DNA from: Salicibibacter cibi | GTDB lineage: Bacteria > Bacillota > Bacilli > Bacillales > Marinococcaceae | Length of the DNA: 64,000 nucleotides | Direction of reading: 5' to 3' | Assembly: GCF_016495865.1 (NCBI RefSeq) | Contig: NZ_CP054706.1 | Span: 1,178,001-1,242,000, forward strand | Part shown: positions 1 through 64,000 of the stretch, piece after piece | How positions within the stretch are numbered: the first letter of the stretch is position 1 | How the letters are laid out: each line of letters starts with the position of its first letter | The notes under the pieces: model-generated | What the model was told of the DNA's origin: nothing | Seen by the model: the letters and a program-made list of their open reading frames with translations, nothing else | The model's database searches: none | Position numbers and translations under genes: made by a program

Positions 1-140
1 GTCACACCACGAGAGCCGGCAACACCCGAAGTCGGTGAGCGAACCTTAGGGACGCAGCCGCCGAAGGTGGGGCTGGTGATTGGGGTGAAGTCGTAACAAG
101 GTATCCCTACCGGAAGGTGGGGATGGATCACCTCCTTTCT
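1..140 (+). rRNA. rrs: 16S ribosomal RNA, 3' end (partial)
   Basis: The window opens inside the last helix region of 16S rRNA. The universally conserved 3' segment around 90-110 (GAAGTCGTAACAAGGTA) and the terminal anti-Shine-Dalgarno stretch CCTCCTTTCT at 131-140 are both present. The 5' part lies outside the window. It is the first gene of an rRNA operon read rightward into 23S. Confidence 0.97.
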
Positions 141-324
141 AAGGAGCTATACCGGTCCCTCGGTGAAGGGACCGGAGGCAAACGCTTGGGCTTTCATTCA
201 GTTTTGAGCGGGCAACTGCTCAAGAGACGTTCTTTGAAAACTGAATAACGCGATAAAGCTTGAATGGACACACACCGGGTGTCGAAAAGAAACGAGCGTT
301 TTTTGGAAAGGCCCATGCCTCAAG
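141..324 (+). other. 16S-23S internal spacer without tRNA genes
   Basis: Short spacer with no tRNA. It has a local inverted repeat (ATTCAGTTTT at about 197-206 against AAAACTGAAT at 237-246). The segment AAAACTGAATAACG at 237-250 is also the exact reverse complement of 3283-3296 downstream of 23S, so the two can form the long-range stem that brackets 23S for RNase III-type processing. The two pairings are mutually exclusive. Confidence 0.75.
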
Positions 325-3247
<2,923 letters not shown>

Positions 3248-3330
3248 GAATGGGTCATGCACATCCGGCATTCATGCATAAGCGTTATTCAGTTTTGGGA
3301 GAATGTCTATCCTATTTTCAAAAGAAATCC
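3248..3330 (+). other. 23S downstream spacer; no 5S rRNA recognisable
   Basis: Only about 140 bases separate the end of 23S from tRNA-Asn, and they contain the right arm of the 23S processing stem (3283-3296) and a promoter. I see none of the conserved 5S segments (for example CCGAACACGGAAGTTAAG), and none elsewhere in the tRNA block either. Confidence 0.7.
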
Positions 3331-3359
3331 TTGAAAGTTATTGGAAAATGTACTAAACT
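3331..3359 (+). promoter_or_regulatory. Sigma-A type promoter of the tRNA array
   Basis: TTGAAA at 3331-3336, a 17-bp spacer, and TAAACT at 3354-3359. It lies 28 bases upstream of tRNA-Asn, so the tRNA array can be transcribed independently of the rRNA genes. Confidence 0.65.
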
Positions 3360-3387
3360 AATGTTGTCTGTTCGGCCAACATGACAT

Positions 3388-3462
3388 TCCACAGTAGCTC
3401 AGTGGTAGAGCAATCGGCTGTTAACCGATGGGTCGCTGGTTCGAATCCGGCCTGTGGAGCCA
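3388..3462 (+). tRNA. tRNA-Asn (GTT)
   Basis: Cloverleaf with acceptor TCCACAG/CTGTGGA, anticodon GTT, T-loop GGTTCGAATCC and encoded CCA. First gene of the array. Confidence 0.97.
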
Positions 3463-3466
3463 TCAG

Positions 3467-3557
3467 GGAGAGCTGTCCGAGTGGCCGAAGGAGCACGATT
3501 GGAAATCGTGTAGACGGTAACCCCGTCTCGAGGGTTCGAATCCCTCGCTCTCCGCCA
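3467..3557 (+). tRNA. tRNA-Ser (GGA)
   Basis: Long variable arm typical of tRNA-Ser, acceptor GGAGAGC/GCTCTCC, anticodon GGA, encoded CCA. Confidence 0.97.
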
Positions 3558-3610
3558 TACCGAAATACGGAATTCAGGGATCAAAGACTAGAAATTCTGA
3601 CATCAATTAT

Positions 3611-3685
3611 GGCCCGTTGGTCAAGGGGTTAAGACACCGCCCTTTCACGGCGGTAACGCGGGTTCGAATCCCGCACGGGTCACCA
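3611..3685 (+). tRNA. tRNA-Glu (TTC)
   Basis: Acceptor GGCCCGT/ACGGGTC, anticodon TTC, encoded CCA. In the B. subtilis trnD array tRNA-Val follows here; it is absent in this window. Confidence 0.97.
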
Positions 3686-3701
3686 TATTATTATTTCATA
3701 T

Positions 3702-3778
<77 letters not shown>

Positions 3779-3800
3779 TAATAGTTTGCTTAACAGCTTT

Positions 3801-3946
3801 GAATTCACTTCGGAGCAAGCAAACATCAGAAGTGCTTTGGAGTGCAACCAATTTGAGAACCTGTCACTACGTCGAATTATCTTCGAAGCAAGTAACATCT
3901 GGAATGCTCAGAAGTGCAATCAATTTACGAACCTGCCACTATGTTC
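3801..3946. repeat. Two tandem imperfect repeats of about 73 bp between tRNA genes
   Basis: Copy 1 is 3801-3873 and copy 2 is 3874-3946; both begin GAATT and share blocks such as GAACCTG(T/C)CACTA near their ends, with single-base indels and roughly three quarters identical by eye. They fill most of the unusually long 237-base gap between tRNA-fMet and tRNA-Asp. Neither copy folds as a tRNA and no gene is seen. Confidence 0.75.
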
Positions 3947-4015
3947 ACTGAGAACAAAAAATTCTTTTTTTATTACATATCGGTGATCCTCTTTATTTTC
4001 TATAAATGAATAACC

Positions 4016-4091
4016 GGGCCTGTGGTGTAGCGGTTAACATGCCTGCCTGTCACGCAGGAGATCGCGGGTTCGAATCCCGTCAGGCCCGCCA
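4016..4091 (+). tRNA. tRNA-Asp (GTC)
   Basis: Acceptor GGGCCTG/CAGGCCC, anticodon GTC, encoded CCA. Confidence 0.97.
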
Positions 4092-4103
4092 TTTACATAT
4101 GTT

Positions 4104-4179
4104 GGCTCGATAGCTCAGTCGGTAGAGCAGTAGACTGAAAATCTACGTGTCGGCGGTTCGATTCCGTCTCGAGCCACCA
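4104..4179 (+). tRNA. tRNA-Phe (GAA)
   Basis: Acceptor GGCTCGA/TCGAGCC, anticodon GAA, encoded CCA. Confidence 0.97.
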
Positions 4180-4191
4180 TCCATTTTTTCT

Positions 4192-4267
4192 GCCGGTCTA
4201 GCTCAATTGGCAGAGCAACTGACTTGTAATCAGTAGGTTGGGGGTTCAATTCCTCTGGCCGGCACCA
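4192..4267 (+). tRNA. tRNA-Thr (TGT)
   Basis: Acceptor GCCGGTC/GGCCGGC with one G-T pair, anticodon TGT, encoded CCA. Distinct from the tRNA-Thr(GGT) half at 45991-46042. Confidence 0.97.
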
Positions 4268-4336
4268 TCTATCAGAATACAGCCATCAGAGGTCAGAAAA
4301 TAACTCTGAACTTCTCTGAAATCTGTCATCCGATTT

Positions 4337-4422
4337 GGAGGAGTAGCGAAGTTGGCCAAACGCGGCGGACTGTAAATCCGCTCTCTCCGAGTTCGGCGGT
4401 TCGAATCCGTCCTCCTCCACCA
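4337..4422 (+). tRNA. tRNA-Tyr (GTA)
   Basis: Class II tRNA with long variable arm, acceptor GGAGGAG/CTCCTCC, anticodon GTA, encoded CCA. Confidence 0.97.
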
Positions 4423-4425
4423 TTC

Positions 4426-4499
4426 AGGGGTATAGTTTAATGGCAAAACAGAGGTCTCCAAAACCTCCGATGTGGGTTCGATTCCTACTACCCCTGCCA
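4426..4499 (+). tRNA. tRNA-Trp (CCA)
   Basis: Acceptor AGGGGTA/TACCCCT, anticodon CCA, encoded 3' CCA. Confidence 0.97.
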
Positions 4500-4515
4500 T
4501 TTTATAATCGCTGAT

Positions 4516-4592
4516 GGCGGTTGTGGCGAAGAGGTTAACGCACCGGATTGTGGCTCCGGCATTCGTGGGTTCGAGTCCCATCAACCGCCCCA
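4516..4592 (+). tRNA. tRNA-His (GTG)
   Basis: Eight-base acceptor stem including the extra G-1:C73 pair that identifies tRNA-His, anticodon GTG, encoded CCA. Confidence 0.96.
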
Positions 4593-4596
4593 TTAT

Positions 4597-4671
4597 TGGG
4601 CCATAGCCAAGCGGTAAGGCATCAGGTTTTGGTCCTGAGATGCGCTGGTTCGAATCCAGCTGGCCCAGCCA
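4597..4671 (+). tRNA. tRNA-Gln (TTG)
   Basis: Acceptor TGGGCCA/TGGCCCA, anticodon TTG, encoded CCA. Confidence 0.97.
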
Positions 4672-4673
4672 AT

Positions 4674-4748
4674 GCGGGAGTAGTTCAGCGGTAGAACACC
4701 ACCTTGCCAAGGTGGGGGTCGCGAGTTCGAATCTCGTCTTCCGCTCCA
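4674..4748 (+). tRNA. tRNA-Gly (GCC)
   Basis: Acceptor GCGGGAG/CTTCCGC, anticodon GCC, encoded CCA. Confidence 0.97.
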
Positions 4749-4756
4749 AGTTTTGT

Positions 4757-4831
4757 GGCGGCATAGCCAAGTGGTAAGGCAGGGGACTGCAAATCCTCTA
4801 CGCCCCGGTTCAAATCCGGGTGCCGCCTCCA
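4757..4831 (+). tRNA. tRNA-Cys (GCA)
   Basis: Acceptor GGCGGCA/TGCCGCC, anticodon GCA, encoded CCA. Confidence 0.97.
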
Positions 4832-4850
4832 TTTATATGTGTAGGATCAT

Positions 4851-4940
4851 GCCGGGGTGGTGGAATTGGCAGACACACAGGACTTAAAATCCTGCGGTCG
4901 GTAAACGACCGTGCCGGTTCGAGTCCGGCCCTCGGTACCA
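4851..4940 (+). tRNA. tRNA-Leu (TAA)
   Basis: Class II tRNA with long variable arm, anticodon TAA, acceptor GCCGGGG/CCTCGGT with G-T pairs, encoded CCA. Last gene of the main array. Confidence 0.97.
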
Positions 4941-4970
4941 TTATAAAGACAAAAACGTGCAATATAAAAG

Positions 4971-5005
4971 AAAAAAACACTCATTTGTTTGATGGGTGTT
5001 TTTTT
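4971..5005 (+). terminator. Rho-independent terminator of the tRNA array
   Basis: Stem AACACTCAT (with flanking A's) pairs with ATGGGTGTT and runs into a T tract, just before the dut ribosome-binding site. Confidence 0.85.
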
Positions 5006-5025
5006 CGAGAGGCAAGGGAGCAGTC

Positions 5026-5532
5026 ATGACGAAAATTAGTGTTCAAGTGAAAAAAATGCACAAAGATGCTGTGATTCCAACGTATGGCAGCTCATTTGCC
5101 GCCGGATTTGATCTTTATGCCACTGAGGATATGATCATCGGGCCCGGTGAAACAAAGAAGGTTCGTTTAGGGTTAGCGTTTGCCATTCCCGTTGGTTTTG
5201 AAATACAGGTTCGCCCACGTAGCGGTGTGTCAATTAAAACAAAACTCCGTATACCGAACAGTCCGGGAACGATTGATTCTGATTATCGTGGCGAGGTCGC
5301 TGTTCCTTTAGAGAACCGTAATGACAGTACATCAGAGGAAGGCATTTATTTGATTGACGGCAGTATGGGGGATCTTACCGGAGTTCCGGACGGTTCATAT
5401 TTTATCCGGAAACATGACCGTGTTGCACAAGGTGTATTGAATGAAGTTCCGCAGGCTCTGTTTGCCGAAGTTGATGAACTGGACAGCACTAAGCGCGGAA
5501 GTAGTGGATTCGGGTCCACGGGAACTCGGTAA
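5026..5532 (+). CDS. dut: dUTP diphosphatase (dUTPase), trimeric family
   Basis: Hydrolyses dUTP to dUMP and pyrophosphate in the cytoplasm, keeping uracil out of DNA and feeding thymidylate synthesis. All five conserved motifs of homotrimeric dUTPases are visible in 168 residues: AGFDLYA at 26-32, RPRSG at 63-67, GTIDSDYRGE at 81-90 (with the catalytic Asp), KHDRVAQ in the fourth, and the C-terminal arm RGSSGFGSTG. The start at 5026 is preceded by an AAGGGAG-type ribosome-binding site; an upstream ATG at 4996 lies inside the terminator and is not credible. About 168 residues is longer than the 142-144 residue prophage-type Bacillus enzymes. It sits alone between tRNA genes, and a phage origin cannot be excluded. 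Confidence 0.93.
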   Translation: MTKISVQVKKMHKDAVIPTYGSSFAAGFDLYATEDMIIGPGETKKVRLGLAFAIPVGFEIQVRPRSGVSIKTKLRIPNSPGTIDSDYRGEVAVPLENRNDSTSEEGIYLIDGSMGDLTGVPDGSYFIRKHDRVAQGVLNEVPQALFAEVDELDSTKRGSSGFGSTGTR

Positions 5533-5578
5533 AAGAGTAACGTCGACTTTTTTTCTTAAGAATAATTTGTTCAAATGC

Positions 5579-5608
5579 TTGCAATCACCGGTCTTTTCGT
5601 GCTATATT
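5579..5608 (+). promoter_or_regulatory. Promoter of tRNA-Leu (CAA)
   Basis: TTGCAA at 5579-5584, 18-bp spacer, TATATT at 5603-5608, 24 bases before the tRNA. Confidence 0.55.
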
Positions 5609-5632
5609 ATTACTTGTCGGAGAAAAGCGCAC

Positions 5633-5717
5633 GGCGATGTGGCGGAATTGGCAGACGCGCGTGACTCAAAATCACGTTTCTTCGGGAGTGTGGGTTCGAG
5701 TCCCACCATCGCCACCA
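5633..5717 (+). tRNA. tRNA-Leu (CAA)
   Basis: Class II tRNA, acceptor GGCGATG/CATCGCC, anticodon CAA, encoded CCA. Separated from the main array by dut; has its own promoter and terminator. Confidence 0.96.
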
Positions 5718-5731
5718 ATTAATATACATAT

Positions 5732-5765
5732 ACCGGACTTGTAGCAAACAAGTTCGGTTATTTTT
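5732..5765 (+). terminator. Terminator after tRNA-Leu (CAA)
   Basis: 11-bp stem ACCGGACTTGT (5732-5742) with ACAAGTTCGGT (5748-5758) followed by a T-rich tract. Confidence 0.85.
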
Positions 5766-5889
5766 ATGATATATGTGGCGCCAAATTGCATATACTTGAG
5801 CTTACCGCTCTCTTAAAAAAGGGGTCGGTTTTTTGTTTGTTCAGATGGAATAATCACTTAATTCCCGTAAATTAGGGATTGTATTCAAA

Positions 5890-6250
5890 GTAATCACCGC
5901 CGTTGTAATATTGTTTGACGATGCGATAGGCCGATTTTTAACTGATGATGAGCATAAAGGTTTGCAATCGTTTATTATTGGGTTTTACCGAAAGGCGTGC
6001 TACTCGTTTCGCTCATACTTGATGACGCGAATCCGATGGAAATATCCGTTCATAAAGGAACGGATTAACAACGTAGAATCGTTTATGATGAATCAGGTTA
6101 AGCAATTATTCGATGCGCCCGACGTCGATCAATTAAATCACATTTGACAGGGCGATTTCGTGGCGACATCTGTGGACGCTTTTTCGGCAAATGGCAGCGC
6201 ATCATTGATGACTTGATCTACGCAGATATTTTGCGCAAACGCCAGACTTG
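5890..6250 (+). pseudogene. Degraded coding remnant next to the rRNA/tRNA block
   Basis: An open frame to 6147 encodes a plausible basic, aromatic-rich segment (residues such as GFYRKA, TRIRWKYP) but has no good start or ribosome-binding site. A second frame from 6153 to 6249 (ending ADILRKRQT) also reads as protein-like sequence, as if one gene had been frameshifted near 6150. B. subtilis has the nucleotidyltransferase-like gene ygxA beside its rrnD/trnD block; whether this is its remnant I cannot tell from sequence alone. Confidence 0.35.
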
Positions 6251-6571
6251 AAGAACGTTTACTTTGGCTGGAATAACCGGGTGAAGGTTGTTTGCATAAA
6301 TACAATGTTTTATACTGAAAATGGGTGTAATTCTTCAACGGGCGGCCTAATTAATGAAAAAACAAGGTATTATTCATCGGTAGGAATCAACATGGGTAAA
6401 GTGAATTTGTCAACTATAGATTTCGGTGAGAGCTATTAAATGGTTGGAGAATTACATCAATCTTCAACGATACCGGCTAATATCAGTCAACACTCAAGTC
6501 TAAAAAAAGCCCATAATCTCTTTTATCAATTTGCTTGGACTCATCTGAAACGCGATAAGAGGCGAAATATC

Positions 6572-7195
6572 ATGACAAATAAAGAACGGAAGTTAACAAA
6601 AAAACAAATAGCGATTATAGAGACAGCAACAGAATTGTTTGCGGAAAAAGGCTATGCCGGAACATCCACAAATGAAATTGCAAATAAAGCGAATGTGTCA
6701 GAAGGGACTATCTTTAAGCATTTCAAATCGAAAAAAGGTTTATTGATGGAGATTGTTTCACCAATGACGATGAAGCTGTTTGCACCAATGATAAAGAAAG
6801 ATTTGGATAAAGTGCTTGATCAAGAATTTGAATATTTTCAGGACTTGATTCGTGCAATGATTGAAAATAGAAAGGAATTTATCCAAAATAATTTGCCAAT
6901 GTTACGTATATTAATCCAAGAAATTCCTTTTCATCCGGAATTGAAAGAGCAATTTATTGAATATATTGGCAAAGATATTTTTGAGAAGGTAGGGCAAATG
7001 ATCAAGTACTATCAAAACAAAGGACAGCTGGTGGAGATGGATCCGAAAACGATTATACGTACGATTGCATCATCTATCCTTTCATATATTGTAGCCCGTT
7101 ATGTTCTTCTTCCGGAAGCGGAGTGGGATTCAGAAGAAGTGGAGACGGAAAGGATTGTTCAAATACTGGAGAACGGACTTGCGCCAAAAATTTAG
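6572..7195 (+). CDS. TetR/AcrR-family transcriptional regulator
   Basis: A 207-residue one-component repressor. The N-terminal helix-turn-helix is classic TetR (AKEG-like segment ELFAEKGYAGTSTNEIA followed by NVSEGTIFKHFKSKKGL, residues about 15-50); the rest is the helical ligand-binding domain. The ATG at 6572 has an AAGAGGCGA ribosome-binding site; the open frame begins 132 bases upstream at 6440 but those 44 residues are not TetR-like. It faces the divergently placed end of an ABC-2 exporter operon, and a TetR-type palindrome overlaps that operon's promoter at 9194-9211, so it probably represses the exporter until an inducing drug or lipid binds. Ligand unknown. Confidence 0.88.
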   Translation: MTNKERKLTKKQIAIIETATELFAEKGYAGTSTNEIANKANVSEGTIFKHFKSKKGLLMEIVSPMTMKLFAPMIKKDLDKVLDQEFEYFQDLIRAMIENRKEFIQNNLPMLRILIQEIPFHPELKEQFIEYIGKDIFEKVGQMIKYYQNKGQLVEMDPKTIIRTIASSILSYIVARYVLLPEAEWDSEEVETERIVQILENGLAPKI

Positions 7196-7216
7196 ACTTC
7201 TATTAAAAATTAAGCT

Positions 7217-7258
7217 GGGTGGCTCACAGCATTTCAGACTGAAGCCACCCGTTTTTTT
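7217..7258 (+). terminator. Terminator between tetR and the ABC exporter genes
   Basis: GGGTGGCT at 7217-7224 pairs with AGCCACCC at 7243-7250, followed by seven T's. It ends transcription of the TetR gene and lies in the convergent gap to the permease stop. Confidence 0.85.
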
Positions 7259-8465
7259 ATACCTTCCTATAACGTCGCATCCCAAGTATATTTAGCGTTA
7301 CAAAAAGAACGATAAACAGCACTAAAACAAGCAAAGGTATAGCTATATCGCTGAGCGTATGTCCTTTCAGTACAACATCTATCATCGTATTTCCGGCATA
7401 GTATAGCGGCATGATTGGGGCAATCCATTGCAACCAAGGTTCCATTGTGTCCACTTTCAGCATGCCGGAGAAAAATATTTGTGGAATGATGATTAGTGGG
7501 ATAAACTGAATCATTTGGAATTCACTGCCCACAAACGTAGATAACAAAAGACCAAGCCCTAAAGCGACAAAGCTCAATAAGATATTGATGATAAACATGT
7601 TAGTTATGGAACCGGCAATCTCCATATCTAAAATGAATATGGAATACAAAATAATCACAGCCGTTTGCAGAATCGCAAAAATACCGTAACCGAACAAATA
7701 ACCAAATACAATCTCGGATTTTTTGATTGGCGTGGACAATAGTTTCTCCAAGGTGCCACTGCTTCTTTCTTTTAGCATCGACATACCGGCTATCAAAAAT
7801 ACAAAAAAGAACACAAAGAAGCTGATTAAAATCGGATTTAGAATGTCAAAAAACGTATTGCTCTCATCACCGTAAATATAGTCAACTGTTATCGGATCTT
7901 CATCCATATCCACCTCGGATTCGAACTCTGCATCCACGTCTGTGTCTATATCTGTATTTATATCTATATCTTGTGCTAATTCCGGAGGCAATTGTTCCAT
8001 CATATCATTGACACCATTGATGATTTCTTGCACGTTATCTGACATTTCTTCCCTATTATTCATCATATCATCAATGTTATCTGATAGGTCATCCAGGTTA
8101 TTTTCCATCACTGCTTGTGAACTGCCTTGTATGGCAGGCCCTTCATCTATTGGATTGTCATTAAGAATGGTTAGCGTCCATTCATCCTCCGCTTGTTCCA
8201 AAATAGCACTGGCATGCCCTTCTTGTAGATAGGATGTTGGATCAATGTCGGTTTCTTCTTTTACGATCATATCGTTGTCTTCCAAAATATCAATCACTTC
8301 ATCATCGACATTGACAGTTGCCAAACTGACTTCATCATCAGGGTCAGGAAAAATATAGTTGAGTAATGTGATGATAAAGATAGGGGCTAAAAATAGAAGT
8401 GCCATCGTACGTTTATCACGGATGACTTGTTTACAAATTCGTTTCATTAAGTGAAGCATTTTCAT
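7257..8465 (-). CDS. ABC-2 type transporter permease
   Basis: Membrane component of an ABC exporter, 402 residues from the ATG at 8465 (strong GGAGGGG site upstream). One transmembrane segment near the N-terminus (FLAPIFIITLLNYIF), then a large acidic extracytoplasmic domain rich in D/E and M/N, then five or six transmembrane helices with the ABC-2 signature region around LKERSSGTLEKLLSTPIKKS. The start overlaps the 3' end of the ATPase gene by about 35 bases, so the two are translationally coupled. Such two-gene exporters under TetR control usually move drugs, lipids or peptides; the substrate is not evident here. Confidence 0.9.
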   Translation of the reverse strand: MKMLHLMKRICKQVIRDKRTMALLFLAPIFIITLLNYIFPDPDDEVSLATVNVDDEVIDILEDNDMIVKEETDIDPTSYLQEGHASAILEQAEDEWTLTILNDNPIDEGPAIQGSSQAVMENNLDDLSDNIDDMMNNREEMSDNVQEIINGVNDMMEQLPPELAQDIDINTDIDTDVDAEFESEVDMDEDPITVDYIYGDESNTFFDILNPILISFFVFFFVFLIAGMSMLKERSSGTLEKLLSTPIKKSEIVFGYLFGYGIFAILQTAVIILYSIFILDMEIAGSITNMFIINILLSFVALGLGLLLSTFVGSEFQMIQFIPLIIIPQIFFSGMLKVDTMEPWLQWIAPIMPLYYAGNTMIDVVLKGHTLSDIAIPLLVLVLFIVLFVTLNILGMRRYRKV

Positions 8466-9165
8466 GTTCTTTCCCCTCCAATTCCAAAAAGACTTGATCG
8501 ATATCACTAACTTGGAACGTTTCCAAAATCTCTTGAGGCGCACCGCTTGCTGCGATTCCTTTATTCTGCATTAATAAAAGTTGATCGCACTTCATAGCTT
8601 CGTCCATAATATGTGTGGTAATTAACAGTGTACTGTTCTTTTTTAAATCGTGAAGTTGGTCCCAGATGTTTAATTTTAAAACAGGATCAATACCGACTGT
8701 CGGCTCATCTAAAATTAAGTATTCTGGCCGATTGAGTAGAGCGATTGCTAGAGATAGACGGCGCTTCATCCCTCCGGAGTAATGCTGAACGAATTTATTT
8801 TGCTCTTGCGTAAGCTGGACGAGATTCAAAGTGGATTGAACCGACTTTTTAGAAATTTTCCCTCCATACATATGGGCAAAGAATTGCATGTTTTCCAGTC
8901 CGGTTAAATCATGGTACAACGAATCACTTTGAGCCATATAACCGATTTTGTTTAAAACTTTTCGATTTGGAATAGTAGCATTATGAATGCTAACGCTGCC
9001 AGTATCATATGTCTCCATCCCCATTAAGCATTTAATTAACGTGGTTTTGCCAGTGCCAGAAGGGCCGATCAAGCCAGTGATCTGATTGCTTGGAATTTCG
9101 ACGGATATATCTTGCAATATTGTTTGCTTTCCGAAACTTTTGGATATATCGGTGATCTTCATCAT
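8431..9165 (-). CDS. ABC transporter ATP-binding protein (exporter)
   Basis: 244-residue nucleotide-binding subunit for the ABC-2 permease encoded next. Walker A GPSGTGKTT near residue 33, Q-loop, signature HYSGGMKRRLSLA, Walker B YLILDEPTVG and the switch His in TTHIMDEA are all present, so it should be active. Two ATGs are adjacent at 9165 and 9162; either fits the AAGGGA site. It is the first gene of a two-gene operon with a promoter and TetR-type operator immediately upstream. Confidence 0.92.
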   Translation of the reverse strand: MMKITDISKSFGKQTILQDISVEIPSNQITGLIGPSGTGKTTLIKCLMGMETYDTGSVSIHNATIPNRKVLNKIGYMAQSDSLYHDLTGLENMQFFAHMYGGKISKKSVQSTLNLVQLTQEQNKFVQHYSGGMKRRLSLAIALLNRPEYLILDEPTVGIDPVLKLNIWDQLHDLKKNSTLLITTHIMDEAMKCDQLLLMQNKGIAASGAPQEILETFQVSDIDQVFLELEGKEHENASLNETNL

Positions 9166-9193
9166 TTAAATCACATCCCTTAAATTATTTATA

Positions 9194-9240
9194 AGTAAGT
9201 AATCACTCACTAAGATAACATAGAAAATGAGTGAGGACAA
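9194..9240 (-). promoter_or_regulatory. Promoter with overlapping TetR-type operator for the ABC exporter
   Basis: Read on the minus strand: -35 TTGTCC (9240-9235), 17-bp spacer, -10 TATCTT (9217-9212). Immediately downstream, 9194-9211 is an 18-bp near-palindrome AGTAAGTAATCACTCACT covering the expected transcription start. Its position and symmetry fit repression by the TetR protein at 6572-7195; the link is inferred. Confidence 0.6.
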
Positions 9241-9656
9241 TTATATTTAAAGATGATATGTTTTGAATCGATTTCTATTTCCCATTTACTAGTCTACTCG
9301 CTTAATGCCACCAGATGAATGTGAGCTTAGGAAATTTAATAAGCCATTAATTTGTAACCTGACCTTTTCATTTATAAAAGAATCAGCAAAAATAAAGATG
9401 ATATTATATATCTATATGCTTTTCCACTTTAAATTAGTATACTATGTGAAAGGTTACCCTTGTTATTTGTTTCCATATTCGGTAAATGTACGATTGTATT
9501 TTATTTTTAATGATTATCCCACTAGTGCAGAACGGCTGAACGAAGGAATCACCCTCGTCAAGGCGCGGGATTTCTGGAAAATAGTTAAGCCACGCTATTA
9601 TGCGTAATATAATCAGTCTACATCACTTATTATATATTATAAAAATCTTTAACAAT
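9241..9656. other. AT-rich stretch without a convincing gene
   Basis: An open frame at 9305-9607 (+) lacks a ribosome-binding site and has irregular composition; I do not accept it as a gene. Nothing else is recognised. Confidence 0.4.
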
Positions 9657-10097
9657 ATGAACTTTTACCTGTATGATGGCATAGATCTATCGTGGTCATC
9701 CACACGCGAAAATACTCAAATGAATGTTCTTTTGTTAAGATATGTCTATCCATCCATCATTGAAAAGAGGGAAAAGAAGGGAGCATCTTCATTGATAGGC
9801 AAAATTAATTTTTTCCCTTTATCCTTGTTATGCGTGGGGGTGCTTTTATGTGTATACCTCATTCGAAATGTCACCGTCGCACAGTTCATACATAGTGTAT
9901 TCATTGGTCTGTTTTCGGTTTTCTTTGTGATTGGCTTTTTTCCCTTGATAGGCTTGATTATAGCTCACATTAAAGAGATGCAAGCGAGAGATAAAGGAAA
10001 GTACGTTAATCTGCTTTTACTTGGCATTTGGCTATTGATAATATTTTTAAGTCTCTTCATGACAATTTTTTTATTTCGTAATCCACCCACCTTCTAA
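9657..10097 (+). CDS. Hypothetical membrane protein
   Basis: About 146 residues from the ATG at 9657; the true start is uncertain because no ribosome-binding site is obvious (an internal ATG at 9720 is possible). Three hydrophobic segments are clear: FFPLSLLCVGVLLCVYLI, VFIGLFSVFFVIGFFPLIGLIIA and LLLGIWLLIIFLSLFMTIFLF, separated by short charged loops. No family is recognised. The surrounding sequence is AT-rich and gene-poor, so this may be accessory. Confidence 0.5.
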   Translation: MNFYLYDGIDLSWSSTRENTQMNVLLLRYVYPSIIEKREKKGASSLIGKINFFPLSLLCVGVLLCVYLIRNVTVAQFIHSVFIGLFSVFFVIGFFPLIGLIIAHIKEMQARDKGKYVNLLLLGIWLLIIFLSLFMTIFLFRNPPTF

Positions 10098-10099
10098 TG

Positions 10100-10560
10100 A
10101 AAGGTTTTCTTCGGCATTCGTTACCGGCTCATCGCTTTTGCCTGTATATGCTGGCGAAAGCGAAATTCAATGTCGAGCGCTCGGAGCCAATGTATAAGCG
10201 TCTGCAGAGGCGATGTACCTGTTATCGATGAAGTCGGGGAGTTCGTCCTGTTGGAACCAGCCATTTTCAGGCATTTGGTGATACGGAAACTGGATTAAGA
10301 TTACCTCGAAAGGCAGCTGCCAGATCTATGGTCGTTCCGATTCCACGATCAATCGTGGCGGCATCCGTATGGAAACGAGTGAAATTTACAGCAGGGCAAT
10401 CGCAGCCAATGCTCACCGCGACACGTGCCTAACGATATTTTCACTATCAACGAAGTGCTAATCACGTCAAATAGTGAAAAATGGAATTTCCGATTGCGTA
10501 TGAATTTTTTGCGCTGGTCAGTTTCCGTAAACATATGCAATCATGTGTTGTATGACGTCA
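10100..10560 (-). pseudogene. Decayed coding sequence, family unknown
   Basis: On the minus strand two overlapping frames look protein-like but are broken by stops: around 10310-10163 a frame containing PYHQMPENGWF and DELPDFIDNRY, and around 10430-10330 a frame containing FHTDAATIDRGIGTTID. No start or full-length product remains. The sequence reads as a frameshifted relic; I cannot name it. Confidence 0.35.
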
Positions 10561-10585
10561 TCGTCTCGGATAAACGCGCTTCTAA

Positions 10586-10636
10586 TGAATAACCCCCCTT
10601 TATTTGAGTGAAAATAACACAAAAGGGGGTTATTCA
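10586..10636 (+). promoter_or_regulatory. Strong hairpin covering the ribosome-binding site of a small ORF
   Basis: TGAATAACCCCCCTTT (10586-10601) pairs with AAAAGGGGGTTATTCA (10621-10636), a stem of about 15 bp. The AAGGGGG in the right arm is the only plausible Shine-Dalgarno sequence for the small membrane protein starting at 10639. The hairpin could be a terminator followed by TTTTG, or a translational switch. Confidence 0.5.
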
Positions 10637-10638
10637 TT

Positions 10639-10737
10639 TTGTATATGTTTATATTGTTAACCATCCTGCTTTTGGGTGTGTTGGGTGTAGCGTACGGAGC
10701 GTATGTCATCGCTCGGGAATTGATGTATAAAAAGTAA
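10639..10737 (+). CDS. Small single-span membrane protein (32 aa)
   Basis: From TTG at 10639 (9 bases after AAGGGGG) or ATG at 10645 to TAA at 10735-10737. One transmembrane helix (FILLTILLLGVLGVAYGAYV) followed by a short charged tail (IARELMYKK). No family recognised; the shape is like CydX/CydS-type or sporulation micro-membrane proteins. The next gene on the opposite strand ends one base after this stop. Confidence 0.5.
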   Translation: MYMFILLTILLLGVLGVAYGAYVIARELMYKK

Positions 10738-11430
10738 TCATTTGATCCGCGGTCGCTGCTTGGACAGCACGGCCGTTTCTACATGACCGCCGTGTACTTG
10801 TTGGAACATTTCCCCGATGTTATTTGTAAGGGTTCGGGTATCGTCTTCGGAGAGTGAAGGACGCAAGTAAAGCAATTGCAAGATTTGTTTCGTGTTTGAA
10901 GAGACACCGCTGCGTTTGCTGTCAACCATCGGGCTTCCGAAGGCTCCATTCTGATCCACATTTGTTATTTTGCCTTTCATATGATTCATCCTTCCGTTCA
11001 ACCCTTCGTACTCATCCGTCTCCTCCCCTGTTCGAATTTCAACAGATCCTTGCAGCTGTTCCAGGTCATATAAGCCGATTGGCATTTGATAATAAAGGGA
11101 AAAGAAGTTATTCAGCATGATTGCCGACGAATCGGATGATGGGAACCCTTTGCCCTGTTTTAGGCGGCGAAAGAGTGCCTCGTGGGAGGGGCGATAACGT
11201 GTTGGATCGACACCGATTTGTTTAAACACTTGTCTCCACTCTTTGACGCCTTCATAATAAGTGATAGGTTGTTCGGACAAATCTAGCTCGACGGTCTTTT
11301 GAAACAACTCGATACGCCCTTTCAGCTCCTTGGGAGGCGTATCGATAGCAATTGATTCGTATTGGAGACAACCGATTTTAAAAGAGGGAACGTATTCCTG
11401 TAAGTCAGGATGTAGTGAAATTTCAATCAT
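10738..11430 (-). CDS. B3/B4 domain protein (phenylalanyl-tRNA synthetase beta-like)
   Basis: A 230-residue cytoplasmic protein resembling the free-standing B3/B4 tRNA-binding/editing-like domain of the phenylalanyl-tRNA synthetase beta chain (COG3382). Features seen are the segment EWRQVFKQIGVDPTRYRPSHEAL, a following RRLKQGKGFP and the hydrophobic core NNFFSLYYQMPIGLYDL, followed by the conserved ERTG-like strand (EIRTGEETDEYEGLNG). Such proteins are suspected to act in trans on mischarged tRNA, but the role is not proved. Convergent with the small membrane ORF; no operon partners. Confidence 0.8.
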   Translation of the reverse strand: MIEISLHPDLQEYVPSFKIGCLQYESIAIDTPPKELKGRIELFQKTVELDLSEQPITYYEGVKEWRQVFKQIGVDPTRYRPSHEALFRRLKQGKGFPSSDSSAIMLNNFFSLYYQMPIGLYDLEQLQGSVEIRTGEETDEYEGLNGRMNHMKGKITNVDQNGAFGSPMVDSKRSGVSSNTKQILQLLYLRPSLSEDDTRTLTNNIGEMFQQVHGGHVETAVLSKQRPRIK

Positions 11431-11692
11431 AACCGAGTGTACATCTCCTTCTCATATTGTAAACGCCTTTATTTTAACATAAAGTGAAACTTTCATCAGA
11501 GGGATCAATCGGAGTGTTAGTCGCCCGTTTATACAGAAGTCAGATTTCAGATGCCAGAGATCGTAAACGCCTTTTTCAGGAAAGAAAGCATGATCTGATC
11601 TTCCGATTTCCGGCTTCCGACGTCTGACTTCCGGAGTAGCGAGCGCATGCCACAGGATCAACAACGGATGTAATGGAAAGTAGGTGAAACCC

Positions 11693-12844
11693 GTGACAAA
11701 CGCCCAGTTAAAAGAAGAACTGATTGCATACAGTAAAAGCATTGGCATTGACAAAATTGGCTTTGCCAGTGCAGATCCGTTTTTGACACTGAAAGAACGG
11801 TTAAGAACACAACAACAATTAGGTTACCAGTCGGGTTTTGAGGAAGAGGACATTGATCTGCGAACGGAGCCTGAACGCTTGTTGCCTTATGCAAAAACGA
11901 TTATCAGCATCGCTCTTGCTTATCCGGCGAAGCTTGAAAATCCACCCAAAGGGGTGAAAGGCAAGCGAAGGGGCATTTTTTGCCGGGCATCTTGGGGTGA
12001 AGATTACCACACCGTTCTCAATGATCGTCTTAAAAAAGTAGAAGCCTTTATTCATGAACGCGTGCCGAGTGCAAAGATGGCGTCCATGGTTGACACAGGT
12101 GCTCTCTCGGACCGAGCGGTTGCTGAACGTGCCGGGATCGGCTGGAGCGGAAAAAATTGCGCGATTATCACCCCTGAATTTGGCTCGTATGTGTACCTTG
12201 GAGATATGATTACGACGATTGCATTTGAACCGGATATACCGATTGATGATCAATGCGGATCATGCAATAAATGTGTGGATGCTTGTCCGACAGGTGCACT
12301 AGTCCAAGGGGGTCAATTGGATTCGAATAAATGCATCGCGTTTCTAACGCAAACAAAAGAAATGATTCCCGAGCGTTTCAGGAAGAAAATCGGCAATCGT
12401 CTGTACGGCTGTGACACATGCCAAGTTGTCTGCCCGGAAAATAAGGGAAAGGGAGAAGAATATCAACCGGAATTTACACCGGACCCGGAAAAGGTAAAGC
12501 CGGAGTTGTTGCCATTGCTTTCGATTTCCAACCGGGAGTTCAAGGAAAAATACGGAAAAATGGCAGGTTCTTGGCGGGGAAAAAAACCGATTCAACGAAA
12601 TGCGGTGATTGCACTTGGCCATTTCCGTGAAAAAGGAGCCGCTCCCAAACTGCAGTCGTTACTTATTCATGACCCCCGCCCTGTGATTCGCGGTTCTGCT
12701 GCCTGGTCGCTAGGAAAAATAGGTGGGAGCGAAGACAACCATGCAGCGCTACAGACTGCCAATGAAAAAGAAGACGATGCTTCCGTACGCGAAGAGATTC
12801 AACAAGCAATGTTAAAACTCGAAAAGGAAGGACAGCATTCATAA
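11693..12844 (+). CDS. queG: Epoxyqueuosine reductase
   Basis: Last enzyme of queuosine synthesis: reduces epoxyqueuosine to queuosine in the wobble position of tRNAs Asn, Asp, His and Tyr using cobalamin and two 4Fe-4S clusters. The two ferredoxin-like cysteine motifs are at CGSCNKCVDACPTG and CDTCQVVCPENKG, and the C-terminal third has HEAT-like repeats. I take GTG 11693 (383 residues), because the N-terminus then matches Bacillus QueG (QLKEELIAYSKSIGIDKIG) and an AGGTG lies 6 bases upstream; GTG 11684 is the alternative. Followed 28 bases later by a DNA-repair methyltransferase gene, and in B. subtilis the neighbour is also yhbB. Confidence 0.93.
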   Translation: MTNAQLKEELIAYSKSIGIDKIGFASADPFLTLKERLRTQQQLGYQSGFEEEDIDLRTEPERLLPYAKTIISIALAYPAKLENPPKGVKGKRRGIFCRASWGEDYHTVLNDRLKKVEAFIHERVPSAKMASMVDTGALSDRAVAERAGIGWSGKNCAIITPEFGSYVYLGDMITTIAFEPDIPIDDQCGSCNKCVDACPTGALVQGGQLDSNKCIAFLTQTKEMIPERFRKKIGNRLYGCDTCQVVCPENKGKGEEYQPEFTPDPEKVKPELLPLLSISNREFKEKYGKMAGSWRGKKPIQRNAVIALGHFREKGAAPKLQSLLIHDPRPVIRGSAAWSLGKIGGSEDNHAALQTANEKEDDASVREEIQQAMLKLEKEGQHS

Positions 12845-12872
12845 ACATACCCACGGGAGAAAGGTGTTAAAT

Positions 12873-13382
12873 ATGGATAAACCATTAATCTTTACGGAGA
12901 TGGAAAGTCCGATCGGCACACTCACCCTTGTTGCCACCGAGAATGGTTTGTGCCAATTGCTGTTTGGAGATTTTAACGGAACGGGTGGGAAAATCCGGAT
13001 GTGGATGGCAAAAAGAAATATGCACCGGGAAATCATCCGGGATGATGCTTATTTTGATGAAACAAAAAAGCAGCTGCAGGAATATTTCCAAGGAAAACGG
13101 CAAATGTTTGATTTACCGGTCGATATGCAGGGCACCTCTTTTCAAAAAAGCGTGTGGGAAGTATTACAGCGCATTCCTTATGGAGAAACACAGTCGTATA
13201 AACAAGTAGCAGTCGCTATTCATTCGCCGAAGGCTGTCCGTGCCATAGGAGCGGCCAACAATAAAAATCCGATCCCCATTATTGTTCCTTGTCACCGGGT
13301 GATCGGGAGCAATGGAGCGATTGTAGGCTATGGTGGCGGGATTGAAAAAAAGAAACAGCTGTTGGAACTGGAAGGTGCTTAG
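12873..13382 (+). CDS. ogt: Methylated-DNA-protein cysteine methyltransferase
   Basis: Suicide repair protein that takes the methyl group from O6-methylguanine or O4-methylthymine onto its own cysteine. 169 residues from ATG 12873 (AAAGGTG site). The active-site block is intact (IVPCHRVIGSNG), as are the DNA-binding helix region (PYGETQSYKQVA) and the C-terminal GYGGGIEKKKQLLELEG. It follows queG closely and shares a terminator, so the two are probably one transcript. A second paralogue (adaB, 54834-55313) sits in the integrated element. Confidence 0.93.
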   Translation: MDKPLIFTEMESPIGTLTLVATENGLCQLLFGDFNGTGGKIRMWMAKRNMHREIIRDDAYFDETKKQLQEYFQGKRQMFDLPVDMQGTSFQKSVWEVLQRIPYGETQSYKQVAVAIHSPKAVRAIGAANNKNPIPIIVPCHRVIGSNGAIVGYGGGIEKKKQLLELEGA

Positions 13383-13412
13383 ATGGGCTGAAACTACGGC
13401 CCGTCTTTTTTT
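13382..13412 (+). terminator. Terminator after queG-ogt
   Basis: GATGGGC at 13382-13388 pairs with GCCCGTC at 13399-13405, followed by seven T's. Confidence 0.85.
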
Positions 13413-13548
13413 AGCAGGTAAGAAAGTATAAATTGTATGGATGATTAGGATATTCTTGGCGATAAGTCAAGTTTTTTTAATCGGTGATGTTTTTCGCAGC
13501 GGGGCATAATGTAGTGATTAGAAGTGATTTCGTGAAGGGGGGAGCGGG

Positions 13549-14454
13549 TTGGATAGGGAGACGAAGCAGCTATTTGAAAAGCATCTTAGTCAATTAAACC
13601 AGTGTCATTTAGATGGAACGAAGGTTAAGGCGATGACAGATGATGAGCGCAAATGCTTTGAAAGGGAGCAAAAGCGAATGAAGCAAAGCAATACACGCGT
13701 GCTGAAGATGAGCGGGCAGATTGTTCCTTATCGCTATACATCATGTGGGCATGATCGTACCGTTTATTATACGTATGATTATGCAAGGTTTGTTCTTGCC
13801 AACGAAAGCTATTATCTTGAGGAATCGAGAGAATACCGACGATCGGTTTTAAAAGGAAAAAAAATCATTCAAGATAGACGGCTGCCAGCGCCCAATCCCG
13901 GTGAGATGAAAAGAGGAGCATTCGAATCCTTGAATGATTCACGAAATTCTCTTGAACGAACGCCTAACTATAACCGGTTGGAAGCGGTGAAATACGCGGA
14001 GCGTTGGTGGAATGCTTATAATCCCCAATATCGTCATTTTACGGATAATTGCACGAATTTTATTTCCCAATGTTTAAAAGCAGGGGGGGCACCGATGCAC
14101 GGTGCTCCTCACAGGGAAAAGGGTTGGTGGTATACGGGCGAAAACTGGAGTTACAGTTGGGCGGTTGCCCATTCGATGCGTTGGCATTTAAGTGGCACTA
14201 CGACGGGGCTGACGGCAAAAGAGGTGGAAAGAGCCACTGATTTACAACCTGGAGATATTATTTGTTATGATTTCGATGGCGACGGTCGCTGGGAGCACAA
14301 TACGATTGTCGTCATGAAAGATGGGAATCATGAGCCGCTTGTAAATGCTCAAACCGAGAACAGCCGTAATCGATATTGGAACTATGAAGATTCTACGGCC
14401 TGGACCCCGAATATCGCTTATAAGTTTTTTCAAATGAATGATCAAATGACGTGA
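13549..14454 (+). CDS. yhbB: Amidase-like domain protein (YhbB type)
   Basis: 301 residues from TTG 13549, which has a strong GGGGGGAG site. The C-terminal half is an amidase_6 (NlpC-like cysteine hydrolase) domain: catalytic block [14 protein letters not shown] near residues 167-180, conserved W's in the [13 protein letters not shown] stretch and the histidine in [10 protein letters not shown]. There is no signal peptide, so it acts in the cytoplasm or a spore compartment. In B. subtilis yhbB lies between queG and trmL exactly as here. Substrate unknown; probably a sporulation-linked cell-wall or peptide hydrolase. Confidence 0.85.
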
Positions 14455-14544
14455 AAGAAGGCTTCTCGGTCGTTCCGGGAAGCCTTGAAATGTCACATGT
14501 ATGCTATACTATTAGCGTGAATTTATACAAAGGTGGCAATTGAA

Positions 14545-15021
14545 ATGAGCCTACATATTGTTTTGCATGAACCGGAAATCCCCGCTAATACAGGGAATAT
14601 TGCCAGAACAAGCGCAGGAACCGGGACGTTTCTCCATTTAATTCACCCTTTGGGTTTTTCGACGGAAGATCGCATGTTAAAACGTGCCGGTTGCGATTAT
14701 TGGCCGCATGTTCTTATTAAGCACCATGAATCCCTCGACGCATTTTTAGCGGATAAAAAGCGAGAGAATCTTTATTTTGTTGAAACGACCGGGAGTATGC
14801 CGTATTCGTCCTGTGATTACCGGGATGTCACGCAGGATTATTATTTTATTTTCGGAAAGGAAACAAAGGGCCTGCCGGCGAATATCGCAAAAGCGTATCC
14901 GGAACGTTGCATTCGTTTGCCGCAAAATGATCAAGTGCGGTCGCTCAATCTTTCGAATGCCGTGGCCGTTGTTGTCTACGAAGCATTGCAACAGCAATCG
15001 TTTCCAGGACTTCGTTATTAG
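14545..15021 (+). CDS. trmL: tRNA (cytidine/uridine-34-2'-O)-methyltransferase
   Basis: SPOUT-fold enzyme that methylates the ribose of the wobble base in tRNA-Leu isoacceptors with S-adenosylmethionine. 158 residues, the usual length. Seen: N-terminal HEPEIPANTGNIART, the knot region FGKETKGLPANI, and the C-terminal motif RLPQNDQVRSLNLSNAVAVVVYEA. The ATG at 14545 follows AAAGGTGG by 8 bases; GTG 14533 is less likely. Known as cspR in Bacillus, where it has the same neighbours. Confidence 0.94.
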   Translation: MSLHIVLHEPEIPANTGNIARTSAGTGTFLHLIHPLGFSTEDRMLKRAGCDYWPHVLIKHHESLDAFLADKKRENLYFVETTGSMPYSSCDYRDVTQDYYFIFGKETKGLPANIAKAYPERCIRLPQNDQVRSLNLSNAVAVVVYEALQQQSFPGLRY

Positions 15022-15059
15022 AAAACTTGGCTTTTCGCCACGCTTTTATGGCGAAAGCT
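15017..15059 (+). repeat. Dispersed stop-codon-linked hairpin element, copy 1
   Basis: The 24 bases 15017-15040 (ATTAGAAAACTTGGCTTTTCGCCA) overlapping the trmL stop recur at 41601-41624 over the yhaX stop, with one base different. Here the element continues into a hairpin (TTCGCCA with TGGCGAA to 15059), probably serving as a 3' end structure. A related sequence in the other orientation lies at 44281-44321. Confidence 0.6.
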
Positions 15060-15122
15060 TTAGTTGCACTTATGCAGGTAAACAAAAATACCCTTGGGAT
15101 CAGCAAGGGTATCGGCATTCCA

Positions 15123-15212
15123 TTATGGTTGATGGGGCTTTGAATTGCGGCCGGCTGTCCAAATGGAGATGAGGAAGGCGAGGCAAACGCCGAGTATAAG
15201 AAGTATGTCCAT
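15123..15212 (-). CDS. Small membrane protein (29 aa)
   Basis: ATG at 15212 preceded at ideal distance by AAAGGAGG on the minus strand. The product is one transmembrane helix (ILLILGVCLAFLISIWTAG) with a short polar tail (RNSKPHQP). No family recognised. The excellent ribosome-binding site is the best reason to believe it. It lies alone in the gap between trmL and the ABM protein gene. Confidence 0.6.
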   Translation of the reverse strand: MDILLILGVCLAFLISIWTAGRNSKPHQP

Positions 15213-15401
15213 TACGAGTGGCCTCCTTTTGCTATGTAAGATCCTGTACAACAATTTCTTATCACTTATTATAACGGAAATGATGCGGATTGTATACGGG
15301 TGCTTTGACAAAAAGGAGACGGCCTATGCATCCGTTGCCAAAATGTGGCTTGGCAAGCTATACTGATGGTGGACGACATGAATAAAGGAGGAGTCGCTAC
15401 G

Positions 15402-15704
15402 ATGTATGTGGTGATGAATGAGCTTAAAGTGGAACCGGATCAAAAAGATCATTTGAAAGCGCGTTTTGAAAAAAGCAAAGATCGGATGAAGGATGTGCCG
15501 GGTTGTTTGGAATTTCTTTTCTTGGAAAGCGGAGAAGAAACGGATACGTTGGTCGTTTATACGAAGTGGGATACGAAGGAAAACTACGAGAACTGGCTGG
15601 AAAGCGATGCATTCAAGAAAGCACACGGCGGCAAATCTTCAGGTGAACAACAACCATCAACGACGAACCGTCTTCGTTCGTTTAACGTCGTTTTCCATAC
15701 GTGA
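15402..15704 (+). CDS. ABM-domain protein, heme-degrading monooxygenase-like
   Basis: 100-residue dimeric alpha+beta barrel protein of the antibiotic biosynthesis monooxygenase superfamily (IsdG/HmoA group). Seen are the first strand with MNELKVEPDQKDHLKARFE, the loop VPGCLEFLFLES and the strand-helix block TLVVYTKWDTKENYENWLESDAFKKAH. These proteins in Firmicutes often cleave heme to release iron, but family members also have other oxygenase roles. ATG 15402 has AAAGGAGGAG upstream. Single gene with its own terminator. Confidence 0.82.
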   Translation: MYVVMNELKVEPDQKDHLKARFEKSKDRMKDVPGCLEFLFLESGEETDTLVVYTKWDTKENYENWLESDAFKKAHGGKSSGEQQPSTTNRLRSFNVVFHT

Positions 15705-15717
15705 GTTTCCTTTGACA

Positions 15718-15745
15718 ACTCGGCTTATATGCCGGGTTTCTTTTT
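15718..15745 (+). terminator. Terminator after the ABM-domain gene
   Basis: ACTCGGC (15718-15724) with GCCGGGT (15731-15737), then TTCTTTTTTTT. Confidence 0.8.
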
Positions 15746-15926
15746 TTTCTAACCCCGGACGGCCTTTTTTTTCAAATGGTTATTGCGTCTGGCTTCCCTG
15801 CATAGAATGCAAAGACACAAGCAATTCATCCTAAGTCCCGGAGTTCCGCCAAAAGGATCCCCGGTTTCTTAAGCATTCACCGTTCAATTAGACTCAAGGA
15901 AGATTCATTAAAAGGGAGGCCAATCG

Positions 15927-17828
15927 GTGGATATTTTAGAAAAAATGCAGAAGCATCGCAATGATCAAGAGAATTTAAGGTGGGAAGGTACGTTTAAAGA
16001 GTACTTGGAGTTGCTGAAACAACGTCCGGAAATTGCTCAAACAGCCCACTCTAGGGTATATAACATGATCAGAAATAAAGGGATGGAAGAAGACGAGGAA
16101 GGAGATGTAAAACGCTATCCGTTCTTCAGTCAACATCTTTTCGGACTTGAAGATTCGATTGAAAAGTTAGTGGAGGAATACTTTCATTCTGCGGCTAAAC
16201 GCCTTGATGTACGCAAACGGATCCTGTTACTTATGGGACCGGTAAGCGGCGGAAAGTCCACGATCGTAAACTTATTAAAACGTGGATTGGAGGAATACTC
16301 TTACACGGATGAAGGGGCTGTGTACGCGATCAAAGGCTGTCCGATGCAAGAAGACCCGCTCCATTTAATCCCTTATCATTTGCGTGATGAATTTTATGAA
16401 GCGTATGGAATTCGAGTGGAAGGGGCGCTTTCGCCGCTTAATACAATGCGTTTGGAACAAGAGTACGGGGGGCGAGTAGAAGATGTGATGGTGGAGCGGA
16501 TCTTCTTTTCCGAGGATCGCAGAACCGGCATCGGCACCTTTAGTCCATCCGACCCCAAATCACAGGACATTGCCGACCTTACCGGCAGCATTGATTTTTC
16601 CACGATTGCGGAGTATGGCTCGGAATCCGACCCGAGAGCTTATCGTTTTGACGGGGAATTGAATAAAGCAAACCGCGGGCTTATGGAATTTCAGGAGATG
16701 CTTAAGAGTGATGAGAAATTTCTTTGGCATTTGCTTTCATTATCGCAAGAAGGAAATTTCAAAGCCGGTCGTTTTGCTTTGATAAGTGCGGATGAGCTAA
16801 TCGTCGCCCATACGAATGAAGCGGAATATCGGTCATTTATCAATAATAAAAAGAACGAAGCCCTGCAATCGAGAATCATTGTCATGAACGTTCCCTATAA
16901 TTTAAAAGTGACCGAAGAGGAACGCATTTATGATAAAATGATCGCGGAAAGCGATATGACGCACGTGCATATTGCCCCTCATGCATTGCGGACCGCAGCG
17001 ATATTTTCCGTGCTTACAAGGCTGAAGGAATCGCAAAATCAAGGCATTGATCTCTTGAAAAAACTCCGCCTTTATGATGGAGAAATCGTGGAAGGATTTA
17101 AAGATCAAGACGTGAAAGATTTGAAAAATGAATATCAGGATGAAGGCATGTCGGGCATCGATCCCCGTTACGTCATCAATCGCATTTCATCGGCCATCAT
17201 TCGCAAAGATGCGGCATCCATTAACGCCCTTGATGTTTTGCGGTCATTGAAGGAAGGCTTGGATCAGCATGCATCGATCAGCAAAGAAGACCGGGAACGT
17301 TATAAAGACTTTATCTCCGTCGCCCGCCGAGAATATGATGAAATTGCCAAAAAAGAAGTTCAAAAAGCATTTGTTTATTCTTATGAAGAACAGGCAAAAA
17401 CACTCGTCAATAATTACTTGGATAACGTTGAAGCCTACTGTAACAACCATACGATTTATGACCCGATTACAGGCGATGAATTAAACGCCGATGAAAAACT
17501 CATGCGCTCCATTGAAGAGCAAATCGGCATTTCCGAGAATGCAAAAAAAGCATTTCGTGAAGAAATACTCATCCGTATATCGGCTTATGCGCGTAAAGGA
17601 CACAAATTTGATTACAATTCCCATGAACGTCTCAGGGAAGCGATTCAAAAGAAATTATTTGCTGATTTAAAAGATGTTGTGAAAATAACAACGTCCGTAC
17701 AAACACCGGATGAGGAGCAATTGAAAAAAATCAACGAAGTGATTGCACGTCTTGTTGATGAACACGGGTACAATACTCATTCCGCGAATGATCTCCTCAA
17801 GTATGTCGGCAGCTTATTAAATCGCTAA
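15927..17828 (+). CDS. prkA: Serine protein kinase PrkA
   Basis: 633-residue AAA+ protein kinase/ATPase expressed in the mother cell of sporulating Bacillus and, as YeaG, in nutrient-stressed enterobacteria. The N-terminal AAA core has Walker A GPVSGGKS at 104-111; the C-terminal half carries the PrkA-specific kinase-like domain. Length and N-terminus (MDILEKMQKHR) match B. subtilis PrkA. GTG start at 15927 with AAGGGAGG upstream. Works with YhbH (19748) and, in enterics, with the SpoVR homologue YcgB; both are in this window. Followed by a strong terminator. Confidence 0.96.
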   Translation: MDILEKMQKHRNDQENLRWEGTFKEYLELLKQRPEIAQTAHSRVYNMIRNKGMEEDEEGDVKRYPFFSQHLFGLEDSIEKLVEEYFHSAAKRLDVRKRILLLMGPVSGGKSTIVNLLKRGLEEYSYTDEGAVYAIKGCPMQEDPLHLIPYHLRDEFYEAYGIRVEGALSPLNTMRLEQEYGGRVEDVMVERIFFSEDRRTGIGTFSPSDPKSQDIADLTGSIDFSTIAEYGSESDPRAYRFDGELNKANRGLMEFQEMLKSDEKFLWHLLSLSQEGNFKAGRFALISADELIVAHTNEAEYRSFINNKKNEALQSRIIVMNVPYNLKVTEEERIYDKMIAESDMTHVHIAPHALRTAAIFSVLTRLKESQNQGIDLLKKLRLYDGEIVEGFKDQDVKDLKNEYQDEGMSGIDPRYVINRISSAIIRKDAASINALDVLRSLKEGLDQHASISKEDRERYKDFISVARREYDEIAKKEVQKAFVYSYEEQAKTLVNNYLDNVEAYCNNHTIYDPITGDELNADEKLMRSIEEQIGISENAKKAFREEILIRISAYARKGHKFDYNSHERLREAIQKKLFADLKDVVKITTSVQTPDEEQLKKINEVIARLVDEHGYNTHSANDLLKYVGSLLNR

Positions 17829-17840
17829 AACATAAAGGAT

Positions 17841-17882
17841 AAAAAATCGAGTGTGGGACCTCTTTCCCAACTCGATTTTTTC
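17841..17882 (+). terminator. Terminator after prkA
   Basis: AAAAAATCGAGT...GGGA pairs with TCCC..ACTCGATTTTTT; bidirectional shape between prkA and the convergent secreted-protein gene. Confidence 0.85.
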
Positions 17883-17886
17883 CTAA

Positions 17887-18819
17887 TCAATGCAGTTCAT
17901 ATACTCCATATTGATGCGGGTAAGGCAGTAGCGGATGAACCGGCAAGAAAAACGACGGAGTTGTCACAGGAGGAATGACGACTTCTTCTTCATTATAGGG
18001 GTCAAGCTGGCGAATCACATAAGCTTCATCACGTTCGTCTTCGATATCGACGGGGAAGACGCTATAAATTCGCTCGCTTTCTGAAGCTTCTTCTTCACCT
18101 TCATCCTCTTCACCGGAATCGAACGTAAAGGTATGATTTTCTACTTGGTTGGGTGGCTGCCATTCATGGTGGTCCCCATTAATGTAGAATGACTGCTTGT
18201 ACCCTTGCTCCAATGTGGAGCCACTTTGACTTTCCAATGAAGGATCGATATACAAATGGTATAAACCTCCGGTTTCATAGCCGTCGGTCGGTGGAAGCAC
18301 TTGAATTTGCGTCGGAGATGAGATCAGAATGACATTGTCTTGCCTTTCATTTTCTTCGTCCACGACATAAATCAAATCATTGCTCACATCCTCCTCCGAC
18401 ACATCTTCATCGAATTCCAACGTCCAGGAATAACGGTCGTGGACGTCAGTGGTCGGAAGCTGTTCGTAAGTTATTCCATTTTTTTCTTCATGTAATCGCA
18501 CATTTTGGACATCTTCAGGAACTGTCGTTTTTGCCTGTGGGTGGGTTTCTGTGTGCAAAATGCCGTCTTGGTCATCCTGTGGAGGATAAGAGAGTGAATA
18601 ATCGATGTTCCACCCATGGTCTCCTTCATAAGAATCGACAATGGATATTTGGTACCCTGTATTTGGATGCGGTCCCCAATCAAGCGTCACTTGATCCCCC
18701 TCCCGTTCCATCTCGACCGCAGGAGGATGATCGTAAGATACTTGGGAATGGGCAAGCTCGGGAATAGTAAATAAATGGACAAGCAAAATAGAAATGAGCC
18801 AACGCTTCATAGTTTTCAT
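17887..18819 (-). CDS. Secreted acidic protein with PrcB-like and SbsA Ig-like regions
   Basis: 310 residues (or 307 from the second ATG at 18810, which is better spaced from GGGGTG). Signal peptide at the N-terminus (WLISILLVHLFTIPELAHS). Residues about 30-65 resemble the PrcB/protease-complex-inhibitor type strand (WGPHPNTGYQISIVDSYEG). The middle matches the style of the SbsA/Ig-like domain found in Bacillus surface proteins (WTLEFDEDVSEEDVSNDLIYVVDE...N). A D/E tract and a Pro-rich tail follow. Very acidic, as expected for an exported protein of a salt-adapted bacterium. Function unknown; convergent with prkA and divergent from the signal peptidase gene. Confidence 0.65.
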   Translation of the reverse strand: MKTMKRWLISILLVHLFTIPELAHSQVSYDHPPAVEMEREGDQVTLDWGPHPNTGYQISIVDSYEGDHGWNIDYSLSYPPQDDQDGILHTETHPQAKTTVPEDVQNVRLHEEKNGITYEQLPTTDVHDRYSWTLEFDEDVSEEDVSNDLIYVVDEENERQDNVILISSPTQIQVLPPTDGYETGGLYHLYIDPSLESQSGSTLEQGYKQSFYINGDHHEWQPPNQVENHTFTFDSGEEDEGEEEASESERIYSVFPVDIEDERDEAYVIRQLDPYNEEEVVIPPVTTPSFFLPVHPLLPYPHQYGVYELH

Positions 18820-19044
18820 TCACCCCATTGGTGCCCTCTTTGATTAGTCGCAAACATAGATAAATGCGTTACATACCTATCCATATTCTTTACAAAAAAC
18901 AGGAAAAATGCAAGTGAAAAGTCAAAAAGTGTGTAATAAATCGAGGGAAGAAACCGATCCTGCTGAAACACTAATCCAATTTCGTTTGTCGTGCGAATGA
19001 ATGAATGGTACATTAATAAGTGGAATGAAAATGGGGGAATAGAT

Positions 19045-19584
19045 GTGAACAAGATCGCAAAGGAATTATGGGATTGGGTTGTAACGTTTGCAGTAGTCAT
19101 TATCATCGTATTCATTGTTCGCACGTTTTTATTTGCAAACTATATGGTCCATGGGGAGTCCATGATGCCGACAATCGAAAGCGAGGAGCGGCTGATTATT
19201 AATAAAATTAGTTATGAATTCTCTGAACCGGACCGAAACGATCTTATCGTCTTTAACGCGACCGAGGAAAACGATTATATAAAACGGGTGATCGGGATCC
19301 CCGGAGATGATGTGAGCTACGAAAATGATACACTATATATAAATGATGAAGCCGTGGAAGAGCCATTTTTAGACCACGCGTATAACGGAGAAATTACGGA
19401 AGATTTTACTCTCGAGGAATTAACGTCCGAACCGGTTGTTCCGGACGATCATTTATTTGTGTTGGGAGATAATCGAAACAATAGCCAGGATAGCCGCAAC
19501 ATCGGTTTTGTTCCATATGAGGATGTAGTCGGAAAAGCGAGCTTCAGGTATTGGCCGCTCAGTGAATTTACATTTATTGATTAA
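19045..19584 (+). CDS. sip: Type I signal peptidase
   Basis: Membrane-anchored serine protease that removes signal peptides of secreted proteins. 179 residues from GTG 19045 (GGGGGAA site). One N-terminal transmembrane helix (VVTFAVVIIIVFIVRTFLF), catalytic Ser39 in HGESMMPT and Lys80 in DYIKRVIG, and the C-terminal box GDNRNNSQDSRNIGFV. It is of the Gram-positive SipS/SipT type. The upstream ATG at 18991 gives a polar extension and is not preferred. Own terminator downstream. Confidence 0.94.
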   Translation: MNKIAKELWDWVVTFAVVIIIVFIVRTFLFANYMVHGESMMPTIESEERLIINKISYEFSEPDRNDLIVFNATEENDYIKRVIGIPGDDVSYENDTLYINDEAVEEPFLDHAYNGEITEDFTLEELTSEPVVPDDHLFVLGDNRNNSQDSRNIGFVPYEDVVGKASFRYWPLSEFTFID

Positions 19585-19610
19585 GACCTTTAATGGGTCT
19601 TTTTTTTCTT
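19583..19610 (+). terminator. Terminator after signal peptidase gene
   Basis: AAGACC (19583-19588) with GGGTCTT (19595-19601), followed by a T run. Confidence 0.8.
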
Positions 19611-19747
19611 ATGAATTAATACAATTCTACGATTTTGCTGCATAGGATGGTATAACACGATGTGTCCGAGGTGTCGTGAAACGGAGTGCCTCCCTCGGTA
19701 TATAAAAGTTTTCAGTGGCTAGAAAAATCCCAAAGGAGGGGTTTAAG

Positions 19748-20920
19748 ATGAGTAACAATCGGAAGCCATCCTTTGTCATTTCTGAAGAAAATTGGTCCCT
19801 CCACAGAAAAGGATACCAAGATCAACGCAGGCATGAAGAAAAAGTAAAGGATGCGATTCAGAAAAATTTGCAAGACCTCGTCACAGATGAAAGTATCGTG
19901 ATGTCCAATGGCAGGGATATCATTCGAGTTCCCATTCGATCGTTGGATGAGTATAAAATCCGATATAGCGATGACTTGAATAAGCATGTCGGTCAAGGAG
20001 ATGGGGACAGTGAAGTCGGTGATGTTGTCGCGCGTTCGGGGAAACAAAAAGGGCAAGGCGGTCAGAAAGGGTCGAAGCCGGGGGATCAGGCAGGGGAAGA
20101 TTACTATGAAGCGGAAGTGTCCATTGCGGATCTTGAAGAAGCGTTGTTTCAGCACTTGGAATTGCCCAATTTACAGCGTAAGGAAGATGATCATTTAGTC
20201 GTTGAAGATATCGAATTTAATGATGTGCGTAAACAGGGGCTAATGGGGAACATTGATAAAAAAAGGACCATTCTCTCGGCGTTGAGGCGAAATGCGATGG
20301 AAGGAAGAGCGGCCATTAACCCCATTTATCGTGACGACTTACGCTTTAAAACATGGAATGATCGGGAAAAGCCTGAATCGAAAGCGATTATATTGGCGAT
20401 GTTGGATACGTCCGGTTCGATGGGAAAATGGGAGAAGTACATGGCGCGCAGTTTCTTTTTCTGGATGACGCGTTTTCTGAGAACGAAGTATGAGTCAGTG
20501 GAAATTGAATTTATCGCCCATCATACGGAGGCTAAAGTGGTCGATGAAGAACAGTTTTTTTCAAAGGGGGAGAGCGGGGGCACGATCTGTTCGTCCGCTT
20601 ATGAATTGGCGTTGGAACGGATCGAGCAACACTATGATCCGCAACTGTACAATATTTATCCCTTTCATTTTTCTGACGGAGACAATTTAACATCGGACAA
20701 TAAGTATTGCTTGCAATTACTAAAGAAAATTATGGAAAAAGCGAACATGTTTGGCTACGGGGAAGTGAATGCGTATAGCCGTCATTCTACGTTAATGAAT
20801 GTCTTCCAGTCCATTGATGACCCGAGGTTCCGTTATTATATTTTAAAAGAGAAAAAACACGTTTTTAATGCATTACAGTGGTTTTTTCGCAAGGAGCAGG
20901 AAAACGCGTTGGCACAATAA
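19748..20920 (+). CDS. yhbH: YhbH/DUF444 sporulation protein, VWA-like
   Basis: 390 residues. DUF444 family partner of PrkA (YeaH in E. coli). The C-terminal half is a von Willebrand A-like fold with the metal-site motif DTSGSMG and a second conserved segment [16 protein letters not shown]; the N-terminal third has a G/K/Q-rich low-complexity linker near residues 95-115. ATG 19748 follows AAAGGAGGGG. In B. subtilis prkA and yhbH are near neighbours too; here the signal peptidase and an opposite-strand gene lie between them. Confidence 0.93.
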
Positions 20921-21110
20921 AGTGAAACGCCCGTCAGAGAGCTTTTCCTCTGAAGGTTAGTTGAGTGAATCGGTCGCTCGAGTCTGATCTTTACGGTTCC
21001 CATAAAACGGTTATGACGCCCGGACGCAGGAGCCGATCGCTTTTTCGGTCGTCATGACGAGTTCATGGCGCCTGCACTTGCACGAATCCGACCTTACCAC
21101 CGGGATAATC
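20921..21110. other. Intergenic stretch with palindromic segments
   Basis: No gene seen. Contains short inverted pieces such as GGCGTCATGA-type words around 21010-21065 that resemble degraded repeat elements. Confidence 0.3.
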
Positions 21111-21148
21111 AAAAAGCACGGCCTCAAAGCGAGCGCCGTGCTTTTTTT
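21111..21148 (+). terminator. Rho-independent terminator
   Basis: AGCACGGC at 21115-21122 with GCCGTGCT at 21135-21142, flanked by A's and followed by T's; works in both directions. Nearest upstream gene is yhbH, 190 bases away. Confidence 0.8.
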
Positions 21149-21190
21149 GGCAGGTCAGAAAGTATAAATCACCTTTCCTACTTGCATAAG

Positions 21191-21480
21191 TAGGGATTGC
21201 TGAACAACATGCAGCTATCAGCTGAAGCCGGGATGCCGCTTCCATGGCTTCGCTTTCCGCGGACGAACGGTCAAGCCTCCTCGCGCAAAACCGGCGCTGT
21301 GGGGGCTTGACGCGTCCGTTTTTCCGCTGGAGGCTCGCCATTGCAGCACCGTCCCACCATACGTTGCCAGAAGTGCAAGGGTTTTTTTGCTTATAGGACG
21401 GATTTCCTTGCATCCAGCTTTGACAACACCAACGGAAAATGCTTATGTGCCAGTCTTTTTCCGTTATTCAGCAGTCCCTA
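21191..21480. mobile_element. MITE-like element with 14-bp terminal inverted repeats
   Basis: Left end TAGGGATTGCTGAA (21191-21204) and right end TTCAGCAGTCCCTA (21467-21480) are inverted with a single mismatch. The 290 bases between carry no credible gene and contain a GC-rich block (about 21230-21360, with words such as CTTTCCGCGGACGAACGGTCAAGCC and its partial reverse complement GGCTTGACGCGTCCG) that can fold on itself. Ends of the kind TAGGGACTGCTGAATAA resemble those of IS1182-like elements; that link is an inference. Confidence 0.55.
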
Positions 21481-21572
21481 AATTATCTCAAGATTACATA
21501 GGTCTTTTGTTTGAAACAATACGTACATATAGTTACAATCACAACTATGAAAATATTTAAAAGGGGATAAAA

Positions 21573-23641
21573 ATGATGAACATTAATCGAGGAGCACATA
21601 CGTATTTTATGCGAAATAAAGTACAGATTTTTCTTGGCATGCTCTTCATGTTGGTTCTTGCAGCTTGCTCTGAGGACCCGCAACCTGAAGCGGCTTTTGA
21701 TACTTATGTGTCAGATTGGGAAGATGAAAACTTTGAAAGCATGTTTGAACAATTGTCTACAGAAACGCTGGAAAATATCTCGTCCGAGGATTTTGTCGAC
21801 CGGTATGAAGATATTTATGCGGATATTCAAATGAGTGATCTAACCGTACAACCACTCTATCCAGAGGAATGGGACGTGAGCGAAGAAGGGGAGGTTCAAT
21901 TTCCGATTGACGTATCCATGGAAACGTTAGCCGGAGAGGTTTCTTTTAGCCATGATGTGCAGTTGATTTTGGAAGAACGAGATGATGAGGAAAATTGGTA
22001 TGTGCATTGGGACCAACAACTTATTTTTCCGGAAATGGACGAGGATGATCATATTGGAGTAAACACTATGGAAGCTGAGCGGGGAGAAATTTATGATCGG
22101 AACGAGGATGGACTGGCTATAAACGGAACGGTTTTACAAGTTGGGATTGTTCCGGAGCGTATGGAAGATGAGGAAGAACAATCCATTGAGGATTTGGCTG
22201 GGGAATTGGATATTTCGGAAGAGGATATTGAATCACAGTTGGAACAAGAATGGGTGAATGCAGATAGTTTTGTTCCGATCTATACCATGTCGGAAGATGA
22301 ACAAGATTACATAGAAGATGAATTGTTGGAGGATATCGCCGGAGTCACGTATCAGCCGGAAGAATCACGCGTTTATCCTTATGCAGAATCTGCCGCTCAT
22401 CTGGTGGGGTATATCCGGGAGATTACAGAAGAGGAATTGGAAGAACTGGAAGAAGAGGGTTACGGTTCACATGATTTACTCGGTGTGACCGGGGTAGAAT
22501 CCTTGTTCGAAGATGAACTGAAAGGAGAAACAGGTGGAGAGATTTACACTTATGAGGAAGATGCAGAAGAACCGCTGGAAACCATTGATGAAAAGGAACC
22601 CATTGATGGTGAAGATCTTCATCTAACAATTGATATGGAATTGCAGGAGAATATTTTTGAGCAATTTGATGATGATCACGGTACAGCAACAGCCGTGAAC
22701 CCTACGACAGGTGAAGTGCTGGCAATGGTTAATGCACCGGCGTATGATCCCAATGTTTATGTAGCAGATCAGAGTGACGAAATGCATGCTGAATGGGAAG
22801 ATGATCCGGATCAGCCATTGCTGAATCGTTTCCAATATACGTTTTCACCCGGTTCAACCTTCAAACACATGACAGCCGCCACCGCTTTGGAATCAGAAAC
22901 AATTACACCCGAAGAGACGTTTGATATCGAGGGACTGGAGTGGCAAATGGATGAATCATGGGGGATTACGAGGTGACACGGGTGACAGATCCTGAAGAAC
23001 CAGTAGACCTAAGGGATGCCCTCGTGTTTTCGGATAACATATTCTTAGCCCAAACCGCGTTGGAAATGGGAGAGGATACCTTTGCAGAGGGGATCGGGGA
23101 GTTTGGTTTTGGAGAAGATGTTCCCTCCACATATCCGGTAGAATCCTCAACATTAACCGAGGATGATACGTTTGAAAATGAGGTTATGCTAGCTGACAGT
23201 TCCTATGGCCAGGGGGAGGTACAAATGAGTCCGCTTCATTTATCCATGACTTACACCCCATTTTTAAATGAAGGAGATATGTTGGCACCTGTTTTGTTGA
23301 CAGAGGACGCTGGCGAACCGGAAGTGTGGAACGAAGATGTGATGGAGCCTGAAACCGCCGATACCATTTTACAAAGTTTAATAGAGGTGGTTGAAGAATC
23401 TGATGGTACCGGACATGAAGCACAAGTTTCCGGGAGAACGCTTGCCGGAAAAACCGGTACCGCTGAATTAAAGGAGAGCCTGGAGGATGAAGATAATGAT
23501 CAATTAGGCTGGTTTGTCGCTTTTGACGCAGACGAGGCTGACTTGCTAGTGACGATGATGCTTGAAGACGTGCAAGAAGATGGGGGAAGCGGTTATGTTG
23601 TCCCGAAAGTGGGGGATATCATCGAGGAGTATGAATCATAG
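21573..23641 (+). pseudogene. Penicillin-binding protein (MecA/PBP3 type) with a frameshift
   Basis: Transpeptidase of the class B PBP3/MecA group, split into two frames. Frame 1 (21573-22976) has a lipoprotein signal (LVLAAC), an NTF2-like MecA N-terminal domain, the dimerisation domain, and the catalytic SxxK as STFK (Ser codon at 22854). Frame 2 (from about 22958 to 23641) supplies SDN (SxN box) and GKTGTAE (KTG box). Continuity breaks at a run of five G's, 22960-22964; six would restore one reading frame across DESWG-DYEVTRVTD. So it is either a genuine one-base deletion or a sequencing error. Strongly acidic throughout. Such enzymes have low beta-lactam affinity. Confidence 0.88.
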
Positions 23642-23798
23642 GGAAGAATGGGTGCACGCAATGGCAGCTTGAAATTTTGTGCATTTGATACAGATGCCAT
23701 ACAGGGTTGGAGTAGCGATGACTCCTTCCTCTTTTTTTCTTATTTCCACTCGTTTTGAGGACAAAAGTTAGTTCCAAACAAAACGAGTTCCGGCAATC

Positions 23799-23859
23799 GC
23801 CGAAACCCGCATCACATAAGCATTTATCATGGTCGGGATGACAGGAGTTGAACCTGCGA
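23799..23859 (-). repeat. 61-bp direct repeat, outer copy, with 3' fragment of tRNA-Pro
   Basis: Identical to 25529-25589. The last 30 bases (23830-23859) are the CCA end, acceptor 3' strand and T arm of tRNA-Pro(GGG) on the minus strand; the match then stops abruptly, so only a 3' tRNA stub exists here. This is what an attachment-site duplication looks like after integration at a tRNA 3' end. Confidence 0.85.
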
Positions 23860-23860
23860 T

Positions 23861-24088
23861 TTTTTCTTTGCGAAAATCGTGTTATCAGACGGGGAAATAC
23901 ATAAAAGACCAGTGCGTGTTTTAGGTAAACACCACGACTCTAATGACCGTGAAGATATCATCGTTTGTTCATGCACAGCTTCGGGTGTGCGAGGATATTA
24001 TGACGAGCAAGTCAAACTAAAAAAACAGACCACAGTAAGAGGGTCAACACTAAAACATACGGATGACAAACCTCAAATGCAAGTATAA
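23861..24088 (+). pseudogene. PemK/MazF-like toxin fragment, 5' truncated
   Basis: The frame is open right from the repeat junction and reads about 75 residues with no natural start. The text RPVRVLGKHHDSNDREDIIVCS followed by TTVRGSTLKHTD has the pattern of PemK/MazF-type endoribonuclease toxins (RPVLVL..., ...DLIV..., T.VR...L). The N-terminal strand normally carrying the start is missing, removed at 23860. No antitoxin gene is seen. Confidence 0.45.
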
Positions 24089-24144
24089 ATGCAACACCTT
24101 GGGCTAGGCTGTCATTTCCGTGTATCAGCGGAAAGGTTTTCCTT

Positions 24145-24172
24145 CCCACAGGCTGGCTGGCCCGCCTGTGGG
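24145..24172. repeat. Perfect 9-bp hairpin
   Basis: CCCACAGGC (24145-24153) with GCCTGTGGG (24164-24172), loop of 10. Lies downstream of the broken transposase; role unknown, possibly part of the insertion-sequence remnant. Confidence 0.45.
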
Positions 24173-24199
24173 ATCGCGGCCTCAAAAGCCTCGTCGGAC

Positions 24200-24817
24200 G
24201 TTTGATAGCTCCAAAATCTTTCGCGGTGTCGATCTCCAATGCCCGATGGTTTCGCGGGTGTCTACGTCCGACGCACGTTCGTCGATGCTCGGACCCAGCA
24301 CCTTTTTGTGCTGACGGGGCTGTCGCTGCTTGTTGGAACGGCGCACGTTCAAATGCAGATCCATGTTCTTCACGTCAAGGAGCCCATCATCGATATAGGC
24401 ATAAAGGATCCGCGTACAGGGGATCGGAACGTCCCGGTCTCCCTGCGCTTTTGCACGTCCCACGCACACATCCGGGAACCATTTCTCTTGGAGCATTTTC
24501 GTTACTGCCCAATCCAGAAACGGACGCGATGCCTCCATTACCCAGCGACGTTTACGCCCGCAGTTCTGCCGGTTCGTTTCATAGACACGCTGGCTCGTGT
24601 CGGCAAACTATTTCCGTATGACCTTCAAGTTGGAATCGAGCTGCTCCACGCTTCCCCGGTCCCATTCGCGTTTGATGGTACTCGGAGCCCGACCAAGTTC
24701 CCTGGCAATAGCACGAAGACGGAAACCTTGCTTGTGCAGCCCCTGGATTTCGCCATGCTCGGTTTGACTAAGATGTTTGTTCTTACGCTCCACTGTGCTA
24801 GAATCGGTGAGAGCCAT
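24200..24817 (-). pseudogene. IS30-family transposase remnant
   Basis: Start at 24817 gives the IS30 helix-turn-helix domain (HLSQTEHGEIQGLHKQGFRL, AIARELGRAPSTIKRE). A stop at 24608 interrupts it, and the protein continues in another frame (ETNRQNCGRKRRWVMEA, FLDWAVTKMLQEKW, ARETIGHW-like DTRETIGHW), then shifts again to EIDTAKDF near 24225. The DDE catalytic core beyond that point is missing. So there are at least two frameshifts and a 3' truncation; inactive. Confidence 0.85.
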
Positions 24818-24890
24818 CGGTAATACCTTCTCGATCATTGGTTGTGGTGACTTTCATGATACACGGTCTTTAAAAGATTTTATCAAACAA

Positions 24891-24913
24891 AAAACACGAG
24901 CCTCAGCCCGTGT
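24891..24913 (-). terminator. Terminator of the small two-gene operon
   Basis: On the minus strand AACACGGGCT pairs with AGGCTCGTGTT and is followed by TTTTTTG; it lies right after the Sda-like stop. Confidence 0.8.
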
Positions 24914-24916
24914 TGC

Positions 24917-25060
24917 TTATAATAATTCATCGTCGTTCAAATCTCGACGATGAATTTCGCTCTTTAAATGCATGATAAAATCTTTGTCTAAATTTAGCTT
25001 TTTTGCCTTCTTGTAAGCTTCAATTAGTAATGCATCAGATAAGGTTTTTAAGGTACTCAT
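24917..25060 (-). CDS. sda: Sda-like inhibitor of sporulation initiation
   Basis: 47 residues. The whole length matches the Sda family: LSDALLIEAYKKAKKLNLDK then DFIMHLKSEIHRR, the two-helix hairpin that binds the dimerisation domain of histidine kinase KinA and blocks autophosphorylation when DNA replication is disturbed. ATG 25060 has an AGGTG site. It follows the 43-residue gene by 31 bases and ends at a terminator. In B. subtilis sda stands in the core chromosome with a DnaA-controlled promoter; here it sits in a scar flanked by tRNA-derived repeats and I see no DnaA boxes. Confidence 0.85.
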   Translation of the reverse strand: MSTLKTLSDALLIEAYKKAKKLNLDKDFIMHLKSEIHRRDLNDDELL

Positions 25061-25091
25061 ATTCACCTACTCACAATTGACTAGATTCCCC

Positions 25092-25223
25092 TCATGCATG
25101 CTTCTTAGCGAGCCAGATCAAGAATTCCTTTTCTTTATCTGTTAAATCACGACTAAGATTCTTTTCGAATTCACGCTTTAAATTAACGTATTCAATTTTT
25201 TCGGATCCATTATTAAAAGCCAT
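25092..25223 (-). CDS. Small conserved-type protein (43 aa)
   Basis: Starts at ATG 25223 with AAGGCGGTG just upstream. Charged helical protein with the C-terminal signature LTDKEKEFLIWLAKKHA, a pattern I associate with small uncharacterised Bacillus proteins. First gene of a two-gene operon with the Sda-like gene. No function known to me. Confidence 0.65.
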   Translation of the reverse strand: MAFNNGSEKIEYVNLKREFEKNLSRDLTDKEKEFLIWLAKKHA

Positions 25224-25285
25224 CTAACACCGCCTTACAGACTGGCCTTATAATTAGTTTAAATACCCTAATTTTCAAATAATAA

Positions 25286-25307
25286 AACACGGGTTATATT
25301 CCGTGTT
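25286..25307 (-). terminator. Minus-strand terminator upstream of the small operon
   Basis: AACACGG/CCGTGTT hairpin, followed on the minus strand by TTTTATT. A short open frame without a start ends just before it (stop at 25333-25331), suggesting that the 3' end of a deleted gene remains. Confidence 0.55.
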
Positions 25308-25330
25308 AAAAGAAAGCCATATTCATGCCA

Positions 25331-25443
25331 CTAAGCTTTTTTAAGTAAGAGCGAATTTTTAATTACGTTCCAAGACGTAAGATAACCACCTGAAGAATGT
25401 GCGTTCTCATTAATTATAGACGAACATTCGTTTTGTGCAAGGA
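25331..25443 (-). pseudogene. Possible 3' fragment of a lost gene
   Basis: About 37 open codons on the minus strand with no start codon, containing INENAHSSGGYLTSWNVIK, ending 24 bases before a terminator. Plausible C-terminal remnant; could also be chance. It overlaps the LexA-like box on the other strand, so the two interpretations compete. Confidence 0.25.
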
Positions 25444-25456
25444 GGGTTTAATTATG
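25421..25456 (+). promoter_or_regulatory. LexA (SOS) box-like site with ribosome-binding site and dead ORF start
   Basis: CGAACATTCGTTT at 25421-25433 matches the Bacillus LexA pattern CGAAC-N4-GTTYG except for the final base. Downstream are AAGGAGGG and ATG at 25454, but the frame stops after 10 codons. Looks like an SOS-regulated gene start whose body was lost. Confidence 0.4.
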
Positions 25457-25528
25457 GTATTTAACACTTTATCCCAAAAAAGGTGACCAATTAAACGTAT
25501 TTTAAACTAAAAACGGGTTTCGTTGATT

Positions 25529-25589
25529 GCCGAAACCCGCATCACATAAGCATTTATCATGGTCGGGATGACAGGAGTTGAACCTGCGA
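25529..25589 (-). repeat. 61-bp direct repeat, inner copy, within tRNA-Pro
   Basis: Identical to 23799-23859. Here the repeat runs into an intact tRNA-Pro, so this is the side of the attachment site that keeps the functional gene. Confidence 0.85.
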
Positions 25590-25636
25590 CCCCAAGCACC
25601 CCATGCTTGTGCTCTACCAAGCTGAGCTACATCCCG
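25560..25636 (-). tRNA. tRNA-Pro (GGG)
   Basis: Minus-strand cloverleaf with acceptor CGGGATG/CATCCCG, anticodon stem CAAGC/GCTTG and loop ATGGGGT giving anticodon GGG, T arm and encoded CCA. Its 3' 30 bases plus downstream flank are duplicated at 23799-23859. Confidence 0.93.
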
Positions 25637-25729
25637 CCGTCTGCTCCATTGCTTATTATAGTATGGATGATAGGATGGGGCAAGTATTTTTTGATCCCGG
25701 CATACAAATACTAATAATTCACGACTTCG

Positions 25730-25904
25730 ATGGCGTTATCCGGGCATTTGGACGCCAATGCTTGTGCGAATCGAGCGTTTTATGGCGTCATCGGAGCGTT
25801 TGGAAGCCATAAATGAACCGATTGACGCCCGGCAATGGCATCCCCCGAGCCCTTGGACGCCAAAGATCGGCCGATTCACAGCTCCAATGGCGTCATCAGC
25901 AACC
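25730..25904. repeat. Tandem imperfect repeats of about 52 bp
   Basis: Units start at 25730, 25782, 25835 and 25887 (spacing 52, 53, 52), each beginning ATGGCGTCATC or a variant and, in the first three, holding TTGGACGCCA or a variant about 18 bases later. ATGGCGT and ACGCCA are complementary, so each full unit can form a hairpin. The last copy is partial and ends at the msrA stop region. No gene is seen. Confidence 0.65.
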
Positions 25905-25915
25905 TCTCCCCAACC

Positions 25916-26449
25916 TTATTCGATCGCATGCCAATGTGCATGGATGAATGCGTCTCGACCGGATGCAGCGCGATCTTCTTTATACGCTTCCGGTTGTTTT
26001 TTGTAAAATTGCTGATGGTTTTCTTCGGCTTCATAAAAAGTTGTTGCCGGTAAAATTTCTGTAACGATCGGTGCCCCGTTAAATTTCCCGCTCTTTTCAA
26101 TGGCTTCTTTTGACGTTTGCGCTTGATCAAGTTGATTTTTATGATGATAAAAAATTGCGGTTCTATATTGCGGCCCGCGATCATGGAATTGACCGCCGTC
26201 ATCGGTTGGGTCAATTTGTGCCCAGTAAAGATCCAACAATTGCTGATAAGAGAAACGTTTTGGGTCATATGTGATTTGAACGGCTTCAAAATGGCCGGTA
26301 TGTCCATTTTTGACACTTTCATAGGACGGGTGATCGACGTGACCGCCCGTATACCCGGAACGGACATTTATGATCCCCGACATTTCCTCAAAAGGTCGCA
26401 CCATGCACCAAAAACATCCTCCTGCAAAAGTGGCCTTTTCGTATTTCAT
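25916..26449 (-). CDS. msrA: Peptide-methionine (S)-S-oxide reductase
   Basis: Repairs oxidised methionine in proteins using thioredoxin. 177 residues from ATG 26449, 8 bases after AGGAGG. Catalytic Cys12 lies in the invariant GGCFWC, and the family blocks GYTGG, GHTGHFEAVQITYDP and YRTAIFYH are intact. An in-frame GTG at 26458 is ignored because it lies in the ribosome-binding spacer. No MsrB domain or gene is attached. Confidence 0.95.
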   Translation of the reverse strand: MKYEKATFAGGCFWCMVRPFEEMSGIINVRSGYTGGHVDHPSYESVKNGHTGHFEAVQITYDPKRFSYQQLLDLYWAQIDPTDDGGQFHDRGPQYRTAIFYHHKNQLDQAQTSKEAIEKSGKFNGAPIVTEILPATTFYEAEENHQQFYKKQPEAYKEDRAASGRDAFIHAHWHAIE

Positions 26450-26614
26450 GGAGTGCACCTCCTCCTATATGTGTCTTTAGTCTAGAAAAAATCATAACAT
26501 AAGGCTTAAATGAAATCATCATACAACAATTCGTATCTTCCGTGTTAAAATAAGAAGGTACATATTGCTTCATCGATAAAACAGACCGTTTCCACTCTGG
26601 AAAGGATGTACGAG

Positions 26615-28075
26615 ATGAAAATGAATCGCAGACTTGAACGGAAACCTTTAAAACGTTATCAAGCCGCGAAGATTATTGGCGTATTCCTCGTTGCCTATGC
26701 CGCGGCTATGTTTTATGGCATGTTCAAGCCGCTGCCGCCGAATATCTCTTATGAGGGACGATGGCATGAAGGCACCGCAGCGGAAATTTTGTTTGATATC
26801 ACACACGAAGAGGATGGGGACATACAAGAGGATCACGAGATCTTTGCACATATTGAACAGATGATTTCGGAAGCGGATGATTTCATCGTCGTTGATATGT
26901 TTTTATTTAATGACGAATACGATCCCGATATGTCATTTCCGGATCTTGCTTCTTCGTTTAGTGACCAATTAATTGAAAAAAAGAAAGCGAATCCCGACCT
27001 CTCCATCGTCGTAACGACGGATCGCATTAACAGTTTCTATGGCTCACGCACGCCGGATCATATTCAACGTTTGGAAGAAGCGGGCATTCAGGTAATTTGG
27101 ACGGATGTGGTTCCATTGCGGGATTCCAACGTCATTTATTCCGGCTTGTGGCGCACGGCCTTTCAATGGTTTGGCACCCCAAAGGGTGGGTGGTTGCCAA
27201 GTCCATTTGATGCTGAAGCTGAACCTGTCACTGCACGTTCTTATTTGGATGTCTTAAATTTTAAAGCGAACCATCGCAAAGTTGTTATTAATGAAAGGGA
27301 AGCGCTCGTTACGTCAGCCAATCCCCATGATGCCAGCGCTCACCACTCTAATGCAGCCATATCGGTAAGAGGGGAGATCGTGAACGATTTTATTGAAAGT
27401 GAACGGGCAGTCGCTGAAATGTCAGGAGCGGATGCTACGGCTTTTGAAGCTATGCAGTATAATGGGGAGCAGGATGATTCTACAGACGGCTTAGATACAA
27501 AATTAATTACTGAGGGCGCAGTGAAAGAGGAGCTCTTGATGTCGATTGATCGTGCGGGAAACGGAGATGATATTTGGATTGGGATGTTTTATATTTCGGA
27601 ACGTGATGTCATTCAAGCGCTAAAAGATGCAGCGGATCGCGGGGCAAATATCCGGCTGATTCTTGACGCCAATGATGAATCTTTTGGTCATGAGAGAATA
27701 GGTGTCCCTAACCGACCGGTTGCGATTGAACTGCAGGAGTACTCCGAGCGAATAGACGTACGTTGGTACAATACGAGTGGGGAGCAATACCATACGAAAA
27801 TGTTCTATATGACGGACGGGGATACGTCGGTGGTCAATGGCGGATCAACGAATTACACGCGTAGAAACCTTGATGACCTCAACCTTGAAACGAATGTTAT
27901 GCTCAAAGCTCCCGTTGATCACGTACTCATGCAGGAAGTCGAAGCTTATTTTCATATGTTGTGGACCAATGATGGAGGCCATTATACCGATGATTTCAAT
28001 GAGCACGGGGAAGTAGCGATATGGAAGCATTGGTTGTACCGTTTGCAAGAATCGAGCGGACTTTCATCTTTTTAG
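26615..28075 (+). CDS. Phospholipase D-family protein, cardiolipin synthase-like
   Basis: 486 residues, membrane-anchored by one N-terminal helix (IIGVFLVAYAAAMFYGMF). Two PLD (HKD) motifs are present: NHRKVVINEREALVTSAN in the first half and YHTKMFYMTDGDTSVVNGGS in the second, so it should act as a phosphatidyl transferase or hydrolase at the outer membrane face. It lacks the second transmembrane helix of classical ClsA. ATG 26615 has GGAAAGG at 8 bases. Followed 22 bases later by pgcA; the pairing may be an operon. Confidence 0.85.
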   Translation: MKMNRRLERKPLKRYQAAKIIGVFLVAYAAAMFYGMFKPLPPNISYEGRWHEGTAAEILFDITHEEDGDIQEDHEIFAHIEQMISEADDFIVVDMFLFNDEYDPDMSFPDLASSFSDQLIEKKKANPDLSIVVTTDRINSFYGSRTPDHIQRLEEAGIQVIWTDVVPLRDSNVIYSGLWRTAFQWFGTPKGGWLPSPFDAEAEPVTARSYLDVLNFKANHRKVVINEREALVTSANPHDASAHHSNAAISVRGEIVNDFIESERAVAEMSGADATAFEAMQYNGEQDDSTDGLDTKLITEGAVKEELLMSIDRAGNGDDIWIGMFYISERDVIQALKDAADRGANIRLILDANDESFGHERIGVPNRPVAIELQEYSERIDVRWYNTSGEQYHTKMFYMTDGDTSVVNGGSTNYTRRNLDDLNLETNVMLKAPVDHVLMQEVEAYFHMLWTNDGGHYTDDFNEHGEVAIWKHWLYRLQESSGLSSF

Positions 28076-28097
28076 AAAAAAGAGAGGAGATTAGATC

Positions 28098-29843
28098 ATG
28101 CACAAGACGATAGAACGATGGCGGCACGGATTGCAAAATGACCGGCAATTAAGTGCCGAGCTGGAAAGGATGATTCAAAGTGAAGACGAAGGGTCCTTGG
28201 AAGATTGTTTTTATCGCACCCTCACTTTCGGAACAGGAGGGATGCGCGGAGAGCTTGGCCCGGGGCCGAACCGGATGAATCGTTATACGGTGCGTAAAGC
28301 TGCTTTAGGCTTGGCGCGTTATCTTCACGCAACCGAAGGAACAGCCAGTGTGGTCATTGCGTTTGATTCCCGTACAAATTCAGATCTATTTGCGAAGGAG
28401 GCTGCCCGTACCCTCGCAAAAGAAGGAATTAATGTCGACCTCTTTTCTTCGTTAAGGCCGACCCCTATGTTATCGTTTGCCGTACGCGAGCGCGAGGCAT
28501 CGGCTGGCATCATGATCACAGCGAGCCATAATCCGGCCGAATACAATGGCTTAAAAGTGTATGGCAGTGACGGGGCACAATTGACACCGGAACCTGCCGA
28601 AAAGCTCATTGCGTATGTGGAGGCTATAGAGGATGAGCTGTCGATTCCAATTGCAGATGAAAAAGAGATGGAAGAAGGCGGCCTTATCCACACGTTGGCT
28701 CCGGAAATGGACCATCAATACATTCGGGCACTTGGTTCTGTTCTCCGGCAGCCAGAGATGGGAAAAAAAAATGGAGCAGCCATCCAAGTCGTATTCAGCC
28801 CGCTCCATGGAACGGCGTTGGAACCGTTAAAGCACGCATTTGAAACAAATGGATATACCGATGTACATATTGTGCCTGAGCAAGCAAAACCGGACCCTGG
28901 TTTTTCTACGGTGACAAAGCCGAATCCTGAGGAGGGAGAAGCGTTTGCATTAGCAAAGGAACTGGGGAGAAAACAGCATGCGGATTTGTTGATTGCGACT
29001 GACCCTGACGCAGATCGCCTGGGCGTGGCCGTTCCCGATAAGCAAGAAGATGGAGGATATCGTCTGCTTACGGGGAATGAGACCGGCTTTCTGCTCCTCG
29101 ATTATCTGTTGGCACAAGATAGAGAAGGTTTGCCTATCAACGGAAAGGTGCTGAAGACGATCGTCACCTCTGAAAGTGGCCGGGCACTCGCCGATCATTA
29201 CGGTGTAACATGTGAAGATACATTGACCGGCTTTAAATTTATCGCAGAGAAAATGAAGCGTTTTGAAGATGGCGCGGAGGACGGAACATTCCTATTTGGA
29301 TATGAAGAATCGTATGGATACTTGCTCGCCCCGTTTGTGCGTGACAAAGATGCCATACAGACGGCGTTGGTAATAACTGAGATGGCCTTATCGGAAAAGC
29401 AAAAGGGAAACACGCTTACGGAAAAATTAGCAAGTCTTTACGAAAGTTTCGGTTATTACCGGGAGGGAATTGAATCAATAACGTTGAAAGGGAAAAAGGG
29501 AGAGGAACAAATCGAAGCGTTGCTTGCATCTTTTCGCACGCAACCGCCCGTATCTTTTGGGGAAGGGCAAATCGTTTCCGTCATCGAAGATTATGAACGA
29601 GGCGAGGCGGTCACTGTGAATAACGGGAGGCAAACTCCAATTCATTTACCTGCTTCGAATGTGCTTAAGTACAAATGTGAAGATGAATCGTGGGTATGCG
29701 TAAGGCCTTCGGGAACGGAACCGAAAATGAAATGTTATTTCGGAGTGAAAGAACCGAATCCCTCTGCGGCTCATCAAGCACTTGCGGAACTTCGAGAAGC
29801 CGTCATGGCCGACATTAATCTGCGATTATCCAACTTTAATTGA
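28098..29843 (+). CDS. pgcA: Phosphoglucomutase/phosphomannomutase
   Basis: Interconverts glucose-6-phosphate and glucose-1-phosphate, feeding UDP-glucose for glycolipid anchors and wall polymers. 581 residues as in B. subtilis PgcA. Phosphoserine loop TASHNPAEYNGLK (Ser143), metal-binding DPDADRLG, sugar-specificity loop GYEESYG and the C-terminal phosphate-binding RPSGTEPKMK are all intact. ATG 28098 follows AGAGAGGAG. Located behind the phospholipase D-type gene, which suggests a membrane-lipid link. Confidence 0.94.
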   Translation: MHKTIERWRHGLQNDRQLSAELERMIQSEDEGSLEDCFYRTLTFGTGGMRGELGPGPNRMNRYTVRKAALGLARYLHATEGTASVVIAFDSRTNSDLFAKEAARTLAKEGINVDLFSSLRPTPMLSFAVREREASAGIMITASHNPAEYNGLKVYGSDGAQLTPEPAEKLIAYVEAIEDELSIPIADEKEMEEGGLIHTLAPEMDHQYIRALGSVLRQPEMGKKNGAAIQVVFSPLHGTALEPLKHAFETNGYTDVHIVPEQAKPDPGFSTVTKPNPEEGEAFALAKELGRKQHADLLIATDPDADRLGVAVPDKQEDGGYRLLTGNETGFLLLDYLLAQDREGLPINGKVLKTIVTSESGRALADHYGVTCEDTLTGFKFIAEKMKRFEDGAEDGTFLFGYEESYGYLLAPFVRDKDAIQTALVITEMALSEKQKGNTLTEKLASLYESFGYYREGIESITLKGKKGEEQIEALLASFRTQPPVSFGEGQIVSVIEDYERGEAVTVNNGRQTPIHLPASNVLKYKCEDESWVCVRPSGTEPKMKCYFGVKEPNPSAAHQALAELREAVMADINLRLSNFN

Positions 29844-29865
29844 AAGAAAGCGCCAGGTGATGGAA

Positions 29866-30705
29866 ATGGAATGGGTGCATGATTACTTAAGATTAATGGG
29901 AATGTCCGAGAAACAAGCATCTACGCCTTATTTAAAGCATTTATTAAACGCACATCGACATGTCTTTCCTTTTGAAAACATTGGCAAACTTGTTTTTCAT
30001 GATCAGGCATGTGTAACAGAAGATATTGAACGTTTTCTGTGGCGTCATCGGTGTTTTCATACGGGGGGGACGTGCATTACCCTCAATCTGCAATTCTCGA
30101 AACTATTGGAAGCCTTAGGTTTTCAGGTGTTTTTCCTTAAGCCGGGCGGAGATCACATGGCTCTGCTGGTTTTGGCACCTGAAACCGGAGAACCCCTCTA
30201 TGTAGACGTCGGAACGCCTGTTCCGCTTTTAACTCCATTGCCGTTAAATAAGCATAAACAGACACATGTCCCCCTCTTTGCAGGAGAAAAAGTAATTTTG
30301 ATGGCTGGAGATAAAGAAGGGGAGTACACATATATCCGTACGATTGCAGACCGAATCGTGGATCGAAAATGGGCCTTTTCCATTGATCGCTGTTACCAAC
30401 TTCCTGATTTTCAAGACACGATCCGCAAGTCTTATCAACCTGATGCCCAATATATGCAACAACTGCGTTGTGAAAAATGGTGCGCACGGAAAAGGCGTAT
30501 GTTGTCATTAAAAAATAAAGAATTGACGATCCGCACGCATAACGGAGGAAAAATAAAAAGAAGGATGAAATCGCGAAAGGATTTGTCGGAAGTTCTCGCA
30601 GATACATTCTCCCTTCCTAAACTTCCGGCAGACAAGGCGATGGACAAGCTGGAAGAAAGCGGTCATTTGCTTTGGGATCAGGAACGCCATATTTCTTCTT
30701 TTTAA
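29866..30705 (+). CDS. Arylamine N-acetyltransferase family protein
   Basis: 279 residues. Transfers acyl groups from acyl-CoA to arylamines or similar nucleophiles through a Cys-His-Asp triad, seen here as Cys70 (TGGTCITLN), His97 (GGDHMALL) and Asp114 (YVDVGTP). The usual RGGYCFE around the cysteine is altered to HTGGTCITL, and the C-terminal part is unusually basic (KIKRRMKSRK), so substrate range may differ. Start at 29866 rather than 29860 because AGGTG then lies 6 bases upstream. Follows pgcA by 22 bases. Confidence 0.8.
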   Translation: MEWVHDYLRLMGMSEKQASTPYLKHLLNAHRHVFPFENIGKLVFHDQACVTEDIERFLWRHRCFHTGGTCITLNLQFSKLLEALGFQVFFLKPGGDHMALLVLAPETGEPLYVDVGTPVPLLTPLPLNKHKQTHVPLFAGEKVILMAGDKEGEYTYIRTIADRIVDRKWAFSIDRCYQLPDFQDTIRKSYQPDAQYMQQLRCEKWCARKRRMLSLKNKELTIRTHNGGKIKRRMKSRKDLSEVLADTFSLPKLPADKAMDKLEESGHLLWDQERHISSF

Positions 30706-30977
30706 CGGCGAATGGAAAACTGCCGGTCGTGTTGAACGTCAGCCCCGTCCTCAACTTCAACGCGTTCCACACGTGAAAATGCATTCCCCTTTTTGACCAT
30801 CTGGATAAATTGTTCAACTTCGGTTTTTTCGCCTTCTGCTGCGATTTCTACTGCACCATCTTTACGGTTTCTCACCCAGCCGTAAAGGTGGTTTTTTTCT
30901 GCTGCTTCTTGCACAAAGTTACGGAAACCGACGCCTTGAACAACGCCATAAGCAATTGCGTGAATGCTTGTCATCAT
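30702..30977 (-). CDS. acyP: Acylphosphatase
   Basis: 91-residue enzyme that hydrolyses carboxyl-phosphate bonds such as acetyl phosphate. Catalytic Arg and Asn are in GVVQGVGFRNFV and GWVRNRKDGAVEI, the standard acylphosphatase signatures. ATG 30977 follows AGGAGG by 6 bases. It is convergent with the N-acetyltransferase gene (stops overlap by four bases) and divergent from spoVR. Confidence 0.93.
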   Translation of the reverse strand: MMTSIHAIAYGVVQGVGFRNFVQEAAEKNHLYGWVRNRKDGAVEIAAEGEKTEVEQFIQMVKKGNAFSRVERVEVEDGADVQHDRQFSIRR

Positions 30978-31110
30978 TTGATTCCTCCTATGGTTAACTA
31001 ACTCTCGACTCTCTTCTGCAATACCTCCCATGGATGCTCATCAAACATGTGATGCATTCCCGAGCCTCTACGCACATATAAATGAAGATAGAAACAGGAG
31101 GGGGATGGAA

Positions 31111-32508
31111 ATGCCTGCAGGTGAGTTGCGTCAATTGGAAGATAAAATTGAAGCTATTACAGAAATCGCCAAAGGGTTTGGCTTGGATTATTTTCCGATG
31201 CGTTATGAGGTTTGTCCGGCGGATATCATTTATACATTCGGAGCGTATGGAATGCCGACGCGTTTTTCCCATTGGAGCTTTGGGAAACAATTTCATAAGA
31301 TGAAGGTGCAGTATGATCTGGGGCTGAGTAAAATTTATGAACTTGTCATTAACTCTAATCCTTGTTACGCATTTTTATTAAATAATAACAGCTTAATCCA
31401 GAATCAATTAATTGTTGCCCATGTTTTGGCACACAGTGATTTTTTTAAAAACAATTACCGTTTTCGAATGACAAGGCAAGACATGGTGGAAAGTATGGGT
31501 GCTACAGCTGAACGAATTGCAGCCTACGAACATGAACACGGAAAACAGGAAGTCGAAACGTTTTTGGATGCGGTGCTTGCGATTCAAGAGCATGTCGATC
31601 CGGGTATGACTATTCGCAGACGTGAAGGGGAGCACGAAGAAAAGGTGCGCAATTCAGCCTCGACGCAGTACGCGGATTTATGGGAACAGGATCGGCCGGC
31701 GAATCCGCAAGAGAAGAAGAAAAAACAGAAGTTTCCGCTAGAGCCCGAGAAGGATGTCATGTGGTTCATTGAAGAGAACAGCTTGGAATTGGAAGAGTGG
31801 CAGCGGGACATCATGACGATGATGCGTGAAGAAATGCTCTATTTTTGGCCACAAATGGAAACGAAAATCATGAACGAAGGTTGGGCATCGTATTGGCATG
31901 CACGTATTATGCGAGAGATGGATTTAACTTCAGCCGAAGCGATTGAATTTTCTCAATTGAATGCGAATGTTATTATGCCTTCGAAAACATCCATTAACCC
32001 TTATTACTTGGGGTTGAAAATATTTGAGGATATTGAAGAACGCTACGACAACCCGAATGAGGAGATGAAGGAAAGAGGGGTTGTTCCCGGCAGAGGGAGG
32101 GATAAGATCTTTGAGGTAAGAGAATTGGAGACGGACCAGTCATTTATTCGCAATTATTTAACGCAAGATTTCGTCGAACGGGAAGATTTGTACGTATTTG
32201 CGAGGAAGGGAAGCAATTATGAAGTTGTAGATAAAGATTGGACGAACATTCGTGATGAATTGGTGGCATCACGGGTGAATGGCGGTTTTCCTCATATCAC
32301 AGTAACCAACGGGGACTATTTGAAAGCCGGCGAACTACTTTTGACCCATAATTATGAAGGAACGGAACTGGACGTTACCTATTTGGAGAAAACGCTTCCT
32401 TATCTTTACCAACTATGGGGGCGCCCCGTGCATTTGGAAACCGTCATTCAAGCCAAGCCGACCGTTTTCACATTTGACGGCCGACGCGTGCAGCGAAAAA
32501 CGACTTAA
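31111..32508 (+). CDS. spoVR: SpoVR family stage V sporulation protein
   Basis: 465 residues, near the 468 of B. subtilis SpoVR, which is needed for spore cortex formation. Recognised from its N-terminal block ([18 protein letters not shown]), [15 protein letters not shown], and [13 protein letters not shown] in the centre. ATG 31111 has AGGAGGGGG at 6 bases. Its E. coli homologue YcgB acts with YeaG and YeaH, whose counterparts prkA and yhbH are encoded 10-15 kb upstream here. Confidence 0.95.
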
Positions 32509-32539
32509 AAATATAGGTTGGCATGCAGCGTACCGAGTG

Positions 32540-32584
32540 GAGGTGAGAAGTAGGTCGTTTCCCCCGCTTCTCGGCTCTTTTTTT
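32540..32584 (+). terminator. Terminator after spoVR
   Basis: GAGGTGAGAAG (32540-32550) with CTTCTCGGCTC (32567-32577), one mismatch, then TTTTTTT. Confidence 0.8.
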
Positions 32585-32821
32585 ATATCGACAAAAAAAG
32601 ACGACCTGATAAGGTCGCTTAAAGGTCAACATACACGCATCAAGAAGGGTACTAAAAAATTAGCAGGGGCATTGCATGATGTAAAGAACGACTATGCCCT
32701 GTCTACGGATAATATAGCATAAACCGTATTATAGTACCATTTCGAATCTCAGAGGAATGGAGGGCTTTATGACCCGTATCCGGTATTTTTATGCCGGATA
32801 TCATGATGAATATTCATCTAG
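32585..32821. other. Intergenic stretch
   Basis: Holds a short GCGACCTTATCAGG-type hairpin (about 32601-32620) and nothing else I can name. The gap separates spoVR from a convergent gene. Confidence 0.3.
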
Positions 32822-33442
32822 TTATATTGCGTGATCACTCGATGATAAACGGTGAACCGTTTCATCGACCATCAGCTGTGGTTTGAATTGATGAACGTTT
32901 GCCACATATTTCGTCGGAGTAACGGTAAGGCTTTTGTTGTATTTCTCGACGGCATAGTTATAGGACTGGCTGGCAGTTTCCAACAATGTTAGCGTCGTAT
33001 TTAAGTCTTCGCTGATCTCCACAAGTTCGGGATCATTGAGATCCTCATCATCATCCATTTGTTCAAATAAAAACGTAACCCGATCGTTTAAAATACCGAA
33101 AGCATGCAATTGGTCACCGCGTTCATTTGCCGGATCTTGCATATCTTCCATGACTTTTTCAAGCGATTCTGTTGTTCCGGCTGGTAATTTGCCATACTGG
33201 TCAAGGACGGCTAAAAAGTCATTCGTGGACCGTTCCACACGTGAAAGCAAGTGCATAATCCGCTGCCATCGTGTTTCCATGCGGGTAACAAACTTTAAAA
33301 GCACCGAATAGCCGATAAACCATACGAGCAAAGTGACGGCAATTAAAATGCCGAGTATCATTGCAAATCCCAAGACAAGGGATCCTCCCTTCTCTTCAAG
33401 TTGCTTGTACAAGTATAAATGTTCATAAACAAAGTATATCAT
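32822..33442 (-). CDS. LemA-like membrane protein
   Basis: About 206 residues. One N-terminal transmembrane helix (AMILGILIAVTLLVWFIGYSVLL) followed by a long helical region. The C-terminal text YNYAVEKYNKSLTVTPTKYVA...FKPQ has the YN...YN....P...A...F.P pattern of the LemA family, although the N-terminal LemA core is weak, so this is a distant relative. The ATG at 33442 has AGGAAAT upstream; an internal TTG after AAGGGAGG (near 33373) would start right at the transmembrane helix and is also possible. Function unknown. Confidence 0.6.
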   Translation of the reverse strand: MIYFVYEHLYLYKQLEEKGGSLVLGFAMILGILIAVTLLVWFIGYSVLLKFVTRMETRWQRIMHLLSRVERSTNDFLAVLDQYGKLPAGTTESLEKVMEDMQDPANERGDQLHAFGILNDRVTFLFEQMDDDEDLNDPELVEISEDLNTTLTLLETASQSYNYAVEKYNKSLTVTPTKYVANVHQFKPQLMVDETVHRLSSSDHAI

Positions 33443-33590
33443 ATAAATTTCCTGATCTCAGTGGTTAATATTTATGATTTCCCCAAACCTTCTAGAACTA
33501 ACGTTAATTATTGCAGGTAAACATGCAGATTTTTTCCAACTTATTGGCCAATCAATGGTGGACGAAAGCCCTTACTTATAGTACGCTTGC

Positions 33591-33604
33591 TGTAAGCGAT
33601 TACA
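33591..33604 (+). promoter_or_regulatory. cre site (CcpA binding) upstream of the acyl-CoA operon
   Basis: TGTAAGCGATTACA fits the catabolite-responsive element TGWNANCGNTNWCA at every position and is a full palindrome. It lies 65 bases before the acyl-CoA dehydrogenase start, so glucose repression by CcpA is likely. Confidence 0.7.
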
Positions 33605-33633
33605 ATCGGCTTTTTAATTATCTTCCAACCGAT

Positions 33634-33647
33634 TGAGCGCTTGCTCA
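33634..33647 (+). promoter_or_regulatory. TetR-type palindromic operator TGAGC-N4-GCTCA
   Basis: TGAGCGCTTGCTCA is a perfect inverted repeat 21 bases before the start codon. Similar sites are bound by TetR regulators of fatty-acid or branched-chain acyl-CoA catabolism (FadR/LiuQ-like); the cognate protein is not encoded nearby. Confidence 0.55.
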
Positions 33648-33668
33648 GTTTGAAGAGAGGAGGGAATC

Positions 33669-34814
33669 ATGAATTTTCAATTAACGAAGGAACAACAGAT
33701 GATTCGTGATACGGTTCGGGATTTTGCAGAAGCGGAAATAGCTCCGAAAGCTGAAGAAATCGACCGCAGCGCACGCTTTCCTGAAGAATTATTTAAAAAA
33801 ATGGGATCATTAGGGATCATGGGCATTCCGGTTGCTGAAAAATATGGCGGTGCGGGAGCAGACACAATTTCTTACGCATTGGCAGTGGAAGAGGTCGGCA
33901 AAGCTTGTGGAGGTACGGGTCTCAGTTACGCCGCGTCGGTTTCACTTGGAGCAGGGCCGCTAGGGTCATTCGGATCGGAAGGGCAAAAACAAGAATATTT
34001 GGTGCCGATTGCAAAAGGGGATTCATTAGGCGCTTTCGGGCTTACCGAACCGAACGCAGGCTCTGACGCAGGAGGGACGAAAACGACAGCCGTGAAAAAA
34101 GAAGGTCGCTACGTCATTAATGGCGAAAAATGTTGGATTACCAATGCCTCCTATGCAAAAGCGGTCATTATTACTGCGGTGAGCGGAAAGAAAGAAAACG
34201 GCAAAAATATCGTTTCCGCGTTTATTGTTCCGACGGGAACCCCTGGGTTTCAGATTACAACGCCATATGAAAAAATGGGAGTACGCGGCTCCAATACAAC
34301 AGAGTTAGTTTTAACCGATGTAGAAATTCCGGAAGAAAACGTGTTGGGCGATCCGGAAAAAGGGTTCGGTCAGTTTCTCCATACGCTTGATGGCGGACGA
34401 ATCTCCATCGGCGCGCTCGCTTTGGGGATTGCTGAAGGGGCTTATCAAAAAGCGCTTGCCTATGCGCAGGAACGTAAACAATTCGGCCATAAAATAAGCG
34501 AATTTCAAGCGATTCAATTCAAGCTCGCGGATATGGCTATGGAAATAGAGTTGGCAAGGACAATGGTTCATAAAGCCGCCTGGGTAAAAGATCAGGAAAA
34601 ATCTTTTAAAAAAGAAGCGGCTTTTGCTAAATTATTTGCATCGGAAATGGCAACAAGGGTGTGTAATCAAGCGTTGCAAATCCATGGGGGCTCCGGATAT
34701 ATGCGCGAGTTCGGAATTGAACGAATGCTAAGGGATACGAAATTGATGGAAATCGGAGAAGGGACATCGGAAATCCAGCACATGGTTATATCACGAGAAA
34801 TCGGTTGTCCGTAA
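33669..34814 (+). CDS. yngJ: Acyl-CoA dehydrogenase
   Basis: 381-residue FAD enzyme that inserts a double bond alpha-beta to the CoA thioester. Signatures: GLTEPNAGSDAGGTKTTA and the C-terminal QIHGGSGYMREFGIERMLRD with the region IGEGTSEIQ holding the catalytic acid. First gene of a four-gene operon with a biotin carboxylase, a biotin carrier and a carboxyltransferase. The same set, with more genes between, makes up the B. subtilis yngJIHGFE mother-cell operon linked to leucine or branched acyl-CoA breakdown. Strong GAGAGGAGG site before ATG. Confidence 0.93.
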   Translation: MNFQLTKEQQMIRDTVRDFAEAEIAPKAEEIDRSARFPEELFKKMGSLGIMGIPVAEKYGGAGADTISYALAVEEVGKACGGTGLSYAASVSLGAGPLGSFGSEGQKQEYLVPIAKGDSLGAFGLTEPNAGSDAGGTKTTAVKKEGRYVINGEKCWITNASYAKAVIITAVSGKKENGKNIVSAFIVPTGTPGFQITTPYEKMGVRGSNTTELVLTDVEIPEENVLGDPEKGFGQFLHTLDGGRISIGALALGIAEGAYQKALAYAQERKQFGHKISEFQAIQFKLADMAMEIELARTMVHKAAWVKDQEKSFKKEAAFAKLFASEMATRVCNQALQIHGGSGYMREFGIERMLRDTKLMEIGEGTSEIQHMVISREIGCP

Positions 34815-34831
34815 GCGCAGGGGGAGAGCTA

Positions 34832-36163
34832 ATGTTTACAAAGGTTTTAGTTGCTAATCGAGGAGAAATCGCTTGTCGTATTATTCAAAGTTGTCAATCA
34901 CTCGGGATTAAGGCAGTCGCGATTTATTCGGAAGCCGATCGTGACGCGCGACACACCCAACTGGCAGATGAAGCTTATGAAGTCGGACCGGCAAGGGTTT
35001 TCGAGAGTTATTTGAACGTCGATAAAATCCTGGCTGTTGCAAAAGAGGCGAAAGTGAATGCCATTCATCCGGGATACGGTTTTTTATCTGAGAACTCCGA
35101 TTTTGCCACGCGTTGTCATGAGGAGGGGATCGTTTTTATCGGTCCTGCTCCGGAGACAATCACGATCATGGGGGATAAAGTTTCGGCGCGCAATCATATG
35201 AAAAAGGCAGGAGTGCCTGTGATCCCCGGTTCGATTGAACCGATCACCAGTGCCGAAGAAGCTGTTTCGTTTGCAAAAGAACAGGGCTATCCAGTGATGC
35301 TCAAAGCGGCTGCCGGCGGCGGAGGCATAGGGATGGAAAAAGCAGAAAATGAAGAAGAACTTAAAAAAGCATTTCAAAGCAATCAAAGAAGAGCGATGAA
35401 CTATTTCAGTTCAGGTTCGCTTTATATAGAAAAAGCATTGGAATCTCCGCGCCATATTGAAGTGCAAATTATCGGTGACCGGCGTGGGAATGTCATACAC
35501 CTTGGAGAAAGGGATTGTTCTATTCAGCGTCGCCATCAAAAAGTAATCGAAGAGGCACCTGCGCTTGATCTTTCGGAGGATCTTTTGACTCGTTTGCGCA
35601 AAGCCGCTATTCAGGCGGCGAAATCGTTGCAATATGAAAATGCCGGCACTCTTGAATTTCTTGTCGAAGATGGTGAATTTTATTTTTTGGAAATGAACAC
35701 TCGTTTGCAAGTGGAACATCCGGTGACGGAAGCAATCACCGGAATTGATATCGTGCGTGAGCAGTTGAACGTAGCTGCGGGTGGGCCATTGGGCATTGGG
35801 CAATCGCAAGTGCAATTGCGTGGCCACGCGATCGAAACGCGTATCTACGCAGAAGATCCCAACACATTTTTTCCCTCTCCGGGCACGATTGACGTGTTCA
35901 ATATCCCCGAAGATGAATTCATTCGTCTTGATACAGGTGTTCAAAACGGCACAGAAGTAACACCGCATTATGACCCTTTGCTCGCGAAGTTGATTGTAAA
36001 CGGAAAAAGCCGGGAAGAAACGATGGAAAAGCTGCAGAAGACGTTAGCGTTATGCGATATACAAGGACTTAAAACAAACATTCCTTTCTTGCGAGCAGTT
36101 ACCGATCACTCCGATTATATAGCTGGGAAGATCACAATTAATTTTGTAAATGATCACTTCTAG
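34832..36163 (+). CDS. yngH: Acyl-CoA carboxylase, biotin carboxylase subunit
   Basis: 443 residues, the size of a stand-alone biotin carboxylase. Carboxylates the biotin arm of the small carrier protein using ATP and bicarbonate. Seen: N-terminal KVLVANRGEIACRI, the ATP-grasp Gly-rich loop AAGGGGIGM, the ATP-grasp metal site EFLVEDGEFYFLEMNTRLQVEH, and TGIDIVREQL. The loop has Ile in the position usually Lys or Arg. ATG 34832 follows GGGGAGAG; the dehydrogenase gene ends 18 bases before. Partner of the carrier at 36175. Confidence 0.93.
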   Translation: MFTKVLVANRGEIACRIIQSCQSLGIKAVAIYSEADRDARHTQLADEAYEVGPARVFESYLNVDKILAVAKEAKVNAIHPGYGFLSENSDFATRCHEEGIVFIGPAPETITIMGDKVSARNHMKKAGVPVIPGSIEPITSAEEAVSFAKEQGYPVMLKAAAGGGGIGMEKAENEEELKKAFQSNQRRAMNYFSSGSLYIEKALESPRHIEVQIIGDRRGNVIHLGERDCSIQRRHQKVIEEAPALDLSEDLLTRLRKAAIQAAKSLQYENAGTLEFLVEDGEFYFLEMNTRLQVEHPVTEAITGIDIVREQLNVAAGGPLGIGQSQVQLRGHAIETRIYAEDPNTFFPSPGTIDVFNIPEDEFIRLDTGVQNGTEVTPHYDPLLAKLIVNGKSREETMEKLQKTLALCDIQGLKTNIPFLRAVTDHSDYIAGKITINFVNDHF

Positions 36164-36174
36164 GAGGACTTAAA

Positions 36175-36387
36175 ATGGCAAAGATTGAAGCAAGTATGGC
36201 GGGTAATTTATGGAAGGTCCTGAAGCAACAAGGAGATACTGTCGAAGCCGGTGAAGAGGTGGCGATTTTAGAATCCATGAAAATGGAAATCCCTATCGAG
36301 GCCGAAACGGGTGGTGAGATTAAAGCCGTCATGAAAGCAGAAGGCGAGTTTGTTGACGAAGGAGAAGCACTATTTGAAATTGAATAA
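36175..36387 (+). CDS. yngHB: Biotin carrier protein (BLAP type)
   Basis: 70-residue free-standing biotinyl/lipoyl attachment domain. The modified lysine is Lys36 in ESMKME, with the typical hydrophobic beta strands around it. It carries the carboxylated biotin between the carboxylase at 34832 and the carboxyltransferase at 36493. Starts 11 bases after the previous stop, with TAGGAGGAC before ATG. Confidence 0.95.
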   Translation: MAKIEASMAGNLWKVLKQQGDTVEAGEEVAILESMKMEIPIEAETGGEIKAVMKAEGEFVDEGEALFEIE

Positions 36388-36492
36388 AACAAGGGTATTT
36401 TTCCTGAATGAACGGGCTCGTTCGGGAAATCCAGATCGTGTTGGGAAACGGTCATCAAGTGATAAAGGCAAGTGATGGAGGTAACAGTAACA

Positions 36493-38022
36493 ATGACAGA
36501 GCATAATTATAGGGACATTTTAGAAGAAATTGAACAAGGTGGACCTGAACGATATCACAAAAGCAATGAGGATAAAGGCAAACGTTTTGTGCGGGAACGT
36601 TTGCGCATGCTGCTGGATGAAGATGCGCACGTGCTCGAAGACGGGAAATTCGCGAATGTCCAAGCCGGTGATTTACCGGCGGATGGCGTGATTACCGGCA
36701 TGGGCACAATACATGGACAACAAGTATGTTTTATGGCCAATGACTCCACCGTTAAAGCCGGCTCATGGGGCGCCCGTACCGTTGAAAAAATCATCCGTAT
36801 CCAGGAACAGGCTGAAAATCTGCGCTGTCCGATGTTTTACCTTGTTGATTCAGCCGGGGCGCGCATTACGGATCAAGTCGAAATGTTTCCCGGGCGGCGG
36901 GGAGCAGGACGTATTTTCCATAATCAAGTGAACCTATCCGGTCAAATTCCGCAAGTCTGCCTGCTTTTCGGCCCTTCGGCTGCCGGTGGCGCTTATATTC
37001 CGGCGTTTTGTGATGTTGTGATCATGGTGGAGAAAAATGCGTCCATGTATTTAGGCTCTCCGCGCATGGCGGAAATGGTAATTGGTGAGAAAGTAAGTTT
37101 GGAAGAGATGGGCGGCGCAGAAATGCATTGCAGCGTTTCCGGATGCGGGGATGTTCTTGCTGTAGACGAACCCAGCGCAATCGAAAAAGCACGTCAATAT
37201 ATCACTTATTTTCCTGAAAACTACCGTGAAAAAACAAAGGCAGTGGCTGCGAAAGCGCCGGTTGCCGGGGACAAAGAATTGGCGGATCTGATTCCGGAAA
37301 ATCAAAATGCCCCATTTGATATGTATAAACTCATTGAACAATTGATTGATGAAGACAGTTTTTTTGAAATGAAGCGTTTATTTGCACCGGAATTAATCAC
37401 GGGGTTGGCTCGAATGAACGGGAAAGTGGTAGGGATCATTGCCAATCAACCAAAAGCGAAGGGCGGGGTTCTTTTTCACGATTCCGCAGACAAAGCGGCA
37501 CGCTTCATAAATCTTTGTGATGCCTTTAATATTCCGCTGCTGTTTCTTGCGGACGTGCCCGGCTTTATGATCGGTACGAAGGTTGAGCAGGCCGGTATCA
37601 TTCGCCATGGAGCAAAAATGATTTCGGCTATGTCGAGCGCCACAGTTCCGAAAATATCCGTCATCGTGCGAAAAGCTTATGGTGCGGGTTTATATGCAAT
37701 GGCCGGTCCTGCTTTCGAACCCGATTATTGCGTAGCACTTCCGACGGCGCAGATTGCTGTCATGGGACCCGAAGCAGCAGTGAATGCTGTTTATGCAAAT
37801 AAGATCGCCGAACTGCCTGAAGAAGAAAGAAGCGCATACATTTCGGGAAAACGCAAGGAGTACCAAGAGAATATTGATATTTATCGACTGGGCTCCGAAC
37901 TTGTCGTCGATGACATCGTTGCCCCCGGAAATTTAAGACAGACGCTCATCTCAAGGTTTCAAGCATATGCAGAGAAGCAAATGCCGGCCCCTGACAAAAA
38001 ACATAATGTTGACCCGGTTTAG
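36493..38022 (+). CDS. yngE: Acyl-CoA carboxylase, carboxyltransferase subunit
   Basis: 509 residues, class of propionyl-CoA/methylcrotonyl-CoA carboxylase beta chains. The two crotonase-like halves contain the biotin- and acyl-CoA-binding motifs (LVDSAGARI, FGPSAAGGAYIPAFCD, and FLADVPGFMIGTK, YGAGLYAMAGP). The ATG at 36493 is 9 bases past GGAGGT; the ATGs at 36472 and 36475 are less likely. Genes for HMG-CoA lyase and methylglutaconyl hydratase, which complete leucine breakdown in B. subtilis, are missing from this operon. Terminator follows. Confidence 0.92.
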   Translation: MTEHNYRDILEEIEQGGPERYHKSNEDKGKRFVRERLRMLLDEDAHVLEDGKFANVQAGDLPADGVITGMGTIHGQQVCFMANDSTVKAGSWGARTVEKIIRIQEQAENLRCPMFYLVDSAGARITDQVEMFPGRRGAGRIFHNQVNLSGQIPQVCLLFGPSAAGGAYIPAFCDVVIMVEKNASMYLGSPRMAEMVIGEKVSLEEMGGAEMHCSVSGCGDVLAVDEPSAIEKARQYITYFPENYREKTKAVAAKAPVAGDKELADLIPENQNAPFDMYKLIEQLIDEDSFFEMKRLFAPELITGLARMNGKVVGIIANQPKAKGGVLFHDSADKAARFINLCDAFNIPLLFLADVPGFMIGTKVEQAGIIRHGAKMISAMSSATVPKISVIVRKAYGAGLYAMAGPAFEPDYCVALPTAQIAVMGPEAAVNAVYANKIAELPEEERSAYISGKRKEYQENIDIYRLGSELVVDDIVAPGNLRQTLISRFQAYAEKQMPAPDKKHNVDPV

Positions 38023-38063
38023 CGAAGAAAAACTGTATTCGAATACAAAATAGGAACAACGTC

Positions 38064-38090
38064 AAGGAGCAAATATGCTCCTTTTCTTCT
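38064..38090 (+). terminator. Terminator of the acyl-CoA operon
   Basis: AAGGAGCA (38064-38071) with TGCTCCTT (38076-38083) and a T-rich tail. Confidence 0.8.
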
Positions 38091-38178
38091 TTATTGGATG
38101 AACTTACTAATTGAAATAAAGGATAGAGTGCCGATTTCGATACAAACTATGGGTACCAAGCAAGGGAGGTGAGATAAG

Positions 38179-38379
38179 ATGGCAAGCAACAATTCAAACC
38201 AACTTGTTGTACCTGGCGTTGATCAGGCACTCGATCAAATGAAATATGAAATTGCACAAGAGTTCAATGTGCAGCTTGGTGGCGAATCCACATCCCGTTC
38301 TAACGGCTCTGTAGGTGGGGAAATCACTAAGCGTTTGGTTCAGATGGCCGAGCAACAAATGAACGGCTATCAGCGATAA
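38179..38379 (+). CDS. ssp: Small acid-soluble spore protein, alpha/beta type
   Basis: 66 residues. Binds and protects spore DNA from UV and heat. The two conserved blocks are present: [20 protein letters not shown] (with the Glu-Phe cut site of the GPR protease) and [18 protein letters not shown]. Strong GGGAGGTGA site. The presence proves a spore former. It lies directly before a bidirectional terminator shared with yheE. Confidence 0.95.
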
Positions 38380-38400
38380 CAAATGTATACAGATGACTAA

Positions 38401-38422
38401 AAAGGCAGCTTCGGCTGCCTTT
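38401..38422. terminator. Bidirectional terminator between ssp and yheE
   Basis: AAAGGCAGC, TTCG loop, GCTGCCTTT, with A's before and T's after; serves both convergent genes. Confidence 0.88.
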
Positions 38423-38423
38423 T

Positions 38424-38648
38424 TCACGTTTGACCGGGGTGGTGGTCCTCGTATATATGGTATAGCATTAAGTCGTGCACTTCCATTTCCACCTTGTCCA
38501 CATTATCAGGTGGTTCATTTTTCCAATCGATTGTTCCATCTTGTGCATATATTCCTATACAATGTTTTCCCTTGTAAAAAAATGAAATTTTCCATTCTTT
38601 CCTAATCCAATTATCTTTAAGTGTTTTGAACTGAAAATGTGTAAGCAA
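38424..38648 (-). CDS. yheE: YheE-family protein (DUF5342)
   Basis: 74 residues of unknown function. N-terminal LTHFQFKTL, a strand-rich centre (ISFFYKGKHCIGIYAQDGTIDW) and a C-terminal helix VHDLMLYHIYEDH match the YheE family of Bacillus. Position next to yheB and yheA repeats the B. subtilis order, but the ATP-grasp genes yheC and yheD, which lie between in B. subtilis, are missing. Confidence 0.8.
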   Translation of the reverse strand: MLTHFQFKTLKDNWIRKEWKISFFYKGKHCIGIYAQDGTIDWKNEPPDNVDKVEMEVHDLMLYHIYEDHHPGQT

Positions 38649-38809
38649 ACAGGAGCCTCCCCCAACTCTTCATAACGTTTCTCTATATGGTATCATGTTT
38701 GTGGGAAACTTGTCTTAAAGAGATTGTTCAATAATTCCTGAACTTCTGCACGTATGTAAAGTTGCATGGGTCTGGAGTTTTCAATAATTATGATGCGAGG
38801 AGTCTTGTC

Positions 38810-39952
38810 ATGAACGGCTGGTTACTTTTAGTATTGACCGCTTTATTGGCGGCCGTTATCGGGTTTATAACGAATGTCATTGCTGTTTCTATGCTTTTTC
38901 GCCCACGAAAAGCCATTTTTATTGGTTCGTGGCAATTGCCGTTTACTCCGGGATTAATTCCTAAACGCCACGAGGATATCGCGAACCATCTGGGAAGGAT
39001 TATGATGGAACATTTGTTAACGGTGGAAGGGTTACAAGGGCGATTAACCGAACAACAATTTCAAAACGAGGTTAATACGTGGGTAAAAGAAGGAGTGAAA
39101 AAATGGCTGTCGAATGAAGAGCGCTCGCTCCGGGAAATAACGGAACATTACAGTTCATGGTCGGCGCCTGATCGGAAAGTGGAACAACGCATCAAGGGTA
39201 TGATATCCGATCGTATTGATGCTTATTGGAAAGAAATACAAGCACAGACGATTGAGGAGATCATTCCCGATGATTGGCGCCAAAAAGGGAGGGAGTTCAT
39301 CCCGAGAGTTGCTCACGGGATCTTACAACGTTTGCGTGTTTATTTGTATTCGAAAGAGGGGAAAGCCCAAGTACAATCGATTATTCAGGCATTTATTCGA
39401 CGGCGTGGTTCGATCGTTCAAATGTTGGATTCGTTTGTGCGAACGGAAAAAATGATTGAGCGTGTGTACCCCGAAGTTGTAAATGCTTTGACGTCTCGGG
39501 ATATTGAAAACTGGCTGCAAAAAAAACTTCATGAAGAGTATGATAAGGTTTTGCGGAAAAAAGGAAGCGACTTTGTTTCTGGGGAAACAATGGAGAATTA
39601 TCGCTTTGATCTTACAGATTTAGCGATGAACGAAATTCCCATCGATGAAGTATTTCACAAACCGGTGAAAGAATGGGCGGAACAGATAGATTTCCGCTAT
39701 GTAGATCAAATTTCCGATGTGGCCATACATCAGGCCGGTCGTTTTTTGGAAGTGAATATGAGCGGCATTTTGAAATCACTACGTCTCGACCAAGTTGTAA
39801 CGGAGCAAGTGAAAGCATTTCCGTTGGACCGCTTGGAAGAAATCGTTGTGAACATTTCTAATCGGGAGTTACGGATGATTAAATACTTAGGAGGGATTTT
39901 GGGAGGAATCATTGGAGTTGTCCAAGGATTGCTTATCCTGTTTCTTATATAG
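38810..39952 (+). CDS. yheB: YheB-family membrane protein (DUF445)
   Basis: 380 residues. Two terminal membrane helices enclose a long helical domain: N-terminal LLLVLTALLAAVIGFITNVIAVSMLF and C-terminal LGGILGGIIGVVQGLLILFLI. The N-terminal FRP(R)K...PFTPGLIPKR segment is typical of DUF445. It is implicated in spore or envelope integrity in Bacillus but has no known reaction. ATG 38810 has GAGGAG at 7 bases; the earlier ATG at 38762 is not supported. Confidence 0.9.
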   Translation: MNGWLLLVLTALLAAVIGFITNVIAVSMLFRPRKAIFIGSWQLPFTPGLIPKRHEDIANHLGRIMMEHLLTVEGLQGRLTEQQFQNEVNTWVKEGVKKWLSNEERSLREITEHYSSWSAPDRKVEQRIKGMISDRIDAYWKEIQAQTIEEIIPDDWRQKGREFIPRVAHGILQRLRVYLYSKEGKAQVQSIIQAFIRRRGSIVQMLDSFVRTEKMIERVYPEVVNALTSRDIENWLQKKLHEEYDKVLRKKGSDFVSGETMENYRFDLTDLAMNEIPIDEVFHKPVKEWAEQIDFRYVDQISDVAIHQAGRFLEVNMSGILKSLRLDQVVTEQVKAFPLDRLEEIVVNISNRELRMIKYLGGILGGIIGVVQGLLILFLI

Positions 39953-40066
39953 TGTCCCGGTGACACACTTCGATTGGTTCCGACGCCCAGGTCGGCTAGT
40001 GTCGGCGTTGTCACAGGATGTGACGGTTTTAGCCGACTCCCTTGCCCAGAGAAAAGCCCCTCTGAT
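39952..40066 (+). other. Structured intergenic sequence, possible RNA element
   Basis: Four stems can be drawn: GTGTC/GACAC (39952-39956, 39962-39966), GTCGGCTA/TAGCCGAC (39991-39998, 40030-40037) enclosing GTCACA/TGTGAC (40010-40015, 40019-40024), and CAGAG/CTCTG (40047-40051, 40060-40064). There is no T tract, so it is not an ordinary terminator. It lies 120 bases upstream of yheA. Confidence 0.4.
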
Positions 40067-40185
40067 GGAAGTTTCACAGTATGAAATATGGGGTTTGGGC
40101 TGTTATTTGCAGAACAGGCATGTTATCCTCGAAAAGGTGTAACGTAATGAAGAAACGGCAAGGATGGAATAAAAGGAGGAAAATC

Positions 40186-40551
40186 ATGGCTGATCATTTA
40201 CATGACAAAGCACACGAATTAGCGCGAGCATTAAGGGAGAGCGATGAATATCAGGCATTGCAAGCGCTGCACGAAGAAGTGGAGGAAGATGACGTTGCAA
40301 GCCGAATGCTCTCGAATTTCCGCAAAGTTCAATTGGATTTGCAGGATAAGCAAATGCAAGGAGAGCAACCTTCGGAAGAAGAAATTAGCCAAGCCCAAAA
40401 GCAATTTGAAATGGTGCAACAACATGATGTCATTTCCAGGCTAATGGAAGAAGAGCAGCGAATGAGCACGGTTATCGGCGACATGAATAAAATCATTACA
40501 GAACCGCTGGAATCGCTGTATGGTACACCTGAAGACGAGCAAAGCCAATAA
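40186..40551 (+). CDS. yheA: YheA (YlbF/YmcA-family protein)
   Basis: 121-residue all-helical protein of the YlbF/YmcA/YheA family. Contains the Q/E-rich amphipathic helices (ALRESDEYQALQALHEEVEED, DLQDKQMQGEQPSEEE) typical of the family. Paralogues YlbF and YmcA regulate RNase Y; YheA's own role is unknown. ATG 40186 follows AAAGGAGGA. Terminator 6 bases after the stop. Confidence 0.9.
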   Translation: MADHLHDKAHELARALRESDEYQALQALHEEVEEDDVASRMLSNFRKVQLDLQDKQMQGEQPSEEEISQAQKQFEMVQQHDVISRLMEEEQRMSTVIGDMNKIITEPLESLYGTPEDEQSQ

Positions 40552-40556
40552 TTAAG

Positions 40557-40590
40557 AAAAATGGAGAGCCGAGCGCTCTCCATTTTTTTG
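40557..40590 (+). terminator. Terminator after yheA
   Basis: AAAATGGAGAGC with GCTCTCCATTTT then T's. Confidence 0.88.
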
Positions 40591-40750
40591 CGAAGTAGCC
40601 CGAAATAGCCGTCCACATCGGAAAAACGGTCGCCATGAAAGGCCGGATCACTAAACCTTCGCTAGCCAAACGCCATTACAGTTCTAAATTTCCCCTTTCG
40701 GACATAGTGTTTTACTAATAGGGCAACGAGTACGAACAGGAGGGGTGACC

Positions 40751-41605
40751 TTGAACTATCGGTTATTAGCCTTGGCTGTTGACGGAGCCATTTTAAAAGA
40801 CAACAGCCGGTTATCAAGAACGACGAAGGAAGCGATTGAATTTGTGCGGAATAAAGGGGTTTATGTAACACTAGCGACCCATCGTTCCTATCAGCAAGCG
40901 AATAAAATCGCGAAAGCGTTGAGAATGGAGCACGAAATGATTTGCTACGGAGGGGCCCTTATCGCCGGACGGGCGGATAAACCGCTTTATGCCCAACGTA
41001 TGCCGGTGGAAATGGCACGGGATATCGCTTTTGAATTGGAGCGATTTGGATGCCAGATGGTTGTCGAACATGAAAATTTTGAGTTGACAAATCGTCTGCA
41101 CCAACCGCAAAATTTGCTCGGAAAGATGACGGTAAGCGTGAGCGAGTCTTTATTTTATCCGCAGACGGTTGTTGAACATATGAGCGAACATATCGATTTG
41201 CATCGTATATCTCCGTTACGAATGAAAGTTGATTTTGACGTCAATGAAGAAAAAGTAGCGGCCATTGATCATCTGCAAAGCATAATCCCGGGGTTAAGCA
41301 TTGTGGAGCAAGAAGGAGACATTCCTTCCGTCCATTTAAAGATGAAAGAAGCAAACAAATCAGAAACGTTGCTTTATCTCGGTCATGAACTTGGCATCCA
41401 TCCCGGGGAGATGGTTGCAGTAGCAGCAAAAGCGGAAGATGAAGAAATGTTGGGTACAGTCGGTTTGGGCGTGGCCATGGGGCAGTCATCGCTCCATCTG
41501 CGTAAAAGCGCGGATTGGGTAACGAGATCAAATGATCAGGATGGGCTTGCATATATGATTAAAGAAGTATTTAGAAAGCAAATGAACGTATCGCAACATC
41601 ATTAG
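40751..41605 (+). CDS. yhaX: YhaX-like HAD-fold protein with altered active site
   Basis: 284 residues of the Cof (HAD-IIB) type from TTG 40751 (AGGAGGGG at 6 bases). Motif I should read DxDGT; here it is A9-V10-D11-G12-A13, so the nucleophilic Asp is an Ala. Motif IV, normally GDxxND, reads AAKAEDEEM. With both lost, phosphatase activity is doubtful. B. subtilis YhaX, a sporulation protein, also departs from the canonical motif. Neighbours yheA, yhzC, yhaQ and yhaP match the B. subtilis order. A repeated sequence overlaps the stop codon. Confidence 0.82.
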   Translation: MNYRLLALAVDGAILKDNSRLSRTTKEAIEFVRNKGVYVTLATHRSYQQANKIAKALRMEHEMICYGGALIAGRADKPLYAQRMPVEMARDIAFELERFGCQMVVEHENFELTNRLHQPQNLLGKMTVSVSESLFYPQTVVEHMSEHIDLHRISPLRMKVDFDVNEEKVAAIDHLQSIIPGLSIVEQEGDIPSVHLKMKEANKSETLLYLGHELGIHPGEMVAVAAKAEDEEMLGTVGLGVAMGQSSLHLRKSADWVTRSNDQDGLAYMIKEVFRKQMNVSQHH

Positions 41606-41624
41606 AAAACTTGGTTTTTCGCCA
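41601..41624 (+). repeat. Dispersed stop-codon-linked element, copy 2
   Basis: ATTAGAAAACTTGGTTTTTCGCCA, one base from 15017-15040. Both copies begin over the stop codon of the gene upstream (yhaX here, trmL there). Confidence 0.6.
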
Positions 41625-41636
41625 TATAAAAAACGA

Positions 41637-41667
41637 TTGCCCTCTCATTTTCGGATGAGGGGGCAAC
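41637..41667 (-). terminator. Terminator between yhaX and yhzC
   Basis: TTGCCCTCTCAT with ATGAGGGGGCAA; T-rich downstream on the minus strand, so it ends yhzC transcription and probably yhaX as well. Confidence 0.75.
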
Positions 41668-41677
41668 AACATTAGAT

Positions 41678-41857
41678 TTAACGGTAAAATAACAACAATT
41701 TTCCGGAACGCACGAGACGATGGGTTGTTGTCATATACGATTCTTCCTGTAACCGACTTCTTCCATGCTCAATTGCTTCCTCGTCTGTATCGAATGTATA
41801 AGATTCATTGAGCAACAATTCTCCGGTTTTATTAAATACAGTTAGAGCATAATCCAT
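41678..41857 (-). CDS. yhzC: YhzC-like small protein
   Basis: 59 residues from ATG 41857, which has GGAGGGA upstream. The N-terminal DYALTVFNKTGELLLNESY and C-terminal HRLVRSGKLLLFYR fit the YhzC family of Bacillus, always found beside yhaX. Function unknown; predicted small alpha/beta protein. Confidence 0.7.
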   Translation of the reverse strand: MDYALTVFNKTGELLLNESYTFDTDEEAIEHGRSRLQEESYMTTTHRLVRSGKLLLFYR

Positions 41858-41992
41858 AGCGGTCCCTCCCTCCACTTCTTTCCCATTATTTTATCAAAGA
41901 GCTGTTCTGTTTGAAAGGCCTTTCAAATAAGAACGCAAGCCCGGGCTTGTAGAAAGCGGCATGTATTGCTAGTATGGCAAAGAGGTGAGTAC

Positions 41993-42892
41993 ATGGCTTT
42001 GCGAATGGAGAACGTTACGAAAAGATTTGGAGCAAAAACAGCGGTCGATCAATTATTTTTACATATTGACTCCGGTGAAATGTTTGGCATGTTGGGGGCG
42101 AACGGTGCCGGGAAAACAACGACTTTCCGCATGATGATCGGCTTGTTTGCCCCCGATGACGGCGGGGTTTCCTGGAATGGAAGTCCTCCACAATCGTTGG
42201 ATGCGCGCATCATTGGTTATTTGCCGGAAGAGAGGGGCTTGTATCCGAAACTGAAAGTGATGGAGCAGATGATCTATCTTGGGCGTTTGCGAGGGCTTTC
42301 CAAGCATGATATTGTTGCCGAAGTGGATGCTTGGCTGGAGCGTTTTCACATTCCTCATTATCGGAAAGCTAAAGTGGAAAACCTTTCAAAAGGGAATCAA
42401 CAAAAAATACAATTCATTGCCGCTGTATTGCATCGTCCGCAGCTTTTGATTTTGGACGAGCCTTTTAGCGGTTTGGACCCCATTAATGTCGATTTGCTAA
42501 AAAAAGCTGTTGTAAAACTCAAAAACGAAGGGACAACCATTGTTTTCTCCAGCCATGATATGAAGCATGTCGAATCTCTTTGCGAAAATCTTTGTATCAT
42601 GGATAAAGGCAAACCGGTCGTCCATGGAAAGTTAAGTGACATCAAACGCACATATGAAAAACGTAAACTCCATATTCGAGCGGATTTTTCGCTCTCGTTT
42701 TTGGGGGACGTTGATGGCGTGTTGCAAATGACCGTTGGTGCCGAGGAGACGATGCTTGCGATTCGTGATGAAACAGTGGCAAAAGATATTTTCAGCCGGC
42801 TTCAGGATTATGGGTATGTGCGCCATTTTTCCGTGCAAGAACCAACGTTGCATGACATTTTCATTGAGAAGGTGGGCCGAACGTATGCGTAA
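41993..42892 (+). CDS. yhaQ: ABC transporter ATP-binding protein YhaQ
   Basis: 299 residues. Walker A GANGAGKTTT, signature LSKGNQQKIQFIA, Walker B LLILDEPFSGLDP, switch His in SSHDM. Its partner is the ABC-2 permease YhaP, encoded with an 8-base overlap at 42885. Family members export sodium or small antimicrobials (NatAB type); the substrate of YhaPQ is not known. ATG 41993 follows AGAGGTG. Confidence 0.92.
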   Translation: MALRMENVTKRFGAKTAVDQLFLHIDSGEMFGMLGANGAGKTTTFRMMIGLFAPDDGGVSWNGSPPQSLDARIIGYLPEERGLYPKLKVMEQMIYLGRLRGLSKHDIVAEVDAWLERFHIPHYRKAKVENLSKGNQQKIQFIAAVLHRPQLLILDEPFSGLDPINVDLLKKAVVKLKNEGTTIVFSSHDMKHVESLCENLCIMDKGKPVVHGKLSDIKRTYEKRKLHIRADFSLSFLGDVDGVLQMTVGAEETMLAIRDETVAKDIFSRLQDYGYVRHFSVQEPTLHDIFIEKVGRTYA

Positions 42893-44174
42893 AATGTTCA
42901 TCGTGCTCGCCCATACATATTGGACAAAAATCAAATCGAAAACGTTTATGCTCACGACATTGATGATGGCTGTGTTTATGCTCGTGTTTTTGAATTTGAA
43001 TAATATCATCCAGTTTTTTGACGGGGACCCATCCGAGCAAACCTATGCGGTGCTTATGATCGATGAAAGCGACGGTCTGTTTGAACCGTTGGCAGAAGAA
43101 ATAGAGAGCGGAAGCGGTCAAATTACGATAGATGAAGCCTCTCAAGAAGAGGAAGAAGTTGCCGGGAAAGCTGTTATGGAAGGGCAATATGATGCTTATT
43201 TACGAGTGGATGGACAGGCGGATGATATCGAAGGGCATTTTTTCGCGCCAACGATCAATGAAACGTATCTTCCTTCCCAACTTCAATCGGCCCTACAAAA
43301 CGTAAGGGAAGGGCAAATTGCGGCTGCTTTGCAGATCGAGGAAGAAGAACTGGAAACGCTGAATGAACCTGTGCCGTTTGGGCAAACAGCGTTGGATGAG
43401 ACCGCGCGCTCGGAAGCGGAATTAAACCAGGCGCGTTTACTCGTGAATGTTTTGTTATTCGTCATCTATTTTTCTGTCCTATTTCTCGGAAATATGATCG
43501 CTTCGGAAGTTGCCACCGAAAAATCATCAAGAGTGATGGAACTGTTGATCTCGAGTGCTACGCCCATTCAACAAATGTTTGGAAAGATTTTCGGAGTTGG
43601 GCTGATCGGACTTACGCAGTATTCGCTGATTTTTATGGTGGCTTTGGTTTCGTTTGCCCAATTCATCGGTACAGGCTCCGCTCCGGAGGCAGGCGAACTG
43701 ATGGAGCAACAAGCGCTGTTTGCGGCAGATGGTCCGGTTTTTTCATTGGAACTTTTTCTGTTTGCGTTTTTGTTTTTTATCCTCGGATACTTGTTGTATG
43801 CGACGCTCGCAGCCATGCTTGGTTCCGTCGTTACGAGAATTGAAGACGTAGGCCAGGCGGTGGGACCGATGAATATGCTTGTCATCTTAGCGCTCATGAT
43901 CTCTGTTTTTAGCATGGGGAATCCGGGTGCACCGATTGTAACCATTACTTCCTATATCCCGTTTTTCACGCCAATGATCATGTTTTTGCGTGTTGGAATG
44001 GGGGAGGCGGCAATCTGGGAAGTGTTTCTCTCGGCAGGAATCATGGTGATTACGATTGCGTTGTTAACGGCTATCGCCGCGAAAGTATACCGCGGCGGAG
44101 TGCTGTTGTATAATCATACTCGTATGTGGAAGAGCTTGAAGCAGGCAGTATTGCTATCAAAAAAAACACCATGA
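42885..44174 (+). CDS. yhaP: ABC transporter permease YhaP
   Basis: 429 residues, ABC-2 membrane subunit. An N-terminal membrane helix (FMLTTLMMAVFMLVFLNL), a long acidic extracytoplasmic domain and five or six C-terminal helices with the conserved EVATEKSSRVMELLISSATP coupling segment. Start ATG 42885 overlaps the end of yhaQ. It forms an exporter with YhaQ; NatB is the closest functional parallel. Confidence 0.9.
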   Translation: MRKMFIVLAHTYWTKIKSKTFMLTTLMMAVFMLVFLNLNNIIQFFDGDPSEQTYAVLMIDESDGLFEPLAEEIESGSGQITIDEASQEEEEVAGKAVMEGQYDAYLRVDGQADDIEGHFFAPTINETYLPSQLQSALQNVREGQIAAALQIEEEELETLNEPVPFGQTALDETARSEAELNQARLLVNVLLFVIYFSVLFLGNMIASEVATEKSSRVMELLISSATPIQQMFGKIFGVGLIGLTQYSLIFMVALVSFAQFIGTGSAPEAGELMEQQALFAADGPVFSLELFLFAFLFFILGYLLYATLAAMLGSVVTRIEDVGQAVGPMNMLVILALMISVFSMGNPGAPIVTITSYIPFFTPMIMFLRVGMGEAAIWEVFLSAGIMVITIALLTAIAAKVYRGGVLLYNHTRMWKSLKQAVLLSKKTP

Positions 44175-44280
44175 TAGCTGGATGAAAAGGTTATTCATTG
44201 GAAAAGATGGAAATAAAAGAATGTCAATGAGTAAGAAATATGTGATACAATGCAGGGAAATGGTGATTTTGCAACTAAGG

Positions 44281-44321
44281 CTTTTCGACCTAAAACCTTG
44301 GCGTGAAGCCAAGGTTTCTAA
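44281..44321. repeat. Hairpin related to the TTAGAAAACTTGG element, inverted
   Basis: AAACCTTGGC (44293-44302) pairs with GCCAAGGTTT (44308-44317), loop GTGAA. The reverse complement of the right half (TTATTAGAAACCTTGGCTTC) resembles the copies at 15017 and 41601. Confidence 0.5.
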
Positions 44322-44341
44322 TAAAGGGGGTGGCAGGAAAG

Positions 44342-44614
44342 ATGATGCTTGAATTTGTGACAGATATGAACTGGATTTACGTTATGGTGATGTTATCCAG
44401 CATCGCGGTGATTGGTTTTCAAAACCATCTTCGTTCCGTATCCCCGATGCAGCTGATAACAAGGCAATGGCAACAAAGCCGGCAAAAACATGTGAAGGTT
44501 TTTCTTTCTCAAGCGCCCGTCCCTGCTGTCCCCCGCGTACAACAAAAAATCCCTGCGTTCAACGATCGAAGCCATGATGATGACGATGAAGAATCCTATC
44601 CTTCTCTATATTAA
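44342..44614 (+). CDS. Hypothetical membrane-anchored protein
   Basis: 90 residues from ATG 44342 (AAGGGGGTGG upstream; an adjacent ATG is equally good). One N-terminal helix (WIYVMVMLSSIAVIGF), a basic middle part rich in Q and R, and an acidic tail (HDDDDEESYP). It is followed 28 bases later by the YidC-like gene and may be co-transcribed. No family recognised. Confidence 0.6.
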   Translation: MMLEFVTDMNWIYVMVMLSSIAVIGFQNHLRSVSPMQLITRQWQQSRQKHVKVFLSQAPVPAVPRVQQKIPAFNDRSHDDDDEESYPSLY

Positions 44615-44645
44615 ATGTACCAATCTAATATAAGGAGGACCTTTG

Positions 44646-45428
44646 TTGAAGAAAAAGCATATCGTCGGATTAATCGTCATCTTCATGATCGGGGTTGTGC
44701 TGTCCGGTTGTGGGATGGATCGCGCGCCCATTACTTCGGAAAGCGAGGGAATTTGGGATCATTTTTTTGTGTTTCCGTTGTCGTGGTTAATTATCCAAAC
44801 CGCAGAATTAATGCAAGGGAGTTATGGACTGGCGATTATGGGTATGACAGTCGTCATCAGGCTTTTGTTACTCCCGTTATTTTTAAAACAGCATAAGAGC
44901 AGCAAAGCGATGCAAAAACTCCGTCCCGAGATTGAGCAGTTGCGAACGCAATATGATATGAAAAATACTGAAGAGCAAAGAAAAATGCAACAGGAAATGA
45001 TGAGTCTCTACCAGAATAGCGGGGTGAATCCGCTTGCGGGTTGCTTGCCGATGGTCATCCAAATGCCGATATTAATGGCTTTTTATTTCGCGATTGTCCG
45101 CACGGAAGAGATCGCGACGCACAGTTTTCTATGGATGGATCTCGGAAATTCTGATCCGTATATGATCATGCCTTTGCTTGCCGGTTTCGCCATGTTTTTG
45201 CAAATGCAATTAAGCACTCGTAACATGCCTACGGAAGTCGCCGGCCAAATGAAGGTCATGCTCTACATCATGCCGGTCATGATCGTCGGTGCAGGGTTTG
45301 CGCTCCCTTCAGCGTTGTCGCTCTATTGGTTTACGGGGAGCATTTTTATGATGATACAGACATGGATCATCAACCGAAATGAACGTAGAGCAGATCGTGC
45401 AGAACAAGCCGTCAGTGAAACTGATTAA
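44646..45428 (+). CDS. yidC: Membrane protein insertase, YidC/Oxa1 family lipoprotein
   Basis: 260 residues. Inserts proteins into the membrane alone or with SecYEG. Lipoprotein signal with lipobox LSGC, then five membrane helices with the Gram-positive YidC arrangement: MTVVIRLLLLPLFLKQHKSSK has the conserved hydrophilic-groove Arg, followed by the coiled loop and NPLAGCLPMVIQMPILMAFYF. Related to SpoIIIJ and YqjG of B. subtilis. TTG 44646 or 44643, 7 or 4 bases after AGGAGG; 44646 is preferred. Confidence 0.93.
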   Translation: MKKKHIVGLIVIFMIGVVLSGCGMDRAPITSESEGIWDHFFVFPLSWLIIQTAELMQGSYGLAIMGMTVVIRLLLLPLFLKQHKSSKAMQKLRPEIEQLRTQYDMKNTEEQRKMQQEMMSLYQNSGVNPLAGCLPMVIQMPILMAFYFAIVRTEEIATHSFLWMDLGNSDPYMIMPLLAGFAMFLQMQLSTRNMPTEVAGQMKVMLYIMPVMIVGAGFALPSALSLYWFTGSIFMMIQTWIINRNERRADRAEQAVSETD

Positions 45429-45430
45429 TA

Positions 45431-45460
45431 AAAAGACCCTGATCTTCGGGGTCTTTTTTC
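45431..45460 (+). terminator. Terminator after yidC
   Basis: AAAAGACCC with GGGGTCTTTTTT. Confidence 0.85.
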
Positions 45461-45542
45461 TTTTGCATTGTCCAGCCTCTAACCTCTCACATCTCACTTC
45501 CAAACTGAATACGTTATGTTGTAAAGGAGGTAGGCTACTATC

Positions 45543-45977
45543 ATGCAACGTAACGAGCAGATGTATCATCATTGTCTTCAACATAAGGGAAGACACGTAA
45601 AGGCAGATATGGCGGATCAGCAAACGTTTTACGGTTTTGTGGAAAATGTCGACGTAGAAAACGTATACTTGATCATTTTGGAAAGTGATGATGGTAACAA
45701 TGGATATGACCATCATCATGGGGGCCACGGGCACCACCATCACGGGCACCATCCCGGGAATGAACACTATTATGGGCAGGGCCACCAGCATCACGGATAC
45801 GGCCATCAAGACGGAAACTGGGGCCATTATCAACCACAAATGGATCAACGCGTATTCGGCGGCTATGGATATGGTTATCCCGGCTACGGATATGGAGGGT
45901 TTGGAGCACCCGGTTTTCGTTGGAGAAGATTAGCATTGCCGCTGGCAGGGTTGGCTGCACTTTCCCTCTTGTTTTAA
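45543..45977 (+). CDS. His/Gly/Tyr-rich protein, possible spore coat or metal-binding protein
   Basis: 144 residues with a very strong AAAGGAGG site. The N-terminal 50 residues form a small fold (HCLQHKGRHVKADMADQQTFYGFVENVD); then comes a His-rich stretch (residues about 55-95 with HHHGGHGHHHHGHH and more), a GYG/GYP-rich segment and a hydrophobic C-terminal tail (LALPLAGLAALSLLF). Such composition suggests metal binding and surface or coat location in spores; that is inference. Its own terminator was split by the integrated element. Confidence 0.75.
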   Translation: MQRNEQMYHHCLQHKGRHVKADMADQQTFYGFVENVDVENVYLIILESDDGNNGYDHHHGGHGHHHHGHHPGNEHYYGQGHQHHGYGHQDGNWGHYQPQMDQRVFGGYGYGYPGYGYGGFGAPGFRWRRLALPLAGLAALSLLF

Positions 45978-45984
45978 TTAATCA

Positions 45985-46014
45985 CAAGACCTCATCCATG
46001 GTAAGGATGAGGTC
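45985..46014 (+). other. Left junction (attL): half terminator fused to element
   Basis: The chromosomal arm AAGACCTCAT (45985-45994 region) and the 19-bp core 45996-46014 (CCATGGTAAGGATGAGGTC). The core is repeated exactly at 59548-59566. Joining the left flank and core to the right flank (TTT CCTATG...) rebuilds the stem AGACCTCATCC/GGATGAGGTCT with loop ATGGTAA and a T tail, a normal terminator for the His-rich gene. Confidence 0.8.
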
Positions 46015-46042
46015 GCCGGTTCGAGTCCGGCAGGAAGCTCCA
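45991..46042 (+). pseudogene. 3' half of tRNA-Thr (GGT)
   Basis: From the anticodon stem (CATCC, loop ATGGTAA with anticodon GGT, GGATG) through the T arm (GGTTCGAGTCC) to acceptor 3' strand GGAAGC and CCA. The 5' half is absent: the upstream bases are the terminator arm. So this is the portion an integrative element carries on its attP to restore tRNA-Thr after insertion, not a functional tRNA. Confidence 0.85.
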
Positions 46043-46084
46043 GTCATATCAAGGTTTTCAGCTTTTCCTCATGTTTGCATTATG

Positions 46085-46109
46085 AATTGCAGTGACGGGA
46101 CAGTGACGA
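46085..46109 (+). repeat. Arm-type direct repeats, left end
   Basis: CAGTGACGGGACAGTGACGAC contains two CAGTGACG words 11 bases apart. A related block is at 59425-59449 (CAGTGACGAAACAATGACGAC). Paired 11-bp repeats near both ends are what Tn916-family integrases bind with their N-terminal domain; that role is inferred. Confidence 0.5.
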
Positions 46110-46133
46110 CATGACCCGCTCACCCTTACCTTT

Positions 46134-46544
46134 TCATGCATTAAAGAAGCTCGAGAAACGTTCCGCAGAATCTTGATGCACCTGTGGGCGGACATGTGAA
46201 TAAATGTCCATAGTCGTTTCAGCTTTAACGTGCCCTAAACGTTGCTGAACGATTTTTACGTGTTCGTTCATTTCTAGCATTAAAGTAGCGTGCGTGTGCC
46301 TTAATTCATGAAACGTGATCTGTTTGACTTCAGCACGTTCACAAATGCGTTGCATCGCTCGCCGTACATTTCGTTTCATCATATAACCGCCTTTTAAGTT
46401 TGCAACAACAACATCAGATTTCGGCGTTTGTTTCTCTTTATATAGCTTTAAATATTCTGCTTGTTGATCGGAAATCGGGATGTCTCGCCGAGAGGATTCC
46501 GTTTTTAGTCGACCTAATTCTTTTTCCTGTTCATGATAAGCCAA
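46134..46544 (-). pseudogene. int: Tyrosine integrase, C-terminal fragment
   Basis: Only about 136 residues remain. Catalytic features of the C-terminal half are present: HELRHTHATLM (the HxxR box), QRLGH and the nucleophile Tyr in MDIYSHV. The first catalytic Arg, and the arm-binding and core-binding domains, are missing: the frame is blocked by stops a few codons upstream. The start codon assigned by the frame (TTG 46544) is not natural. The 5' end was deleted, so excision is not expected without help. Confidence 0.9.
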
Positions 46545-46662
46545 TGGTGATAAACATTACCTACTATAAATTCGCCGTGATCAGAATGTAGCGAGTTGAT
46601 AAGCGCCAGGATAGGAGCGGTACAAAAAATAATGTTTAAATCTCAAAGATTGGGGTTTATTT

Positions 46663-46956
46663 ATGAAAAAAGCTGTTGTTTTGAATCGCCATTATATGGA
46701 AGATGTTTTTGAACAAGAGGGTATGCCTGAATTTGGATTAAAGTATGCAGAAAAGGCAAATGAGGAATTAAGCGGATTGGATTTGCAAAAAGGAGAAGTT
46801 GTAAATGTCATTGGCTTGGAAGTAACAAGTTCTAGTTATGATTTAAGGATACATTGTAAGTTGCAGGTTGTTGAAGATGAAAAATATGATGTTTTGTGGG
46901 AATCGGGTGATTTTATGCCGATTCATTTTTTATATGTCATGAAAACTTATGAATAA
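46663..46956 (+). CDS. Hypothetical ICE protein at the ydcO position
   Basis: 97 residues, acidic, with no known domain. It precedes helP by 18 bases and is transcribed with it, the place held by ydcO in ICEBs1. The strand-rich centre (VVNVIGLEVTSSSYDLRIHCKL) suggests a small beta-barrel. No recognised homology. Confidence 0.6.
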   Translation: MKKAVVLNRHYMEDVFEQEGMPEFGLKYAEKANEELSGLDLQKGEVVNVIGLEVTSSSYDLRIHCKLQVVEDEKYDVLWESGDFMPIHFLYVMKTYE

Positions 46957-46974
46957 AAAAGGAGCGAATGAATA

Positions 46975-47364
46975 ATGAATTTTAGAAGTGGGATTAAACC
47001 TGATGTGAAAGTAACTTTTGGAGATATGATTTTTATGGGTATGGCTAGAGAAAGACGAGAGTATGACCCTGACAAATCGTTTCAAGAAAGGCCATTACAA
47101 GCGAGAGTCTATAATTTAGCGTCGTCTACACAAGGGGAACAGATTGAGGTCACTGTACCTGAATATGTTGATGAAAAAGAGATTGATTTTAATGCTCCGG
47201 TGGAATTAAAGAATCCGACTATAAGAGCAAGAGCGCAAGCATCGGGAAATGGATTTGCCAATGTAATTTGGACAGTTGAAGCCGAAGATATTGTTGAAGT
47301 GGGCAAGAAAACATCTAAGGAACCGATGAATGAGCCTGTTGCTTCAGGAGCAGAGAAGAAATAA
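46975..47364 (+). CDS. helP: HelP-like helicase processivity factor (DUF961)
   Basis: 129 residues. DUF961 proteins (YdcP in ICEBs1) help PcrA unwind the element's DNA during conjugative replication. The signature N-terminus SGIKPDVKVTFGDMIFMGMA with REYDPD, the segment RVYNLASSTQGEQIEVTVPE and the C-terminal ARAQASGNGFANVIW are recognised. It has a GGAGCGA site 10 bases after the previous gene. Its partners (nicK relaxase, conQ) are absent downstream. Confidence 0.85.
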   Translation: MNFRSGIKPDVKVTFGDMIFMGMARERREYDPDKSFQERPLQARVYNLASSTQGEQIEVTVPEYVDEKEIDFNAPVELKNPTIRARAQASGNGFANVIWTVEAEDIVEVGKKTSKEPMNEPVASGAEKK

Positions 47365-47415
47365 ACGAAGCGTACTGGTTTAGACTGGTGCGCTTTTTAT
47401 ATGAAGGGAGAGTTT

Positions 47416-47490
47416 GCGTTGGAAACCGAAAAAATTCCTGTTGCTGAACATTTAAATGACTATGAGTACCAATTTTTTTTAAATGCTTAT
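47416..47490 (+). pseudogene. Start of a truncated gene at an inversion breakpoint
   Basis: AAGGGAG followed by TTG 47419 opens a frame (LETEKIPVAEHLNDYEYQFF) that makes sense for about 25-30 codons, then runs into the antisense of conE. The break lies near 47485, where conE (read from the other side) ends. It is the 5' tail of a lost ICE gene. Confidence 0.45.
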
Positions 47491-49988
47491 GCCCACCACA
47501 TTTCTTCAGCTGTTGCTACGGCTGACGCTTCCACCGTTTCAAATACGCCTGCCCATTCATCAAACAGGCATTCCACGCTGATTTTAGCCGTGCGGCGATA
47601 ATAATCCTTGAATAAGCATTGCCCTTGAAACATCCCATCCAACATATCAATATTTTCGTCGCTTGCTTCCATGTTCATCCATTTTAATACATCTTCACGT
47701 TCGGTTGGTTCATCGAACGCAAATGCCACGCCAAAGTTATTGCTTTCTTCTTCACGTAGAGCGTCTTTTGTTGATTGGGAAATAAAATAGAGCGCATTGC
47801 TATAACTACGCCCGACCCTACGCATTTTCTTTTCGACTTTTTTCCCCGTGGGATTGGATGTCAACATCCATGCTTCATCCATAAACTCGGCTGTACGTTC
47901 ATCCTTATTTTGACCAAACAACTCGCAATACCTTCCAAGAGCATACATGACAGCACTCGATTTCAACTGTTCACTTGTATAACTTTCATAGCTATCATTC
48001 ACCTCGGGTAAATCCAAATTCTCAATTTCTACAATACTAATGCGGCGATTTAAAGATAAGGCATCATTCGAGCCATCATGAACACATAAGCGCATCACCC
48101 CATCCGCCATAACTTCATATAAAAAATTGCCTGCCTTCCGCACATCCACATCTTCATGCGCCTGCATTTCATAGATCACATGCATACTGCCAACTTTTTC
48201 CCCTTTTTCTTTCTGTTCCTGCACTTTCGTTATTGACTGTAAAAAGGCTGTATGCACATCATCCTTTCCCGAAAAATCATAGACCTGTTCAAAAATCATT
48301 GTGACCATTTCTTTTTGTTGCGTGGAGGGCAAGAATACAATCGGGTCTAATGCTCCCCAATTGGCTTGATCTTCGGGGTCTAACGTAATAAAGTGGAATC
48401 TCTCCAAATGCTCCACAAACAACGGAAAATCTTTTCGCACTTGCTGATTTTTCATCACTTTCCGTATCCATTTTCTTAACTCTTTTTTCGGATCAATATA
48501 CAAGCATTTGATATCCAATAACGAGATATAAATAAACAGCAGCTTAGCCAGAAATGATTTTCCATTCCCTGTATCGCCTGTTATAAGAACATGTGGCGAT
48601 TTCGTCTTTGTCCCTTTTATTTGTTGATTCGCTAGAAACGGATGGAAAAACACTGGATCACGGCTTGAACCGATCGCCGCATCCAAATCTTTATGCTGTT
48701 CAAATCGATCAATCCAACCGACGAAAAAGCCAATATTCGAGCCAACCGATGCATTAACCCCGAATAGGCACTCCGCCAAACCATCCTGCGACGTTTTTTG
48801 CATCCAGTTTCGATCTTTCACGTCAATCGGTTCGCCAGGCAAAAACTTATAGAACAATGATAATTGGTCAGCCACTGGTATTCGTGCAACAATCCCCATC
48901 GACTTTAATCGACGTTTGACCATCTTTGCTCTCGTTAAACAGTCTTTTTTCGTTTGTCCATCTACGATCACCACAGCCATCCAGTTAAACATATGCACGT
49001 CATCTTTTTTAATATCGTCCTGCAAGTTTCTGATCATTTGATCACTTTCACTTATGGACGCATCCGTTTCATCCCCGGTCTGATTTTGCTCTCTCGCCGA
49101 TTCTCGTAACTGTTTCTTTTTCATATTGACCTTCATTTTGGTTTGGGATTTACTTTCCACTTGTGCTTTAATATCAACTTCAACAGGAAACGGTAAGGCT
49201 TGCGTCTCATAGAATAAATCGCTATCCGCCATATTACGGGGAAATTCATCAATCACAACAAAACTGATATATCCTTCATCTTCATCACTGTTCAGATTTA
49301 AAACGGATGGAGAAGTAGGGTCAATGAGCGTATTCGTAACAGCTTTCCTTGAAGCATTCGCCATTTCCTCTGAAACCTGATGATCTAACCCACGAATAAA
49401 GTGATAACGATTAATATAAATCATTTCTTTCTCCGTTAATGGTGCACCATCAACCATCCCCATTGTGTCCGCTAATTCCTGTTCAGCTTCTTGATATTTT
49501 TCAAAGAAGGATGTTGTAACTTCCTGCTCCCATCCTAATAGATTCACAATGGTATCCGTTGCTGTTGAAAGCATCGACATCATATTTTCTTTTACATCGG
49601 CATCTATCCTTACCATATCCGCTCTTAAACGAACACCGACGATAAAATCACTTTTCGTCACCGTCCCCAATCGCTGTCCTAATAGTGATTCTGTCTCATC
49701 CAAATAATAGTTCGCCATATCTTCGGTATCTAAAGCCACATCTTGCTTCAGATTCTCAAAACGCTCATGCAGTTGATATTCCTGGGGATACATCATAAAG
49801 TGAAAATCCTGATACTTTGTTAACTCCTGCAAAAACTCTCGCCATCGTTTTTTATAGCTTTCCACTTCTTTTTCATTTTGCTTCGGAATGGACTTCGCCT
49901 TTATACGATGATACGCCCAAACGTCGCCCCCTCTCGTCAGTAGCAAATTCCGATACATCGTTTTCATAGGCGTTTGTACGTCTGCCAT
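47487..49988 (-). CDS. conE: ConE, VirB4-type conjugation ATPase
   Basis: 833 residues, close to the 831 of ICEBs1 ConE. Powers DNA or protein passage through the Gram-positive type IV secretion channel. Walker A TGDTGNGKSF near residues 475-485, Walker B region with the later motif EFMDEAWML, and the C-terminal domain are intact. ATG 49988 overlaps the last 116 bases of conD, which the lengths of both proteins support. Stop lies at the breakpoint with the opposite-strand fragment. Confidence 0.92.
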   Translation of the reverse strand: MADVQTPMKTMYRNLLLTRGGDVWAYHRIKAKSIPKQNEKEVESYKKRWREFLQELTKYQDFHFMMYPQEYQLHERFENLKQDVALDTEDMANYYLDETESLLGQRLGTVTKSDFIVGVRLRADMVRIDADVKENMMSMLSTATDTIVNLLGWEQEVTTSFFEKYQEAEQELADTMGMVDGAPLTEKEMIYINRYHFIRGLDHQVSEEMANASRKAVTNTLIDPTSPSVLNLNSDEDEGYISFVVIDEFPRNMADSDLFYETQALPFPVEVDIKAQVESKSQTKMKVNMKKKQLRESAREQNQTGDETDASISESDQMIRNLQDDIKKDDVHMFNWMAVVIVDGQTKKDCLTRAKMVKRRLKSMGIVARIPVADQLSLFYKFLPGEPIDVKDRNWMQKTSQDGLAECLFGVNASVGSNIGFFVGWIDRFEQHKDLDAAIGSSRDPVFFHPFLANQQIKGTKTKSPHVLITGDTGNGKSFLAKLLFIYISLLDIKCLYIDPKKELRKWIRKVMKNQQVRKDFPLFVEHLERFHFITLDPEDQANWGALDPIVFLPSTQQKEMVTMIFEQVYDFSGKDDVHTAFLQSITKVQEQKEKGEKVGSMHVIYEMQAHEDVDVRKAGNFLYEVMADGVMRLCVHDGSNDALSLNRRISIVEIENLDLPEVNDSYESYTSEQLKSSAVMYALGRYCELFGQNKDERTAEFMDEAWMLTSNPTGKKVEKKMRRVGRSYSNALYFISQSTKDALREEESNNFGVAFAFDEPTEREDVLKWMNMEASDENIDMLDGMFQGQCLFKDYYRRTAKISVECLFDEWAGVFETVEASAVATAEEMWWA

Positions 49989-50397
49989 CTTTTCGCTTCA
50001 CCACCTCTACACATTTTTTAAAAGTTATTTTTTTATCATCCATCCACGTTACATCCCGATCATTACAATACGTCTTATTGGGCAGTTTCACTTTACGTAA
50101 ATAATTGAACAATCCCCAAAGATATAAATAAATATTTTTTCCATCGGGATTGACCTTCCGCATTAACATCGTCAAAAACAACGGTAAACCAACCAAAATA
50201 ATCACAAACGTCAACTCAAACGTAAACGGAAATATCAAGCGAATGACATACATCATCAATCCGGTTAGCGCCATAAAGACAAGAAAATTGATGGTTGGAA
50301 TTAACTCAATCGCAATAGGTAAAGTGTATCTATCCGTCAACTGTTGAATCCGTTTGGGCTCTCGAAAGGCTGGTCGGTAGTTATAGACCACTCGCAT
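49873..50397 (-). CDS. conD: ConD, TcpE-family conjugation membrane protein
   Basis: 174 residues, the same as ICEBs1 ConD. Start at ATG 50397 (AAAGAGG upstream). Two membrane helices (IELIPTINFLVFMALTGLMMYVI and ELTFVIILVGLPLFLTMLM) and a cytoplasmic tail that overlaps the conE start. Part of the channel. Confidence 0.85.
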   Translation of the reverse strand: MRVVYNYRPAFREPKRIQQLTDRYTLPIAIELIPTINFLVFMALTGLMMYVIRLIFPFTFELTFVIILVGLPLFLTMLMRKVNPDGKNIYLYLWGLFNYLRKVKLPNKTYCNDRDVTWMDDKKITFKKCVEVVKRKDGRRTNAYENDVSEFATDERGRRLGVSSYKGEVHSEAK

Positions 50398-50460
50398 ACA
50401 TTCACCTCTTTCATCAAACGTTCCTGCCAATAGCCTTGACAGGAACATCACAATCACCGT

Positions 50461-50715
50461 TTACAAAAGATCAATTAAGGCTTCAATCCAATCCGTGACC
50501 TGATCCCAGTTTTGAACCACAAACGTGACTGCTCCTGCAAATATACAAGCACTAACAACGGCACCAACTCTAAATTTGGCCAAATGCTTTGTAACTAAAA
50601 AAACGACGATCAATGTGATCGCCTGTGTAACGATATTCAGCGCCCAACTTTCCACTTCACCAAGATCAGGTAATGTCGCCGATCCTAAAATCATCACCCA
50701 TTCAAAAAGCCCCAT
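50461..50715 (-). CDS. conC: ConC-like conjugation membrane protein (TcpD type)
   Basis: 84 residues with two membrane helices (LNIVTQAITLIVVFLVT and GAVVSACIFAGAVTFVV) and an acidic periplasm-facing loop. ICEBs1 ConC is of the same size and position, between ConB and ConD. Confidence 0.8.
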   Translation of the reverse strand: MGLFEWVMILGSATLPDLGEVESWALNIVTQAITLIVVFLVTKHLAKFRVGAVVSACIFAGAVTFVVQNWDQVTDWIEALIDLL

Positions 50716-50725
50716 TTTATACCTC

Positions 50726-51664
50726 CTATTGAATCTCTATATTTTCAACAATATAATTTTCATTCATTCGCTCTAAATAGAGGGTCACTTCAAATTCATA
50801 ATTCATCCCTGTTACGTCATCCACCATATGAACATCCGTGTAAACCGAAAATCCTTCTTCCTGTTCTTCGATCGATTCATCCACCATACCTTCATAGGCA
50901 AATGCACCATTCAAACTTTCAGGGTCTTGCATCATATACGAAAGGTCATCTTCGTCACCTGTTGCATATTGCTCAAAAAACTCATCCAAAAACGCCAATA
51001 TCTCTTCCTGTTCATCCCCTACATATTCATCTACATTTCTTTCTTCTTCCTCCACCGTTACGGAAGCAGAAAGATCATCTATATCAGTAAAATATGGCTC
51101 ACCGGATACGGCATACTGTCCATCATCTTCAATAATTGGAACATTCAACAATAATATTTGTTCTTCCGTCGTTCCATCCCCATTGTCACTTATATATGTG
51201 ACCTCATATTCAAACACCGCTCCTTCTTCTGTTTCATCTATATGAAATAACTCAACATTATCTAACCGTCGTTCGCCCTCCATTTCAACATCAACCATAT
51301 TCCATTCGCTTTCCGTATCCATGGAAACCATAAAATTTTCTAGTTCCCCACGACGTTCTTCTAATTCATCCGGATCATCACTAACATTGATATAAGCATC
51401 CACAAAGTCACGCAAGAAATAATCAGCACTCACCACATCCAAGTCTGCTTCTTCTTCCTCCCCTTCTTCTTCATCATCGACCGCCGCACGCAAATCATTG
51501 AATGTGGAACGTGTATTGATCGAAAGCATGGCAGCAAGAATGGAGAAGAAAAGCAATCCTCCGATTAACCCCCAAACCGCAAACGCTGTACGTTTTGACG
51601 TATCTTTTCGTATGCCAGCTTTCTCTTTCTCGGGTTTATGAATATTGGCTTTACGTTGTTTCAT
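50726..51664 (-). CDS. conB: ConB, VirB8-like conjugation protein (TcpC)
   Basis: 312 residues. N-terminal basic cytoplasmic segment, one membrane helix (FAVWGLIGGLLFFSILAAML), then two NTF2-like domains as in TcpC/VirB8. The external domains are very acidic. Shorter than ICEBs1 ConB (354). It anchors the channel and is followed by conC after 10 bases. Confidence 0.85.
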   Translation of the reverse strand: MKQRKANIHKPEKEKAGIRKDTSKRTAFAVWGLIGGLLFFSILAAMLSINTRSTFNDLRAAVDDEEEGEEEEADLDVVSADYFLRDFVDAYINVSDDPDELEERRGELENFMVSMDTESEWNMVDVEMEGERRLDNVELFHIDETEEGAVFEYEVTYISDNGDGTTEEQILLLNVPIIEDDGQYAVSGEPYFTDIDDLSASVTVEEEERNVDEYVGDEQEEILAFLDEFFEQYATGDEDDLSYMMQDPESLNGAFAYEGMVDESIEEQEEGFSVYTDVHMVDDVTGMNYEFEVTLYLERMNENYIVENIEIQ

Positions 51665-51711
51665 CCGTGAAAATAAATGCTTGATATTTATAAGAATTTA
51701 TCCAATAGATG

Positions 51712-51795
51712 TTATTTTTTCTTTTTTGATTTTCCAAACAAACCTATTCCAGCAGCTATGGCAATACCTATAGCGACCCAGACACCAGTACCCAT
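51712..51795 (-). CDS. Small membrane protein (27 aa), YddA position
   Basis: Starts at ATG 51795, with GGGGGGCGG 8 bases before. One helix, GVWVAIGIAIAAGIGLF, then a lysine tail. First small gene before conB, as yddA is in ICEBs1; the sequence is too short for a firm assignment. Confidence 0.55.
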   Translation of the reverse strand: MGTGVWVAIGIAIAAGIGLFGKSKKKK

Positions 51796-51890
51796 CGTTT
51801 CCGCCCCCCTTGTCTAATTAGGTTTCCTTATTCCTTTCTCAAATTTAGATGAATCTTTTCTACACCCCATTTATAATATAATATTTTCAT

Positions 51891-52040
51891 TTATTTGCTC
51901 AATATCCAAATCCAACTACCTCCAATACACTTGCACCAATTTTTCCTAGGGTTCTTCTGATCCCACCCGAACCAAATAAAACTATACATACCGAAAATCG
52001 CTGAGTATATCACATAGTCCCTTATATATTCGGGCTCCAT
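51891..52040 (-). CDS. Small membrane protein (49 aa)
   Basis: ATG 52040 with GGAAGGGG upstream. One membrane helix (YVIYSAIFGMYSFIWFGW) followed by a basic loop with two cysteines and a Trp-rich end that looks cut short (GGSWIWILSK). Transcribed toward the con genes. No family recognised. Confidence 0.5.
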   Translation of the reverse strand: MEPEYIRDYVIYSAIFGMYSFIWFGWDQKNPRKNWCKCIGGSWIWILSK

Positions 52041-52145
52041 GGTAATCCCCTTCCAATTTTATTATTAAACAGTCATGACCCTAAAAGCGAAAGTGTTGCA
52101 ATCTTATACCGAAATAATTGCATTTGCTTCGTGATGTGTACACGG

Positions 52146-53357
52146 TCATGTTAATAATTTTCCACCATACGTCCACTTTCGCCATAAGTATTCCAGCGGA
52201 CCTTGCTTGAATTTTTTTAAATAAAAGTGACTGAGTATTAATTGTATGATGTAGATAGCGATGGCCAACAAGAATCCGCCTCCGATCGATACTTGGCCGA
52301 AAAGTCCAAGGCCAAATCCGTAAAAAATTGATACACCAATCAACGTTTGCAACAAGTAATTGGTGAGCGCCATTCGTCCAACTGCCGCGATGGGCATGAA
52401 AAGCTTCAGCCTGCCACCTGAATGTAAAAGGAGTACCAATGCGGAAACATAGAACAACATCAGGATCGGTCCCGCTAAAAAGTGCAATCCTTCTGAAATA
52501 CCGTAACTGATTGAAGCCGGAAGTGGACCCAATCCATATTTAAGACCTACGACGATGGCTACTGAGGCAAGGCCACTCCAGCAGGAATGTATGCAGATTT
52601 TTTTCCAGCGATTGAGGTTTGCTGCAACGTCATGAAACATTCTCGTTTTTCCCATGTAAAGTCCGATCAGGAATAGCGGTAAAATCCCCGGAACGGTGAG
52701 AAAGACATTGAACAGCACGGGCACGACCTCGTTGACGAAACGATATTGTAAAATCTCCATATATGTCCCTTCCATCATCGTTGTTATCGCCATCCCCCGT
52801 GTATCATTTTGAACAAATTCATCCGTCCCCATCATCGATAACATCAATCCGGATACAGTCAGCATTGCTGTCAAGATAAAGGTACCGATGCCAAGCATCA
52901 ACACTGCCCATAGCAATATGGTTCGTGGTTTCCGATTGATGAACAACAATAACAAAAAACCTGCCAATGCATAAGTGTGCAAAATATCCCCAGTCCACAA
53001 GAAGACCAGATGAATCAAACCAATCACCAATAAAAAAACCAAACGCCTTGAAAATAGCCGACCTGCCGATAAGCCTTTTTGACGTAACCTATCATAAAAA
53101 ATAAAGAACCCGAGACCAAATAGCAGAGAGAACATGGGATAGAATTTATTGTCGATAAAAAAGCTAACAAATATGCTGACAATTTGATTGAACATTCCAT
53201 CTGGCAAGACGGCACCTGTGAACATCAATTTTGTTTCGTCAGCGAACAACGTTTTAAACACGTACATATTCGCAATAATAATTCCTAACACCGCGATTCC
53301 TCGTATGATATCTAGCGTATGAATCCGCTCATTTTTCTTAATCGCATTTGCACTCAT
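52146..53357 (-). CDS. DUF418 family membrane protein
   Basis: 403 residues. About ten membrane helices. The N-terminus (RIHTLDIIRGIAVLGIIIAN) and the C-terminal block (VGRMALTNYLLQTLIGVSIFYGFGLGLFG) identify the DUF418/YeiB family, relatives of acyltransferase 3 enzymes, thought to act on membrane components or export. The start at ATG 53357 has a GGGGGC site at about 6 bases. Its neighbour upstream is a TetR gene on the same strand, likely its regulator. Cargo of the element. Confidence 0.88.
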   Translation of the reverse strand: MSANAIKKNERIHTLDIIRGIAVLGIIIANMYVFKTLFADETKLMFTGAVLPDGMFNQIVSIFVSFFIDNKFYPMFSLLFGLGFFIFYDRLRQKGLSAGRLFSRRLVFLLVIGLIHLVFLWTGDILHTYALAGFLLLLFINRKPRTILLWAVLMLGIGTFILTAMLTVSGLMLSMMGTDEFVQNDTRGMAITTMMEGTYMEILQYRFVNEVVPVLFNVFLTVPGILPLFLIGLYMGKTRMFHDVAANLNRWKKICIHSCWSGLASVAIVVGLKYGLGPLPASISYGISEGLHFLAGPILMLFYVSALVLLLHSGGRLKLFMPIAAVGRMALTNYLLQTLIGVSIFYGFGLGLFGQVSIGGGFLLAIAIYIIQLILSHFYLKKFKQGPLEYLWRKWTYGGKLLT

Positions 53358-53460
53358 AGTAGCCCCCATTATTTTACTATTATTAGATCAAAACATTAAT
53401 TCTTCATTTATGGATATTAAAACCTTCAACAAGTTGGCTTTTGTTACATAATTGAGCGAA

Positions 53461-54126
53461 TTACTCATTTTCATCGCTATCTCTTGAATATAAGTTATGA
53501 AGCAGGGTTGCTGTTTCATCAATGAGCTCGTCACTAACGATATCTGCACCGATTGATCGCATTATTTCTTGTACAAACTTCAACCGTTGATATAATTTTT
53601 CTTCATCAGCTTTGAAAATCACGGGATCACAATAAATATTGAGTAATAAAAAGAAAACCTCTGCACTTTCAACCGGATATTTTGTAGCAATAGATCCGTC
53701 TGCCAATCCTTTTTTCATAATATCCGAAAATACGGGAGCACTATTTTCTATGGAATCTTTCATGATTGATACGATAAAATCAGGACTCTTTATTTGTGTG
53801 CTTAATACTTTATCAAAAGCACGCGCTTCCTGATCTGCTATATTTTTTTCCAAGATCGCGGTTAATTTCTCTCTTTCTGATTGTGCATCGACTGTACCCA
53901 TCCACTTATTCAAGCTTTCTTTTACGCTACTGGCCTTGTTTTCTTTGACAGCATTTATAATTTCATCTTTCGAATTAAAATGATGATAAATACCGCCTTT
54001 AGATATCTCAAGCGTATTTGCAATATCTTGCATGCTTGTTTTTTCGTAGCCTTTTTCCATAAACAACCGAACCGCCGTTGCCATAATATTTTCCTTTGTC
54101 TGTTTTGGATTATATTTTCTGCCCAT
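53461..54126 (-). CDS. TetR/AcrR-family transcriptional regulator
   Basis: 221 residues with the TetR HTH at residues about 12-50 (AVRLFMEKGYEKTSMQDIA, LEISKGGIYHHFNSKDE). A palindrome CCGA-N4-TCGG at 54157-54168, 31 bases upstream of its start, is a good candidate for an autoregulatory operator. Probably represses itself and the DUF418 gene downstream (92 bases). Confidence 0.9.
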   Translation of the reverse strand: MGRKYNPKQTKENIMATAVRLFMEKGYEKTSMQDIANTLEISKGGIYHHFNSKDEIINAVKENKASSVKESLNKWMGTVDAQSEREKLTAILEKNIADQEARAFDKVLSTQIKSPDFIVSIMKDSIENSAPVFSDIMKKGLADGSIATKYPVESAEVFFLLLNIYCDPVIFKADEEKLYQRLKFVQEIMRSIGADIVSDELIDETATLLHNLYSRDSDENE

Positions 54127-54156
54127 GTTTTATTCACTCCAATTGCCAATTTAATT

Positions 54157-54168
54157 CCGAATGGTCGG
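54157..54168 (-). promoter_or_regulatory. TetR-type operator CCGA-N4-TCGG
   Basis: CCGAATGGTCGG, flanked by AT-rich sequence, before the TetR gene start. Inferred from symmetry and position. Confidence 0.5.
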
Positions 54169-54290
54169 TTTTAAATTTACTCGAAAATATTGTTAATGTC
54201 AAGACAAATTCGGAAATTTTATTAAGTGTAGCTTTAAAATAAAGATCGATCAAAAATACCTCACAAAGCTGTATATTATTGTAAACAAAA

Positions 54291-54330
54291 AAGAATCCAT
54301 TTTGATCAATCTTTTTCAAAATGGATTCTT
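54291..54330 (-). terminator. Terminator with 14-bp perfect stem
   Basis: AAGAATCCATTTTG (54291-54304) with CAAAATGGATTCTT (54317-54330), and a T tract on the minus strand. It ends the gene at 54422-54700. Confidence 0.85.
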
Positions 54331-54421
54331 TCTTTGTGGAGTATTGTTCAATTTTTATAAAAAAGTTTGATCACTTTCTAATGCGATCTTAAACAATCGC
54401 GCCTCGTTTGTTTAAATGTGT

Positions 54422-54700
54422 TTATTTGTCTTCAAATTTTAGGGCATCCACGTACTGTTTGCCTTCCACCAATGAAAGCCCTAATGTTTCTCTTACCTTT
54501 TTCACCGCTTTAACATCTTCACCATCTTTAATTAATTTTCGCAACTCATCATTAATTGGATTCTCAGGAATGTTTACCTGCTCAGAGATTTGGTCTAGAG
54601 TGTACTTTAAGCCTTTAAGACGACCATCAAGTTTAATGACAGTAAAAAGTAAATAAAGACCAATAATTAAAAGCAATATTTCTATAAAGTTAAATTCCAT
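54422..54700 (-). CDS. Membrane protein with ribosomal L7/L12-like C-terminal domain
   Basis: 92 residues. N-terminal membrane helix (FIEILLLIIGLYLLFTVI), a short linker, and a C-terminal domain DVKAVKKVRETLGLSLVEGK that mirrors the L7/L12 C-terminal fold (VKAVREATGLGLKEAK). Such proteins are common in Bacillus and have no known function. Confidence 0.75.
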   Translation of the reverse strand: MEFNFIEILLLIIGLYLLFTVIKLDGRLKGLKYTLDQISEQVNIPENPINDELRKLIKDGEDVKAVKKVRETLGLSLVEGKQYVDALKFEDK

Positions 54701-54833
54701 ATTGAAAATCCCCTAATTTTTCACAGTTTTCTTCGACAATTTGGTTCTTCTCGTGAAGAGCGCAATCCCTGTTATTCCAGAATTGTGCCTCGATTGTTGC
54801 GCAAAAGAAAATTGCTTGCTGTCCTGTAAGGCA

Positions 54834-55313
54834 CTAAATGAAAACACCTTCAATACGAAGTAATTGCTTTTTCATTTCTAAGCCTCCAGCGTATCCAGTC
54901 AAACTTTTACTTTTGCCAATAACCCGGTGACATGGAAATATAATCGGGAACGGATTTATACTGTTTGCATGCCCTACGGCACGAATAGCTTGCGGTCGAT
55001 TAATCAAACGAGCAATTTCAGAATACGATTTTGTTTCCCCATAAGGAATCGCTTGCAATGCTTTCCATGACTGTTTTTGAAAAAATGTTCCTTCAAGTTC
55101 AAATGGTAGCTCAAAATCCTTGCGTTCCCCGCCAACATATTCTTGAAACTGTTGCCGAATCGGTTTTCCTAGCTCAGAGCTTTTTTTAACAGCATTATTT
55201 TCCTTAAAAGTAAACCAATGATGGTCAGTTAATAATATGCGCACGAGCGTTCCATTTTCCCTTAAAACAAATCTTAAACATCCTATATCTGTTTGATATT
55301 CGTCATAGACCAT
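54834..55313 (-). CDS. adaB: AdaB methylated-DNA-protein cysteine methyltransferase
   Basis: 159 residues. Repairs O6-alkylguanine; active site FPCHRVIGKS and helix PYGETKSYSEIA are intact. ATG 55313 lies inside the end of adaA (11-base overlap), giving coupled translation as in the B. subtilis adaAB operon. Second paralogue of ogt at 12873. Confidence 0.93.
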   Translation of the reverse strand: MVYDEYQTDIGCLRFVLRENGTLVRILLTDHHWFTFKENNAVKKSSELGKPIRQQFQEYVGGERKDFELPFELEGTFFQKQSWKALQAIPYGETKSYSEIARLINRPQAIRAVGHANSINPFPIIFPCHRVIGKSKSLTGYAGGLEMKKQLLRIEGVFI

Positions 55314-55875
55314 AGCTGAAATCCTTTCTATACTGTTGGGGTGTACACTGTGTCTGTTTTTGAAAAGCATGATAAAAACTTGAGGCGTTTTGAAACCCTA
55401 CTTCATAACAAATATCAATAATTGATCGGTCAGTGTTTATTAAAAGCTCAACGGCCTTACGTACACGTATGTGCTCTAAAAAGGAGCGTGGCGTTTTTGA
55501 CGTTTGCTTTTTAAAAACTCGCCCTAAATAATAGGGGCTTATACCGATATGTTGCGCTATTTGCGTCAATGTAAGGTTTTCCATATAATTCGCTTGAATA
55601 TATGCCTTCGTATCATTAATGAGATCCATTTGGGGATCAAAGTTTATCATATCCGGTTGGCATCTTTTGCAGGGACGAAAACCTGCACATTTTGCTTCTT
55701 CTGCTGTTGGAAAAAAGGTGATATTTTCTTTATTGGGGCATCTTGACTTACAAGAAGGGCGGCAAAAAATTCCTGTTGTTTTCACCGCATAGAAAAACTG
55801 GCCGTCATATGAATGGTCACAGCTGTTAGCGATTTTTACCATGTCATTGAAAGAAAACTCTGCATGAACAACCAT
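55303..55875 (-). CDS. adaA: AdaA methylphosphotriester methyltransferase and transcription activator
   Basis: 190 residues from ATG 55875 (CAGGAGC at 8 bases; an upstream ATG at 55899 is possible). The N-terminal Ada zinc domain has the four ligands Cys38, Cys42 (FCRPSC), Cys69 and Cys72 (CKRC). The C-terminal part is an AraC-type double HTH (TLTQIAQHIGISPYYLGRVFKK, IIDICYEVGFQNASSFYHAF). Methyl transfer from DNA phosphotriesters to Cys38 turns it into an activator of adaAB. Confidence 0.93.
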   Translation of the reverse strand: MVVHAEFSFNDMVKIANSCDHSYDGQFFYAVKTTGIFCRPSCKSRCPNKENITFFPTAEEAKCAGFRPCKRCQPDMINFDPQMDLINDTKAYIQANYMENLTLTQIAQHIGISPYYLGRVFKKQTSKTPRSFLEHIRVRKAVELLINTDRSIIDICYEVGFQNASSFYHAFQKQTQCTPQQYRKDFSYGL

Positions 55876-55903
55876 GTCGCTCAGCTCCTGTCTCTTCATT
55901 ATT

Positions 55904-57151
55904 TTAACGCCTTTTATTAAAAAAGAACATGTAAGCTACATATATAGAAATGACCACCAATGGAACAATGATGTATGACCGAAAAAACGGGAGGACGAGG
56001 GCACATAAAATCATGGCGATCAATGAACAAATCCACGGCAATGTTCCTTTTCTAAATAGCTTAACACCAGCGGCCATTGAAAGAATATAAACAAGAATCC
56101 CCAAGGACGTTGGAATAAATAAAATATCATTAAACGTAAGAGAAAAAGCGTTTGTCATGAACACTCCCGCCCCTGCGAACATAACGACAAACAAAACCAT
56201 ACGTCTTGATATTTGGATTTTTGAGTGTAACACCGAAAAATAAGAAGGAAAAGCCCCATCTCTACTTAGTGAATAACCAAGCTGAGTAAGACTTGCGACA
56301 AATGCGTTTGTTGTTCCTGTACAAATGATGAAAGCGAGAATACCGGTCAGCAATTGAGCATGTAAACCAAACGTATCATTTATAATAACGGCAATAGGCG
56401 ATAAATCACTCTCCATATCACCGTACGTGCCTGTGCCAATGGTTATAAAACTAAGGGCAAGAAAAAGCACACCAATAATTATAGCACTTATAATAGTACT
56501 TCTAACGATGTTTTGATTGGGATTCTTAAAATTGTTTGCAAGGTTACAAATCGCCTCCCAACCAAAAAAAGCCCAAAAAATGGCGGTTATAGCAGATCCG
56601 ATTGAACCACTTCCTCTAGGGAAAAAAGGGCTAAATTGATCCCAACTTATACTAGGAATAGCCAATACAATCGTTACTACTAACAGAAGAAATAAACAAC
56701 CACTTAACAGTAATGCCAATTTGCCACTTACTCGAATGCCATAATAGTTAGTGATTCCGGCAATAACCAACATCAATATGGCAGCAAACGTTATCTCCAT
56801 CTGTGAAAAATCAAAGGCATTTCCTAAATAATAAGCGCCTGTTAAAGCAACAATGGTTTGTCCGACTGCTGCTGTAACAAAATAGAACCATCCAATAATA
56901 TTTCCTAAATGTTCCCCGAATGAATACCTTACAAAAGTGGCAGCCCCTCCAGCGTCTGGGTATTCTCGCGCTAAACAAGCAAACGAATAAGCCAGGGGAA
57001 AACTAATCATAATCACGATCATCCAAGATAATATGGACGCTGGCCCGGCTATTGAGGCTGTAACACTGGATAAAAAAAGGACACCAGATCCTAAGACCGT
57101 TGCAATATATAAAGCAATCCCTTGAAATAATCCAATTGATGTATTGGTCAT
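55904..57151 (-). CDS. Amino-acid permease, APC superfamily (YjeH-like)
   Basis: 415 residues with about 12 membrane helices. The first helix signature GIALYIATVLGSGVLF and the helix-6 region AIFWAFFGWEAICNLANNFKNP are typical of the APC superfamily YjeH/amino-acid efflux branch. It lies upstream of adaA on the same strand (28-base gap) and may be co-transcribed with it. Substrate not known; YjeH exports branched-chain amino acids and methionine in E. coli. Confidence 0.88.
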   Translation of the reverse strand: MTNTSIGLFQGIALYIATVLGSGVLFLSSVTASIAGPASILSWMIVIMISFPLAYSFACLAREYPDAGGAATFVRYSFGEHLGNIIGWFYFVTAAVGQTIVALTGAYYLGNAFDFSQMEITFAAILMLVIAGITNYYGIRVSGKLALLLSGCLFLLLVVTIVLAIPSISWDQFSPFFPRGSGSIGSAITAIFWAFFGWEAICNLANNFKNPNQNIVRSTIISAIIIGVLFLALSFITIGTGTYGDMESDLSPIAVIINDTFGLHAQLLTGILAFIICTGTTNAFVASLTQLGYSLSRDGAFPSYFSVLHSKIQISRRMVLFVVMFAGAGVFMTNAFSLTFNDILFIPTSLGILVYILSMAAGVKLFRKGTLPWICSLIAMILCALVLPFFRSYIIVPLVVISIYVAYMFFFNKRR

Positions 57152-57324
57152 GTAGTCACCTCTTTTCTACATGCAATATACCAATATAAGATTAAGGTAC
57201 GCTTCCGGATTTTTGCGGTCTAATTTATTAAAGTTTCTAATGGCTGTTCTGAACTATTATGTTAACGATGAATCAACATTTAAGAAGGTTTTTAAGATGC
57301 CATTTATTCCAGATAATCGCTCTT

Positions 57325-57360
57325 TTCTGGTACAACCTTTATTCCACAAAAGCGCTACGT
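57325..57360. repeat. Dispersed 29-bp repeat, copy 1
   Basis: TGGTACAACCTTTATTCCACAAAAGCGCT occurs here near 57329-57357 and again with one change at 58623-58653. Both are in gaps between minus-strand cargo genes. Confidence 0.65.
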
Positions 57361-57449
57361 TTATAGAACAGTCCAAACTTATATTAGCTGGTATCATTAG
57401 AGGTAGAGCCAATAGCTTAAAAATCAATTTACAATGATTATCGAGCGAA

Positions 57450-57995
57450 CTAACTGATTTTAGCTTGCATGAGTTCGTATATCTTACGAGCAGTATTAAC
57501 ATTTCTTACCGTAACTTGTTTGTATAATTTTGATCCAACAATCTTTGACATTCCGCTTTTGGTTACATTTTTCTTCTCAACAGACCATAGAATCGCTCCG
57601 GGAACATATTTCACCGTGTCAATATTTGGTTTGATAACCACATTCTCAAGAACGGACTCATCATCAATTTCATCCCATAAAAACATAACGTCACTTTTGC
57701 TGTCTTTGTCATTTTTCCACGTGTCAGGAATAGCATTAATGATTCGTCTGACATCATCAACGCTACGAACTACTACTTTAATTTGTAACCCGAAATCATA
57801 ATGTATTGCTTCTTCCAATATACTTGATAGCTCAGCTTTTGATATTCCTTTACATGAAAAAATAATATTACCTGTATTGATATATGTCACCACATCATTC
57901 ATCTCGGCTTTTTCAAACGTTTGTTTAAGTAATTTCATGTCAACTTTATTTTTCCCGCCCACATTAATCCCCCGAAGAAGAGCAATATAAACCAT
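57450..57995 (-). CDS. DUF1697 protein
   Basis: 181 residues. Begins with the family's invariant YIALLRGINVGGKNK and has TYINTGNIIFSCK soon after. Found widely, often beside DinB-like or accessory genes; no known reaction. ATG 57995. Confidence 0.9.
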   Translation of the reverse strand: MVYIALLRGINVGGKNKVDMKLLKQTFEKAEMNDVVTYINTGNIIFSCKGISKAELSSILEEAIHYDFGLQIKVVVRSVDDVRRIINAIPDTWKNDKDSKSDVMFLWDEIDDESVLENVVIKPNIDTVKYVPGAILWSVEKKNVTKSGMSKIVGSKLYKQVTVRNVNTARKIYELMQAKIS

Positions 57996-58028
57996 AACAA
58001 TCCCCCTTGAGCCCTTTAACGTAACAAA

Positions 58029-58544
58029 TTAGTTCGTCGCTTGTCTGTCATAAAGATACATAATATAATCCGTCGGTACGCTAGGATAACCTTGTTGGCG
58101 TATCATCGCGGTAAGATTCCCACGGTGATAGGTACCATGATTGACGACATGCTGTACGAGTTCTGAAAGATGTGTTTCCAGCCGTCCGAAAGTCGGATGT
58201 TCTGCAATAATAGGCTTGTCCATATCTTCTTCACTATTGAAAAAGGCTCTATACATTTTGGCTAACTCTTCATACAGGGTTTCCATTTCTTCGATACCCT
58301 TATCCTTTGTCTTTTCTTGCGCCTGTATAATGGAAGATTGAACCTCATCCATGCTATTCTCCCGCATTACACCAAGGTATATTGTATCCGTCATATAAAC
58401 ATGAACAAGCGTCTCCGCAATTGAGGGAAAAACACTTTGAATTTCCTGGGTGTAAACACTAGGAGGCAGCTCTTTTAACCTTTCGAAAAATCTGTTATTT
58501 GCCCAGATATGATAGTCATACAACTGTAAGGCACGGTGTTTCAT
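58029..58544 (-). CDS. DinB-family metal-dependent protein
   Basis: 171 residues. Four-helix DinB/YfiT fold with the His triad: first in ETLVHVYMTD, then HVVNHGTYHRGNL. These proteins bind Ni or Zn and act in bacillithiol- or glutathione-linked transfer reactions in some species. It may share a transcript with DUF1697 (33-base gap). ATG 58544. Confidence 0.88.
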   Translation of the reverse strand: MKHRALQLYDYHIWANNRFFERLKELPPSVYTQEIQSVFPSIAETLVHVYMTDTIYLGVMRENSMDEVQSSIIQAQEKTKDKGIEEMETLYEELAKMYRAFFNSEEDMDKPIIAEHPTFGRLETHLSELVQHVVNHGTYHRGNLTAMIRQQGYPSVPTDYIMYLYDRQATN

Positions 58545-58622
58545 TTAAGACTCCTCCTTAATTATTCGCCTTATTATGGCTTTATTCTATCATAAAACCT
58601 TATTCAACAATCTGGCCTTTTT

Positions 58623-58653
58623 GTGGTACAACTTTTATTCCACAAAAGCGCTC
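58623..58653. repeat. Dispersed 29-bp repeat, copy 2
   Basis: TGGTACAACTTTTATTCCACAAAAGCGCT; preceded by CAACAATCTGGCC, whose near reverse complement GGCCCGATTGTTGAATA is at about 59330-59347. These belong to a dispersed palindromic repeat common in Bacillaceae intergenic DNA; I know no function. Confidence 0.6.
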
Positions 58654-58683
58654 GATTGGGGAATAACCTTTTATAAATTTGTA

Positions 58684-58971
58684 TTACATATTTTTACGGA
58701 AGTACATAATGGATATAGCATTAATGAGAATGAGTAGGGATAATACTGCAACTATAACGACTCCTAGTATTTCAGCAGAAATATTTAAAAATCCTACTAC
58801 TAAAACTAAAATTGCAAAAATAAGAAATAAAAAACTCATAGTAATATATGAAGCTTTAGCAAGTATGAACTTCCCTCTTTCATCTGTCCCTTCCTCCTTT
58901 GAAAAGCTAATGTACTTGCCTAAACCAAAACCTGCTATAATCACCGATATAACAATAAGTACATTGACCAT
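58684..58971 (-). CDS. Hypothetical membrane protein paired with an XRE regulator
   Basis: 95 residues with three hydrophobic helices (VLIVISVIIAGFGLGKYI, ITMSFLFLIFAILVLVVGFL, ILGVVIVAVLSLLILINAI). Its ATG overlaps the TAA of the XRE gene by one base (TAATG), so the two are translated as a pair. Function unknown; XRE plus membrane protein pairs of this kind occur in many Bacillus genomes. Confidence 0.8.
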   Translation of the reverse strand: MVNVLIVISVIIAGFGLGKYISFSKEEGTDERGKFILAKASYITMSFLFLIFAILVLVVGFLNISAEILGVVIVAVLSLLILINAISIMYFRKNM

Positions 58972-59195
58972 TAACTGTCACCCTTTCTCTTATAAGTAAA
59001 AATATCTTCAATCTGCTTATCAAATAATAAAGCAATTTCAAAAGCTAATTTTAAAGATGGATTATATTTGTTGGATTCTAAAGAATAAATCGTCTGTCTA
59101 GTTACATTAAGTTGATCCGCAACGTATTTTTGGGTCCAACGTTTTTCTGCTCTGAGGATATATATATTATTGAATAAATCATTCTCTTCTTTCAT
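58971..59195 (-). CDS. XRE-family helix-turn-helix regulator
   Basis: 74 residues, the size of small Cro-like regulators of the YozG/YvaO kind. HTH: WTQKYVADQLNVTRQTIYSLESNKYNPSLKLAFEIA. First gene of a pair with the membrane protein. Confidence 0.92.
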   Translation of the reverse strand: MKEENDLFNNIYILRAEKRWTQKYVADQLNVTRQTIYSLESNKYNPSLKLAFEIALLFDKQIEDIFTYKRKGDS

Positions 59196-59280
59196 TAACT
59201 CACCACACTAAAAAATAATGTAAAAAATATATTACTTAAGTAAAGTTTACATTACATTCATTCGTATGTCAAATTTAAAA

Positions 59281-59322
59281 TAAAAAAAAAAAGGGAGTAG
59301 TTTAAACTACTCTCTTTTCTTC
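59281..59322. terminator. Bidirectional hairpin in the right end of the element
   Basis: GGGAGTAGTTT/AAACTACTCTC palindrome flanked by A's and T's. Confidence 0.7.
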
Positions 59323-59424
59323 AACAAAATGGCCCGATTGTTGAATAGTAATTCTTACATTTCCATGTTAACATCAAAGCCTTTACACAGCTAATTATTT
59401 TTATTGTATGTAGCTGTTCTCCAT

Positions 59425-59449
59425 TTGCAGTGACGAAACAATGACGACT
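59425..59449 (+). repeat. Arm-type direct repeats, right end
   Basis: CAGTGACGAAACAATGACGAC, matching the left block at 46085-46109 in the same orientation, 100 bases inside the right core. Confidence 0.5.
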
Positions 59450-59547
59450 TCATCACTTTATATGCTGTGTATGATCAATACCTTTTCTAAAAGCGTTGAT
59501 TTCCCTCGGTTTTAATCTCAAATATCACTTATATTTCTTCCGGTCTC

Positions 59548-59581
59548 CCATGGTAAGGATGAGGTCTTTCCTATGAGGTAT
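59548..59581 (+). other. Right junction (attR): core repeat and chromosomal terminator half
   Basis: Core 59548-59566 identical to 45996-46014, followed by TTTCCTATGAGG, the right half and tail of the interrupted terminator. No tRNA 5' half is present before the core. Confidence 0.8.
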
Positions 59582-59678
59582 TTCTCCGGCTTTTAGAATA
59601 GCCAACAGTTGGCATGAAAGAAAATGATTGATACTATAAAGTGAAACTACCTCTATAAGAAGAAATGAGTGATGATTG

Positions 59679-60359
59679 ATGAGTTATACGATTTATCTTG
59701 TTGAAGATGAAGAAAACTTATCAGAGGCACTAAGGGCTTATATGGAAAAAGAAGGATGGACGGTAAAACTGTTTCAAGATGGCGATAAAGCACAAGAATC
59801 CGTAGAAGAAAGGCCACATTTATGGGTGCTTGACATTATGCTTCCGGGGACAGACGGTTATCAAATTTTAAAAACGATTCGCGAAATCCAGGGGGATATT
59901 CCGGTTATTTTTATTTCTGCCAGAGACCAAGATTTGGATCGGGTGCTTGGATTGGAAATGGGGAGCGATGATTACATATCCAAGCCCTTTTTGCCACAAG
60001 AACTGATTATTCGTGTCAAGAAATTGTTGACACGTGTGTATGGTTCCGAATCCGAAGAAAACAAAACGGTTGATTTAAATGATTATACGATCGATCCGGA
60101 GGCTCGAACGGTCATAGATGAACAAAATGACAAACAAGTCGTTGATTTGACGACAAAAGAAATGGACCTGATTTTGTTACTGACGGTTCAAGTAGGCAAA
60201 GCCCTTTCCCGCGAGGATATTATTGAGGAAGTATGGGGAGAGAACTATTACGGTTCTGAACGAGCGGTGGATGATGTCGTGCGGAGAGTGCGCAAAAAGA
60301 TGCCTCGCATCCACCTTGAAACATTGTATGGGTATGGGTATAGGATTCTATCGTCATGA
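59679..60359 (+). CDS. cssR: Response regulator CssR
   Basis: 226 residues, OmpR type. Receiver domain with phospho-acceptor in LWVLDIMLPGTDGY and K in ISKPFLPQELI; C-terminal winged helix (LTTKEMDLILLL, GSERAVDDVVRRVRKK). The text is close to B. subtilis CssR (SYTIYLVEDEENL, HLWVLDIMLP), which activates htrA and htrB under secretion stress. Overlaps cssS by four bases (ATGA). Located next to yhaM-prsA, so secretion stress sensor and foldase lie together. Confidence 0.9.
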   Translation: MSYTIYLVEDEENLSEALRAYMEKEGWTVKLFQDGDKAQESVEERPHLWVLDIMLPGTDGYQILKTIREIQGDIPVIFISARDQDLDRVLGLEMGSDDYISKPFLPQELIIRVKKLLTRVYGSESEENKTVDLNDYTIDPEARTVIDEQNDKQVVDLTTKEMDLILLLTVQVGKALSREDIIEEVWGENYYGSERAVDDVVRRVRKKMPRIHLETLYGYGYRILSS

Positions 60360-61720
60360 TGCGGATGAATCTTACTCGGAGAATATGGTTATCTTTTCTT
60401 TCTTTGCTCGTTTTGGTCGGCTTGTCGATGATCATTATTTATCCGATATCGATTCAAGGGACACTCACGGAAGAAACCTATCGAATCATTGAACAACAAC
60501 AAAGGCAATTAGTCAATCCATTCAGCGAGCAATTTTCACCGCCGGATCCGGATGATGCGCTTATTGACCCTTCTTCACGGGCGGTGGGCCACATCTTTGT
60601 TGCCGATCAAGTGGCCGGTACCAGAGTCGAGGAAGAAATACCGACAGAATTGGAAGAAGCCTATCAAGATATGTTTGCGCAAGCTTTTGCACAAGAGTCG
60701 GAAACCGGTCGCTATGAATTCACATATCAAGATTCCACGGTGTTTTACGTTGTGACGCGTATTGATGCAAGTGAAGATGATGAGATAGACGAGGCTTATT
60801 ATATTTCCTTTATGTGGGATGCCTATCGTGATTCAATGGTTAATCAGCTTTGGGAGAACCTTGTTTATTTAATGCTGATCACTTCAGCGTTAAGTTTGCT
60901 TCCGGTCCTTTGGCTCACCCGTTATCTGCGGAAGCCTTTGCGCTTGCTTGGGAATCATTTTGAGCAAATTGCAAAACGAAACTGGAAGGAGCCTTTTCAT
61001 TGGGAAGGCGATGATGATTTCCAAAAACTATCGGATCAATTTGAGCTCATGCGCCAGAACTTGATCCGATACGACGACGCCCAAAAAACGTTTATGCAAC
61101 ATGCATCCCATGAACTGAAGACACCGATCACGGTTGTGAAGACGTATGCGCAATCCGTGAAAGACGGCGTGCTCCCGAAAAACACGGTGGAAGAATCGAT
61201 GGATGTCATTCTTCAGGAATCGGATCGCATGGATAAACGGGTCAAAGACATGCTCTATTTTACAAAATTGGGGAACTTAAAAGAAGAAACCATTAACCTT
61301 GAAGAAATATCGTTTGGGGCATTGGCCTATGAATTAGAGGAACGTTACCGACTGCAAAGGGATGATCTTGATTTCATCGTAGAAGGTGCGGCCATTCGCT
61401 TTCAAGGAGACCCTGAACACATACAAATATTACTGGAAAACCTCATTGAAAATGCATTGCGCTATGCAAAAAGTGCCATTTGGATTCGTGCTGAACAAAC
61501 GGATCATTACGTGACGTTGATTGTTGAAAATGACGGGAAAACCATTAGCGAAGAAGATATGGAAACGATGTTTGAACCTTTTCGGAAAGGCAATAAAGGT
61601 CAATTTGGACTCGGGCTTGCCATTGTTCGGCAAATTACGGAGCTACATCGCGGGCGTCACGGCGTCTTTAACGCGAATGGCAGGGTGTCTTTTCAAATGA
61701 CCTTGCCGCGTCAACCATAA
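60356..61720 (+). CDS. cssS: Sensor histidine kinase CssS
   Basis: 454 residues. Two membrane helices (IWLSFLSLLVLVGLSMIIIYPI and LVYLMLITSALSLLPVLWLT) around an extracytoplasmic acidic sensor domain, then HAMP, HisKA with phospho-His in SHELKTPITVVKTYAQS, and HATPase boxes (LIENALRYAKS, KGQFGLGLAIVRQ). Senses misfolded exported proteins. The ATG at 60356 overlaps the cssR stop. Confidence 0.9.
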   Translation: MMRMNLTRRIWLSFLSLLVLVGLSMIIIYPISIQGTLTEETYRIIEQQQRQLVNPFSEQFSPPDPDDALIDPSSRAVGHIFVADQVAGTRVEEEIPTELEEAYQDMFAQAFAQESETGRYEFTYQDSTVFYVVTRIDASEDDEIDEAYYISFMWDAYRDSMVNQLWENLVYLMLITSALSLLPVLWLTRYLRKPLRLLGNHFEQIAKRNWKEPFHWEGDDDFQKLSDQFELMRQNLIRYDDAQKTFMQHASHELKTPITVVKTYAQSVKDGVLPKNTVEESMDVILQESDRMDKRVKDMLYFTKLGNLKEETINLEEISFGALAYELEERYRLQRDDLDFIVEGAAIRFQGDPEHIQILLENLIENALRYAKSAIWIRAEQTDHYVTLIVENDGKTISEEDMETMFEPFRKGNKGQFGLGLAIVRQITELHRGRHGVFNANGRVSFQMTLPRQP

Positions 61721-61751
61721 ACAGGGAGGGAGAGAAGGGCGAGCATAAATC

Positions 61752-62717
61752 GTGAATTGTTTGCCTGCCACAATGATGGAAAAAGGAATTTATTACGGGA
61801 AAGCCGGCGATAAAATTGATCGCCACTTGCTCATTCGTCAAGCGACACGAGGGATAGCCAGCAACGGAAAGCCGTTTTTAACGTTGCGATTATCGGATAA
61901 TAGCGGCGATATTGAGGCGAAATTATGGGGAGTCAAACCGGAAGACGAACGTACGTATACCGGAAAAACGATTGTTTCTATACAGGGAGAAGTTTTCGAT
62001 TATCGCGGGCGTTTGCAGTTAAAAATTGCCCGGATACGACCGGTAAGCGATCAAGATCAAGTGAAAATAGAGGATCTCGTACCGACGGCCCCTATGAAAA
62101 AAACGGATATGTTTGAACACATCAATCAGTTTGTTTTTGATATCGAAAACGCTAAAATCCAACGAATGACACGTTTTTTGCTTAAAAAGCACCAACATGC
62201 ATTTTTGGACGCTCCGGCAGCAACGAGAAATCACCATGAGTTTATGTCCGGACTTGCTTATCACGTCGTATGTATGCTTCAGCTCGCCCAATCGGTTGTG
62301 CAATTGTATCCCAGTTTGAACAAAGATTTGCTTTATGCCGGGATCATCTTACACGATCTTGGCAAAGTGCGAGAATTGTCGGGACCGATTGACACGGAAT
62401 ATACGATTGAGGGAAACCTGATCGGGCATATCTCTCTTATGGCTGCAGAAATCCGGCAAACAGCCTCTGAATTGAAAATTGAAGGGGAAGAACCGATGTT
62501 GCTGGAACACCTTATTCTAAGCCACCACGGAAAAGGAGAATGGGGAAGCCCGAAACCTCCGCTTTTACGAGAAGCGGAAATTCTGCACTATATCGATAAT
62601 CTTGATGCAAAAATGAATATGATGGATCGGGCGTTGGGAAAAACCGAAGAGGGCCATTTCACAGAACGTATCCCCGCTTTGGAAAATCGGACATTTTACA
62701 AGCCGAAAAATATTTAA
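61752..62717 (+). CDS. yhaM: 3'-5' exoribonuclease YhaM
   Basis: 321 residues. Mn-dependent exonuclease that shortens RNA and single-stranded DNA from 3' ends. N-terminal OB fold ([22 protein letters not shown]), then an HD domain with FMSGLAYHV and ILHDLGKV, and [10 protein letters not shown] near the end. GTG 61752 fits an AGGGCGAG site; an ATG at 61773 is the alternative. In B. subtilis it is also next to yhaL and prsA. Confidence 0.94.
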
Positions 62718-62783
62718 AAGAGCATACAAGCCCTTCCGCCCTCATAAAGTAAAAGAAGAGGATTCGCAGAAGGGGTGGTCGAT

Positions 62784-63050
62784 TTGCAAGAACGGTCCAA
62801 ACGTATGCTGTTAACGCTTGTGATTATATTCCTAGGACTCGCAGTGCTGCAAAGGTTTACATCGGATGTAGCGATAACGACGATTCCGTGGTGGGTAACG
62901 GTGTTAATTTTGGCTGCAATCGTTTCCGGATATATGTGGATTCGGACAAGTCTTGAAGACAAAAAGGCAGAAGCGGAATGGATTGAACAAGAAGGGCGTG
63001 TCTACATTCGCAGAATGGAGCATGAACGCCAGCAACGGCAAGAACAATAA
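62784..63050 (+). CDS. yhaL: Sporulation protein YhaL
   Basis: 88 residues from TTG 62784 (AGAAGGGGTGG at 5-6 bases); GTG 62775 is possible. Two membrane helices (LLTLVIIFLGLAVLQRF and TVLILAAIVSGYMWI) followed by a charged helix rich in E, R and Q. YhaL has this place between yhaM and prsA in B. subtilis and is sporulation-associated. Confidence 0.8.
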   Translation: MQERSKRMLLTLVIIFLGLAVLQRFTSDVAITTIPWWVTVLILAAIVSGYMWIRTSLEDKKAEAEWIEQEGRVYIRRMEHERQQRQEQ

Positions 63051-63051
63051 G

Positions 63052-63083
63052 AAGCACCTCCAACCATTTGGGAGGTGCTTTCC
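63052..63083. terminator. Convergent terminator between yhaL and prsA
   Basis: AAGCACCTCC with GGAGGTGCTTT (63051-63081), short T run; serves both genes. Confidence 0.75.
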
Positions 63084-64000
63084 TTATTGCATGGGTTCTG
63101 CCTCGGATTCTTGCAGCCAACCTTCATATTCGCTGTCCATGATTTCAATATCGGACTCTTCCATGAGTTCCTGGATGACCTCTTCTGGCATTTTAGACTG
63201 TTCTTGTGTCAGTCTTGATTCGATTTCTTCTTCAAGCTCTTCATACGTTTCATTTCGGTCCAGGACTTCGATGATATGATAACCCATCTGTGATTCCACG
63301 GGATCGCTAATCTCTTCTATATCCAGCTCAAATGCAGCCTCAGCGAAATTTTCATCCATTTGGTGTCCTTCTTGAGGGAACGCTCCCACATTTCCGCCTT
63401 CCGGAACACTTGCCGTATCCTCGGAATACTCCTCAACAGCATCCTCGAAACTCATCTCGCCTTCAAGTTCGTTTAAAACTTCTTCGGCTGTTTCCACATC
63501 CTCGACGAGAATATGCCTGACTTCCACTTCGGTCAGTTCTTCTTCATTTTCTTCATAATAATCTTCTTTATCTTCTTCCGTAATGTCCACTTCCGCGGTG
63601 GACAGCTCCTCAATTACGACTTGGGGGAGCAAGAAATCTTCTTTCAGTTCATCGACGGAATCTACAGGGATCTGCAATTGCATTTGCAACATCTCCAGCA
63701 ATTGCTCGTCATCTTCGACGCCCATCTGTTCACGCATGTCCTCAAGTTCCGCGTCAACTTCTTCATCTCCGATATCCAGTTCTTCTGCCTGCTCCCTTAG
63801 GATAGTGTCTTGGACCATCTGGTTGAATAGCTCAGGGCCAAATTCATTTTTTAGTTCATCCGTAAATGCTTCTTCCGTCAATGAAGTTCCATCGATGTTG
63901 GCAATTTCCTCGCCGGAGTCGTTATCTGCATCTCCGTCATCATTGCATGCGGATAGCGCAATAGTTCCTGTTATGCATGCCGCCAGGGCAATTTTTGTTT
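63084..64000 (-). CDS. prsA: Foldase PrsA, parvulin-type lipoprotein (start outside window)
   Basis: The reading frame continues to the window edge; about 305 residues are visible and only the extreme N-terminus is missing. Lipoprotein signal with lipobox LSAC (near 63945), N-terminal chaperone lobes, and a parvulin peptidyl-prolyl isomerase domain (EVRHILVEDVETAEEVL, FAEAAFELDIEEISDPVESQMGYHIIEVLD). It folds secreted proteins at the membrane. D/E-rich to an extreme, as in halophiles. A partial gene only because the window ends. Confidence 0.93.
   Translation of the reverse strand, partial: TKIALAACITGTIALSACNDDGDADNDSGEEIANIDGTSLTEEAFTDELKNEFGPELFNQMVQDTILREQAEELDIGDEEVDAELEDMREQMGVEDDEQLLEMLQMQLQIPVDSVDELKEDFLLPQVVIEELSTAEVDITEEDKEDYYEENEEELTEVEVRHILVEDVETAEEVLNELEGEMSFEDAVEEYSEDTASVPEGGNVGAFPQEGHQMDENFAEAAFELDIEEISDPVESQMGYHIIEVLDRNETYEELEEEIESRLTQEQSKMPEEVIQELMEESDIEIMDSEYEGWLQESEAEPMQ

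Follow-up and report, generated by a model that had tools for sequence, protein, structure and literature searches.

ICEBs1 of Bacillus subtilis, the closest described system, has a tRNA stem-loop as its attB, a 17-bp site in which 5-bp inverted repeats surround a 7-bp crossover spacer, and it also enters look-alike sites outside tRNA genes, with a frequency 1e-4 to 1e-3 that of the primary site (PMC3715440). In the laboratory it was recovered from 15 such sites, with reduced excision and host viability, so that secondary-site capture is already known for this element, and the locus described here is a good natural example of it (PMC3715440). It differs in that the insertion arose naturally, has decayed and sits in a terminator, and in that the target as it now stands is a full match to the 17-bp site; the word "terminator" does not occur in the main text of the ICEBs1 paper (PMC3715440). 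Similarly, the SGI1 integrase drives the use of one intergenic secondary attB (sodB-purR), located downstream of a gene, with a presumed 7-bp overlap between inverted repeats, although SGI1 has its primary site at the 3' end of thdF rather than in a tRNA gene and the insertions were obtained in experimental transconjugants; here too, "terminator" is absent from the main text (PMC2297512). The tRNA-gene islands of Islander with crossover in the anticodon loop carry a tRNA 3' fragment and belong to an anticodon-centred class of attachment sites (PMC4383910); in the present case the 3' half joins a terminator arm and no tRNA is rebuilt. In the open-access literature we recognised no report of a terminator occupied by a tRNA-specific ICE, which is weak evidence of absence.

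The window, i.e., the whole 64,000-nucleotide stretch of Salicibibacter cibi DNA that was analysed, contains an element that was very probably a tRNA-Thr(GGT)-specific ICE, captured at a secondary site, the terminator of a His-rich gene, and later decayed. This reading draws on the ends of the element, on empty sites in relatives, on sister elements that share its left end, and on the loss of genes. It makes the locus a natural counterpart of the laboratory ICEBs1 insertions, one for which empty sites are documented and the element type is also found on the tRNA it targets, and offers a concrete reason for a terminator to stand in for a tRNA, namely half-sites that match within the hairpin.

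As the sequence-only reading had claimed, the element is bounded by exact copies of a 19-bp core, CCATGGTAAGGATGAGGTC, and its left end carries the 3' half of tRNA-Thr(GGT), identical to that of the genome's gene, with the 5' half absent (Table 1). In the 3.81-Mb genome (G000), the core is matched with at most 2 mismatches at 5 places (reversed-pattern control, 0): attL, attR, the tRNA-Thr(GGT) gene and two further sites, one with a tRNA 3' half and no 5' half, the other with a decayed tRNA 3' half (2 mismatches). By ARAGORN, the window has 16 tRNA genes; tRNA-Thr(GGT) is not among them, and all lie at least 20 kb from either element end. Likeness to the tRNA gene exceeds the core (26 of 28 bases at 45987-46014), and attL presents a 17-bp site of 5+7+5 geometry like that of ICEBs1 attB (PMC3715440). 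The loop ATGGTAA at attL is presumed to be the crossover region. Genome-wide, the full 17-bp site recurs only at tRNA-Thr and attL, the next best match having 2 mismatches. With up to 3 mismatches it is found at 23 places (reversed-pattern control, 2), of which 19 remain once tRNA-Thr, attL, attR and the end at 1637373 are set aside, 14 of them within a stop-free frame of at least 200 codons. By eye, one of these 19 places (L160) also looks like a terminator-type hairpin. Direct arm-type repeats are present at both ends of the element and, by analogy with related integrases, are putative Int arm sites; within 3 mismatches the left repeat occurs at 5 places in the genome (control, 0): a core accompanies it at four of them, all element ends, and the fifth is an arm without a core.

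Table 1. Features of the element and its flanks (positions in the window)
Feature	Position	Strand	Details
His-rich host gene whose terminator was struck	45543..45977	+	ORF; no Pfam match
Hairpin 5' arm, host-derived, AAGACCTCATCC	45986..45997	+	all 12 bases shared with the empty sites of G001 and G003
Left core (attL)	45996..46014	+	19 bp; loop ATGGTAA at 45998-46004
tRNA-Thr(GGT) 3' half (T arm, acceptor, CCA), element-borne	46015..46042	+	identical to tRNA-Thr in L001
Left arm-type repeat CAGTGACGGGACAGTGACGAC	46090..46110	+	putative Int arm site
Tyrosine integrase, C-terminal remnant	46134..46544	-	PF00589 from profile position 60
Inverted block	46543..47498	+	97-aa ORF (46663-46956) and DUF961 (46975-47364; PF06125)
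VirB4/ConE-like conjugation ATPase	47487..49988	-	PF12846
TcpE-like	49873..50457	-	PF12648
TcpC-like	50726..51664	-	PF12642
Cargo	52146..59195	-	DUF418, TetR, methylguanine methyltransferase domain, Ada domain, permease, DUF1697, DinB, HTH
Right arm-type repeat CAGTGACGAAACAATGACGAC	59428..59448	+	same position in G010 right end and L004
Right core (attR)	59548..59566	+	19 bp, exact
Host 3' remainder of terminator (TTTCCTATGAGG..)	59567..59580	+	resembles G003 TTTCTTATGA past its terminator stem
Response-regulator (RR) host gene, right flank	59676..60359	+	PF00072/PF00486

Joining the two flanks through the core restores a perfectly paired hairpin with a stem AAGACCTCATCC/GGATGAGGTCTT and the loop ATGGTAA; the earlier description of this terminator holds, except that the stem has 12 bp rather than 11 and begins 8 rather than 10 bases past the stop of the His-rich gene (45975-45977). 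The rejoined U-tract is weak (TTTCCTAT; G001 counterpart, TTTTTATTTTT). A terminator scan called the empty site of G001, with 13 pairs, and that of G003, with only a 6-pair stem, made no call at the Natribacillus halophilus site and no longer called attL on the + strand, where the hairpin is retained with its T-tail displaced 13.5 kb, to attR.

All three congeneric genomes (G001, G002 and G003) have the same two genes at this locus and lack both the element and a tRNA; in them and in Natribacillus the counterpart of the His-rich gene adjoins the RR gene, the orthologues of which stand at 96-97% in the three congeners. Eight element-free loci were read, those of the three congeners, of Natribacillus halophilus and of four Geomicrobium-type genomes, and in all eight the flanking genes are adjacent and no tRNA gene lies between them, as capture at a secondary site leads one to expect. 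Neither of the outcomes named in the sequence-only reading as refuting it, a full tRNA-Thr gene at this place in relatives lacking the element or flanks that are never adjacent, was observed. Three of the eight sites (G001, G003 and Natribacillus) align with the hairpin, and the half-sites CATCC/GGATG are native in all three; the last 11 bases of the 5' arm are also found in Natribacillus. The remaining five (G002 and the Geomicrobium-type loci) differ in sequence and lack the hairpin, so that the tRNA resemblance is not general to the locus. The loops of the alignable empty sites read ATGGT (G001), ATGGC (Natribacillus) and ATCAC (G003), and neither ATGGTAA nor its AA occurs in any of the three. 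In these empty sites, likeness to the primary attB lies in the arms, native in three of eight, and in a loop that matches only partly. A 5-base loop would set the half-sites at the wrong distance for a 7-bp crossover, which counts against the capture reading, as do the five sites that lack the hairpin and the short or missing terminator calls at the G003 and Natribacillus sites. Of the earlier claim that the core is both tRNA anticodon arm and terminator, the likeness stands, even beyond the core; the target may or may not have matched at 19/19 bases before insertion, as the loop AA was either in it already or copied in during integration.

The closest relative by RR DNA, G001 (94%), reads GGATGGGGTT in the arm where the window has GGATGAGGTC, a difference of two arm bases, so that integration, instead of being caused by the exact match seen in G000, could itself have produced part of it. 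The target may accordingly have been a weaker one, G001-like, with a 5-base loop and a wobble 3' arm, and the attR core may have been overwritten by that of the element through repair or gene conversion, a reading to which we give somewhat less than an even chance. Secondary-site capture would still hold, and the perfect 19-bp match would have resulted from it instead of prompting it; as this reading is one version of the main explanation, their probabilities overlap. It would account for the positions, namely the loop AA and two bases of the arm, at which G001 departs from attP while G000 is in the attP state throughout, and the longest tRNA-Thr piece in the G001 site, CATCCATGGT, might suffice for initiation. 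Yet the Natribacillus site natively reads GGATGAGGTCT, so that the arm needs no conversion, and the rejoined stem pairs perfectly even at two bases (TT) outside the core. An element-free strain carrying AAGACCTCATCCATGGTAAGGATGAGGTCTT would contradict overwriting.

Sister elements bear on where the element came from. Left ends 92.7-98.4% identical to that of the window, the closest being that of G003 (98.4%), lie on the same strand as and 73-89 kb from tRNA-Thr in G001, G002, G003 and G010. In these four relatives another tRNA-Thr-type core precedes the sister left end, and in G020, as well as at another place in G010, the preceding sequence runs into a core with a tRNA 3' half. No sister in the relatives was seen directly on a tRNA gene, and we infer that they form tandem arrays behind tRNA-Thr. 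In G000, a related left end (91.5%), itself a remnant, abuts the intact tRNA-Thr; the same element type, which the sequence-only reading had proposed to look for at an intact tRNA-Thr(GGT), is therefore found there directly in G000 and by inference in the relatives' arrays. The G000 tRNA-Thr elements are broken up, the tRNA and left end lying at 266868 and a right end with a tRNA 3' half at 1637368, which could suggest that homologous recombination or genome rearrangement, rather than Int, moved the element from that array to its present place. This is very unlikely: the array ends are just 87-91% identical to those of the window, against 98.4% for the G003 left end; the flanks rejoin into a hairpin resembling those of G001 and G003; and homologous recombination normally needs more than a short shared core, which is what these sites have. 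Least credible of all is a former tRNA-Thr gene at the locus that lost its 5' half beside a coincidental terminator, which would explain the core and tRNA 3' half at the left end, but ARAGORN found a tRNA gene, tRNA-Thr included, in none of the eight element-free orthologous loci, the longest exact tRNA-Thr piece in their intergenic stretches is 10 bases, and tRNA-Thr(GGT) is intact elsewhere, beside tRNA-Asn, in all four genus members.

Under the preferred reading, capture of a tRNA-Thr(GGT)-specific ICE at the terminator, the tyrosine integrase of an ICEBs1/Tn916 (Tcp)-type ICE would have inserted the element into the His-rich gene's Rho-independent terminator. The hairpin of this terminator presents the two 5-bp half-sites about a loop (CATCC-loop-GGATG) that are also found in the anticodon arm of the tRNA. 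If strands were exchanged within the loop, the putative crossover, the result would be an attL made of the terminator 5' arm, the core and the element-borne tRNA 3' half, and an attR made of the element arm, the core and the terminator tail. After integration, rearrangement would have truncated int, inverted the DUF961 block and removed the putative xis, the relaxase and the coupling-protein genes.

The sequence-only reading had called the element an ICE, which its conjugation genes bear out; because a complete integrase and a relaxase are missing, it is a remnant of an ICEBs1/Tn916-type ICE and not a working member. The Int remnant comprises 135 C-terminal residues, equivalent to residues 221-355 of the 355-aa Int of G010, and lacks the N-terminal ~220 residues, presumably including, by its motif, the first catalytic Arg. 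This truncation suggests that Int would not support excision, and the element is probably immobile now. The inverted block is 95% and 93% identical to L095 7741-8596 and 9104-9197, respectively, and is reversed relative to int and conE when compared with L095. VirB4/ConE, TcpC and TcpE are the conjugation genes kept, the first scoring far under the cut-off of the NCBIfam TcpF model, and we take the element and ICEBs1 to be kin as Tcp/ConE-type ICEs. The sister in G010, with 22.8 kb between its cores, has a full-length int as well as lysozyme/M23, VirB6-like, relaxase and FtsK-like genes; its relaxase, coupling-protein, VirB6-like, lysozyme and putative excisionase genes are absent from the element. 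A Rep_trans/MobT-type relaxase query had no match in the whole G000 genome and none in G003, and was positive in G010, G001 and G002, while no FtsK-like coupling protein was found among the 17 element ORFs scanned. Losing integrase, putative excisionase and relaxase is the outcome to be predicted if selection acts against a trapped ICE that replicates.

Terminators and anticodon arms are both short GC-rich hairpins of the same geometry, so that terminators could in general supply decoy attachment sites to integrases that recognise anticodon arms, where captured ICEs decay by losing relaxase and integrase, a decay to be expected if replication from an inescapable site kills the host. We regard this generalisation as rather unlikely. 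A second case was sought among 19-mer matches across the family (29 genomes, 44 places with at most 1 mismatch). At the 29 loci L058-L086, ARAGORN found tRNA-Thr in 24 and none in five, of which L063 and L076 have a core and tRNA 3' half and L065, L075 and L086 have neither. L075 (G022), considered as a second capture, was rejected, as judging from L101 it seems to be a tRNA-Thr array that has been damaged, a degenerate 3' half lying ~200 bp on; near L065 and L086 (G012), no integrase was recognisable by eye. The general claim stays weak because no second terminator capture was found among L058-L086. If terminators were used repeatedly, island searches confined to tRNA genes would miss a class of insertions.

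The cargo region of the element holds, besides the genes of Table 1, two more small ORFs without a Pfam match, and its permease is of the amino-acid type.

The 19-bp core proposed for both ends of the integrative element is present as two identical copies (attL and attR), and the left end does carry 28 bases equal to the 3' half of tRNA-Thr(GGT). When the whole single-contig genome of Salicibibacter cibi (G000, 3.81 Mb), of which the window is bases 1178001-1242000, was searched for sequences with up to two mismatches to the core, only tRNA-Thr(GGT) and two tRNA-derived scars were recovered besides these copies. The window has 16 tRNA genes by ARAGORN, all of them more than 20 kb from both element ends.

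With the response regulator (RR) of the right flank as query, a search of the genus (four genomes, counting G000) gave one orthologue (96-97%) in each of the three congeners (G001, G002 and G003), in all of which the His-rich gene lies directly upstream and the element is absent. A scan of named genomes for the flanking kinase yielded 29 loci, five of which were read, with Natribacillus and Geomicrobium as the nearest named relatives; the window's own genus was not recognised among these names, and the set may lack its records. In line with the proposed secondary-site capture, no tRNA gene occurs at any of these eight element-free loci, whose intergenic stretches share at most 10 consecutive bases with tRNA-Thr (CATCCATGGT in G001, GGATGAGGTC in Natribacillus). 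Since, moreover, a hairpin of the attL type is present in three of the eight, the terminator hairpin and its arms are a host property in this clade. The uninterrupted site expected by the sequence-only reading was thereby recovered in part: the flank genes are adjacent in the congeners and the hairpin exists, but none of the three alignable sites has the loop ATGGTAA, the loop being 5 bases in each.

For ICEBs1, attB has been defined as a 17-bp tRNA stem-loop whose 5-bp inverted repeats flank a 7-bp spacer, the place of crossover, and use of secondary sites is put at 1e-4 to 1e-3 of that of the primary one (PMC3715440). CATCC-ATGGTAA-GGATG has this same form (5+7+5), and across the whole G000 genome it is fully matched only in tRNA-Thr and attL. 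By simple arithmetic, about 1 terminator in 1024 would be expected to carry any specified pair of 5-bp arms, which makes one or two per genome if terminators number of the order of a thousand, so that the arm match alone is no miracle. G001, the closest relative by RR DNA (94%), departs from G000 at two arm bases, which Natribacillus shares with G000. There are two alternatives: the G000 target may have had both the loop ATGGTAA and perfect arms by the time the element arrived, or the element core may have been copied into both ends by repair. Elsewhere in G000, a second hairpin that resembles a terminator (L160) also has the 5+7+5 geometry, with three mismatches to the tRNA-Thr site. Insertion at look-alike or secondary sites has been described for ICEBs1 (PMC3715440) and SGI1 (PMC2297512); searches of open-access papers gave no report of a natural relic that sits in a terminator and has attested empty sites.

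At attL the hairpin is retained and followed by GCCGGTTCG. In a terminator scan, attL has lost its + strand call and has one on the - strand; the same scan calls the G001 and G003 empty sites, and not that of Natribacillus, as + strand terminators. Transcription of the His-rich gene may read into the element.

Locations of sites and features discussed in the text
Feature	Location	Remarks
attL core	window 45996-46014	
attR core	window 59548-59566	
CATCC-ATGGTAA-GGATG	window 45993-46009	
DUF961 block	window 46543-47498	between int remnant and conE
tRNA-Thr + element left end	L001, G000 266868	
Element right end + tRNA 3' half	L004, G000 1637368	1.37 Mb from L001
Decayed tRNA 3' half	L005, G000 2565872	
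Terminator-like hairpin	L160, G000 3097695-3097711	CATCC-TCGGTTA-GGATG, then T-rich stretch
Exact 19-mer copy	L098, G012, around 5410	30 bases match the G012 tRNA-Thr
Exact 19-mer copy	L099, G012, around 5895	23 bases match the G012 tRNA-Thr
Extra right-end arm	L094 16804-16979 (G000 about 1659.8-1660.0 kb)	match ends before core
Distant tyrosine recombinase match	G000 1650889-1651401	
Empty site	G001	AAGACCTCATCC-ATGGT-GGATGGGGTTTTTATTTTT
Empty site	G003	AAGACCTCATCC-ATCAC-GGATGGGGTTTTTCTTATGA
Empty site	G002	different hairpin; could not be aligned
Empty site	Natribacillus halophilus	AGACCTCATCC-ATGGC-GGATGAGGTCT
Empty sites	Geomicrobium halophilum, Bacillaceae bacterium JMAK1, Geomicrobium sediminis, Geomicrobium sp. 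JCM 19039	other sequences

A more complete sister element in another genome of the family, G010, spans 22.8 kb between cores. Besides VirB4 and counterparts of TcpE and TcpC, it codes for a tyrosine integrase of 355 aa, lysozyme/M23, an FtsK-like protein, a Rep_trans relaxase (MobT model below its cut-off) and a VirB6-like protein that scores below the Pfam cut-off; in the excisionase position stands a 104-aa protein that matches no family. At the DNA level, the window's left end and int C-terminus are 98% identical to this copy, the next block, with DUF961, is inverted relative to it (95% and 93%), conE to tcpC reaches 79% and the right end 88%; the cargo is unmatched save about 50 bases. The window element looks like a mosaic, given the high identity of the inverted block against the much lower value for conE to tcpC. 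For the G010 region that starts with the int N-terminus and ends ahead of conE, and for the relaxase and FtsK-like genes, the window element shows no match. Among five genomes searched, a relaxase was found in G010, G001 and G002 and nowhere in G000 or G003. The ends are intact while the integrase is broken, which suggests that decay came after insertion; an integrase acting in trans could also have inserted the element. Of the Int matches in G000, two are close but fragmentary, and identity in the remaining five is 23-33%.

G003, G001, G002 and G010 contain left ends that share 92.7-98.4% identity with that of the window element, each behind a core with CAATGG.. in place of CCATGG.. and with the intact tRNA-Thr(GGT) 73-89 kb away on that strand. 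In G020, a further family genome (L092), and at another G010 locus (L091), the sequence ahead of that core likewise leads to a core joined to the tRNA 3' half, with this element missing. We infer that the four left ends belong to tandem arrays of tRNA-Thr elements. Directly on an intact tRNA-Thr, the same element type was found once, in G000: a 91.5% similar left-end remnant abuts the gene and retains 58 residues of an integrase, interrupted by two stops. The G000 tRNA-Thr elements appear broken up across three places (L001, L004 and L005).

In G012, from another genus, two more exact copies of the 19-mer lie outside any tRNA (L098 and L099), with no integrase recognised by eye near them. An extra right-end arm in G000 (L094) lies ~9 kb from a distant tyrosine recombinase match.
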